DNA from: an uncultured Bacilli bacterium
Lineage (GTDB): Bacteria; Bacillota_I; Bacilli_A; RF39; UBA660
Length of the DNA stretch: 40,418 bases
Reading direction: 5' to 3'
Assembly: GCA_944358435.1 (NCBI GenBank)
Contig: CALVRD010000004.1
Span: 1 to 40,418, forward strand
Under the pieces are notes generated by a model. It was not told the origin of the DNA. It ran no database searches and saw nothing but the letters and a program-made list of their open reading frames with translations. This document shows positions 1 to 40,418 of this stretch, piece by piece (position 1 is the first letter of the stretch; every line of letters begins with the position of its first letter). Both the position numbers and the translations under genes were made by a program.

Positions 1-308
1 CCTAGTCTTTTTTATGATGTCTACTTTCAAGGGTGCATTTCAAGATTAGTCATTTTTTTCAATTATAACTATAATTATATGCTTGTTTTTCTCTATAAAA
101 TTTTTTTGGACTATATCCTACTTTATTATTAGCAATACCTAAAATCGATCTTTTGAATTTTATGAAAAAATATTTTAACGATAATTATATCTTTAATTTT
201 ATGAGATTCTTTAATGATTATTGATTATCTTTTTCTTTATTACAATTAATTATTTGTTTATAAAATGGTATAACTTTATGGTAAAATAAATATGAAAGGA
301 GGTATTAT
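1..308. other. AT-rich leader before dnaE, no gene seen
   Basis: I see no supportable gene in this stretch. It is extremely AT-rich with stops in all frames. A short more mixed-composition piece at 1-50 could be the tail of something outside the window, but I cannot identify it. An extended -10-like TGGTATAAC at 266-274 without a good -35 box may be the dnaE promoter. A strong ribosome site, AAAGGAGG, lies at 295-302. Confidence 0.5.
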
Positions 309-3263
309 ATGTATATTCCTTTATATAATAAAAGTAATTATACACTTTTATCTAGTTTACTTAAAATTGATGATTTAGTTACTTATGCTGAAAATAATAA
401 TATCTCCAGTATGGCTCTTACTGATACAACTATGTATGGTACTATGGAGTTTATTACAAAGTGTAAAAATAAAAATATTAAACCAATTATTGGATTAGAT
501 GTATTATTAGAAGAGTATAATATTGTACTTCTTGCAAAAGATTATCAAGGATATAAAAGCTTGATTAAATTATCAACTATTCAAAATGAAGAAAAAGTAA
601 CAGAAGAAGATTTAGAAAAGTATAGTGATAATGTTATTGGATTAGTTCCTTTTGTTTATAAAGATAAATTTAATGATTTGAAGAAAATATATAATGATTT
701 ATATCTTGGATATACTAATAAAAAAGAAGAGTTAGACGCTTTACTTATAACTGATGATATTGTTTTTCTTAGAGAAAATCTTTATTTAGATAAAAATGAT
801 ACGACAATACTTACTTATTTATATAAAATTAGAGATGGTAAAACAGTAAGCGATGAAGTTGTTTATAAGAACGAAAATCATGAACTAGAAATTACTAATT
901 TATTAGATTTAACTGATAATAGAGGTTTAATCAATACTATTAAGATAAGTGATATGTGTAATTTGGAATTTCCTAAGTTTAAATTATTATTACCAATATA
1001 TGAATGCGATGATACTAAACAATATTTATTTGAATTATGTAAAGTTGGTTTAACTAAACGGCTTAATGGAACAATTCCAAATAATTATAAAGAAAGATTA
1101 GTATATGAATTGAAAGTTATTAATGAAATGAATTTTCCCAATTACTTTTTAGTTGTATATGACTTTATAAGATTTGCGAAAAAGAATGGTATACTAGTTG
1201 GGCCTGGAAGAGGAAGTGCCGCTGGATCACTTGTTGCTTATTCTTTAGGAATAACTGATATAGATCCATTAAAGTATAATTTATTATTTGAACGTTTTTT
1301 AAATCCCGAGAGAAAAACAATGCCGGATATTGATACGGATTTTCCAGATAATAGGCGTGATGAAGTAATTAATTATGTTGTTGAAAAATATGGAAAAAGA
1401 CGTGTTAGTGGTATTGTGACATTTGGAACAATGGGAGCAAAACAAGTAATAAGAGATGTGGCGAGAGTATTAAATATACCAACTTATAAAATAGATAGTT
1501 TATGTAAATTTATTCCTGGAGTTACAAAAGATAAATTAAAGGACTTCTATGAGAAAATTCCAGCATTTAAAGCTAGAATAGATAGTGATACATTACTAAC
1601 AAATATGTATAAGATTTCCTTAAGATTAGAAGGGTTTCCAAGACATACTTCATCTCATGCAGCAGGTATTGTTATGAGTCAAGTTGATCTTGATGAAATA
1701 ATTCCTCTAACAACTGGAGATGGTATGTATTTAACTAGTTATTCTATGGAATATCTAGAAGATTTAGGACTTTTAAAAATGGATTTTTTAGGACTAAAAA
1801 ACTTAACAATAATTGATAATATTCTTAAAGATATTAATGAGCAGATGGGTGAGAAAATAGAGTTTTCACAAATACCATTAGATGATAAAGATACGTTAAC
1901 TGTTTTTGAGACTGCTGATACTAGTGGAATATTTCAATTTGAATCAGTTGGTATGAGAAATTTTTTAAGACGATTAAAACCTAATACTTTTGAAGATATT
2001 TTTGCTGCAATAGCTTTGTTTAGACCAGGACCTGCTATAAATATAGATACATATATTAAAAGAAAACATGGTGAAGAAGAAGTAACATATTTAGATGATT
2101 CACTAAAGGATATATTAAGTAATACATATGGAATTTTAATTTATCAGGAACAAATTATGCAATTAGCTAGTGTTTATGCAGGGTATTCACTAGGAGAAGC
2201 TGATATTTTAAGACGAGCTATGAGTAAGAAAAAGTTGGATTTATTAAAAAATGAAGAAGAAAAGTTTATTGCAAAAAGTATGCAAAAAAATCATCCTTAT
2301 GAGCAAGCTAAAAAAATATTTGATTTAGTATTAAACTTTGCAGGATTTGGATTTAATAGATCACACTCAGTTGCTTATGCTTTGATTGCTTATAAAATGG
2401 CTTATTTAAAAATACATTATAAAACAATTTTCTTTGCTAATCTTTTAACTAATGTTATTGGTAGTGAAAGTAAAACTCAGGAATATATTATGGAAGCTAA
2501 GTCTGAAAAACTAGAAATAATTAAACCAAGTATTAACCAAAGTGAATATCGATATATTGTAAAAGATAATAAAATTATATATCCATTTTCAAATATAAAG
2601 TCAATTGGAACAGTTGTTTCAAATGCTATTAAGAAAGCTAAAAGTAGTGGACCATTTCTTAATATATTTGATTGTATAAGTCGTCTTTATATAGCAGGAA
2701 TTGGTAAAAAAACATTTGAAGTTTTAATAAATGCTGATGTTTTTAAAGAATTTGGTTTTAATAGAGCTACTTTAATTTATAATTTAGATAGTTTATTTAA
2801 TTATGCTGAATTAACTAAAGATATTGATCCAAGTTTAGTAATGAAGCCGGAAATAGAAGTACAAAGAGAATATCCTAATACTTATTTATTAGAAAAAGAA
2901 AAAGAAGTATTTGGATTTTATTTATCATCACATCCTACAACAATGTATAAAAAAGATAATCCTTATTGTATTACAATAAATGATGTAAGTAATTATTTTT
3001 CTAAAAAAGTTGATACATTAATACTAGTAGATAAAATTAAAATTATTGATACTAGGAAAGGCGATAAAATGGCTTTTATTACGGGAAGTGATGAAACTGG
3101 TTCAATGGATTATACTTTGTTTCCTAAAGTTTATAAAGAGTATAGTAATATTCAAAGAGGCGATTTATTAAAGATAAGAGGAAATGTTGAAAGAAGATTA
3201 GATCAATATCAAATAATAGTAGAAAAAATAAAATATCTTCAAGAAGAGGGAGAAAATGAATAA
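309..3263 (+). CDS. dnaE: DNA polymerase III alpha subunit, DnaE type
   Basis: Replicative DNA polymerase of the C family. The 984-residue protein starts at an ATG seven bases after AAAGGAGG. Seen: an N-terminal PHP-like domain (about 1-200), GPGRGS at 298-303 and the catalytic PDIDTDF at 339-345 (D342, D344). The third catalytic aspartate is D493 in KMDFLGL. A GFGFNRSHSVAYA helix-hairpin region is followed by a C-terminal OB fold (about 905-975). It is shorter than the roughly 1100-1160 residues of typical DnaE. The first PHP metal-binding HxH motif is lost (YNK in its place) and the TDH motif reads TDT, so intrinsic proofreading is unlikely. Bacillota usually also carry PolC, which is not in this window. 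The gene overlaps lspA by 8 bases, so the two are probably cotranscribed. Confidence 0.97.
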   Translation: MYIPLYNKSNYTLLSSLLKIDDLVTYAENNNISSMALTDTTMYGTMEFITKCKNKNIKPIIGLDVLLEEYNIVLLAKDYQGYKSLIKLSTIQNEEKVTEEDLEKYSDNVIGLVPFVYKDKFNDLKKIYNDLYLGYTNKKEELDALLITDDIVFLRENLYLDKNDTTILTYLYKIRDGKTVSDEVVYKNENHELEITNLLDLTDNRGLINTIKISDMCNLEFPKFKLLLPIYECDDTKQYLFELCKVGLTKRLNGTIPNNYKERLVYELKVINEMNFPNYFLVVYDFIRFAKKNGILVGPGRGSAAGSLVAYSLGITDIDPLKYNLLFERFLNPERKTMPDIDTDFPDNRRDEVINYVVEKYGKRRVSGIVTFGTMGAKQVIRDVARVLNIPTYKIDSLCKFIPGVTKDKLKDFYEKIPAFKARIDSDTLLTNMYKISLRLEGFPRHTSSHAAGIVMSQVDLDEIIPLTTGDGMYLTSYSMEYLEDLGLLKMDFLGLKNLTIIDNILKDINEQMGEKIEFSQIPLDDKDTLTVFETADTSGIFQFESVGMRNFLRRLKPNTFEDIFAAIALFRPGPAINIDTYIKRKHGEEEVTYLDDSLKDILSNTYGILIYQEQIMQLASVYAGYSLGEADILRRAMSKKKLDLLKNEEEKFIAKSMQKNHPYEQAKKIFDLVLNFAGFGFNRSHSVAYALIAYKMAYLKIHYKTIFFANLLTNVIGSESKTQEYIMEAKSEKLEIIKPSINQSEYRYIVKDNKIIYPFSNIKSIGTVVSNAIKKAKSSGPFLNIFDCISRLYIAGIGKKTFEVLINADVFKEFGFNRATLIYNLDSLFNYAELTKDIDPSLVMKPEIEVQREYPNTYLLEKEKEVFGFYLSSHPTTMYKKDNPYCITINDVSNYFSKKVDTLILVDKIKIIDTRKGDKMAFITGSDETGSMDYTLFPKVYKEYSNIQRGDLLKIRGNVERRLDQYQIIVEKIKYLQEEGENE

Positions 3264-3723
3264 TAAAAAGATGATTTATGGAAGTGCATTATTTTTACTT
3301 ATATTTGATCAAGTAGTAAAAATAATTGTTAGAACTAATATGAATTTATATCAAGAAATTAAAATAATTCCTAATTTATTTTCTTTATATTATGTTGAGA
3401 ATAGTGGAGCAGCTTTTAGTATTTTTGAAAATAGTATATTATTTTTAATTATTATTAATTTTATCTGTTTAATAGTTTTAAATAGATTAATTTTAAAAGA
3501 AAAGTTACCTAAATATGCTTTTATACCATTAGGTTTATTATTAGGGGGAATATTAGGTAATTTAATTGATCGTGTTATTTTTAAGAGTGTAACAGATTAT
3601 TTATCAGTATTTATTTTTAAATATAGTTTTCCGGTATTTAATATTGCTGATATTGGGATTACGTTGAGCACAATTTTCTTAATAGTAGTTTTTATAATAA
3701 ATGATAAGAAAGAAAAAAGTTAA
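3256..3723 (+). CDS. lspA: Lipoprotein signal peptidase (signal peptidase II)
   Basis: Aspartyl membrane protease that removes the signal peptide from diacylated prolipoproteins. The 155-residue protein has the family's four membrane helices and all signature motifs: ENSGAAF near 48-54, GNLIDR at 101-106 with catalytic D105, and FNIADIG near 128-134 with catalytic D132. Length is normal for the family. The start ATG lies inside the end of dnaE, preceded by AGAGGGAG, which indicates translational coupling. Its presence means the organism makes lipoproteins, although no lipobox gene is evident in this window. Confidence 0.97.
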   Translation: MNNKKMIYGSALFLLIFDQVVKIIVRTNMNLYQEIKIIPNLFSLYYVENSGAAFSIFENSILFLIIINFICLIVLNRLILKEKLPKYAFIPLGLLLGGILGNLIDRVIFKSVTDYLSVFIFKYSFPVFNIADIGITLSTIFLIVVFIINDKKEKS

Positions 3724-3769
3724 AAAAATAGTTTGATATATAATGTCGAAAAGTGTAAGGAGGAATTTT

Positions 3770-4654
3770 GTGATAAAAGTTATTGAAGAGAATCAAGTAA
3801 GGATAGATTCTTATTTAGCTGAAAAATTGGAATTGTCACGTAGTAAGATTCAAAAATTAATTAAAGAAAAATTAGTAACAGTTAATGGTAAGACGGTTAA
3901 TGTTAGCTATCAAGTTAAGTTAGATGATGAGATTGAAATTAATGATGATCTTAATTATGAAATAAATGTTCAGCCAGAAAATATAGATATAGATATTATT
4001 TATGAAGACGATGATTTGTTAGTAATAAATAAAGCTAGTGGGATGGTTGTTCATCCTGCTCTGGGACATTATACTGGTACTCTTGTAAATGCTTTATTAT
4101 ATAAATTTAATATTACAGCAGGAGAAGTTAATAGACCTGGTATTGTTCATAGATTAGATAAAGATACTAGTGGATTGATGTTAGTAGCAAAGAATGAATT
4201 TACTCATGAGAAGTTATCAGAAATGATTGCGAAGAAAGAAGTTGAAAGACATTATTTAGCAATTGTTAGAGGGGTAATAAAACATGATACGGGAACAATA
4301 GATGCTCCAATTGGAAGAGATGTTAATGATAGACAAAAAATGGCTGTTACGGATCAAAATGCTAAAGAGGCTGTAACTCATTTTAAAGTATTAGAAAGAT
4401 TTAAAGAAAATACCTTAATAGAATGTATTTTAGAAACTGGTAGAACTCATCAAATTAGAGTACATATGGCTTATATTGGTTATCCTATTTTAAATGATCC
4501 GGCTTATGGAAAAGGAAATGTTACGGAGTTTGGACAAATGCTTCATTCTAAGAGTATTAAATTTAAACATCCAAGAACAGGTAAAGAGTTATTCTTTGAA
4601 GTTGATCCACCAAAGGAATTTCATGATAAGTTAGAAAAATTGAGAGATGAGTAG
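3770..4654 (+). CDS. rluD: RluD-type 23S rRNA pseudouridine synthase
   Basis: Pseudouridine synthase of the RluA/RluD family, which modifies uridines of large-subunit rRNA. An N-terminal S4 RNA-binding domain (about 10-60) is followed by the synthase domain with HRLDKDTSGL and catalytic D130. The motif GRTHQIRVHM lies further on. I choose the GTG at 3770 rather than the upstream ATG at 3743. A strong AAGGAGG at 3757-3763 sits six bases before the GTG and would lie inside the coding region if the ATG were used. This gives 294 residues. The close order lspA-rluD is common in Bacillota. Exact target uridines cannot be read from the sequence. Confidence 0.93.
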   Translation: MIKVIEENQVRIDSYLAEKLELSRSKIQKLIKEKLVTVNGKTVNVSYQVKLDDEIEINDDLNYEINVQPENIDIDIIYEDDDLLVINKASGMVVHPALGHYTGTLVNALLYKFNITAGEVNRPGIVHRLDKDTSGLMLVAKNEFTHEKLSEMIAKKEVERHYLAIVRGVIKHDTGTIDAPIGRDVNDRQKMAVTDQNAKEAVTHFKVLERFKENTLIECILETGRTHQIRVHMAYIGYPILNDPAYGKGNVTEFGQMLHSKSIKFKHPRTGKELFFEVDPPKEFHDKLEKLRDE

Positions 4655-4833
4655 GTATTTTAACGTAGTATAGGAATTTTATCTTTTATATTAATATTAA
4701 ATAATAAAGTAAAAACAAAGTATATTATTTTAATATTTGTGAAAAAATTACAAAAGTATTAAAAATAAATGTATTTTTTTAAATTTTTTGAAAAGTAATG
4801 TGTTTATTATAATGATTTAGATTTGAAAAATGC

Positions 4834-4862
4834 TTGCACAATTACTTATTTTTATATAAAAT
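4834..4862 (+). promoter_or_regulatory. Sigma-A-like promoter for a short transcript
   Basis: -35 TTGCAC at 4834-4839, 17-base spacer, -10 TAAAAT at 4857-4862. Transcription would start near 4869, just before two hairpins and far from any start codon. Confidence 0.5.
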
Positions 4863-4868
4863 TATAGT

Positions 4869-4970
4869 GTTAAGAGTTGTTCTATTTGGTAGAATTTATG
4901 AACAACTTATTAAAAATAGTTAAGCAGTATTTTTAGATTTTTTAGGTTTTAACTACTGCTTTTACTTTGT
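4869..4970 (+). ncRNA. Candidate small RNA or leader with two hairpins
   Basis: The roughly 100-base stretch after the promoter at 4834-4862 folds into hairpin 1 (4875-4907, 8-bp stem) and hairpin 2 (4922-4961, 8-bp stem with a 24-base loop), followed by a loose T-rich stretch. The arms of hairpin 2 are circularly permuted: TAGTTAA next to GCAGTA on the left, TTAACTA followed by CTGCTT on the right. Two mutually exclusive stems are therefore possible. No known riboswitch or RNA family is recognised. It may equally be just the rluD transcript terminator. Confidence 0.3.
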
Positions 4971-4986
4971 AATTTTGTCTTACTCC

Positions 4987-5015
4987 TTGAAAAATAAGAT
5001 AAAATGTGTTATAAT
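4987..5015 (+). promoter_or_regulatory. Promoter of the acyl-CoA synthetase-like gene
   Basis: -35 TTGAAA at 4987-4992, 17-base spacer, -10 TATAAT at 5010-5015 with the extended TGT before it. It lies inside a possible longer reading frame starting at 5004, which shows that the real start is the downstream ATG at 5040. Confidence 0.8.
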
Positions 5016-5039
5016 ATGCGACAAATGAAGGGGGATAAT

Positions 5040-6908
5040 ATGGATACAACTATTAAAAATCTAAAATTTTATGAAGAAGATTTATCAGCAGAACAAATTA
5101 GAAATTTATATTTAAGAAAACTAGCTACTGGGGAGATTCAAGGGCCTCCAACAGGAAAACCTAGTATGGATAAACCACATTTAAAGTTTTATCCTGAGGA
5201 AGCTTTAAAGTTAGACTTTCCAAAAATGACAATGTATGATTATTTAAAGGAACAAAGTAAAAATCATTTTGATGATATTGCGATAGTATTTGATACTGAT
5301 TTTGGGAAAAATGAAATAACTTATGGAGAATTATTTTCGAATATAGATTCACTTAGTGAAACTTTACAAAGTGTTTATGGTATAAAAAAAGGTGATAAGG
5401 TGGCTGTAAGTTTAGCAAATACACCAGAATCTGTTTATGCATTTTATGCGTTGTCAAAGATGGGAGCTATTTATTGCCCAATTGATCCAAGAGCTAATGA
5501 ATATGGATTAGAACGAGACTTAAAAGATCTAGATGTAAAGATGTATATAGGTATTATGGACAATTATAAAAAAGCAAAAAGGGTATGTAAAGGGTTAGGA
5601 ATTAGTAATGTAGTGATTACATCACCTATTAATTCACTTAATAGTAAAGTGGCGAAATCTTTATATATATCACAAAAGGCTTTAGAAGGAAATGTTCCAT
5701 TTTCTTTAAAGAGGCGTTGGCCAAAATTGAATCAAAATAGTGGTTTGAATTTTGTTAATTCTGATGTCTATGAAGAGGGTTCTTTAGCTGCTATATCATA
5801 TACAGGTGGTACTACAGGAGTACATAAAGGTGTTGAATTATCTAATGATGCTTTAAATAATATGGTATTTTCTCATAGATATATAATGGAAAATGTAAAA
5901 CGTGGTGATGTATTTATGAATATATTACCGCAATTTATGATTTTTGGTATGTTTACTCTTCATCTTGCATTGTGTAGGGGCCTAGAAACGCATTTGTTAT
6001 TAGATGCTTCTCCAGATAATTTTTTAAAGAATTTAAAAAGATTAAATCCGGCAATGGCCTTTGGTGGTCCTGTTCATTGGGAAACATTAATTGATAATCC
6101 TGAGGTTATACCAGGATGTCTTTCAAATATGAAAGCACCAGTATCAGGTGGTGAAAGTTTACCAGTTGTAAAAGAAAGAAAAATTAATGAAAGTTTAATA
6201 AAAGGTGGGGCTCAAGAAACAATTTGTAATGGTTTTGGTGCATCAGAATTAGGTGGTTCAGTAACTTTAAAAGAAGGAAATAAAAGTAGGGAAGGAACTG
6301 TTGGAATTTTGCATGTATATGACAATGCTAAAATAGTTAATCCAAATACCGGTGAAGAAGAATATTATAATAACGTTGGAGAATTGTATGTAACAACGCC
6401 TTCATTAATGCTTAGATATCATAATAATGAAGAAGAATCAAATAAAGCTATAAAAGTTAGCGAGGATGGTACTAGATGGTTTGCAACTGGTGATTTAGCT
6501 AAAATAGATGAAGATGGTACTATTGAATTAGTAGGTAGAATTAAGAGATTATTTGTTTGTGGCTTAAATAATGTTTATCCACCAGAAATGGAGGAGTTAA
6601 TAGCTTCTATACCTGGTGTTAAGAAATGTGCAGTTGTACCAATTCCTGATGAAGAATTACGTCAAGTTCCTAAAGTACACTTTGTAATAGAAAATGATAC
6701 TGAAGAGAATAGAAGTAAAATTCAAGCTGCTACTCAAGCACTAATAGCTGAGAGAATAGGTGTTGAAGTTTTACCACATTACTATGAATTTAATGATGAT
6801 TTGAAATACACACCGAATGGAAAAGTAGATTTTGAAGGTATTAGAAAAGATGATATTGAAAAAATGAATATTGTATCAGAAAAGCAAAAAGTAAAAACAA
6901 ATAAATAG
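5040..6908 (+). CDS. Acyl-CoA synthetase / AMP-forming ligase
   Basis: Adenylate-forming enzyme of the ANL superfamily, most likely a fatty acyl-CoA ligase that activates a carboxylate with ATP. The 622-residue protein carries the phosphate loop YTGGTTGVHKG at 254-264, NGFGASELGG (A5), GDLAKIDEDG from 484 (A7), GRIKR at 499-503 (A8) and the C-terminal TPNGK with catalytic lysine K595. No carrier or condensation domain is attached, so it is not a peptide synthetase module. The start at 5040 follows GAAGGGGG and lies 25 bases after its own -10 box. It is transcribed alone, from its own promoter to the terminator at 6916. The substrate cannot be read from the sequence. Confidence 0.88.
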   Translation: MDTTIKNLKFYEEDLSAEQIRNLYLRKLATGEIQGPPTGKPSMDKPHLKFYPEEALKLDFPKMTMYDYLKEQSKNHFDDIAIVFDTDFGKNEITYGELFSNIDSLSETLQSVYGIKKGDKVAVSLANTPESVYAFYALSKMGAIYCPIDPRANEYGLERDLKDLDVKMYIGIMDNYKKAKRVCKGLGISNVVITSPINSLNSKVAKSLYISQKALEGNVPFSLKRRWPKLNQNSGLNFVNSDVYEEGSLAAISYTGGTTGVHKGVELSNDALNNMVFSHRYIMENVKRGDVFMNILPQFMIFGMFTLHLALCRGLETHLLLDASPDNFLKNLKRLNPAMAFGGPVHWETLIDNPEVIPGCLSNMKAPVSGGESLPVVKERKINESLIKGGAQETICNGFGASELGGSVTLKEGNKSREGTVGILHVYDNAKIVNPNTGEEEYYNNVGELYVTTPSLMLRYHNNEEESNKAIKVSEDGTRWFATGDLAKIDEDGTIELVGRIKRLFVCGLNNVYPPEMEELIASIPGVKKCAVVPIPDEELRQVPKVHFVIENDTEENRSKIQAATQALIAERIGVEVLPHYYEFNDDLKYTPNGKVDFEGIRKDDIEKMNIVSEKQKVKTNK

Positions 6909-6915
6909 ATAATGT

Positions 6916-6953
6916 AAAAAGATAACGTATTGTGTGAGATGTTATCTTTTTTT
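6916..6953 (+). terminator. Intrinsic terminator
   Basis: Stem AAAAAGATAAC with GTTATCTTTTT, loop of about 14 bases, ending in a T-run. It closes the acyl-CoA synthetase-like transcript. Confidence 0.85.
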
Positions 6954-6989
6954 GTTTGATTTTTACTATGGTTTTCTAAATAAAATTTA

Positions 6990-7018
6990 TGGCAATAGTT
7001 AAATATACGTGTTATAAT
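6990..7018 (+). promoter_or_regulatory. Promoter of the hybrid histidine kinase
   Basis: Extended -10 TGTTATAAT at 7010-7018. The -35 is weak (TGGCAA at 6990-6995) with a 17-base spacer. Confidence 0.6.
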
Positions 7019-7046
7019 TTATATTATAGAGAATTGAGGTGCAGGA

Positions 7047-9551
7047 ATGGAAAATTTATCATTTACTAATATTTCTTTTTCAATAGGGAGTATACTTTTC
7101 ATTGTTATGCTTCTTGTTGTATGTATAATAAAGAGGGTTGGTTATAGAAATGAAAATAAGATTTATTTGGGATTGGTAATTACATCATTAATTGGGCTTA
7201 TTTTAGACAATATATCATATTTTATGACAATTTCTTTAGTAGATTATAATTCTAGTGTGTATAAGTTAATTACAAAATTAATTTTTTGCTATTATGATAT
7301 ATGGGGAATTTTATTTTTATTGTATATATTTGCAGTATGTTTTAGAAAAAAAGAAGAGCTTGATAAATACAATAAATATAAAAACATTGTAATAAAATTT
7401 ATTTTACCATTGTTAACGATAGCTAATTTATTTCTGCCAATAGAGTACATTGAAAATGTAACTTCTTTATATCCTACTGGAATAAGTGTAAATTTGTCTT
7501 ATTTTATGGCTATCTTAGGAATAGTTGTGATGTGTTGTTTATTACTTAAAAATAAGAAATATATTGCTAGTAAAGAGTTTATTCCTTTATGGTTTTTAAT
7601 TGTTTTCTCAACAATAACTATGATTGTGCAGTTTGTTGTTCCAGGTTTAATTTTACTAACATCAGTGGAAGCTTTAGTAACATTTATAATGTATTTCACA
7701 ATAGAAAACCCCGATGTTAAAATGATTGAACAACTAGAGCTTGCAAAAGAAGCTGCTGAAAAGGCTAATAGTGCAAAGACAGACTTTTTATCTAGTATGT
7801 CTCATGAGATACGTACACCATTAAATGCTATTGTTGGATTTAGTGATTATATAATGACTTCAAATACCTTAGAAGAAGCTAAAGAAAATGCTCAAGATAT
7901 TATTAGTGCTTCTAATACTTTACTTGAAATAGTTAATGGTATTTTGGATATTTCAAAAATAGAAGCTGGTAAATTGGAAATTACTAATTCTAAGTATAAT
8001 GCAAGAAATACATTTGAAGAACTTGCTAAATTAATAGTTCCTAAGATGCAAGAAAAAGGACTAGACTTTTCATATTATATTGCTCCAGATATTCCAGAGA
8101 CTTTATTTGGGGATCATGCTAATATAAAGAAGGTTATTACTAATCTTTTAAGTAATGCTTATAAATATACTGATAAGGGCTTTGTTCGATATGAAGTAAA
8201 TTGTATTAATAGTTCTGAGGTAACTAAACTTATTATTACTGTTGAAGATTCTGGTCGTGGAATAAAAAAAGAGAGTATTGATAAATTATTTACTAAGTTT
8301 CAACGATTAGAAGAAGATCGTAATACAACAATTGAAGGAACTGGTTTAGGTCTTGCTATTACTAAGCAATTAGTTGAATTAATGGGTGGTAAAATACTTG
8401 TACATACTGTTTATGGAGAAGGATCTAAATTTACAGTAGTTTTAAATCAAAGAATTACTACATCTGCTAATACAGAAGAAATATTAGAAATTAAAGATAC
8501 TTTAGATTTAACTGATAAAAAGTTATTAATTGTTGATGATAATGCTTTAAATATTAAAGTTGCGACTAAAATACTTGAACGTTATAAAGCTAATAACGTT
8601 ACTTCAGTAGATAGTGGTTTTGCTTGCATTGATAAGGTAAAAGCAAATGAAGTATATGATGTAATCTTATTGGATGATATGATGCCTAAAATGGGTGGAG
8701 TAGAAACATTAAAAAAACTAAGAGAAATTCCGGGATTTAATCAACCAGTTGTTGTATTAACAGCTAATGCTATTACTGGTATGAGAGAAAAATACTTAGC
8801 AGATGGCTTTGATGATTACTTAGCTAAACCAATTGAAAAAGAAGAGTTAGTTAAAGTTATGAATAGAGTATTAGATAAAAATGTAAATGTAAAACAAGAA
8901 AATACTAATATTGATATTCAAAGTCAAGATGTATCAGATGAAATAAAAAAAGAAATAATTCCTGTTGAAGAAAATATTGAAGATACTTTAGAAAATACAC
9001 AAAAACTTACTCCAATAACTGAGTTAAAAAATTCTTTAGTTGAACAGTTAGAAACTGAAACACTTGATGTAGAAACAAATACTACTGAACCTAGTGTAAA
9101 AGAGGATGATGCTTTAAGAAAAGAACATTCATACGAAGATAAAAAAAATTTTTTAATTAAAAAAGGAATTGATTTAGATAAGGCTTTGGAACTTTTAGGT
9201 GATATGGAAATGTATGATATTACTTTAAAAGATTTTCTTGATGAGGCTGATAATAAGTGGTTAAGAATTAGAAGTTATAAACAAGCAAAAGATATGAAAA
9301 ACTATGCAATAGAAGTTCATTCTTTAAAAAGTGATTCTAAATACTTAGGTTTTATGGGACTTGCTAATATTGCTTATGAGCATGAATTAAAAAGTAAAGA
9401 AAAAGATATTGACTTTGTTAATGAAAACTTTGGTAGATTAGAAAATGAATATAATAAGGTAATGACTATAATTGATCAATATGATAATCTACATAAAGAT
9501 CAATTTACTAAAGATGATATTTCAAGTGATTTTGATAATTCAATTCTTTAA
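7047..9551 (+). CDS. Hybrid sensor histidine kinase with receiver and Hpt domains
   Basis: Membrane sensor with a complete phosphorelay in one chain of 834 residues. Seen in order: about seven membrane helices (10-218), a short coiled coil (225-245), and HisKA with phospho-histidine H253 in MSHEIRTPLNA. The ATPase domain has N-box NLLSNAYKYT (366-375), DSGRGI and GTGLGLAIT. The receiver (about 491-605) has acceptor D543 in LLDDMMPKMGG. A charged linker leads to an Hpt domain with H758 in VHSLKSDSKYLG. Phosphate would move H253-D543-H758 to a separate regulator. No response regulator is nearby, so its partner is elsewhere. The sensed signal is unknown. It has its own promoter and faces tspO tail to tail. 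Confidence 0.93.
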   Translation: MENLSFTNISFSIGSILFIVMLLVVCIIKRVGYRNENKIYLGLVITSLIGLILDNISYFMTISLVDYNSSVYKLITKLIFCYYDIWGILFLLYIFAVCFRKKEELDKYNKYKNIVIKFILPLLTIANLFLPIEYIENVTSLYPTGISVNLSYFMAILGIVVMCCLLLKNKKYIASKEFIPLWFLIVFSTITMIVQFVVPGLILLTSVEALVTFIMYFTIENPDVKMIEQLELAKEAAEKANSAKTDFLSSMSHEIRTPLNAIVGFSDYIMTSNTLEEAKENAQDIISASNTLLEIVNGILDISKIEAGKLEITNSKYNARNTFEELAKLIVPKMQEKGLDFSYYIAPDIPETLFGDHANIKKVITNLLSNAYKYTDKGFVRYEVNCINSSEVTKLIITVEDSGRGIKKESIDKLFTKFQRLEEDRNTTIEGTGLGLAITKQLVELMGGKILVHTVYGEGSKFTVVLNQRITTSANTEEILEIKDTLDLTDKKLLIVDDNALNIKVATKILERYKANNVTSVDSGFACIDKVKANEVYDVILLDDMMPKMGGVETLKKLREIPGFNQPVVVLTANAITGMREKYLADGFDDYLAKPIEKEELVKVMNRVLDKNVNVKQENTNIDIQSQDVSDEIKKEIIPVEENIEDTLENTQKLTPITELKNSLVEQLETETLDVETNTTEPSVKEDDALRKEHSYEDKKNFLIKKGIDLDKALELLGDMEMYDITLKDFLDEADNKWLRIRSYKQAKDMKNYAIEVHSLKSDSKYLGFMGLANIAYEHELKSKEKDIDFVNENFGRLENEYNKVMTIIDQYDNLHKDQFTKDDISSDFDNSIL

Positions 9552-9555
9552 AAAA

Positions 9556-10011
9556 CTATATATTCATTATATATATAGCTAAAGAAAGAATAGTAGCAAA
9601 TAATGTTAAAAGTGCATAAGGTATTAATAATTTAGCACTTTTTTCTTTTAAAGTAGAAGTTTCAAGTATTAAGAATAAACAGGAAATAAAGGTAGCTAAG
9701 CAAGTAACAAAACCTAGAAAGTTATTTTTAAGTACAAAGAAAACTATTGTATATGACTGATTAAATATATAATTAATCAGTAAAGTTAATTTATATGATT
9801 TTGGTACTTTAAAACCATATTCATCAATAATACTAGTTGTACTTAAAGCAATAAATATGTAAACTATTGTCCAAGCAATACTATAAAATAGTTTTGGTGG
9901 AGCAAAACTAGGTAATTTTAGGATATTATAATAATTATAATCAATTGGAATAATACTTACTAAAAACAAAGGTATAAGTGAAAGTATAAAAATAATAGTT
10001 TTTTTTAACAT
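9556..10011 (-). CDS. TspO/MBR family membrane protein
   Basis: The only clear gene on the minus strand. The 151-residue protein has five hydrophobic helices and the TspO/MBR signature: LPSFAPPKLFYSIAWTIVY near 33-51, equivalent to the family's conserved WAPPG...W region. Family members bind tetrapyrroles or sterol-like ligands and are linked to stress responses. The first family tryptophan and the glycine after PP are replaced (SFAPPK), which is seen in divergent members. The ATG at 10011 follows AGAGGTG on the minus strand. It is divergent from the rhomboid gene with only 66 bases between them. The specific role is not known. Confidence 0.8.
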   Translation of the reverse strand: MLKKTIIFILSLIPLFLVSIIPIDYNYYNILKLPSFAPPKLFYSIAWTIVYIFIALSTTSIIDEYGFKVPKSYKLTLLINYIFNQSYTIVFFVLKNNFLGFVTCLATFISCLFLILETSTLKEKSAKLLIPYALLTLFATILSLAIYIMNI

Positions 10012-10077
10012 ATTTTCACCTCTTTCTTTATCTTATGTTTTAGTATATAATAATATTAGTTTTTTAGGAGGGAAATA

Positions 10078-11229
10078 ATGAAATCTGAAATGATGTTGGA
10101 CAACAAAAATACTATAACTATGAAATTACTTCATTATTTTATAACAGAAAAAAATTATAATCCTATAATTCTTCAAGGAGTAGAAGATGAGATATGGTTA
10201 GAAAATCTTGATGAAGATTATAAGATAATTCGTATTGTTTCTGGATATATTCATAATAATGAACAATTTGTTTTTGATAGATTTAAAACTAAAAGAATAA
10301 TGAAAAAGATAAAAAAGAAAACTTTATCTTTGAAGTTAAATGTCTTTAGTATTTTTCTAAATCTAGGAGATAATGTTACTGAGGAGTTGGATGAAAATCC
10401 TAATGCAATTTGTGTAAAAATAAATGCTGAGGCAGATTTTAATGAGAATGAAGAGATAAATAGAGCTTTTCCCGATTTAGTTAAAAAAATGAAATTTAGT
10501 GAACAAGGAATGGAGCTATTTATGAAAATAACTGGTGATATAAATAAACATAATAGGGAAGATGTTAGTCGAATTGAAAAGGTATTTAAACAAAAAATTC
10601 CTGTAATGACATATATATTGATTGCGATAAATGTGGTTGTATATGTTTTTGGAATCTTCTTTACAAATTATGATAATTTTATAAATGTTTTTTGTATTCA
10701 TGGGCCAAGTATAAGGGCTGGACAATTATATAGATTAATAACGGGAATATTTGTTCATAGTGGACTATTCCATATACTTTTTAATTGTTATGCTTTATAT
10801 GTTATTGGTAGTCAGATAGAAAGTTTTTTTGGTAAATGGAAATTTACAATAATATATTTCTTTAGTGGTTTAATAGGGGCATTATTCTCAATGACTTTTG
10901 GGGGTAATTATGCATCTGTTGGAGCAAGTGGAGCTATTTTTGGATTAATGGGTTCTCTATTATATTTTGGATATTATTACCGTGTATATCTTGGTAATGT
11001 TGTTAAAAGTCAGATATTACCATTAATTTTAATAAATTTAGTAGCAGGATTTGTTATACCTGGAATTGATGTCTATGCTCATATTGGTGGTTTAATTGGT
11101 GGTACTTTAATTACTATAGCTTTAGGGGTAAAAGATAAAAGTACAACATTTGAAAAAATAAATGGATATATAGTTGCAATAATTTTCTTAGCATTTGTTA
11201 GCTATATGGCTTTTGTTTTTGCTGCATAA
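10078..11229 (+). CDS. Rhomboid family intramembrane serine protease
   Basis: The 383-residue protein has a soluble N-terminal region of about 170 residues and then six to seven membrane helices. The rhomboid core is complete: HSGLFHILFN with H227, H232 and N236, catalytic serine S284 in GASGAIFGL, and catalytic histidine H335 in AHIGGLIGG. Such enzymes cleave membrane proteins within or near their membrane helices. The N-terminal region resembles the cytosolic extension of Bacillus GluP-type rhomboids in position and size, but I cannot identify its fold. The start follows AGGAGGG, and a TATAAT at 10046-10051 gives a plausible promoter. Substrates are unknown. Confidence 0.92.
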   Translation: MKSEMMLDNKNTITMKLLHYFITEKNYNPIILQGVEDEIWLENLDEDYKIIRIVSGYIHNNEQFVFDRFKTKRIMKKIKKKTLSLKLNVFSIFLNLGDNVTEELDENPNAICVKINAEADFNENEEINRAFPDLVKKMKFSEQGMELFMKITGDINKHNREDVSRIEKVFKQKIPVMTYILIAINVVVYVFGIFFTNYDNFINVFCIHGPSIRAGQLYRLITGIFVHSGLFHILFNCYALYVIGSQIESFFGKWKFTIIYFFSGLIGALFSMTFGGNYASVGASGAIFGLMGSLLYFGYYYRVYLGNVVKSQILPLILINLVAGFVIPGIDVYAHIGGLIGGTLITIALGVKDKSTTFEKINGYIVAIIFLAFVSYMAFVFAA

Positions 11230-11235
11230 ATTTTA

Positions 11236-11264
11236 TTGTAATTAAAAATAATAAATGATAAAAT
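11236..11264 (+). promoter_or_regulatory. Promoter of the ireB operon
   Basis: -35 TTGTAA at 11236-11241, 17-base spacer, extended -10 TGATAAAAT ending at 11264. The leader is about 16 bases. Confidence 0.7.
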
Positions 11265-11286
11265 ATGATTAAGATGAGGTGATAAT

Positions 11287-11541
11287 ATGTCACAAGACAA
11301 TACAAGTTTATTTGATTTAAAAGAAATAGACACTGAGTTAACTAGAAAGATTTTAGGAGAAGTTTATTCTTCACTAGAAGAAAGGGGATATAATCCTAGT
11401 AATCAAATAGTTGGATATTTAATTAGTGGTGATCCGGGATATATTTCAAGTTATCAAGATGCCCGTAGTAAAATTCAAGAAATTGATCGAGCTAAGATTA
11501 TTGAAATTCTTTTAGATGAATTTCGTAAAAATACAAAATGA
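11287..11541 (+). CDS. ireB: IreB family regulatory protein (UPF0297)
   Basis: Small 84-residue protein of the IreB/YrzL family. In Enterococcus, IreB is a target of the Ser/Thr kinase IreK and modulates cephalosporin resistance. Seen: the conserved N-terminal TSLFDLKEID and the family block YNPSNQIVGYLISGDPGYIS. The start follows GAGGTG. It overlaps ruvX by ATGA, the usual arrangement in Bacillota. It ends with TGA, which shows that TGA is a stop in this organism. No IreK-type kinase is in the window. Confidence 0.95.
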   Translation: MSQDNTSLFDLKEIDTELTRKILGEVYSSLEERGYNPSNQIVGYLISGDPGYISSYQDARSKIQEIDRAKIIEILLDEFRKNTK

Positions 11542-11969
11542 AATATATTGGCTTAGATTTGGGAAGTAGAACACTAGGTATTTCTTTAAGTGATAATACT
11601 GGACTTATTGCTTCTACATATAAAACAATTAGACATAATGAAGAATATGATTTACTTATAGATGAAGTTAAAAAAATAGCTACAGAAGTAAATGCTGCGG
11701 GAATAGTTTTAGGTTTTCCTAAAAATATGAATAATACTATTGGTCCTAAGGGAGAGTTGAGTTTAAAGTTTAAAGAAATGCTAGAAAAAGTAGTATCGAT
11801 TCCTATTTATTTACAAGATGAAAGGTTAACTACTAAAAGTGCAACTGATATGTTAATAATGGGAAATGTTTCTAGAAAAGATCGTAAAAAAGTAGTTGAT
11901 AGTGTTGCGGCAACAATTATTTTACAATCATTTTTAGATAAGAAAGGAAAAGAAGATGAAAGAAAATAA
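11538..11969 (+). CDS. ruvX: RuvX/YqgF Holliday junction resolvase-like protein
   Basis: RNase H-fold nuclease family, implicated in Holliday junction resolution and in pre-16S rRNA end processing. The 143-residue protein carries the expected acidic motifs: GLDLGSRTLGIS with D7 at the N-terminus, GFPKNMN in the middle, DERLTT near 94-99 and a final acidic residue in VVDSVAA. Length is normal. It overlaps ireB by four bases and the next gene by fourteen, so all three are translationally coupled. Confidence 0.95.
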   Translation: MKYIGLDLGSRTLGISLSDNTGLIASTYKTIRHNEEYDLLIDEVKKIATEVNAAGIVLGFPKNMNNTIGPKGELSLKFKEMLEKVVSIPIYLQDERLTTKSATDMLIMGNVSRKDRKKVVDSVAATIILQSFLDKKGKEDERK

Positions 11970-12249
11970 ATTTACATTAATTGATGATAATGGAGTTGAA
12001 ACAACGTATGATGTATTGTTTACATATGAAAGTGATGAGACAGGTAAACATTATATTGCTTACACAGATAATAGTTTAGATGAGACTGGTAATATCCAAG
12101 TATATGCTTCGATTTTTGATCCAACTAATCCTAATTCTAGATTAGAGCCAATTGAAACTGAAAAAGAATGGAAAGTTGTTGAAACGATTCTTGAAACATT
12201 GCAAGAAGAAGTTAAGAAAAAAGTAGGAGAACAAAATAATGAGCAGTAG
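11956..12249 (+). CDS. DUF1292 (YrzB-like) protein
   Basis: Small acidic protein of 97 residues of the DUF1292 family. Its place after ireB-ruvX matches Bacillus yrzB. Seen: FTLIDDNGVETTYDVLFTYE at the N-terminus, a beta-rich middle with a conserved YTDNS, and an acidic helix at the C-terminus. No function is established for the family. The start lies within the end of ruvX. Confidence 0.85.
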   Translation: MKENKFTLIDDNGVETTYDVLFTYESDETGKHYIAYTDNSLDETGNIQVYASIFDPTNPNSRLEPIETEKEWKVVETILETLQEEVKKKVGEQNNEQ

Positions 12250-12275
12250 CTCTTTATTTTTTGAAAGGAAGAATT

Positions 12276-13358
12276 ATGGCAGTAAAAAAGAAAGTAAAAA
12301 TACTTATAATATTTATAATTTTTATTTTAGTAATATTATTAGCTGGTTTAATAACTTGGAATGTGTTACAAAGCCCTGTAGATTCAAAAGATAATAGTGA
12401 AATAGAAGTAGTTATTCCTGAAGGCTCAGGAGCTAGTAAAATAGGAGAAATTTTAAAAGAAAAAGAATTAATTAGAAGTGCTAATTTTTTTAAATTATAT
12501 TTAAAAATAACAAAACCTAAATCATTAAAGGCAACTACTTATAAATTAAAAAAGAATATGTCTTTGGAGCAAATTATTAAGGCTTTAGAAAAGGGAAATA
12601 GTTATAATCCAGATGAGGTAAATATCACTATTCAAGAAGGTCTTAATATGCGAGAAGTTGCGAAAATAATTTCTTCTAAGACTTCTAATAGTTATGAAGA
12701 TGTAATTAATAAAAGTAATGATGAACAATATATTAGAAGATTAATTAATAAGTATTGGTTCATTACAGAAGATGTATTAAATAAAGAAATATATTATAAA
12801 TTAGAAGGATATATTTATCCAGATACTTATACTTTAGCTAATGAAGAGGTAGATGTAGAATATATTTTTGATAAAATGCTTGATGAAATGGAGAAAAAAT
12901 TAGAATCATATAAGTATTTTGATTATAGTAATATGAGTATTCATGAACGTTTAACTTTAGCTAGTATGGTAGAAAAAGAAAGTTCTGTTTCAACAGATAG
13001 GTCAAAGATGGCTAGTGTTTTCGTTAATAGATTAAAATTAGGTATGAATTTAGGTAGTGATGTTACTGCTAAATATGCTAATAAAATAGATGAAAAAAGA
13101 GCCTTAACTAAAGCTGAATTTCAAATTAATAGTCCTTATAACACACGTTTAAGTAATGGAAGTATGAATGGTAAATTACCAATAGGGCCAATTTCAACAA
13201 TATCTAAAAGTAGTATTGATGCTGCCTTTAATCCGGATGATACAGAATATATTTATTTTATTTCAAATATTGATACTTTAGAGACTTTTTTCTTTGAAGA
13301 ATATTCTGATTTTATGAATAAAAAAGAAGAATTAGCAAGTGTAAATAAGGGATATTAG
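12276..13358 (+). CDS. mltG: Endolytic murein transglycosylase MltG
   Basis: Membrane-anchored lytic transglycosylase that cuts nascent glycan strands and helps release them from the synthesis machinery. The 360-residue protein has one N-terminal membrane helix (about 10-30), a LysM-like region and the YceG/MltG domain. Catalytic E233 lies in SMVEKESS. Family blocks LEGYIYPDTY and PYNTRLSNG...LPIGPISTIS are present. I start at the ATG at 12276, preceded by AAGGAAG, not at the in-frame TTG at 12261. Its place between the YrzB-like gene and the O-methyltransferase matches Bacillus yrrL. Confidence 0.95.
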   Translation: MAVKKKVKILIIFIIFILVILLAGLITWNVLQSPVDSKDNSEIEVVIPEGSGASKIGEILKEKELIRSANFFKLYLKITKPKSLKATTYKLKKNMSLEQIIKALEKGNSYNPDEVNITIQEGLNMREVAKIISSKTSNSYEDVINKSNDEQYIRRLINKYWFITEDVLNKEIYYKLEGYIYPDTYTLANEEVDVEYIFDKMLDEMEKKLESYKYFDYSNMSIHERLTLASMVEKESSVSTDRSKMASVFVNRLKLGMNLGSDVTAKYANKIDEKRALTKAEFQINSPYNTRLSNGSMNGKLPIGPISTISKSSIDAAFNPDDTEYIYFISNIDTLETFFFEEYSDFMNKKEELASVNKGY

Positions 13359-13365
13359 GTGGGTT

Positions 13366-13956
13366 ATGAATATAGATGATCAAATAAATAAGATGAAAAA
13401 ATATGCTGAAGAAAATAATGTACCAATTATGCTTGATGATGGTATAAATTTTCTTACTAGTTATATTAAAGAAAATAATATTGAAAATATTTTAGAAATA
13501 GGTACGGCTATTGGATATTCATCTATAATGATGGCTTTAGTAAATGAGAAGGTAAAAGTAACAAGTATTGAACGTGATGAAAAAAGGTATTTAGAGGCAA
13601 TTAAAAATATTAAAAAATTTAATTTAGAGGATCGCATTAATTTAATATATAATGATGCAATGGATGTAAATTTAATAGATGAGTACGATCTTATCTTTAT
13701 TGATGCTGCTAAAGCTCAAAATATTAAGTTTTTTGAAAAGTTTGAGAAGAACTTAAAAGTAAAAGGAACTATAATTACAGATAATTTAAAATTTCATGGA
13801 CTTGTAGAAAAAGCTGAAGATGAAATATCTAGTCGTAATTTAAGAGCTTTGGTTAGAAAAGTAAGAGCTTATGTTGAATATTTAAAAGAAAATACTAGAT
13901 ACAAAACAACCTTTTATGAAATTGGTGATGGAATATCAGTGAGTATAAAAGAATAG
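13366..13956 (+). CDS. trmR: O-methyltransferase, TrmR-like
   Basis: SAM-dependent methyltransferase of the class I O-methyltransferase_3 family, 196 residues. Seen: the SAM loop ILEIGTAIGYSS at 41-52, the acidic residue of SIERD after strand 2, and IFIDAAKAQ, the metal/substrate motif. Its position right after mltG and before two U32 genes matches Bacillus yrrM (trmR), which methylates 5-hydroxyuridine at the tRNA wobble base to 5-methoxyuridine. The assignment to TrmR rests on gene order plus family. Confidence 0.85.
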   Translation: MNIDDQINKMKKYAEENNVPIMLDDGINFLTSYIKENNIENILEIGTAIGYSSIMMALVNEKVKVTSIERDEKRYLEAIKNIKKFNLEDRINLIYNDAMDVNLIDEYDLIFIDAAKAQNIKFFEKFEKNLKVKGTIITDNLKFHGLVEKAEDEISSRNLRALVRKVRAYVEYLKENTRYKTTFYEIGDGISVSIKE

Positions 13957-14075
13957 TAGAAAAGAGGAACATTTATTTTAGTGGGAAATGTCTTCTCTAA
14001 ATATATAGATAGCAATGAGACGAAGAACTTTTCTTTCCTTTTTTTTTGATGTATAATAAGTTCGCGAGGTGACTT
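13957..14075 (+). other. Gap inside the operon with a weak hairpin and T-run
   Basis: An imperfect stem (AGAGGAACATTT with AAATGTCTTCTCT, about 13964-13998) is followed later by a pyrimidine run ending in eight or more T at 14036-14048. A TATAAT at 14052-14057 follows, without a good -35 box. This may be a weak terminator/attenuator plus an internal promoter for the U32 genes. The evidence is thin. Confidence 0.3.
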
Positions 14076-14930
14076 ATGAAATTACTAGTAGAACTTCAAA
14101 AATATGAACAAGTTGATGCTGATGGATTAATTTTAGCTTTAAAAGATTTTTCAGCTCAAAGTCCAGCTACATATACTAAAGAAGAGATAAAAGTTATAAT
14201 TGATAAAAATAAAGATAAAGAAATATTTGTAAGTATTAATAAAAATATTTTTAATAAAGAGTTAGATAATTTAAAAGAACAATTATTATATTTAGATAAA
14301 TTAAATATTAAAGGAATATTCTTCTATGATTTAGCAATTCTTCAATTAAAAAAAGAATTAAATTTAAAGACTGATTTAATTTGGAATCAAACTTATATGG
14401 TAAATAATTATAGAACTTGTAATTACTATTATAGTAAAGGTGTAAAATATGCTTTATTAAGTAAAGAAATAACTTTAGAAGAAATACTTGAAATTAATTA
14501 TTTAAGTAAAATTACTCCGATGGTTGAAGTATTAAGTATGCCTAGTGTTGCTTTTTCTAAGAGAAGTCTTGTTTCTAATTATTATAAAGATTTAAATAAA
14601 GATCCTAAAAAGGAAATTACTGTAACAGAAAAATTAACTAATCAAAAATATATGCTTATTGAAGATAAAGATGGAACAAATTTCTTTTTAAAACGTATTA
14701 CTAATGGGACTATTGTGATAAAAGATTTATTTGAAGCTAAGATTCCTTATATAATTATGAGAGAGTATGGTATTACTAGTGAATTATTTAGAGAAATAAT
14801 TATTGATACTAAAGAGTATATAAAAGGAAATTGTCAGGATAAAGATTATCTTACTAAATATCAAAAATTAGGGGATGATACTAACTTTTTCTTTAAAAAG
14901 ACAATTTATAGGGTAAGGAAAAATGGATAG
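14076..14930 (+). CDS. trhP1: U32 family protein, TrhP1-like (tRNA hydroxylation)
   Basis: Short member (284 residues) of the peptidase U32 family. In Bacillus the equivalent pair yrrN/yrrO (trhP1/trhP2) makes 5-hydroxyuridine at position 34 of tRNA. Seen: a TIM-barrel-like pattern with DFSAQSP, IKGIFFYDLAILQLKK and VEVLSMPSVAFSKRSLVSNYY. The last occupies the usual cysteine-cluster region but keeps none of its cysteines, as expected for the non-cluster partner. The start follows GAGGTG. It overlaps the next gene by 8 bases, so the two are translated together. Confidence 0.82.
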   Translation: MKLLVELQKYEQVDADGLILALKDFSAQSPATYTKEEIKVIIDKNKDKEIFVSINKNIFNKELDNLKEQLLYLDKLNIKGIFFYDLAILQLKKELNLKTDLIWNQTYMVNNYRTCNYYYSKGVKYALLSKEITLEEILEINYLSKITPMVEVLSMPSVAFSKRSLVSNYYKDLNKDPKKEITVTEKLTNQKYMLIEDKDGTNFFLKRITNGTIVIKDLFEAKIPYIIMREYGITSELFREIIIDTKEYIKGNCQDKDYLTKYQKLGDDTNFFFKKTIYRVRKNG

Positions 14931-16107
14931 AATAGAATTGTTATCTCCAGCAGGGGATTTAGAAAGATTAAAAGTAACTTTATTATATGGGGCAGATGCA
15001 GTATATATTGGAGGAGAAAAATATAGCCTTAGAGCTAATGCAACTAATTTTACTTTAGAAAATATTAAAGATGCTTGTATATTTGCACATAAATTAAATA
15101 AAAAAGTTTACTTAACTTTGAATATTGTTTTTCATAATGAAGATATGGATGGAGTAGATGACTATATTAAAGATGTAGTAGACGCTGGGATAGATGCTTT
15201 TATTGTTAGCGATCCATTTATAATTTCTCATATAAAAGAAAATTATCCACAAGTAGAAGTACATTTATCTACACAGAATTCTACTAGTAATTATAAAGCA
15301 ATTGAATATTTTCAAAGTGAAGGAGTCGATCGAGTAGTTTTAGCTAGAGAAGTTAGTTTGATGGACGCTAAAGAGATGATTGAAAAAACGGGTATTGATA
15401 TAGAAATGTTTATTCATGGAGCAATGTGTACTTGTTTTTCAGGAAGATGTGCATTATCAAATTATGTAACTAATAGGGATGCTAATAGAGGTGGGTGTGC
15501 ACAAGTATGTCGATTTGCTTTTAAGACGGATTTAGAAAAAGATTTTACAATGGCTACTAAAGATTTAAACTTAGCTTGTTATATTGGAGATATGATTGAT
15601 GCTGGTATTAAAAGTTTAAAAGTTGAAGGTAGAATGAGATCTTTATATTATCTAGCAACAGTAATTGGTACTTATCGAGAAATAATAGATAGTTATTATA
15701 ATAATACTTTAACAGATGAAGAAATGAAAATATTAGAATATCGTTTAAGTAGGGTTGCAAATAGAGAAGTTTCAACACAATATTTAATGAAAGAAGCGGA
15801 TTATAAAGATCAATACTATAGTGGTAGACAAGAGTTATCTAATCAAGATTATTTAGGATTAATAACGGGTTATGATTATGAAAATGATTGTTTAATTATG
15901 GTTGAAAGAAATTACTTTAAGGCAGGAGATAAAATTGAATTTTTTACACCAACTGGTAAAGTTTATTCGTATGTAGTTGATAAAATATATGATGAAGATA
16001 TGAACTTATTAGAGGTTGCTAGACATCCAGAACAGGTATTAAAATTAAAGTTTCCTGAAGAACTACCTGTATATTCTATGGCTCGTTTAGTAACTTATGA
16101 GGGGTGA
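14923..16107 (+). CDS. trhP2: U32 family protein, TrhP2-like (tRNA hydroxylation)
   Basis: Full-length U32 family protein (394 residues). The N-terminal RIELLSPAGDLERLK and GADAVYIGG are typical. The family signature MFIHGAMCTCFSGRCALS and the following GGCAQVCR supply cysteines like those binding an iron-sulfur cluster in related hydroxylation proteins. A C-terminal beta domain (about 300-394) is present. Together with the TrhP1-like neighbour it would convert wobble uridine to 5-hydroxyuridine, using a prephenate-dependent route in known systems. TrmR would then methylate it. Older annotations call this family collagenase-like protease. It ends in TGA just before the next GTG start. Confidence 0.9.
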   Translation: MDRIELLSPAGDLERLKVTLLYGADAVYIGGEKYSLRANATNFTLENIKDACIFAHKLNKKVYLTLNIVFHNEDMDGVDDYIKDVVDAGIDAFIVSDPFIISHIKENYPQVEVHLSTQNSTSNYKAIEYFQSEGVDRVVLAREVSLMDAKEMIEKTGIDIEMFIHGAMCTCFSGRCALSNYVTNRDANRGGCAQVCRFAFKTDLEKDFTMATKDLNLACYIGDMIDAGIKSLKVEGRMRSLYYLATVIGTYREIIDSYYNNTLTDEEMKILEYRLSRVANREVSTQYLMKEADYKDQYYSGRQELSNQDYLGLITGYDYENDCLIMVERNYFKAGDKIEFFTPTGKVYSYVVDKIYDEDMNLLEVARHPEQVLKLKFPEELPVYSMARLVTYEG

Positions 16108-16112
16108 TAATT

Positions 16113-17231
16113 GTGAATAATTTACAATTAGCAAAAGAAAATTTTTTAGCAGTAGAAAATACTTTTAGTGTATTTGCGACTAAAAGTAGTGAAGCAATTC
16201 GTTTTAAAGAAGAAGATGATGATATAAGAACACCATTTTTTAGAGATGTTGATCGAATTATTCATGCTATGAGTTATAATCGTTATTCAGATAAGACACA
16301 AGTATTTTCTTTTACTAAAAATGATCATATTTCTAAGAGAATGGTTCATGTTCAATTAGTAAGTAAAATTGCTAGAACTATTGGTAGAGGATTAGGATTA
16401 AATACAGATTTAATTGAAGCTATTGCTTTGGGTCATGATATTGGGCATACTCCTCTTGGGCATACGGGAGAAGCTTTATTAAATGAAATATCACTTAAAG
16501 AATTAAATGAATATTTTGCTCATAATATTCAAAGTGTTCGTCATTATTTAGAAATTGAAAATAATGGCGAGGGGTTAAATTTAACAGTTCAAGTATTAGA
16601 TGGAATTATGTGTCATAATGGAGAAATGCTTACAAATGAATATGTTCCTGTAAAAAAGAGTAAAGAAGAGTTCTATAATCAATATAAAAAATCATATACA
16701 GATTTAAAATCTTCAAAAATTGTTCATCCTATGACACTTGAAGGTTGTATTGTAAGAATAAGTGATATTATTGGTTATATTGGGCGAGATATAGAAGATG
16801 CAATTAGTTTAGGAGAATTAAAGAGAGAAGATATTCCTAAAGAAATAGTGGATGTTTTAGGGGATAATAATAAAGATATTATTAATACTGTAGTAATTGA
16901 TATAATTGAAAATAGTATTAATAAACCTTATTTAAAGATGAGTGAAGAAGTATATGAAGCTCTTATATCTTTAAAGAAATTTAATTATAAAAATATTTAT
17001 GATAAAAGTTTGACTTCAGAAGAAAAAGAATATTATCGTCAGGGTATGAATAAAATATATAATGAATATTTAAATGATATTGAAAAGAAGAATACTAATA
17101 GTTTAATTTATACAATATTTTTAAATAATCAATCTGATGACTATAAAAAAAAGATACCAGTTAAACGTCAAGTAATTGATTTTATTGCGGGAATGACTGA
17201 TGATTTCTTTTTAGCAGAAATAGAGAAATAG
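16113..17231 (+). CDS. dGTPase-like HD-domain triphosphohydrolase
   Basis: Metal-dependent phosphohydrolase that most likely splits dNTPs to nucleosides and triphosphate. The 372-residue protein has the dGTPase pattern: RDVDRIIHAMSYNRYSDKTQVF near the N-terminus, then the HD ligands, H79 in RMVHVQ and H108-D109 in LGHDIGHTPLGH. A later HNGE follows. I start at the GTG at 16113, preceded by GAGGGGTGA, rather than the in-frame GTG at 16104 that overlaps the previous gene's stop. It takes the place where Bacillus has udk. It could act on dGTP or other dNTPs. Confidence 0.88.
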   Translation: MNNLQLAKENFLAVENTFSVFATKSSEAIRFKEEDDDIRTPFFRDVDRIIHAMSYNRYSDKTQVFSFTKNDHISKRMVHVQLVSKIARTIGRGLGLNTDLIEAIALGHDIGHTPLGHTGEALLNEISLKELNEYFAHNIQSVRHYLEIENNGEGLNLTVQVLDGIMCHNGEMLTNEYVPVKKSKEEFYNQYKKSYTDLKSSKIVHPMTLEGCIVRISDIIGYIGRDIEDAISLGELKREDIPKEIVDVLGDNNKDIINTVVIDIIENSINKPYLKMSEEVYEALISLKKFNYKNIYDKSLTSEEKEYYRQGMNKIYNEYLNDIEKKNTNSLIYTIFLNNQSDDYKKKIPVKRQVIDFIAGMTDDFFLAEIEK

Positions 17232-17234
17232 TTG

Positions 17235-17263
17235 TTGATAAAATGATAATTTTGTGATATAAT
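17235..17263 (+). promoter_or_regulatory. Promoter of the unknown membrane protein gene
   Basis: -35 TTGATA at 17235-17240, 17-base spacer, extended -10 TGATATAAT ending at 17263. Confidence 0.8.
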
Positions 17264-17298
17264 ACAGCTACTTTTAGAGAACGAGGGATGATTAATAA

Positions 17299-17922
17299 AT
17301 GAGAGATTATACTATGAAAAATGAAGATAATAGTATGTTTATAGTTGATACTGGTCTATCTGATCAAGAAAAAGATATTTATGTTAAGTTTGCAAATGGT
17401 GATATTTGTTTTTATGATAATTGTAATGCAAATAATATGATAATAGATAAAATATTAGAAGAACAAGTATCCAATGGAGTAAATAGATTAAATTATTTTA
17501 AAAATCATAGAATATTTACTATAGGAGCAGATGTTGTATTAATGGCATCAACTGGTGCAGCTATTGTTTCTGTATGTACAATGGCTTCAGATACTAATAA
17601 AATTTTATTAGCTGGATTAACTGGTGCATCCATTATTTTACAAGGAGTTTTACTTACTAAAACATTTTCTTTATCTAGAACTATTTTGGAATTAGAGAAG
17701 TTTAAGCTTCGTGATACAAATAGGGAAGCATTAACAGAAGCACCAAAATATGCTCCAAATTCATATGCGGGGTTAAGTAATAAAACAATAGAATTTCTTG
17801 AAAGTTCAGATGATCCTTTCCATGCACGTTATGAAAAAAATTGGACAAGAAGTGATATTGAAACAATTAATAGAAATGTTGAACGTGAAAAGGTTTTACA
17901 ACTTAAACCTTGTAGAAAATAA
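17299..17922 (+). CDS. Unknown protein with a central two-helix membrane hairpin
   Basis: I do not recognise this 207-residue protein. It has a soluble N-terminal half (1-70) rich in acidic and asparagine residues, two closely spaced membrane helices (about 72-94 and 101-120) and a charged C-terminal half of about 85 residues. Both ends probably lie in the cytoplasm. No signal peptide or catalytic motif is visible. It has its own strong promoter and sits between the dGTPase-like gene and greA, which also has its own promoter, so it is probably a single-gene transcript. Confidence 0.75.
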   Translation: MRDYTMKNEDNSMFIVDTGLSDQEKDIYVKFANGDICFYDNCNANNMIIDKILEEQVSNGVNRLNYFKNHRIFTIGADVVLMASTGAAIVSVCTMASDTNKILLAGLTGASIILQGVLLTKTFSLSRTILELEKFKLRDTNREALTEAPKYAPNSYAGLSNKTIEFLESSDDPFHARYEKNWTRSDIETINRNVEREKVLQLKPCRK

Positions 17923-17940
17923 TTATAAAGTGATAAGTTC

Positions 17941-17969
17941 TTGCTAAAAGTAAAAAAATATGATATACT
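17941..17969 (+). promoter_or_regulatory. Promoter of greA
   Basis: -35 TTGCTA at 17941-17946, 17-base spacer, extended -10 TGATATACT ending at 17969. A leader of about 60 bases precedes the greA start. Confidence 0.75.
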
Positions 17970-18035
17970 TTGGCAAGTTGAGTTTAGTATTCAATTAAAT
18001 TGAGATAGTATGAAAACATTTACGAGGTGATAAAA

Positions 18036-18506
18036 ATGGGAAATAAAAATACAGTATATCTAACTCAAGAAGGATTAGAAGATTTAAAAAACGAATTAGA
18101 TAATTTGATAAATGTTAGACGTCCAGAAAATATTCAAGCTATTAAGGAAGCTAGAGCATTAGGAGATTTATCTGAAAATGCTGATTATGATGCTGCTCGT
18201 AATGAACAAGCACAAATTGAAGCTCGTATTAAGCAATTAGAAAAGATGTTAGAAAATGTTTCAATAATTTCTGAAGTATCAAAAGATACAGTTGGAATTG
18301 GTAATACTGTTTGTATTAAATATGTTGATGATGATGAGGAAGATGAATATAAGATTGTTGGCTCACAAGAAGCTGATCCATTTGAAAGTAGAATTTCAAA
18401 TGAGAGTCCAATTGCTAAGGCCTTATTTAATCATAAAGTAGGAGATACAGTTACAGTAGAAAGCCCAAATGGGTCATATGAAATTGAAATTATTGAAATA
18501 AAATAA
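18036..18506 (+). CDS. greA: Transcription elongation factor GreA
   Basis: Binds RNA polymerase and stimulates cleavage of the transcript in backtracked complexes. The 156-residue protein has the N-terminal coiled coil with LTQEGLEDLKNELDNL, then GDLSENADYDAARNEQ at its tip with the acidic residues that reach the active site. The C-terminal FKBP-like domain has ESPIAKALFNHKVGDTV. The start is the ATG at 18036. An in-frame GTG at 18027 is part of the ribosome site GAGGTG itself. It ends the conserved ireB-to-greA block. Confidence 0.96.
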   Translation: MGNKNTVYLTQEGLEDLKNELDNLINVRRPENIQAIKEARALGDLSENADYDAARNEQAQIEARIKQLEKMLENVSIISEVSKDTVGIGNTVCIKYVDDDEEDEYKIVGSQEADPFESRISNESPIAKALFNHKVGDTVTVESPNGSYEIEIIEIK

Positions 18507-18543
18507 ACTAGGACAAAATATAATTATTTGAATTTAAGGTAGG

Positions 18544-18568
18544 AAGATAAAATTTCTATCTTTTTTTT
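18544..18568 (+). terminator. Intrinsic terminator after greA
   Basis: Short stem AAGATA with TATCTT, 7-base loop, running into a stretch of nine or so T residues. Confidence 0.75.
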
Positions 18569-18627
18569 GATATGTGTTTAAGTTCTAGTTGTTATAGAAA
18601 TAATAATTATAAAAGGTGATATATTAT

Positions 18628-18876
18628 ATGAAAGAAATATTATTTCTTATAAGCCATTAATTGTATGTCCAAATGAAAATGATAGATTAACAATAGGAAA
18701 TAGCTTTACTAACTGCAGATGAACTAATAATGTCAGGACACGGGTGTGGTGGTTATAGTAATAAATCTTATTTATATACTAATCAAATTGTTTGAGTTTA
18801 CTCACCTATAAGTTTTATACGTGTTCTAGTTTCTGGTAACTAGCATGTGGACTACATTGATGTTAATCTTTCTCTT
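18628..18876 (+). pseudogene. Decayed surface-protein gene (VCPNEND...ALLTADEL type)
   Basis: No open frame survives, but translated pieces read as one protein. VCPNENDRLTIGNS lies in one frame (to about 18704). ALLTADEL, GGYSNKSYLY and, after a TGA at 18793-18795, VYSPISF lie in the next. After TAG at 18841 comes HVDYIDVN. These blocks resemble the repeated C-terminal domain of large surface proteins in gut Bacilli, in which a tryptophan precedes the SP motif. The TGA is probably a mutated TGG. At least one frameshift and two stops are present. AAAGGTG and an ATG at 18628 may be the original start region. Family naming (DUF6273-like) is tentative. Confidence 0.6.
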
Positions 18877-18983
18877 TTTTCTTGCCTTTTGAATTAGAAC
18901 TAGTGGCGATGATCGTGAAGCAGCTTATTAGTTAATAATAAGCTATTATAATATAAATAAAATAGTTTTAAGTTGAATAATCA

Positions 18984-19012
18984 ATAGTTTTTTGAAAACT
19001 ATCTTTTATTTT
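18984..19012 (+). terminator. Terminator-like hairpin before the surface locus
   Basis: Stem ATAGTTTT with AAAACTAT, three-base loop TTG, followed by CTTTTATTTTAT. It separates the pseudogene remnant from the next operon. Confidence 0.6.
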
Positions 19013-19064
19013 ATAAAAAAATAATGTATACTTATAAAAGAATAGAATAATAGGAGTTGAGAAT

Positions 19065-20624
19065 ATGATTGTTAGAAAACCGTATGCCTTTCTTATAAAG
19101 AATTTTAAAAAGATTCATATTTTTATCTTTTTACTTTGTACTTATATTTTGTATAAAACAACTCAGTTATATTCATTTATGAGGGAGTTTGTTAGTTTAG
19201 GTACATATGATGCTTATAATGAGCCAATATCTAATTATATAACGTTTCTTTCGTACTTATTTTTAATTTTAATAATTGCATCTTTTGTTGCGATACTGAT
19301 AGTATTAAAAAAGAAGGATAAGCCATGGAAGATGTATATATTACCAATAGTTTCTTATAGTGCCTTATTTTTTACTTTTTTATTTACTAGTAGTTTCTTT
19401 GCTAGTTATACTGGAACAGTTGAGACAACTGAAGCTAGAGCTATTAGGGATATTGTTTTAATATTAACTGTTCCTCAGTATTTAAGTTTTTTAATTTTAT
19501 TTATTCGGATGTTGGGCCTTGATTTAAATAAATTTGATTTTAAATCAGATGTAGAGTTCTTAGAACTATCAGAGTCTGATCGAGATGAGATGGAAATCAA
19601 TATTGATATTGATAAGGCTAGTTTCAAACGATTCTTTAAAAGATTTAAAAGAAATGCTGGATATTACTATAAGGAACATAAAAAAATGATTTATGTACTA
19701 TTAACTATTTTAATTTTATTTGTTACTTATAAGTCCTATACATTTATATTTATAACTAATAAATCCTATAAGGAAGGAGATATTATAAATACAAATGGTT
19801 ATGAAGTTAGAATTAATAATAGTTATTATAGTAATCTTGATTATAAAGGGACTATTATTTCTAAAGAAAGTAGTTTTGTAATTCTTGATGTAACTATAAA
19901 AAATAATGCTGAGAAAAGAAAAATTAATTTTGCAAGATTTCATGTAATGAATGGAACATCTAATTATTCTCCGACAGCTAAAACTTATGGAATACAGTTT
20001 AGAGATTTGGGTACGGCCTATGAAGAAAAAACCATTGATAAAGGAGAAGAATTTAATACTATATTAATTTATAAAGTAAGATCTGAGGAGAGTATTAAGC
20101 GTTTTGTTTTATATTATCAGGAATTTAATGCGAATAATACTAATCATTTAAGAAAAATTAAATTAAAGCTTAAGGACTTATCTAAATTAAATGAGCATCC
20201 TCCTCTAAAGTTAAATGATTCATTAAATTTTAAGATAGGGACTTCTGATAAAGAATTAATATTTGATGATTATCAAATTGTTGATACAGTTAGATATAGT
20301 AAAGAGAAATGTAATGCGATAAGATGTGATTATGAAATGCTAGAATTTAGTGCTCCAGATGGATATAAAATTTTAAAATTAGACTTTGCTTCTAATGATT
20401 TTGATGGCAAAGATATGATTGACTTTTTATCTAGGTATGGTACAATAAATTATAAAGATAGTAGTGGTAAGAAAATAGGTATAGGAATAGTAAATGCTCT
20501 TCCAACTCAACAGTATTATGGCAAGTATGCCTATATAAAAGCTCCTACTGTAATTAGTGAATCTTCAAGTATTGAACTGGTAATTACAGTTAGAACTAAT
20601 AGATATATTTATAAAATAAAATAG
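19065..20624 (+). CDS. Membrane protein with C-terminal DUF4352-like domains
   Basis: The 519-residue protein has four N-terminal membrane helices (about 16-34, 58-81, 91-113, 127-148). A charged cytosolic loop (150-205), a fifth helix (208-231) and a large outer part (232-519) follow. The outer part begins YKEGDIINTNGYEVRINNSYYS and continues with VILDVTIKNNAEKRKINFARF. This is the beta-sandwich pattern of DUF4352/TRF2-like domains, and a second similar stretch may start near 385. Function unknown. It starts the surface locus and is 11 bases ahead of the next gene, so it is probably its first gene. Confidence 0.75.
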   Translation: MIVRKPYAFLIKNFKKIHIFIFLLCTYILYKTTQLYSFMREFVSLGTYDAYNEPISNYITFLSYLFLILIIASFVAILIVLKKKDKPWKMYILPIVSYSALFFTFLFTSSFFASYTGTVETTEARAIRDIVLILTVPQYLSFLILFIRMLGLDLNKFDFKSDVEFLELSESDRDEMEINIDIDKASFKRFFKRFKRNAGYYYKEHKKMIYVLLTILILFVTYKSYTFIFITNKSYKEGDIINTNGYEVRINNSYYSNLDYKGTIISKESSFVILDVTIKNNAEKRKINFARFHVMNGTSNYSPTAKTYGIQFRDLGTAYEEKTIDKGEEFNTILIYKVRSEESIKRFVLYYQEFNANNTNHLRKIKLKLKDLSKLNEHPPLKLNDSLNFKIGTSDKELIFDDYQIVDTVRYSKEKCNAIRCDYEMLEFSAPDGYKILKLDFASNDFDGKDMIDFLSRYGTINYKDSSGKKIGIGIVNALPTQQYYGKYAYIKAPTVISESSSIELVITVRTNRYIYKIK

Positions 20625-20635
20625 AGGAGAAATAT

Positions 20636-22432
20636 ATGAATAAGAAAATATTAAAGTACATCAGAATAGTAGTTACAATTGCGATACCTTGTTTATTTGT
20701 TTGGTTTTTAATTATTGGACCATATTTAGAATTTAAGAATAATGAGAAAATTATGCGAGAGGCTGCGGAGCGATATTATCAACTTAATGAGGATAAGTTA
20801 CCTACTGGTAAAAGGATAGCAACAGTAAGTTTAAAAACATTATTTGATAAATCTTTTATTAAGAATGATTTTTATTTACCTTATTCAAAAAAGCCTTGTT
20901 CAGTAACTGAAAGCTGGGTTAAAGTAAGGCAAAGAGAATCTGGCAGTTATGATTATTATACTTATTTACAATGTGGTCCTTTAAAATCGAATGTTGATCA
21001 TACTGGACCTAAAATAATACTTAATGGTGATAGTGAGATTACATTAAATCTTGGTAATGAGTATAAGGAACCTGGAATTAAGAGTGTTAAAGATAATGTT
21101 GATGGCAAAATGAGTAATGATAGTGTTACTATTGATTCATCAAAGGTTGATACAAGTAAGATTGGTACATATGAAGTTACTTATAGTGCCCAAGATAATA
21201 TGAAGAATAAGACAACAGTTATTAGAAAAGTTAATGTTGTTCAAAAGTTGAATACCACAATAAAACAGGAAATAGGAGAAAACGGAATATATAAAGGATA
21301 TGCCGTTAATAATTATTTTAGATTTTCTGGAATGTTATTTAGAATTGTTGGTTTAGATGGAGATAATATTAAAATTGTAACTGCTAATGATGTTGCGAAT
21401 GTTAATTATGATGGAATTGATGAGTGGTTAGATTATTTCTATGAACATATTGCTGATAGTTCTAAAAAGTATTTAGTTAAAAACAAATATTGTTATGGTG
21501 ATATAGCAAGTAATAACATTCATGGTAATACAGAATGCCCTAATAAAACGAAGGATAAATATGTCTATATTCTATCAAATAAAGAAATAAATGAAAGTCG
21601 TGATGAAGCAGGTAAAACATATTTGTTGTCATCAACAATAACATGGACTGCAAATGCAAGTGATAAAGAGACAGCGTGGGCAGTTAAAGATTTATTTATA
21701 AATGGAACTCAAACAATGGGATTTCAGCGTGAATATAATTTTGGTATTCGTCCAGTGCTAACTATAAAAGGAGATTCACTTATAGTTTCTGGAGATGGAA
21801 GTGTTAAGAATCCATATTCATTAGGAGAACTTCCTAAGGCTAAAGCTGATGAATTTTTAAATACAAGATATTCTGGAGAATACTTAACTTATTCTGGTTA
21901 TACTTGGCGAATTATTGAGTCTGATACTGATGGTACAACTAAGGTGATTGCAGAAACACCAATTAATCTTGCTACTGATAAACAAACCATAATGTATGAA
22001 ACAGATGGAGAAGTACAAATTTATAATCCTACCGAAAAAGGAAATATTGGTTATACAATAAATAAAAAAGTTGGAGATACAGTTAATGAAAAATATTTTG
22101 TTACTAAAGAAGTAACTGTTCCAATTTATAAAACTGTTGCTAAATACAAAGAAGAAATTAAATCTAAAAAATATAAAGTTAAGTTTGCTGCCCCAAATAT
22201 GTATGAAATGCATACAGCATCAAAAGGTGAAGTAAGTTGGGGTTATTGGTTAATAAACTCATCTGAGCAGGAATATCGTAAATATTTTATTTCAAATATA
22301 GGAATAGTCGTTTATGTTCAAACTCCTACAAGTTTTGAACAATATGTAAGACCTGTTGGTTACCTAGATAAAAAAGTTAAAATAGTATCTGGATCGGGAA
22401 CAGAATTGGATCCGTATAAAATATCTAAATAG
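20636..22432 (+). CDS. Surface protein: pilin-like N-terminus, Ig-like domain, repeat domain
   Basis: The 598-residue protein has one N-terminal membrane helix (about 8-28). A pseudopilin-like stretch (30-125) has AAERYYQLNEDKLPTG, SLKTLFDKSFI and a cysteine pair (C83, C112). An Ig-like domain of the DUF5011 kind (about 120-200) follows with DHTGPKIILNG and GTYEVTYSAQDN. The rest (about 215-598) has MLFRIVGLDGDNIKIVTAND and GIRPVLTIKGDSLIVSGDGS. The closing part resembles the decayed gene at 18628, so the two may be relatives. No C-terminal anchor or sortase motif is seen. It is probably held by its N-terminal helix. It sits directly before the sortase gene. Confidence 0.75.
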   Translation: MNKKILKYIRIVVTIAIPCLFVWFLIIGPYLEFKNNEKIMREAAERYYQLNEDKLPTGKRIATVSLKTLFDKSFIKNDFYLPYSKKPCSVTESWVKVRQRESGSYDYYTYLQCGPLKSNVDHTGPKIILNGDSEITLNLGNEYKEPGIKSVKDNVDGKMSNDSVTIDSSKVDTSKIGTYEVTYSAQDNMKNKTTVIRKVNVVQKLNTTIKQEIGENGIYKGYAVNNYFRFSGMLFRIVGLDGDNIKIVTANDVANVNYDGIDEWLDYFYEHIADSSKKYLVKNKYCYGDIASNNIHGNTECPNKTKDKYVYILSNKEINESRDEAGKTYLLSSTITWTANASDKETAWAVKDLFINGTQTMGFQREYNFGIRPVLTIKGDSLIVSGDGSVKNPYSLGELPKAKADEFLNTRYSGEYLTYSGYTWRIIESDTDGTTKVIAETPINLATDKQTIMYETDGEVQIYNPTEKGNIGYTINKKVGDTVNEKYFVTKEVTVPIYKTVAKYKEEIKSKKYKVKFAAPNMYEMHTASKGEVSWGYWLINSSEQEYRKYFISNIGIVVYVQTPTSFEQYVRPVGYLDKKVKIVSGSGTELDPYKISK

Positions 22433-22447
22433 AAGGAAGCAGTAAAT

Positions 22448-23260
22448 ATGAAAAAGAAAAGAAACAACAAAAAACTGGCTGTATTTATTATTGCAAGTAT
22501 TTCCATTACTATTGTTATAATTATTTTACTTATAAATTTATTAAGTAAATTATTAATAGAAGAAAAACAATACAAAATTGAATCACGTATTGAAGAATTG
22601 GCCGAATATGAAAAAAATAATGTACAGTCACAAACATTGAGTTGGTTAAAAGTACAAGGTACAAATATTGACTATCCAGTATTATATTTTGAAAATGAAG
22701 AAGAATTATTAAATCAAAAAGGTGATTATTTATGGGGATTGGAAAATCCTGATGAACCGTTAAGACGGACCGTAGTTTTAGGTCATAATATTAGAAATGT
22801 TTCTAGTAATCCATTAATAACTTATAAAAATCATACACGTTTTGAACAACTTCTATCATTTATTTATTATGATTTTGCTAAAGATAATCAATATATCCAA
22901 TATACAAGAGATGGAAAAGATTATTTGTATAAAATATTTTCTGTAAGCTTTATTGAAGATAAAGATCTTATTTATTACGGAAATTTAACAGACAATGAGT
23001 TTAGAGAATATATAGATCATTCCCTTGATAACAGCTATTTCGACTATAATGAAGAAATAACTGATGATGATAAAATAATTACCTTAATAACTTGCACTAG
23101 ATTTTTTCAACAACAAGATGCAGAATACAAATTTAAAATCGAAGGAAAGTTAGTCAACTCTGAAGAAAAAAATTTGAATTCAAAAGTCGATAAAAAAGAC
23201 AATTATAAGGAAATAGAGGATATACTGAAAGGTGGAGAAGTAAATGAACAAAACGCATAA
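22448..23260 (+). CDS. srtB: Class B-like sortase
   Basis: Membrane-bound cysteine transpeptidase. The 270-residue protein has an N-terminal helix (10-33), then LSWLKVQGTNIDYPVLY, catalytic H113 in VVLGHN and catalytic C216 in TLITCTRF. The overall size and the SWLKV...IDYPV block match class B. The arginine usually about ten residues after the cysteine is not there (AEYKFKIEGKL). R218, two residues after C216, is the only nearby arginine, so the active site is unusual. Class B enzymes attach haem-uptake proteins or pilins to the wall. No LPxTG or NPxTN protein is evident in the window. It overlaps the next gene by 17 bases. Confidence 0.88.
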   Translation: MKKKRNNKKLAVFIIASISITIVIIILLINLLSKLLIEEKQYKIESRIEELAEYEKNNVQSQTLSWLKVQGTNIDYPVLYFENEEELLNQKGDYLWGLENPDEPLRRTVVLGHNIRNVSSNPLITYKNHTRFEQLLSFIYYDFAKDNQYIQYTRDGKDYLYKIFSVSFIEDKDLIYYGNLTDNEFREYIDHSLDNSYFDYNEEITDDDKIITLITCTRFFQQQDAEYKFKIEGKLVNSEEKNLNSKVDKKDNYKEIEDILKGGEVNEQNA

Positions 23261-26200
23261 AAGAATATTTGGGGTTATTCTAGTGTTAATTATTTTAACA
23301 ACATTTTGGCATGTGGGAATGTTAGTTGATGCAAAAAATGCAGACGATCCTAATATAGAAGAAAAGCCAGGAAATGTTGTTAAAGGACAATGTAATACAG
23401 TTGTTGCTGGTTCACGTTACAAGTTTCAAACAGATGTCAATGGTAATGTCATTACACTTAGTACTACATCAAAAGGAGTTTTTGATGTCTATGTATTTGA
23501 AATAAATCGTGATGCAAATGGTAATGAAACAGCAAATCTAGTAGATAAACTACTATTAGGAAAAGATAGTGGTGAAGGACAAAGTGTTATTAATTGGCCA
23601 TATAAAATAACTAATACTTTTGTAACATATGAATTTGTTTATACTTTAAAATATGATGATGATGTTTGCAATGGAAATGGAAATGGACAATTATTAAGAG
23701 ATGAAAATGGAAGTTGGAAAACAACTACTGAAAATACTTATATTTTTGCTTCTCAAATAGATATTGCTCCTCCAACAGATGGAATGCTTTTATCAAATTC
23801 AAGTTATAATACAATTTGTAAGGCATTTAGAGAAGGAAATTTTGGAGCATATAAAAAGCAATTTGAAACTGCTGGTCTTGGTGAAGCTGATTTTAATCAG
23901 TATAGAGAGGCTGCGAGAGCTAAATTTTTATATTGTGATTCACCACAAGTACAAGTAGATTTTAAAGAAAAAGAAGTTGCTATGATGATTAGAAATGCTA
24001 TTGCTTCAGTTAAAATAGCAAATCTTGGAACAACTGGTAGTATAAATGGTCCTCCAAATTCTGAAGGATTAACAATAATTGGACAGGATGAGTCAACTGA
24101 TTTAACTGATAAACCACTTACTTGTCCAGCGTATCAAAATGTAAATGGTGCACAAATTCCTAATTCAAGTAGTACTGTAAAAACATATTATAAAACAGTG
24201 ACAACAATAACTGATTATGATGTTTATCAATCTATACCAGGAAATGATGCACAATGTAAAAAAGTATGTGAAGAAACAGTAACAGTTAATTATGGTCCTC
24301 CGGTTGCTAGTAAGGCAGGTCTATGCTTTGAATATAAAGTAAAAGTTGAAAGTAAATTAAATTGTATGACTGAGTATATTGGTGACGAACCTACAATTGA
24401 TGACTATAAAGTATGTACTCCTTCGGCTGGATGTAATTCTGGTCATTTGCATATGTTCTCAGGTGGCCCTGATGTTGATTTTGATAGTTGTATTAATTCT
24501 TGTGATGGTGGTAAATATAGCCAAAAATGTATTGATAAATGTTATGATGATGTATATGAAGATAGCGGATTTTTAGCAATAAGCTATGCTGATAAGATTA
24601 ATGCTACTCAAATTGCTAAGAAAAATAATTGTTTGTCTGATAATCTTTCAGATGAGATGAAAGAATATTGTAGTTTGTTAAAGGATCAAGAAAGAATTCA
24701 AAAAATCGATAGGTCAGAATGGTCATCTTACTTTGAAAAACTAAAAAAAGCTGCAATTGAAGCTGGAACTGGATATTATTATGTTTCTGGTGGACAAATT
24801 AAGTGGAAGATGGGACAAAATGGTTACTGGGATGAAGTTGGTAGATATTACGTAGTAAACCATCCTGAGGATGCAGTACCTTCAGCAGCTTACTATCTAG
24901 CACCTAGCTATAATAGTGTTTTAAAGAGTAAATATAGAAGAGGTAAGACAGCTGATGGTTTCTTAAGAAACAATTATGGAAATTCTTATTGTGGAGCTCG
25001 TTGTGATTGGTTAGGCTGTAGTAACGCTAAGAAGAATGGTTATTATAAAAATGGTTATCCAGATAATCCAGGTATTGCAACAAATAGAGAATTCTTAAAT
25101 TATGATGATGCTGCAGATGTTTATAAGAGTGATTGGGAAAAATATGAAGCAGCTGTTAAAGAATGTAAAGCTGCTGCTGCATGTACAAGTAATACGTCTG
25201 AATTTACAATAAAAGTTAATAATAAAACTAAATCTAATCCAGATGCTGATAATTGGATTGAATATCATGCTTCAATTTCTGAAAATGGTACTTTAAATGG
25301 TACAACTGTAAATGGTAAACCACTATCAGATACTACAATTATTTTAGATCGTAGTGGATGTTATGGTGAGAATGGTAAAGATGGTAAAGTTGAATATATG
25401 ACTGAATGGAGTTTCCCTGGAACATGGGTTAATAACAAAACTGGTAAAATTAGTTATCAACCAAATAATGGTAATGCATGGCATTTGAAAAAGGAAAAAT
25501 TCTGTACTAACCTAGATTCAAAATATGTAAATACTGATTGGTGGGTTCAACGTATTTTACATCCAAATACTAATGTTGCTGAGGCAGATAAAGCTTTAAT
25601 TGATGAATATAATATTCAAGCATTAGCTAAGGATTTTGGTTATTTCCAATGGGATTTAAAAGTTAATTGTTTTTATGCATTATATGATTCACCATTCCCA
25701 GATGATGGTAAATCAGATGATAATAAGCCATTATCATATAAGTCTAGGTCAGTTGATTTAAAAGATATATTCCCTAATATGGATGATGAGTCTGCAACAA
25801 ATAATCCAAATGAAACTGGTCGTGAACCTGGATTTAACTGGACTGATTCTGCATCAAATATTAAAAATGAAGATTATGAAGTTACACCAGGAGCATTATA
25901 TTCAGCAATTCAAGCTCGTGGAAATGAAATTTATGCTGATGATAAAAAAGATTTATATCTAGATTATGAATTCTATTTAACTCCTTCTGATCTTAATAAA
26001 ATAAGAAGATATTCTAAACAAGAAGCTAATGGAAATTACAGTCAATTCCCAGGTAGAATTAATGTTGCTAATGGTATTGCTTTCTATAAGAGTGCATTAT
26101 TTAGAAGTGATAGTACAAGTTCATATAGATTAGAGCCAGATAGTATTATTACACTTGGTGCTTTAGGAGTAAATAATCAGGAACGTAAAGATAGTAATAA

Positions 26201-26288
26201 ACCTGAAACATTTACAAATACTTATACAGCACTTTTAAAACAAAGTAGAGAAGAATACTTAAGTTATTTATCAGGAGGTAATAAATAA
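23244..26288 (+). CDS. Large cysteine-rich exported protein of the Tad-like locus
   Basis: I do not recognise the family. The 1014-residue protein has a signal or anchor helix (about 8-28) and a long outer part with about 25 cysteines. Many are in close pairs (CKKVCEE, CINSC, CIDKC, CGARC). Tyrosine, asparagine and glycine are abundant. There is no C-terminal membrane segment or sorting signal; the end reads LSYLSGGNK. Its start lies inside the sortase gene and its stop overlaps the next start (TAATG), so all are coupled with the Tad-like genes. It may be a tip adhesin or secreted substrate; this is inference from size and position. Confidence 0.75.
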   Translation: MNKTHKRIFGVILVLIILTTFWHVGMLVDAKNADDPNIEEKPGNVVKGQCNTVVAGSRYKFQTDVNGNVITLSTTSKGVFDVYVFEINRDANGNETANLVDKLLLGKDSGEGQSVINWPYKITNTFVTYEFVYTLKYDDDVCNGNGNGQLLRDENGSWKTTTENTYIFASQIDIAPPTDGMLLSNSSYNTICKAFREGNFGAYKKQFETAGLGEADFNQYREAARAKFLYCDSPQVQVDFKEKEVAMMIRNAIASVKIANLGTTGSINGPPNSEGLTIIGQDESTDLTDKPLTCPAYQNVNGAQIPNSSSTVKTYYKTVTTITDYDVYQSIPGNDAQCKKVCEETVTVNYGPPVASKAGLCFEYKVKVESKLNCMTEYIGDEPTIDDYKVCTPSAGCNSGHLHMFSGGPDVDFDSCINSCDGGKYSQKCIDKCYDDVYEDSGFLAISYADKINATQIAKKNNCLSDNLSDEMKEYCSLLKDQERIQKIDRSEWSSYFEKLKKAAIEAGTGYYYVSGGQIKWKMGQNGYWDEVGRYYVVNHPEDAVPSAAYYLAPSYNSVLKSKYRRGKTADGFLRNNYGNSYCGARCDWLGCSNAKKNGYYKNGYPDNPGIATNREFLNYDDAADVYKSDWEKYEAAVKECKAAAACTSNTSEFTIKVNNKTKSNPDADNWIEYHASISENGTLNGTTVNGKPLSDTTIILDRSGCYGENGKDGKVEYMTEWSFPGTWVNNKTGKISYQPNNGNAWHLKKEKFCTNLDSKYVNTDWWVQRILHPNTNVAEADKALIDEYNIQALAKDFGYFQWDLKVNCFYALYDSPFPDDGKSDDNKPLSYKSRSVDLKDIFPNMDDESATNNPNETGREPGFNWTDSASNIKNEDYEVTPGALYSAIQARGNEIYADDKKDLYLDYEFYLTPSDLNKIRRYSKQEANGNYSQFPGRINVANGIAFYKSALFRSDSTSSYRLEPDSIITLGALGVNNQERKDSNKPETFTNTYTALLKQSREEYLSYLSGGNK

Positions 26289-26767
26289 TGAACAAAGGAA
26301 TGTTAACAGTTGGTATTATTATACTTGCTTTAATTGGATTGTTGTTAATCAATGTTATTTCTAATTATTCAACAGGTAGTGAACTTGACTATTATTTAGT
26401 AAAGGAGACTGCTGAAGCTGCAATGGAAGACGCGATAGACGTAAAGTACTATCGCGACAACTATGCGCTTAGAATGGATAAAGACAAATTTGTTGAAAGT
26501 TTTTTAAGAAGATTTGCTGATAGTGTTGATAATACAAGATATTATAGAATTGGTTTTTATGATTTAAACGAAGTTCCACCAAAGGTTAGTATTAAAGTTG
26601 ATTCTGCTACAGTATTAAGCTTTGATAGTCAAAATTTATTAATGACAACTACTTATGATGGAATTGTTGAAAGTAATAGAAAAGAAGATGAATTTGTAAC
26701 TCAAGCTAATTCAGATAATACTAATGAAATTGGTAATCCAGTTACAGAAGAAAATTATGATTATTAA
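26288..26767 (+). CDS. Pseudopilin/TadE-like membrane protein (possibly DUF5411)
   Basis: The 159-residue protein has a short basic start (MNKG), one membrane helix (about 5-25) and an outer domain with KETAEAAMEDAIDVKYYRDNYALRMDKDKFVESFLRRF. The layout of leader helix plus small globular domain is that of minor pilins or TadE/TadG-like proteins. Its place just before cpaB-cpaF-tadB-tadC supports a role in the pilus. I recall similar proteins as DUF5411, without certainty. The start overlaps the previous stop by one base. Confidence 0.65.
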   Translation: MNKGMLTVGIIILALIGLLLINVISNYSTGSELDYYLVKETAEAAMEDAIDVKYYRDNYALRMDKDKFVESFLRRFADSVDNTRYYRIGFYDLNEVPPKVSIKVDSATVLSFDSQNLLMTTTYDGIVESNRKEDEFVTQANSDNTNEIGNPVTEENYDY

Positions 26768-26799
26768 TATGAATAAGTTTTAGAGAGTGAGGACATAAA

Positions 26800-27606
26800 A
26801 TGGGGAATAATAAAGGAGTAATAAGAAGAATATTACAAGATAAAAATACCGTAACATTGCTTGGTGTAGTAGCAGCAATACTTGTATTAATTATTGGATA
26901 TAATACTCGTGTTAGACAAGCAATTAACCCAATAACTGTACCATGTGCTAGAGAGACTATTAAAGGTGGAATTCAAATTACAGAGGATTTGGTTACATCT
27001 TGCCAGATTCCACAATCGATGATTCGAGGAAGTATTTTAAGAAATCAAGCACAAGTTATTGATAAATATAGTAGATCAGATAGTATTATTCCAGAAGGAA
27101 GTTTCTTCTATGAAACTGCTGTCGTTGAGGAAGAACAATTACCTGCAAATATTATTTTAAAATATCCTAAAGGTTATGTTTTGTATAATATGAGTGTTAC
27201 AACAGCATCTACTTATGGTAATTCAATTTATCCAGAAAACTATATTGATATTTATCTAAAAGCAGTAAGTAGATACGAAGAAGGAATTACTTCTAAAGAA
27301 GAAGCTGATCGTATTATGTTAGGTAAGTTAGTTGAAAACGTTAAAGTTTTAGCTGTTAAGGATGCAAGTGGTCAACCAGTATTTGCTAACTTAGATGAAC
27401 AAAGAACACCTGCAATGATAGTATTTGCGGTACCTGAAGAATATTATATTTTACTTAAAAAAGCAGAATTTTTAAGAAATTATGATACAACATTAATTCC
27501 TGTTCCAACAAATGAAAGCTTTGAAGATGAACCAGGAGAAGTTGCTATTAGTAGTGAAAGCTTAAAGAATTGGATTAATAGAGTTACTGTTTGGACAGAA
27601 GATTAA
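26800..27606 (+). CDS. cpaB: CpaB/RcpC-like SAF-domain protein
   Basis: The 268-residue protein has an N-terminal membrane helix (about 18-34). An SAF domain (about 45-115) follows, with VPCARETIKGGIQITEDLVTS and IIPEGSFFYETAVV, and then a second beta-rich domain to about 235. CpaB/RcpC proteins belong to Tad pilus loci. In two-membrane bacteria they work with the secretin. Here there is no outer membrane or secretin, so it would act at the cell wall side of the assembly. It lies directly before the ATPase gene. A pair of cysteines (C49, C67) lies in the SAF domain. Confidence 0.82.
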   Translation: MGNNKGVIRRILQDKNTVTLLGVVAAILVLIIGYNTRVRQAINPITVPCARETIKGGIQITEDLVTSCQIPQSMIRGSILRNQAQVIDKYSRSDSIIPEGSFFYETAVVEEEQLPANIILKYPKGYVLYNMSVTTASTYGNSIYPENYIDIYLKAVSRYEEGITSKEEADRIMLGKLVENVKVLAVKDASGQPVFANLDEQRTPAMIVFAVPEEYYILLKKAEFLRNYDTTLIPVPTNESFEDEPGEVAISSESLKNWINRVTVWTED

Positions 27607-27642
27607 AAAATAAAAAGAATAAAAGAGAAAAGAGTGGGTTAA

Positions 27643-29223
27643 ATGAACGTAAACATATTTGATAAATTGGACTTTGGTCCTTTTAGATCTTTATTAGATA
27701 ATGATGATATTACTGATATTTCTTTTGATAATAATGGGCAGATATGGATTCGTTCATTAACTCAGGGTTCTCTTAGAGTAGAAGTAAATGGTGCTACACC
27801 AGAGTTTGTTGAAAAACTTGCTTTTCAATGTTCTAATGTTATGGGAACAACGTTTAATAATGCTAAACCATTTTTGGATGCAGAGTCTGCAGAATTACGT
27901 TTGAACTTTGTTCATCCATCAATTGCGACTAATGGAATAGCCATGGTTATTCGTAAAACTCCAGCTAAGATTAGATTAGAGAAAGAAAAGTTAATAAATG
28001 AGGATTATTTTACTCAAGATATTCATGATATTTTAATTAAATGTGTTGAAGGACATTGTAATATTATTGTTTCTGGAGAAACTGGTTCTGGTAAAACAGA
28101 GTTTGTTAAATATTTAGCTAGTCATACTAAAGTAAATGAAAAAATTATTACAATTGAAGATACACTTGAATTGCATTTAGATAAGATTTTCCCTCAACGC
28201 GATATAGTTGCTATGAAGACAAATAATGTGGCTAGTTATACAGATGTTTTAGTTACTTGTATGAGACAGAATCCTAAATGGATTTTACTTTCAGAGGTAC
28301 GTAGTGCTGAAGCTGTATCGGCAGTTAGAAATTCAATTTCATCAGGACATAATATTTTATCAACAATTCATGCTGATAAAGCTTCAGCTATTCCATATCG
28401 TCTATATAGTTTGATGGAAACAGATCTTGATGTTAATCAATTTTTATCAACAATATATCGTTATATTCAATTAGGTGTTCATATTAGAGCATACTATAGT
28501 AAAGAAAGAGGAAAGTTTCATCGTGAAGTTGATGAAGTAGTAGAATTTTATGTTGATGAGAATAATCAACCTCAGAGTAGAGTAATTTATCAAAAAATAT
28601 TTGGTAAGGAACCTATTCTTAGAAAACCAAGTCAACATTTACTTGATTATTTAGAGAATCAAAATATTGATATATTATCTGTTACTAATAATATGGTTGA
28701 TGATCCGTTTGATGAAAATGAAGAAGGTGCTGAAACTGCACAAGAAGTTACTAATAGTAGTTATATAGAAGATAATGCTGAAAATAAAAATCAAGTTGTT
28801 CAAAATAATGAATACTCTGATACTGTTGTTACAGTACCTAGTGCAAGTGATTATGAACAAGTTGCAGAAGCTAATGTTTCATTATCTAATATGGTTGTAG
28901 GAGATGAACAGCAAATGACAGCTGGTACATATATACCTCAACAACCATTGCAAGTACAAGTACCTATGCAATCAGCAGTTGCTGAACAGATTCCAGTCGC
29001 AGTACAAGTTACTCCTCAACAACAAGTTATAACGGATGTTGTTCAACAAGTACAGATGCCTAGTCAGGTTATTCAGACTATGCCAAACCAACAAGTATTA
29101 GTATCTCAACAAATACCTAATCAAGTTCCAGTTAATGTTGCTAATACTTCTCAACCTATAAATAGTTCTGTATTACCATTTATCCCTCAAATTGAAGGGA
29201 CTCAACCACAAGGAAATGCTTAG
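27643..29223 (+). CDS. cpaF: CpaF/TadA-type secretion ATPase with a long C-terminal tail
   Basis: Hexameric ATPase that drives Tad pilus assembly or secretion at the inner face of the membrane. The 526-residue protein has an N-terminal domain (1-120) and the RecA-like core. Walker A GETGSGKT ends with K151-T152. The Asp box IEDTLEL is at 171-177, the Walker B-like WILLSEVR contains E218, and the His box is STIHADKAS. The core ends near 350. An acidic linker and then a low-complexity tail rich in glutamine, proline and valine (about 420-526) follow, which is not usual for CpaF. The tail may bind partners. The gene is followed by tadB. Confidence 0.93.
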   Translation: MNVNIFDKLDFGPFRSLLDNDDITDISFDNNGQIWIRSLTQGSLRVEVNGATPEFVEKLAFQCSNVMGTTFNNAKPFLDAESAELRLNFVHPSIATNGIAMVIRKTPAKIRLEKEKLINEDYFTQDIHDILIKCVEGHCNIIVSGETGSGKTEFVKYLASHTKVNEKIITIEDTLELHLDKIFPQRDIVAMKTNNVASYTDVLVTCMRQNPKWILLSEVRSAEAVSAVRNSISSGHNILSTIHADKASAIPYRLYSLMETDLDVNQFLSTIYRYIQLGVHIRAYYSKERGKFHREVDEVVEFYVDENNQPQSRVIYQKIFGKEPILRKPSQHLLDYLENQNIDILSVTNNMVDDPFDENEEGAETAQEVTNSSYIEDNAENKNQVVQNNEYSDTVVTVPSASDYEQVAEANVSLSNMVVGDEQQMTAGTYIPQQPLQVQVPMQSAVAEQIPVAVQVTPQQQVITDVVQQVQMPSQVIQTMPNQQVLVSQQIPNQVPVNVANTSQPINSSVLPFIPQIEGTQPQGNA

Positions 29224-29241
29224 GCGGAAGGAGTGAAAAGT

Positions 29242-30147
29242 ATGTACTTTTTTGAAGAATTGGTTATTATTTTGATTATTGCTTTTCTCGTTATAGCATA
29301 TAGAAATTATAAGGGACAGAATGTACACAAATTTATTACTGAACAAGTTGAAGCAATGTATGATAAATTTGCACCATATTCATTTAAAATTGTAAGAGAA
29401 AAGACAAAAGAGTTAGGACAGGAATATACAGCAAAACAATATACAGTTCAAATAGCAGTTATTTCTATTTTTACAGGGGTAGTAACATATCTTTACTTTT
29501 ATAATTTGATTATTTGTATAGTATATATTATTATAGCTATTATGTTTGTTCCATACTTATCTTATTTAAGATGCAAAAGAATATATAGTGAATTTATTTT
29601 TGAACAAATTCAAGTATATACTTCAAACGTTATTATGGAATTTGCAACTACACAATCATTTGTTAAAGCCTTAGAAGGTGTAAGAAATTCTGGTATTTTA
29701 GAGAATCCAGTTAAAAGAGATGTTGACTATATGATTGAACTTGCTTATCAAAATGGTAGTATCGATGAGTCACTTGATTATATGACTAAAATTTATCCAT
29801 TTTATATTGTAAAAAATATGCATCAATTATTTTTGCAAATTACTAAAGAAGGTGCTCAAAATTCAGCTGATTCATTGGATAATATGCAACTTGATATTGA
29901 TATGCTTGTTGAAGGAGTATATCGTGATAGAATTGAAAGAGCATCATTTCATAAATCATTTTTACAGTTTGGAATAATGCTTTATTTGATGGTAATGCTT
30001 GTTCAATATTTATTAGGTAGAGAAACTTATTTAATACTTTTGGATAGATGGTATGTAAAATTATTGTTGCATGGTGTTATAATTATTAATTCTTATTTCC
30101 TATTGAATGGAGAAAAATACTATAATGAGAATGTAGGTGCTGAATAA
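29242..30147 (+). CDS. tadB: TadB-like membrane protein (T2SSF domain)
   Basis: Inner-membrane platform protein on which the ATPase acts. The 301-residue protein has an N-terminal helix (about 3-22) and a helix pair (about 75-110). The T2SSF-type cytosolic four-helix region (110-240) has VIMEFATTQSFVKALEGVRNSG. Two C-terminal helices (about 245-262 and 275-290) follow. I start at the ATG at 29242, eight bases after AAGGAG; the in-frame GTG at 29233 overlaps that ribosome site. The stop overlaps the next start (TAATG). Confidence 0.85.
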   Translation: MYFFEELVIILIIAFLVIAYRNYKGQNVHKFITEQVEAMYDKFAPYSFKIVREKTKELGQEYTAKQYTVQIAVISIFTGVVTYLYFYNLIICIVYIIIAIMFVPYLSYLRCKRIYSEFIFEQIQVYTSNVIMEFATTQSFVKALEGVRNSGILENPVKRDVDYMIELAYQNGSIDESLDYMTKIYPFYIVKNMHQLFLQITKEGAQNSADSLDNMQLDIDMLVEGVYRDRIERASFHKSFLQFGIMLYLMVMLVQYLLGRETYLILLDRWYVKLLLHGVIIINSYFLLNGEKYYNENVGAE

Positions 30148-30956
30148 TGGAAGCCTTAGTAGTTGGAGCAATTATATTAGGAATATTTTTTTATAATAAT
30201 ACTATTGATAGAAAAAAATTTATAATTGATAATGAAAAATTTTTTCAAGTATTTAGAGAAGAAGATTATACGTTCTTAGTTTATGCTAAGTATGGTGAAG
30301 ATGCCGATGCTGATCAGTTATATATTAGAAGAACTTTATATGCAATTTTAACTTTCTTTGTTGTTTTAGGATTTACTATAAGTAGTAATTCAACAGGAAG
30401 TTTATTTAATTCACAGTTTTTCTTAAACTTAGTTTTATCATTTGTAGTTGCTGTATTAATATTTAAAATGCCATATGTACAGTTAAAGAAATTTTACAAA
30501 GCACACTTACATGAAATTGATATTATGTTACCGTATTATTTAAAAAGTTTAGAGATTTTAATTCAACATTATACGGTTCCAGTAGCACTTGGTAAATCAA
30601 TTAATGATGCTCCAGATATATTTAAACCTGGTCTTAGAATTTTAATTGATAAAATAAATGCAGGAGATTCAACGATTGATCCATATATGGAATTTGCTAA
30701 TACTTATCCTGTAAGAGATTCTATGAGAATGATGCGTTTGTTATATCGTTTAGGAATTGGTTCTCAAGAAAAAAAGCAGGAAAGATTATTGATGTTTTCA
30801 AGAACTGTATCTAATCTTCAACATAAAGCTAGAGAAACTAAATATAAGGAACGTTTAGGTCATATGGAAAATCAAACTATGATTATGCTTGTCGTAACTG
30901 GTGTTGGAGTAATGTTAATTATTTTAATATCAATGATGTTGATGTTTAGTATGTAA
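30147..30956 (+). CDS. tadC: TadC-like membrane protein (T2SSF domain)
   Basis: Second platform protein of the Tad machinery. The 269-residue protein has helices near 3-14, 62-80 and 87-107. A T2SSF-type domain follows with YYLKSLEILIQHYTVPVALGKSIND, RMMRLLYRLGIGSQEKKQERLL and KYKERLGHMENQ. A last helix lies at 245-268. The pair TadB-TadC overlapping by one base is the standard Tad order. It is the last gene before the pilin gene's own promoter. Confidence 0.85.
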   Translation: MEALVVGAIILGIFFYNNTIDRKKFIIDNEKFFQVFREEDYTFLVYAKYGEDADADQLYIRRTLYAILTFFVVLGFTISSNSTGSLFNSQFFLNLVLSFVVAVLIFKMPYVQLKKFYKAHLHEIDIMLPYYLKSLEILIQHYTVPVALGKSINDAPDIFKPGLRILIDKINAGDSTIDPYMEFANTYPVRDSMRMMRLLYRLGIGSQEKKQERLLMFSRTVSNLQHKARETKYKERLGHMENQTMIMLVVTGVGVMLIILISMMLMFSM

Positions 30957-30972
30957 AGATAATATATAAATA

Positions 30973-31001
30973 TTGTTAATTATATAAATATTTGTTATAC
31001 T
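30973..31001 (+). promoter_or_regulatory. Promoter of the Flp-like pilin gene
   Basis: -35 TTGTTA at 30973-30978, 17-base spacer, extended -10 TGTTATACT ending at 31001. It allows the pilin to be made in larger amounts than the upstream machinery. Confidence 0.75.
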
Positions 31002-31031
31002 ATAAATGTATAGTAGAAAGGAGATTTTATA

Positions 31032-31190
31032 ATGAAAGCAGCGACAGGAGAATTAAATTTAACAGTAATTACACTTATAGCTATTGCAGCTGTAATTGGC
31101 TTTTTTTGGCTAATGTGGCCTTCAATTCAAAGTTCAATTAATTCACAATGGGCAAATATTTCTGGTGGAATGATTGTTCAACAAAGATAA
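31032..31190 (+). CDS. Small Flp-like pilin
   Basis: A 52-residue protein beginning MKAATGELNLTVITLIAIAA and ending MIVQQR. It has a six-residue leader ending in glycine, a glutamate right after it, one membrane helix (about 10-30) and a short hydrophilic tail. This is the layout and size of Flp/Tad pilins, where cleavage after the glycine would be done by a prepilin peptidase. The strict Flp motif (glutamate-tyrosine five residues after the cut) is not present, so the match is by form and context. It follows AAAGGAG, has its own promoter and lies next to tadC. It is the best candidate for the main filament subunit. Confidence 0.75.
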   Translation: MKAATGELNLTVITLIAIAAVIGFFWLMWPSIQSSINSQWANISGGMIVQQR

Positions 31191-31209
31191 ATAAAAGGGG
31201 CGATATGGA

Positions 31210-31665
31210 ATGCGTGATGCGTTTGGTGGAATTGTAAATATTACTATCATAATTGTTTTCTTAGTAATCGTAAGTGGTTATTTAGCATTTAATGTTAATT
31301 ATACAAAGGCTTTCCGTGTAAAAAATAAAATTATCACCACAATTGAACAATATGAGGGTAATTGTTCAATGATAAATGGTGCTTGTGATCAAGCTATTAC
31401 AAATTATATGCGTGATATTGGTTATAGTGTTCAAACTGATTTCGCTTTAGATGGTTATACTTGTCGTAATGGTTATTGTATACAAGAAGTAACTGCGGAA
31501 AATAATACTGATGATACAATAGTTTTTGAAAATAATGATGGTAAGGTTTACTATAAAGTTGTAACTGTTATATATATTGATATACCAATTATAAATAAGA
31601 TTATGCCACAACTGAAGGTTTTTCAAGTATCTGGAACAACTAAAGTATTTAGACCAACAAGGTGA
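31210..31665 (+). CDS. Minor pilin or TadE-like protein
   Basis: The 151-residue protein begins MRDAFGGIVNITIIIVFLVI. It has a short leader, one helix (about 8-28) and an outer domain with two cysteine pairs (NCSMINGACDQ and TCRNGYCIQE). The fold is not recognised. The position 19 bases after the pilin and before the TadZ-like gene points to a minor subunit. The start is the ATG at 31210; an ATG at 31205 is out of frame. It ends with TGA. Confidence 0.7.
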   Translation: MRDAFGGIVNITIIIVFLVIVSGYLAFNVNYTKAFRVKNKIITTIEQYEGNCSMINGACDQAITNYMRDIGYSVQTDFALDGYTCRNGYCIQEVTAENNTDDTIVFENNDGKVYYKVVTVIYIDIPIINKIMPQLKVFQVSGTTKVFRPTR

Positions 31666-31670
31666 TATAG

Positions 31671-32699
31671 ATGAACGTTATAGTAGCAAATGATAGACAA
31701 GTAGAACTATCTAAAATTGATATTGATACAATAAAAAGTATATCTGGAACATTTGAACCACAAGTATTAGTTGAAATGTTTAGAACTTTCTTTTTTAATA
31801 AAATGGTTTTAGATGTAACAGCTCTTAAAAATTATGAGAGTGTAAATAGTTATAGAACATTAATAAGTGGTTTAGATGCTGAAAAAATAATATTTTATTT
31901 ACCAGAAAATACAAACTTATGTACATCAAGTTTTTTATCACAGTTAATAAATATTGGTATATATAATTTTACAACTAACTTAGAAGGTGTAAAATACTTA
32001 ATAAAGCATTCTAATTCCTTTAAAGAGGTTGAACATATTTTAACCTTAGCAAATAATCGTCCTACAATAGAAACCCCTAAAGAACATGTAGATCCTTATA
32101 CAGTAGGATTAAATAGTAATGTTAATGTTAGTGTGGGTCCTAAAATTATTGGTATAAAGAATTTAACAAAACAAGGTGGAGCAACAACTTTTACTTATAT
32201 GCTTAAGAATGAGTTGTCTGCTGTGTTAGGAAGAAATACTGTTCTAGCAATTGAAATAGATAAAAATGATTTTCATGTCTTTAATGATAAAGAAATGATT
32301 TCTGCAAATAGAAATGATGTTAGATCTATTATAAGAAAATCAAGCAATTACCAGGTAATTTTAATTGATTTAAATGAATTTCCTGATTTAAGTATTTGCA
32401 GTGATATATATTATTTACTAGAACCTAGTATTATTAAACTTAATAAATTAATAAGAAGAGATAGTAATATTTTTGAAAAGATGAGAGGGAAAAAATTAGT
32501 TCTTAATCAAAGCCTTCTTTCTGAAAAAGACATTACTGATTTTGAATATGAAGCTAAGACTGATGTTTTTTATAATATGCCACCTCTTGATGATCGTAAA
32601 AGAAATGAAGCTATGAAAAATTTTCTATACAAAGCTGGTTTTATTACTGGTGAGATTAAAGAAAATTCAACTAAAGTGTTTGGTTTATTTAGAAGGTAA
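31671..32699 (+). CDS. TadZ/CpaE-like protein with degenerate P-loop
   Basis: The 342-residue protein lacks membrane helices. The N-terminal half (1-130) looks like an atypical receiver domain. The C-terminal half (about 155-342) follows the MinD/ParA fold pattern. It contains IIGIKNLTKQGGATTFTYML where a normal protein has KGGxGKTT, and VILIDLNEFP at the Walker B place. The second lysine and glycine of the Walker A are gone, so ATP hydrolysis is doubtful. CpaE/TadZ proteins set the cell position of Tad pili. Context supports that role: it closes the pilin operon. The name is by fold and place, not by strong motif. Confidence 0.65.
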   Translation: MNVIVANDRQVELSKIDIDTIKSISGTFEPQVLVEMFRTFFFNKMVLDVTALKNYESVNSYRTLISGLDAEKIIFYLPENTNLCTSSFLSQLINIGIYNFTTNLEGVKYLIKHSNSFKEVEHILTLANNRPTIETPKEHVDPYTVGLNSNVNVSVGPKIIGIKNLTKQGGATTFTYMLKNELSAVLGRNTVLAIEIDKNDFHVFNDKEMISANRNDVRSIIRKSSNYQVILIDLNEFPDLSICSDIYYLLEPSIIKLNKLIRRDSNIFEKMRGKKLVLNQSLLSEKDITDFEYEAKTDVFYNMPPLDDRKRNEAMKNFLYKAGFITGEIKENSTKVFGLFRR

Positions 32700-32702
32700 T
32701 AA

Positions 32703-32731
32703 TTGACAAAAAAAAATATATAAGATATTAT
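32703..32731 (+). promoter_or_regulatory. Near-consensus promoter of the two-helix membrane protein
   Basis: -35 TTGACA at 32703-32708 (perfect), 17-base spacer, -10 TATTAT at 32726-32731. It is the best promoter by consensus in the window. Confidence 0.85.
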
Positions 32732-32755
32732 ATTGATAGCGAAGGAGAGGTATTT

Positions 32756-33115
32756 ATGTCAAGTTTATTTCAAATTGGTATAGGTGGATCAGTTGGTGGT
32801 GCTTGTCAAGGATTGGAACCACTAATTAGAATTTTAAAAGGTGTACTTAAATATGTTGCTATTATAATTCCAATTGCATTAATGTTATTTGGAATTATAG
32901 ATTTAGGTAAAGCAGTAATTGCTAGTGATGAAAAAGAAGTTAAGAGTGCACAATCTAGATTAATTAAAAGAGTTGTTTACGCAATTGTAATATTCTTAGT
33001 ACCAAGTCTTATTTCATTAGTGATGAACCTTGTAGCTCTAGGAGCTGACCAAAGTGAAACTAATACTACTGATTGGGCAAGTTGCTGGAATAGTGTATAC
33101 ATCGTAAATAAATAA
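32756..33115 (+). CDS. Small two-helix membrane protein, VirB2/TrbC-like layout
   Basis: The 119-residue protein has a glycine-rich start, a first helix (about 30-50), a charged loop with KAVIASDEKEVKSAQSRL and a second helix (about 70-93). A short tail ends in WASCWNSVYIVNK. One cysteine lies before the first helix and one in the tail. Size and layout resemble VirB2/TrbC pilin-like proteins of conjugation systems and similar small proteins of mycoplasmas. No signal cleavage site is clear and no VirB4 is nearby. A near-consensus promoter in front and a terminator behind make it a strongly expressed single gene. Function unknown. Confidence 0.75.
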   Translation: MSSLFQIGIGGSVGGACQGLEPLIRILKGVLKYVAIIIPIALMLFGIIDLGKAVIASDEKEVKSAQSRLIKRVVYAIVIFLVPSLISLVMNLVALGADQSETNTTDWASCWNSVYIVNK

Positions 33116-33131
33116 TTATAATTATTTATAT

Positions 33132-33160
33132 GGGCAATGTTTGTCATTGTTCTTTTTTTT
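33132..33160 (+). terminator. Intrinsic terminator
   Basis: Stem GGCAATG with CATTGTT (one G-T pair), short loop, then eight T. It ends the two-helix membrane protein transcript. Confidence 0.85.
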
Positions 33161-33337
33161 GACTTTTTTAGTAGAAAATTTTATTTGTTCTGTAATTTCA
33201 GGTGCGAAGTGAGAAAGATAAAATTTTTTTTATTTTTTGTGTAATTTATTATAATTTGTTTTACATTAAAATTTTTAAAAAATATGTTTTTTTTAATTAT
33301 TTATTTGTTAAAATATTTGCATTTTATTTACTTGTTC

Positions 33338-33366
33338 TTGCATTAGAATTAAAAGCGTTATATACT
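33338..33366 (+). promoter_or_regulatory. Promoter of the TasA-like gene array
   Basis: -35 TTGCAT at 33338-33343, 17-base spacer, -10 TATACT at 33361-33366, 26 bases before the start codon. Confidence 0.7.
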
Positions 33367-33391
33367 TATAATAAAGGTGGGGCAGATAGCT

Positions 33392-33982
33392 ATGAAGAGA
33401 TTAGATTATAAGTTAATTAGTATTATTATTATAATCTTATTTTTTATGGTGATTTGTGTCAGTTTTGGTTATGCGGCACTTAGTTCATCATTGAAAGTTA
33501 GCTTTGGAAGTACAACTCAGATTAAGACAACATGGGATATTGGTTTTGAGAATGCAACTGTTAATGGTGTAGCAAGTGGTAATGATGTTTCAAAAATTAG
33601 TTGTGGAAGTGCTACGGCAACGTCTGCGACAGTTTTTGGAATTAATATGACACTTGCTAATCCTGGTGATAAGTGTTCTTATACTTTTACTGTTGTTAAT
33701 AGTGGAAATATTGGAGCTAAAATAAGTGCAATTACGCCAACGAAGCCGGCTGCTACTACCTGTGAAACATTAAGTGGTTCAACTATGATTTGTGGAAACA
33801 TTACGTATAAGTTAAGATATGACTCTGCAAATAGTACAAATCTATTAAATGTAGGCGATGTTCTTGATGGAGAAAGTCAAAGGTTGGTTGTACTTACTGC
33901 CGAGTATAGTGGTGAAACAGCTGAAGCTGATGATTTTTATCAAGATGGCTTTAAATTTACTATTAATTATGTACAAGGTTAA
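33392..33982 (+). CDS. TasA/camelysin-like exported fibre protein 1
   Basis: The 196-residue protein has a positively charged start, a membrane helix (about 7-24) and the export motif FGYAALSSSLKVSFG at its end. One beta-sandwich domain follows, with TWDIGFEN, NPGDKCSYTFTVVNSGNIGAKIS and CGNITYKLRYD. This is the pattern of TasA/camelysin (M73-like) proteins, which SipW-type signal peptidases process and which form surface fibres. Four conserved cysteines can form two disulfides. I start at the ATG at 33392 after AAAGGTGGGG; the in-frame GTG at 33377 belongs to that ribosome site. First of four tandem relatives. Confidence 0.8.
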   Translation: MKRLDYKLISIIIIILFFMVICVSFGYAALSSSLKVSFGSTTQIKTTWDIGFENATVNGVASGNDVSKISCGSATATSATVFGINMTLANPGDKCSYTFTVVNSGNIGAKISAITPTKPAATTCETLSGSTMICGNITYKLRYDSANSTNLLNVGDVLDGESQRLVVLTAEYSGETAEADDFYQDGFKFTINYVQG

Positions 33983-34065
33983 ACAGATTTAGTTGAATTA
34001 TTTTTTTTGTTACACATAGTAAAAAGATTCTATTTGAAAAAAATTTAAAGGAGCGTGTGGAAAAA

Positions 34066-34656
34066 ATGACAAATGGAAGAAAAGAAATGTATATTATTAT
34101 TGGACTATTAGCTGTAGCAGTTGTTGGTTTATCAGTTGGTTATGCAGCGCTTAGTTCAACGTTAGAAACTACAGTTGGAAAGGTTACTCAATCTAATCTT
34201 AAATGGTCTATTGCCTTTGAAGGTTCAACTGCAAGTGCAGAAGAAGAGGGTACAAGTTCAACTGGAAGAAGTTGTGGTGTTGCTACAATTAGTGGTACTC
34301 AAGTTACTGTAGCTGATACTAAGGTATCTAAGCCAGGCGATAAATGTACTTATACTCTTAAAGTAGTAAATTCTGGTGGAATTGATGCTTCTTTAACTAC
34401 AATTACACCTGTTAAGCCTACTGGTTCAGATGTTACATGTGATACTGCAGATGGTGGAAATATGGTATGTGGAAATGTCACTTATAAATTGACTAGTGAT
34501 GCTTCTGGTGATACTGTGTTAGAAAATGATACTACAGTAACTGCTGGTTCTGGTCAAACAATGTATTTAGTAGTTTCATATACTGGTGCTGGACTTAACG
34601 AATCTGAGGTTGTACAAACTGGTGCTGGATTCACATTAGTTTATAATCAAAAATAA
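34066..34656 (+). CDS. TasA/camelysin-like exported fibre protein 2
   Basis: The 196-residue tandem relative has a helix (about 8-25), LSVGYAALSSTLETTVG at the export junction, and a domain with KPGDKCTYTLKVVNSGGIDASL and CGNVTYKLTSD. The four cysteines are conserved with protein 1. The ATG at 34066 matches the start of protein 3 (MTNGRKEMY against MTKGRINVY). The in-frame GTG at 34057 is only three bases from the AAAGGAG site. The 83-base gap in front has no terminator and only weak promoter-like boxes, so it is probably transcribed with protein 1. Confidence 0.8.
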   Translation: MTNGRKEMYIIIGLLAVAVVGLSVGYAALSSTLETTVGKVTQSNLKWSIAFEGSTASAEEEGTSSTGRSCGVATISGTQVTVADTKVSKPGDKCTYTLKVVNSGGIDASLTTITPVKPTGSDVTCDTADGGNMVCGNVTYKLTSDASGDTVLENDTTVTAGSGQTMYLVVSYTGAGLNESEVVQTGAGFTLVYNQK

Positions 34657-34677
34657 AAATAGTGAAGGAGAATTAAA

Positions 34678-35265
34678 ATGACAAAAGGAAGAATAAATGT
34701 ATATTATGTTATTATTACAGTTTTATCATTAGCTATTGTTGGATTATCTGTAGGTTATGCTGCACTTAGTACAACATTAAAGGTTACATTTGGTAATGTA
34801 ACACAAGCAGTTAATACATGGAATGTTGGTTTTAAACCTGGAAGTGTAACGGCTGAAGTTGGTGGAACAAGTGATACAGGAAGAGTTTGCGGTAATGCAA
34901 CTGTTACTACTAATACTGCAACTGTTGATGCTGCTACTTTATCAAAACCTGGAGATAGTTGTACTTATGCTTTAACTATTGAAAACAAGGGATCAATTGC
35001 TGCAAATTTAGCATCAATTACTCCTACATATCCTGGAGAAACTTCTTGTACTACAAGTGGAGCTAGTATGGTATGTGGAAATATTACTTATAAATTAACT
35101 ACTGATTCATCTGGAAATGATTTATTAACAGCTCCAAAAACTTTAGCTGCAACTTCTGGAACTTTACCTATCTATTTGGTTGTTGAATATACTGGTGAAG
35201 ATTTATCAGAAAGTGCTTCTCCTCAAACTAATGCTTCATTTACATTAACGTATAATCAAGCATAA
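34678..35265 (+). CDS. TasA/camelysin-like exported fibre protein 3
   Basis: The 195-residue protein is the closest relative of protein 2. It has a helix (about 7-25), LSVGYAALSTTLKVTFG, TWNVGFKPGSVTAEVGGTSDTG and KPGDSCTYALTIENKGSIAANL. CGNITYKLTTD and the final FTLTYNQ are shared with protein 2. A good AAGGAG site lies eight bases before the ATG. The close likeness of 2 and 3, including GGTSDTG against EGTSSTG and the same ending, points to recent duplication. The proteins could copolymerise in a fibre. Confidence 0.82.
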   Translation: MTKGRINVYYVIITVLSLAIVGLSVGYAALSTTLKVTFGNVTQAVNTWNVGFKPGSVTAEVGGTSDTGRVCGNATVTTNTATVDAATLSKPGDSCTYALTIENKGSIAANLASITPTYPGETSCTTSGASMVCGNITYKLTTDSSGNDLLTAPKTLAATSGTLPIYLVVEYTGEDLSESASPQTNASFTLTYNQA

Positions 35266-35271
35266 TTGGAT

Positions 35272-35865
35272 ATGCAAAGAGATAGAAAAACTGAAGTTTA
35301 TTATGTTACTATTGGAATATTAGTTTTTGCGGTTTTAATGCTAGGAGTCGCTTATGCATCACTTAATTCAACTCTTAAGAAATCATCCGCTTTTGCCCAT
35401 CCATTTGTGGCAACGTGGGATGTTGGTTTTGAACCTGGTAAAGTTTTAGGAAAATCACTTAGTTATTCAGCTGGTAATAATAAAAGTTGTGGTTCAATTG
35501 ATGTTACTGAGAACATAGTTAGTATTGGTAATTTGGGATTAAATACCCCTGGATATGGTTGCAGTTATGCTTTAAAAATTCGAAATCGTGGATCGGTTTC
35601 TGCAAAAATTGATGAAATTATTTCAAGTCAACCTTCTGGTAAAACTTGTAGTGTTAAAGAAGATTCTATTATGACGTGTGGTAATTTAACATATAAATTA
35701 ACATATGACTATGGTGGTAAGAAATTACTTACTACTGGGGATAGATTGGATGCTCAAATTGGTGTTTTGCCGGTATATCTAATTATTATGTACTCAGGAT
35801 CAGATATTGAAAACAATGATATACAAGTGGGTGCTTCATTTACTTTGATTTATAATCAAGTATAA
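35272..35865 (+). CDS. TasA/camelysin-like exported fibre protein 4
   Basis: The 197-residue protein is the most divergent of the four. The junction reads LGVAYASLNSTLKKSS, with a changed and longer segment (AFAHPFVATWDVGFE) after it. NTPGYGCSYALKIRNRGSVSAKI, CGNLTYKLTYD and the four cysteines are kept. No clear ribosome site precedes either the TTG at 35266 or the ATG at 35272, and protein 3 ends at 35265. Translation probably depends on ribosomes finishing protein 3, which would lower its amount. It might be a fibre cap or anchor, like the minor TapA in Bacillus; that is a guess from position next to sipW and divergence. Confidence 0.75.
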   Translation: MQRDRKTEVYYVTIGILVFAVLMLGVAYASLNSTLKKSSAFAHPFVATWDVGFEPGKVLGKSLSYSAGNNKSCGSIDVTENIVSIGNLGLNTPGYGCSYALKIRNRGSVSAKIDEIISSQPSGKTCSVKEDSIMTCGNLTYKLTYDYGGKKLLTTGDRLDAQIGVLPVYLIIMYSGSDIENNDIQVGASFTLIYNQV

Positions 35866-35882
35866 AGAAAGGAAGAATTACT

Positions 35883-37022
35883 ATGAAAAGTCAATATACT
35901 AAAATGCTTCTAGTTCAATTGTTTTTAATAGTATTTTTCCTTTTCAATTTTATTATAGATAGGTTTTATAATACTTATTTATATTTAGTGGAGTTATTAA
36001 TAATTGGACTCGTATTTTGGAAAGTTGTTGGTACAGAAAAAAGGTCCGATAAGACTAAAACAGATTTGTTGTTACTTATTATAATTGCTACTATTTCTTA
36101 TTATGTATTTACTTACTTTATAGGGTTTTTCATTGGATTTATTTATACTACTTATAGTAGAAGATTTCTAGGAATTGTTAGGAATATAATTTTAGTAGTT
36201 GCATTTATATTACTTAATGAATCAATACGTGAAATGATTATTAAAAAGTCTAGATATTACTTTTCACTTATTATTTCATCAGTATTTGTTTTTACTGCAT
36301 TAGAACTAGTTACTAATGTAACTTTAATGAATATTAATACAAAAGAAGATGTTTTAAGGGTATTTTTGACACTTGTTGTTCCAATTTTTGTTAAAAATAT
36401 ATTTTTAACTTTTTCAACTTATACTACGGATAAATTTAATAGTATAATTTATCAATTATTAATGATGGTTCCTAATTATTTGGTACCAGTTTTTCCAGAT
36501 TTTGGTGAATATATTACTGTTACTTTGTTAACTATTCAGCCAATTATAACAATGGTTGTAGCACTTAGAATTTTGTATTTTAAAAGGGAGAAAGTTCAAA
36601 ATACTAAGAAATATATGGTTTTTAAAAATTTTCAGAAAATCTTTTTAACCTTTTTACTATTATTCTTAGTACTTGTTGTTTATTTAATTAGTGGTTTTGG
36701 CAGACATATTACTTTGGCAATTGGCTCTGCTTCAATGACTGGAACTTTTAGTAAAGGTGATTTAGTTTTTATTGATAAGAAAAAGGCAGCTTATGAAAAG
36801 GGTGATATTATTGCATTTAGACAAGAAAATACAGTAATTGTTCATAGAATTATTGAAGTAATTTCTAATGATGATAATTTTTATTATTTGACTAAAGGTG
36901 ATGCAAATAATGGTGAAGATGTTTGGGTATTAAAAGAGGAAGACATTATTGGAAAATATATTGGTAAAATTAAGTGGGTTGGTTGGCCAACAGTTTTATT
37001 AAGTGAGCTAGTTCACGGATAG
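35883..37022 (+). CDS. sipW: SipW-type signal peptidase I fused to a multi-helix membrane domain
   Basis: The last 110 residues are an ER-type (SipW/Sec11-like) signal peptidase. Catalytic serine S284 lies in SASMTGTFSKGDLVF, and H321 in VIVHRIIEV replaces the usual lysine. The acidic residue is in TKGDANNGED (340-346). In front lie about seven membrane helices over residues 7-268, where ordinary SipW has one or two. The peptidase domain would face outside. It lies 17 bases after the four TasA-like genes, as sipW accompanies tasA in Bacillus, so these are its likely substrates. The extra helices have no recognised function. Confidence 0.87.
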   Translation: MKSQYTKMLLVQLFLIVFFLFNFIIDRFYNTYLYLVELLIIGLVFWKVVGTEKRSDKTKTDLLLLIIIATISYYVFTYFIGFFIGFIYTTYSRRFLGIVRNIILVVAFILLNESIREMIIKKSRYYFSLIISSVFVFTALELVTNVTLMNINTKEDVLRVFLTLVVPIFVKNIFLTFSTYTTDKFNSIIYQLLMMVPNYLVPVFPDFGEYITVTLLTIQPIITMVVALRILYFKREKVQNTKKYMVFKNFQKIFLTFLLLFLVLVVYLISGFGRHITLAIGSASMTGTFSKGDLVFIDKKKAAYEKGDIIAFRQENTVIVHRIIEVISNDDNFYYLTKGDANNGEDVWVLKEEDIIGKYIGKIKWVGWPTVLLSELVHG

Positions 37023-37052
37023 AATTTAATTAAAGATAAAAGGTGAGATACT

Positions 37053-38387
37053 ATGAAACAAAATGATAGCGATAATTTGAATATTAATAATGATATAGAA
37101 ACATTGTCATTTGATGATATGTCAAGAAAAAATGATGATACTACCTCATTACCTATGCAAGACATTATTTCAGAATCAGCACCAGAGGATTTAACTATCC
37201 AAACAGATGTTCATACATTTAATAATGTCGAAAATGTCAATGCTGTTGAGTTTCCTGAACAAAGCATTTATGATGCATCTATTTCTACAGATACTAAAAA
37301 GGAAGCAAATAATTTATCTAAAAATGATATACCTAATAATAGTGGTAATCGTTCTACTAAATATGTTAGTTATGAGAAGAGAATGCTTTTCTTAGTGTTT
37401 TCATCAGTAGCTTGCTTATTACTTTCTATAGTTTCTATTAATTTAGCTAGTACTTTTTATGATAAGAGTTTAGTTAATTATACTGTTAGTAGTTCATCAA
37501 GTTATAATGTTTGTCTTTCAGAAAATGAATATTACGAATCTGAATGTTTAGATGAAGGATTTGAATATATTTCTGCTCTTGTTAAGAGTATGAAAGGTAA
37601 TTTTACATATGATGAGGTGTATACTGCTAAAACTAAATATGATTATTCATATTATGTAATGGCTGATGTAAAGATTTTTAATGGTGAAAATGAAGAAAAA
37701 GTATTATATAAAAATAGTGAATTATTAGGTGAAAAAAAGCATATTACTGGTAGTGATAAAAACGTCAAAATACATGCTGATGTTGAAATTCCATTTATAA
37801 AATATAGAGATTTTGTTATTGGTTATATTAATAAATATTCACTAGTTTCTAGTGGAGAAGTAGAGATTTCTTTATATTTGGAAAGTGAGAGAGGAGTTCA
37901 AAAAATTTCTAGTTTAGTTATTCCTCTTACAAATCAAACATTTACTATTGGAAAGACTGCATTTACAAATAATGGTTTAGTTGAAAATACAATTGATTCT
38001 AATTATAGAAATGCATTTATATTCTTTTTAACTTTGGCTTTGTTATTTGTTATACTTGGAATGGTAGCATTAGTATTATTAATTTTATTCTTTATTAAGA
38101 CTTCTAAACCTGTAAAGCCTTATCAAAAGGAACTTGCAAGATTATTAAAAGAATATGATTGTGTTATTGCAGAAACTAAAGTTGCTAACATTAAATTTAC
38201 TAATAAAAAGATGTGTAAAGTTAAAAGCTTTTTAGAGTTATTAGATATAAGAGATACTTTAGAAAAACCAATTCTTTATGAAAGAGTAAATAATGTTAAA
38301 AGCAATTTCTATGTAGAAGATGTTGATACTGTTTATATTTATGTAATGAAGGAAGCTGACTTTATTAATAACAAGAAGACTAAATAA
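37053..38387 (+). CDS. DUF5305-like membrane protein
   Basis: The 444-residue protein has an acidic, disordered cytosolic N-terminus (1-108), helix 111-132, an outer beta-rich domain (133-318) with a cysteine pair (C154, C165), helix 321-348 and a cytosolic end of about 95 residues. That end reads KPYQKELARLLKEYDCVIAE, then SFLELLDIRDTLEKPILYE and YIYVMKEADF, the pattern of DUF5305. DUF5305 proteins are often found beside SipW-type peptidases and camelysin-like proteins in Bacillota and archaea. Function unknown. It ends the TasA-sipW transcript, which closes at the terminator at 38432. Confidence 0.75.
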   Translation: MKQNDSDNLNINNDIETLSFDDMSRKNDDTTSLPMQDIISESAPEDLTIQTDVHTFNNVENVNAVEFPEQSIYDASISTDTKKEANNLSKNDIPNNSGNRSTKYVSYEKRMLFLVFSSVACLLLSIVSINLASTFYDKSLVNYTVSSSSSYNVCLSENEYYESECLDEGFEYISALVKSMKGNFTYDEVYTAKTKYDYSYYVMADVKIFNGENEEKVLYKNSELLGEKKHITGSDKNVKIHADVEIPFIKYRDFVIGYINKYSLVSSGEVEISLYLESERGVQKISSLVIPLTNQTFTIGKTAFTNNGLVENTIDSNYRNAFIFFLTLALLFVILGMVALVLLILFFIKTSKPVKPYQKELARLLKEYDCVIAETKVANIKFTNKKMCKVKSFLELLDIRDTLEKPILYERVNNVKSNFYVEDVDTVYIYVMKEADFINNKKTK

Positions 38388-38431
38388 TTATTTTTCAATG
38401 GTTTTATATAATGATAATTTATTAAATAAAG

Positions 38432-38465
38432 AACTGACAAGGGGTAATTCTCTTGTTAGTTTTTG
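38432..38465 (+). terminator. Intrinsic terminator
   Basis: Stem AACTGACAAG with CTTGTTAGTT (one G-T pair), 10-base loop, followed by T residues. Confidence 0.85.
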
Positions 38466-38479
38466 TTTGTGATATTTAC

Positions 38480-38508
38480 TTGTAATAATAAAAAAAATAA
38501 TATATACT
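38480..38508 (+). promoter_or_regulatory. Promoter of the glycine-rich protein gene
   Basis: -35 TTGTAA at 38480-38485, 17-base spacer, -10 TATACT at 38503-38508. Confidence 0.7.
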
Positions 38509-38544
38509 TTTAATAGAAAATAAGACTAGAAATGAGGCATGAAT

Positions 38545-40418
38545 ATGAATAAAAAATTAACTAATAAAAAGGTGATTTTTTATATGATACTAATGATTTT
38601 TGTAATAACTTCGATGATTAGTATTGGTTTTTCTGCTTTAGATTCAAGTCTTTCGGTAACCGGTGATTTAGTATATAGAAAAGATGAAAATATTAGAATT
38701 ACTGGATTAAAAGTAAGTGATCAAAAAGATAATGCTTCAAATATATATACTCCAAAGTATACAACTAACAAGTTGATAGTAGGGATAAATCTTCCTAATA
38801 TAGATTCAGAAATAACTTATGAGATTGATATAACAAATTACTCAAGTAGTAATATGTGTTTAGAAAGTATTAATAATTTAATCTATAGTAATGAGTTAAT
38901 TGAATATGAAATAGTAAATCTTGATTATAATCAAAAGATACCTGGAGGTGGGTATTTACTAAAGGCAAATATTACCTTTAGATATAAAGATAAATCGATA
39001 TTACCAACTAACACAAAATTAGATGCAACTATTCAATTTAATTTCAAAGAATATATTTCAGGTTCTTTAATAACTTCCTATAGTTGTGCTAATGTAAATA
39101 GTGGTTTAGCTCCTTATAATTTCACTTATACTGGAAATTGTGAGGTAATAGATGATGGAGATAATAACTGGAGGGTAAAGTTCTTAACTAGTGGTAATTT
39201 ATCTTTTAATAATTTAGCTAATGCTAGTGATGGTATTGATGTTTTCCTTGTTGGTGGAGGCGGTGCCGGAGGTAAAGGAAAAACTGGTTATATTAATAAT
39301 TCAGACCATGGTTCCGGTGGCGGAGGTGGAGGCAGTGGCTATACTGCGACCTATAAGAATATTAATATAGATACACAAACTTATGAAATTGTAATTGGTG
39401 ATGGAGGTACTTCTCCTTCCCAAAATGGAAATGATACAACAGGATTTGGTTTTACTGTAAAAGGTGGTAAAGGCGGTGTAAGTACAAGTGATTACGGTAC
39501 GCCAGGAGCTGGTGGTATTGGTGGATCAAATGGTGGCTTTGGTGCTCAGTATAAAGTCAAAGGTACAGCTCCTGGAAGTGATGGTAATCCAGGTCAAGGA
39601 ACAACTACTCGTGAATTTGGCGAATCAACTGGCATATTATATGCCGGTGGCGGCGGCGGTGGAGTAGGACGAAATTGGAATAGCGGTTCTTCACCAGTTG
39701 TACCTGGCGGTGATGGAGGTGGAGGAAAATCTGGCGAAGCTGGTGTCCAAAATACTGGCGGCGGTGGTGGAGGTGGTAATTATAATGGTTCCCAAAAACC
39801 AGCTAATGGTGGTTCTGGTATAGTTATAATTAGAAACTCTCGAACTACTATTGCTGATAATAAAAATACCATACCTAAATTTACTTATACTGGTAAATAT
39901 GAAATTGTAGATGATAATGACAACATAATTGGTGTATCGGAAGGTAATTGGAAAATAAGATTTTTAACTTCTGGAACTTTAACTATAACCGATCTTCGTA
40001 GTGCCGCTAATGGAGTTGATATATTCTTAGTGGGTGGCGGCGGTGCCGGAGGCAACGGAGATACTGGTTATATTAATGATTCAGACCATGGTTCAGGTGG
40101 TGGTGGTGGAGGTAGTGGTTATACTGCAACCTATAAGAATATTAATATAAATACACAAACTTATGAAATTGTAATTGGTGATGGAGGTACTTCTCCTTCC
40201 AAAAACGGAAATGATACAACAGGATTTGGTTTTACTGTAAAAGGTGGTAAAGGCGGTGTGAGTACAAGTAATTACAATACGTCAGGAGCTGGTGGTATTG
40301 GTGGATCAAATGGTGGCTTTGGTGCTCAGTATAAAGTCAACGGTACAGCTCCTGGAAGTGATGGTAATCCAGGTCAAGGAACAACTACTCGTGAATTTGG
40401 TGAAGCAACTGGTAGATT
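38545..40418 (+). CDS. Glycine-rich repeat surface protein, partial (runs off the window)
   Basis: Open from the ATG at 38545 (after GAGG) to the window end, at least 624 codons. The start MNKKLTNKKV is followed by a helix (about 10-28) and ISIGFSALDSSLSVTGDL. This is the same kind of export junction as the TasA-like proteins, and a camelysin-like domain runs to about residue 180. Two long glycine-rich repeats of about 260 residues follow, from about residues 193 and 447. Each starts TYTG, then F-L-T-S-G and D-V/I-F-L-V-G-G-G-G-A-G-G, the pattern of the glycine-rich surface domain family (Gly_rich_2-like). This part is much richer in G and C than the rest of the window. It is probably an adhesin or fibre-associated protein. 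Confidence 0.8.
   Translation, partial: MNKKLTNKKVIFYMILMIFVITSMISIGFSALDSSLSVTGDLVYRKDENIRITGLKVSDQKDNASNIYTPKYTTNKLIVGINLPNIDSEITYEIDITNYSSSNMCLESINNLIYSNELIEYEIVNLDYNQKIPGGGYLLKANITFRYKDKSILPTNTKLDATIQFNFKEYISGSLITSYSCANVNSGLAPYNFTYTGNCEVIDDGDNNWRVKFLTSGNLSFNNLANASDGIDVFLVGGGGAGGKGKTGYINNSDHGSGGGGGGSGYTATYKNINIDTQTYEIVIGDGGTSPSQNGNDTTGFGFTVKGGKGGVSTSDYGTPGAGGIGGSNGGFGAQYKVKGTAPGSDGNPGQGTTTREFGESTGILYAGGGGGGVGRNWNSGSSPVVPGGDGGGGKSGEAGVQNTGGGGGGGNYNGSQKPANGGSGIVIIRNSRTTIADNKNTIPKFTYTGKYEIVDDNDNIIGVSEGNWKIRFLTSGTLTITDLRSAANGVDIFLVGGGGAGGNGDTGYINDSDHGSGGGGGGSGYTATYKNININTQTYEIVIGDGGTSPSKNGNDTTGFGFTVKGGKGGVSTSNYNTSGAGGIGGSNGGFGAQYKVNGTAPGSDGNPGQGTTTREFGEATGR
39241..39638 (+). repeat. Long tandem repeat, copy 1
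   Basis: Nearly identical in DNA to 40021-40418 at a fixed distance of 780 bases (260 codons). For example, the stretch around TCAGACCATG occurs at 39301 and 40081. Differences are few and mostly single bases. The copy continues past 39638, but its partner leaves the window. Confidence 0.9.
40021..40418 (+). repeat. Long tandem repeat, copy 2 (cut by window end)
   Basis: Second copy of 39241-39638, 780 bases further on and in the same frame. More copies may follow outside the window. Confidence 0.9.

Follow-up and report, generated by a model that had tools for sequence, protein, structure and literature searches.

The tapA-sipW-tasA operon of B. subtilis encodes one cysteine-free main subunit, TasA (PDB ID: 8aur), together with TapA, and as described it has no DUF5305 gene. 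The cleavage site of TasA, TWA|AF, is poorly processed by LepB (PMC10269814). The segment best conserved in TasA/camelysin alignments is the proline box (PMC10151520). The sipW-tasA/calY operon of B. cereus encodes a single SipW and two paralogous subunits, TasA and CalY, which experiments show to form heterofilaments; the accessory protein is CapP (PMC13082335). In the anaerobe C. perfringens, the sipW-bsaABCRSD operon encodes several secreted proteins alongside one sipW and includes its own two-component system. BsaA forms sortase-independent filaments, and polymerisation has been demonstrated for BsaA only (PMC7395162).

The window analyzed here is a whole contig (C4) of 40,418 bases, from the genome of a gut bacterium (1.24 Mb in 79 contigs). 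It encodes four TasA-like exported subunits (T1–T4), a SipW-like signal peptidase, a DUF5305 membrane protein, and a long exported protein. We judge that the window probably carries an operon dedicated to assembling a mixed extracellular fibre, one that belongs to the TasA/camelysin/AbpX superfamily. Like the B. subtilis system, it combines a SipW-type cleavage site (A|A-hydrophobic) with the proline box (PGD...NxG), a predicted beta-sandwich, and a candidate donor-strand tail. On its own, the presence of multiple subunits is no novelty because B. cereus and C. perfringens provide precedents (PMC13082335, PMC7395162). Relative to the systems that we found, the new features are conserved paired cysteines, four to eight subunits with a conserved edge type (two subunits in B. 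cereus), a polytopic SipW, and the recurrent partners DUF5305 and the long protein (in place of CapP). The parts list is more elaborate than that of every described family member found.

Operon Layout and the SipW-like Peptidase

The subunits lie in a row on the forward strand at 33392–33982 (T1, 196 residues), 34066–34656 (T2, 196 residues), 34678–35265 (T3, 195 residues), and 35272–35865 (T4, 197 residues, the most divergent). These are the four related exported proteins of 195–197 residues that the original prediction had described. The length of T4 is counted from an ATG; a TTG start at 35266 would add two residues. The peptidase (35883–37022, 379 residues) and the DUF5305 protein (37053–38387) follow on the same strand. 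The intergenic gaps from T1 through DUF5305 are only 6–83 bp, and terminator-like hairpins on the forward strand are present solely at the two ends of this compact unit: one at 33132–33152 (8-pair stem and T run) and a strong one at 38429–38464 (16-pair stem and T run). A weak 5-pair stem is found at 36978, within the peptidase gene. An Rfam search gave no match. The genes originally assigned to the system at 33392–37022 were correct, but the extent was too short, as the DUF5305 gene belongs to the same unit and is followed from 38539 by the gene for the long protein, which is on the forward strand and runs off the contig at 40418.

A Tad/T4SS-like cluster (22448–33115) is located directly upstream of T1 on the same strand, and T1–T4 might be thought to be substrates or pilins of that machine. 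This is highly improbable: the hairpin at 33132–33152 separates the two, the signals of T1–T4 are of the SipW type and not of the prepilin type, and in relatives the TasA/SipW/DUF5305 unit is found in other surroundings.

The gene after the four subunits, which had been proposed to encode an ER-type peptidase, does so. The protein matches TIGR02228 above the cut-off (E = 1.7e-24). It also matches the Bacillus SipW model NF046067 (E = 2.3e-18), with a score of 66 bits that is below the equivalog cut-off of 190 bits; on these profile scores it appears SipW-like and is not filed as an orthologue of Bacillus SipW. Residues Ser284, His321, and Asp340/346 are invariant across 18 homologues, which places the enzyme in the ER-type class (Ser-His-Asp, not Ser-Lys). 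Hydropathy indicates that the N-terminal domain of approximately 250 residues is polytopic, with about seven hydrophobic segments, followed by one more that connects to the catalytic part. Residues G81, G85, N101, E113, R116, and P205 of the peptidase are also invariant. Searches of Pfam and the PDB with the N-terminal domain gave no convincing relative. Such a domain is unusual on a SipW-type peptidase, and it is absent from the Bacillus SipW model, which has 189 positions.

Homology and Predicted Structure of the Subunits

The mature parts of T1–T4 share 33–51% pairwise identity. The junctions are GYA|ALSSSL in T1, GYA|ALSSTL in T2, GYAALSTTL in T3, and AYA|SLNSTL in T4, in agreement with the shared [GA]YA|[AS]L motif noted earlier. 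They have the features of a SipW-type site (aromatic P2, Ala at P1, small P1', hydrophobic P2'), and GYA|AL of T1–T3 parallels TWA|AF of TasA (PMC10269814). This type of junction is kept across 59 close and 36 distant rows of the alignments.

The assignment to the TasA-like family is backed by profile comparisons, not by Pfam. No protein in the window matches TIGR04088 or reaches the Pfam/NCBIfam cut-offs for TasA/camelysin. PF12389 has no match in the genome; two homologues of the family, G140 and G017, do match it (E = 8e-4 and 3e-4, respectively). A profile of 61 homologues compared with a TasA and camelysin alignment by hhalign gave a probability of 93.5% and E = 2.2e-7, and the match spans both the junction and the proline box. 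Against TasA alone (a sequence identical to 8aur), the aligned stretch is SKPGDSCTYALTIENKGSIAAN/LKPGDKLTKDFQFENNGSLAIK, which is exactly PGD...NxG. A profile search of PDB sequences with hmmsearch found AbpX of the archaeal bundling pili AbpA/AbpX, the nearest solved relative by sequence (9sj2, E = 1e-4; 9rhp, E = 1e-3). AbpX differs in that it is archaeal and the matched stretch is the domain, not the junction. These comparisons support homology of T1–T4 to TasA/camelysin.

The claim of four cysteines also holds. Each of T1–T4 has exactly four aligned cysteines, apart from an extra one in the signal region of T1. In the close family set, which includes T1–T4, all 59 rows have the same four. 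Across 61 homologues, 27 have none, 21 have C3 and C4, 12 have all four, and one is an exception; by this alignment, subunit cysteines are gained or lost pairwise. A second alignment, of distant rows, shows the pattern less clearly, and C3 is frequently shifted there. In the structure model of the mature protein, C97 and C106 sit on neighboring strands, and disulfides in the subunits are likely. On the opposing side, searches of the genome gave no DsbA-like (Thioredoxin_4-type) match and no VKOR match above cut-off. An exported thioredoxin-fold protein with a CPHC motif is encoded in the genome.

The model of mature T3, derived from 61 sequences, is an all-beta domain (pLDDT 92, pTM 0.85) in which the first 15 or so residues are poorly ordered with low pLDDT. 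This N-terminal tail is nevertheless the better conserved part of the mature protein: residues 1–16 average 2.93 bits compared with 2.52 for the remainder in the close set, and 2.43 compared with 1.95 in the distant set. The hydrophobic fraction is 1.00 at position +3, 0.98 at +7, 0.93 at +9, 0.85 at +11, and 0.97 at +14; the positions between these are mostly polar with a low hydrophobic fraction. Part of the conservation may come from recognition by the peptidase, which would not be expected to extend as far as +14. This conserved hydrophobic/polar alternation on an unfolded tail marks it as a candidate donor strand.

The structure prediction that had been suggested as a check gave a mixed outcome. 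A confident beta-sandwich with an unfolded tail was obtained, but a Foldseek search of the PDB with the T3 model gave no match under E = 1e-3. The TasA fibre 8aur was a weak match (E = 0.08, probability 0.77, TM 0.39). Among the other weak matches were FimA (E = 0.02) and FimA-type pilins, which had the highest probabilities (0.97–0.98). The best match in a viral structure library was no better than E = 0.02. T3 and T4 share one frame, so read-through of the TAA yields a natural tandem, which we modeled as a single chain using an alignment of paired rows only (11 rows). Two domains were obtained with the tail not inserted (pTM 0.43, tail pLDDT<50). This is a weak negative, since the alignment is shallow and the uncleaved signal helix acts as a tether; without insertion in this tandem pair, polymerisation stays inferred.

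The unfolded tail, left uninserted in the tandem, and the insignificant fold matches would also suit subunits that do not polymerise at all, that is, monomeric Ig-like proteins at the surface or retained in the membrane (ligand binders, for example) that use a SipW-type peptidase. We regard such monomers as improbable, given that the tail is conserved above the rest of the mature protein with a strand-like alternation and that the closest solved relative by sequence, AbpX, is a bundling protein.

Subunit Types and Partner Genes across Genomes

Within the same family, 65 of 145 genomes sampled have relatives of the subunits (four-gene profile, E<=1e-3). A sample of 296 genomes from across the class gave matches in only three genomes of other families, all of them weak (best E = 3e-7). 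Records that carry a name are from uncultured bacteria labeled Tenericutes, Bacillales, Bacilli, or Erysipelotrichaceae, and several of them originate from gut or rumen; a literature search on TasA in RF39 and camelysin in Tenericutes found nothing relevant. The unit of subunits, SipW, and DUF5305 is found in unrelated surroundings at eight loci (L042, L043, L044, L046, L047, L049, L055, L056) and at eight further loci (L058, L059, L060, L062, L063, L065, L066, L068). L089 has two such units side by side. Arrays in the close group have 4–8 subunits, and some genomes have more than 20 copies.

In the tree, T1 groups with one subunit apiece from seven other records, with modest support (83/90). 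This T1-type clade, found once per array in 8 records, gains in likelihood when L062_4 is added. Its members stand first in L057, L058, and L068, and between DUF5305 and SipW in L059, L060, L061, and L063. A constraint that placed T1–T4 in one clade was rejected (p-AU 0.007). As far as sequences can tell, the subunit types predate the lineage of the window. The maintenance of the T1 type across genomes, with the rejected monophyly of T1–T4, favors a mixed fibre with a division of labor among its subunits, and falls short of proof.

The same arrays could instead encode separate homopolymers or alternative matrix proteins, including antigenic variants, that share one peptidase without forming a mixed fibre. 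TasA fibres of B. subtilis are homopolymers (PMC9674648), the non-T1 types have undergone lineage-specific expansions in L066 and L068, and copy numbers above 20 would fit such a role. We consider this unlikely. The conserved T1 type and the disfavored local duplication argue against it, as do the compact, terminator-bracketed operon and the heterofilaments of B. cereus, which also limit to B. subtilis the earlier statement that Bacillus has one main subunit (PMC13082335). Of the original proposal of a mixed or switchable fibre, the mixed fibre is the likeliest reading, on the strength of the T1 type, and the switchable one was not borne out: the genes form a single unit bracketed by terminators, and no convincing invertible repeat or neighboring recombinase is present. 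Switching by inversion was rejected, as only weak, AT-rich, imperfect inverted repeats were seen and none of the ORFs next to the operon encodes a recombinase.

The DUF5305 protein matches PF17231 with E = 6e-15 and 55.7 bits (gathering score 29). Hydropathy gives an N-terminal part of ~110 residues, a transmembrane segment, a middle domain of ~200 residues, a second transmembrane segment, and a tail of ~95 residues. DUF5305 is encoded in 59 of 65 genomes with subunits and in 14 of 80 without (6 have subunits only and 66 have neither; Fisher p = 5e-20, a value that overstates independence because the genomes are related). Physical adjacency is the stronger evidence. Two further loci, L087 and the haloarchaeal-looking contig L086, also have SipW and DUF5305 side by side. 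In the haloarchaeal SipW loci (L086 and a plasmid, L071), an archaeal-type signal peptidase lies next to exported proteins that are SipW-type or similar; these loci differ in having the peptidase domain at the N-terminus and subunits that do not resemble T1–T4. An ORF adjoining the L071 peptidase was suspected to be DUF5305 and was rejected as Pfam negative; no DUF5305 was found among plasmids. A literature search on DUF5305 found no paper.

The long protein has the same junction type as T1–T4 (SIGFSALDSSLSVTG) and a glycine-rich C-terminal domain (Gly_rich_2). Long proteins in relatives retain an N-terminus of the SALxxxLxIxG type, and their C-terminal modules differ (glycine-rich, DUF285, or Flg_new, the Listeria-Bacteroides repeat). 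A constant N-terminus with varying C-terminal modules suggests an adhesin-like tip or a matrix partner.

Proposed Assembly and Implications

From the computed gene content, ER-type residues, homology, pairwise cysteines, alternating tail, and age of the subunit types, we infer polymerisation, strand donation, disulfides, and roles for T1, DUF5305, and the long protein as follows. T1–T4 would be exported via Sec and cleaved at [GA]YA|[AS]L by the membrane-embedded SipW-like peptidase. Cleavage would free the N-terminal tail A-[AS]-L-S-x-x-L-x-I-x-F, which would act as a donor strand by inserting into the following subunit's beta-sandwich, each sandwich being stapled by two putative disulfides. 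As a conserved type that is often at the edge of the array, T1 would most likely start or end the fibre, and T2–T4 would form the shaft. DUF5305 may be the membrane anchor or nucleator of the fibre, and an adhesin cap may be provided by the long protein, whose tail is of the same type.

A more far-reaching version, which we offer only tentatively, is that these fibres are a distinct class. The polytopic SipW would couple cleavage to assembly, and DUF5305 would be the membrane platform. Donor strands would join T1-type, shaft-type, and long tip-type subunits in a fixed order, with disulfides as staples, and Bacilli and archaea would have the SipW–DUF5305 core in common.

If the proposed mixed fibre is correct, TasA-type matrix fibres extend to uncultured, small-genome Bacilli of gut and rumen. 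The subunit types, DUF5305, the polytopic SipW, and the variable long protein would make the start, growth, and end of such a fibre testable, and DUF5305 would gain a concrete genetic partner.

Upstream cluster and the Ig-like surface protein

The Tad/type IV secretion-like cluster occupies 22448-33115 and is bounded on its 3' side by the terminator-like hairpin at 33132. It encodes a sortase, a DUF5411 protein, a CpaB-like protein, a TadA-type ATPase, and a cysteine-rich exported protein of 1014 residues. Two membrane proteins occupy the TadB/TadC positions, and a small T4SS_pilin-like protein is also present. The large protein encoded at 20636-22432 contains an Ig-like domain of the bacterial surface type, and its relatives lie close to TasA-like arrays in other genomes (L040/L064, 3668-3973; L062, 2-1501; L044, 17428-18870).

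SipW-type peptidases and TasA-like genes elsewhere

The small genome of the window encodes two more SipW-type peptidases, within 8050-9469 of L091 (contig C33) and 2656-5259 of L092 (contig C8). Both are of ordinary length (213-222 residues), and each adjoins other small exported proteins. A candidate thiol oxidase acting on the exported cysteines is encoded at 1384-1965 of L096 (contig C34): this protein has a thioredoxin fold and a CPHC motif, and is exported and anchored in the membrane. Some family genomes (G131, G141, and G060) carry at least 22 TasA-like genes.

A strong DUF5305 match (E 3e-46) adjoins a SipW-type peptidase on L086 (G220, contig C49). This contig has approximately 60% GC and haloarchaeal-looking genes, and the genome is assigned to the class of the window; the contig is probably a contaminant.

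Shared promoter-like element

Two copies of a 37-nt promoter-like element (33337-33373 and 38479-38515), 70% identical, sit 18-23 bp 5' of T1, the first TasA-like gene, and of the gene for the long SipW-type exported protein. Through this element, the two genes are possibly under common regulation.
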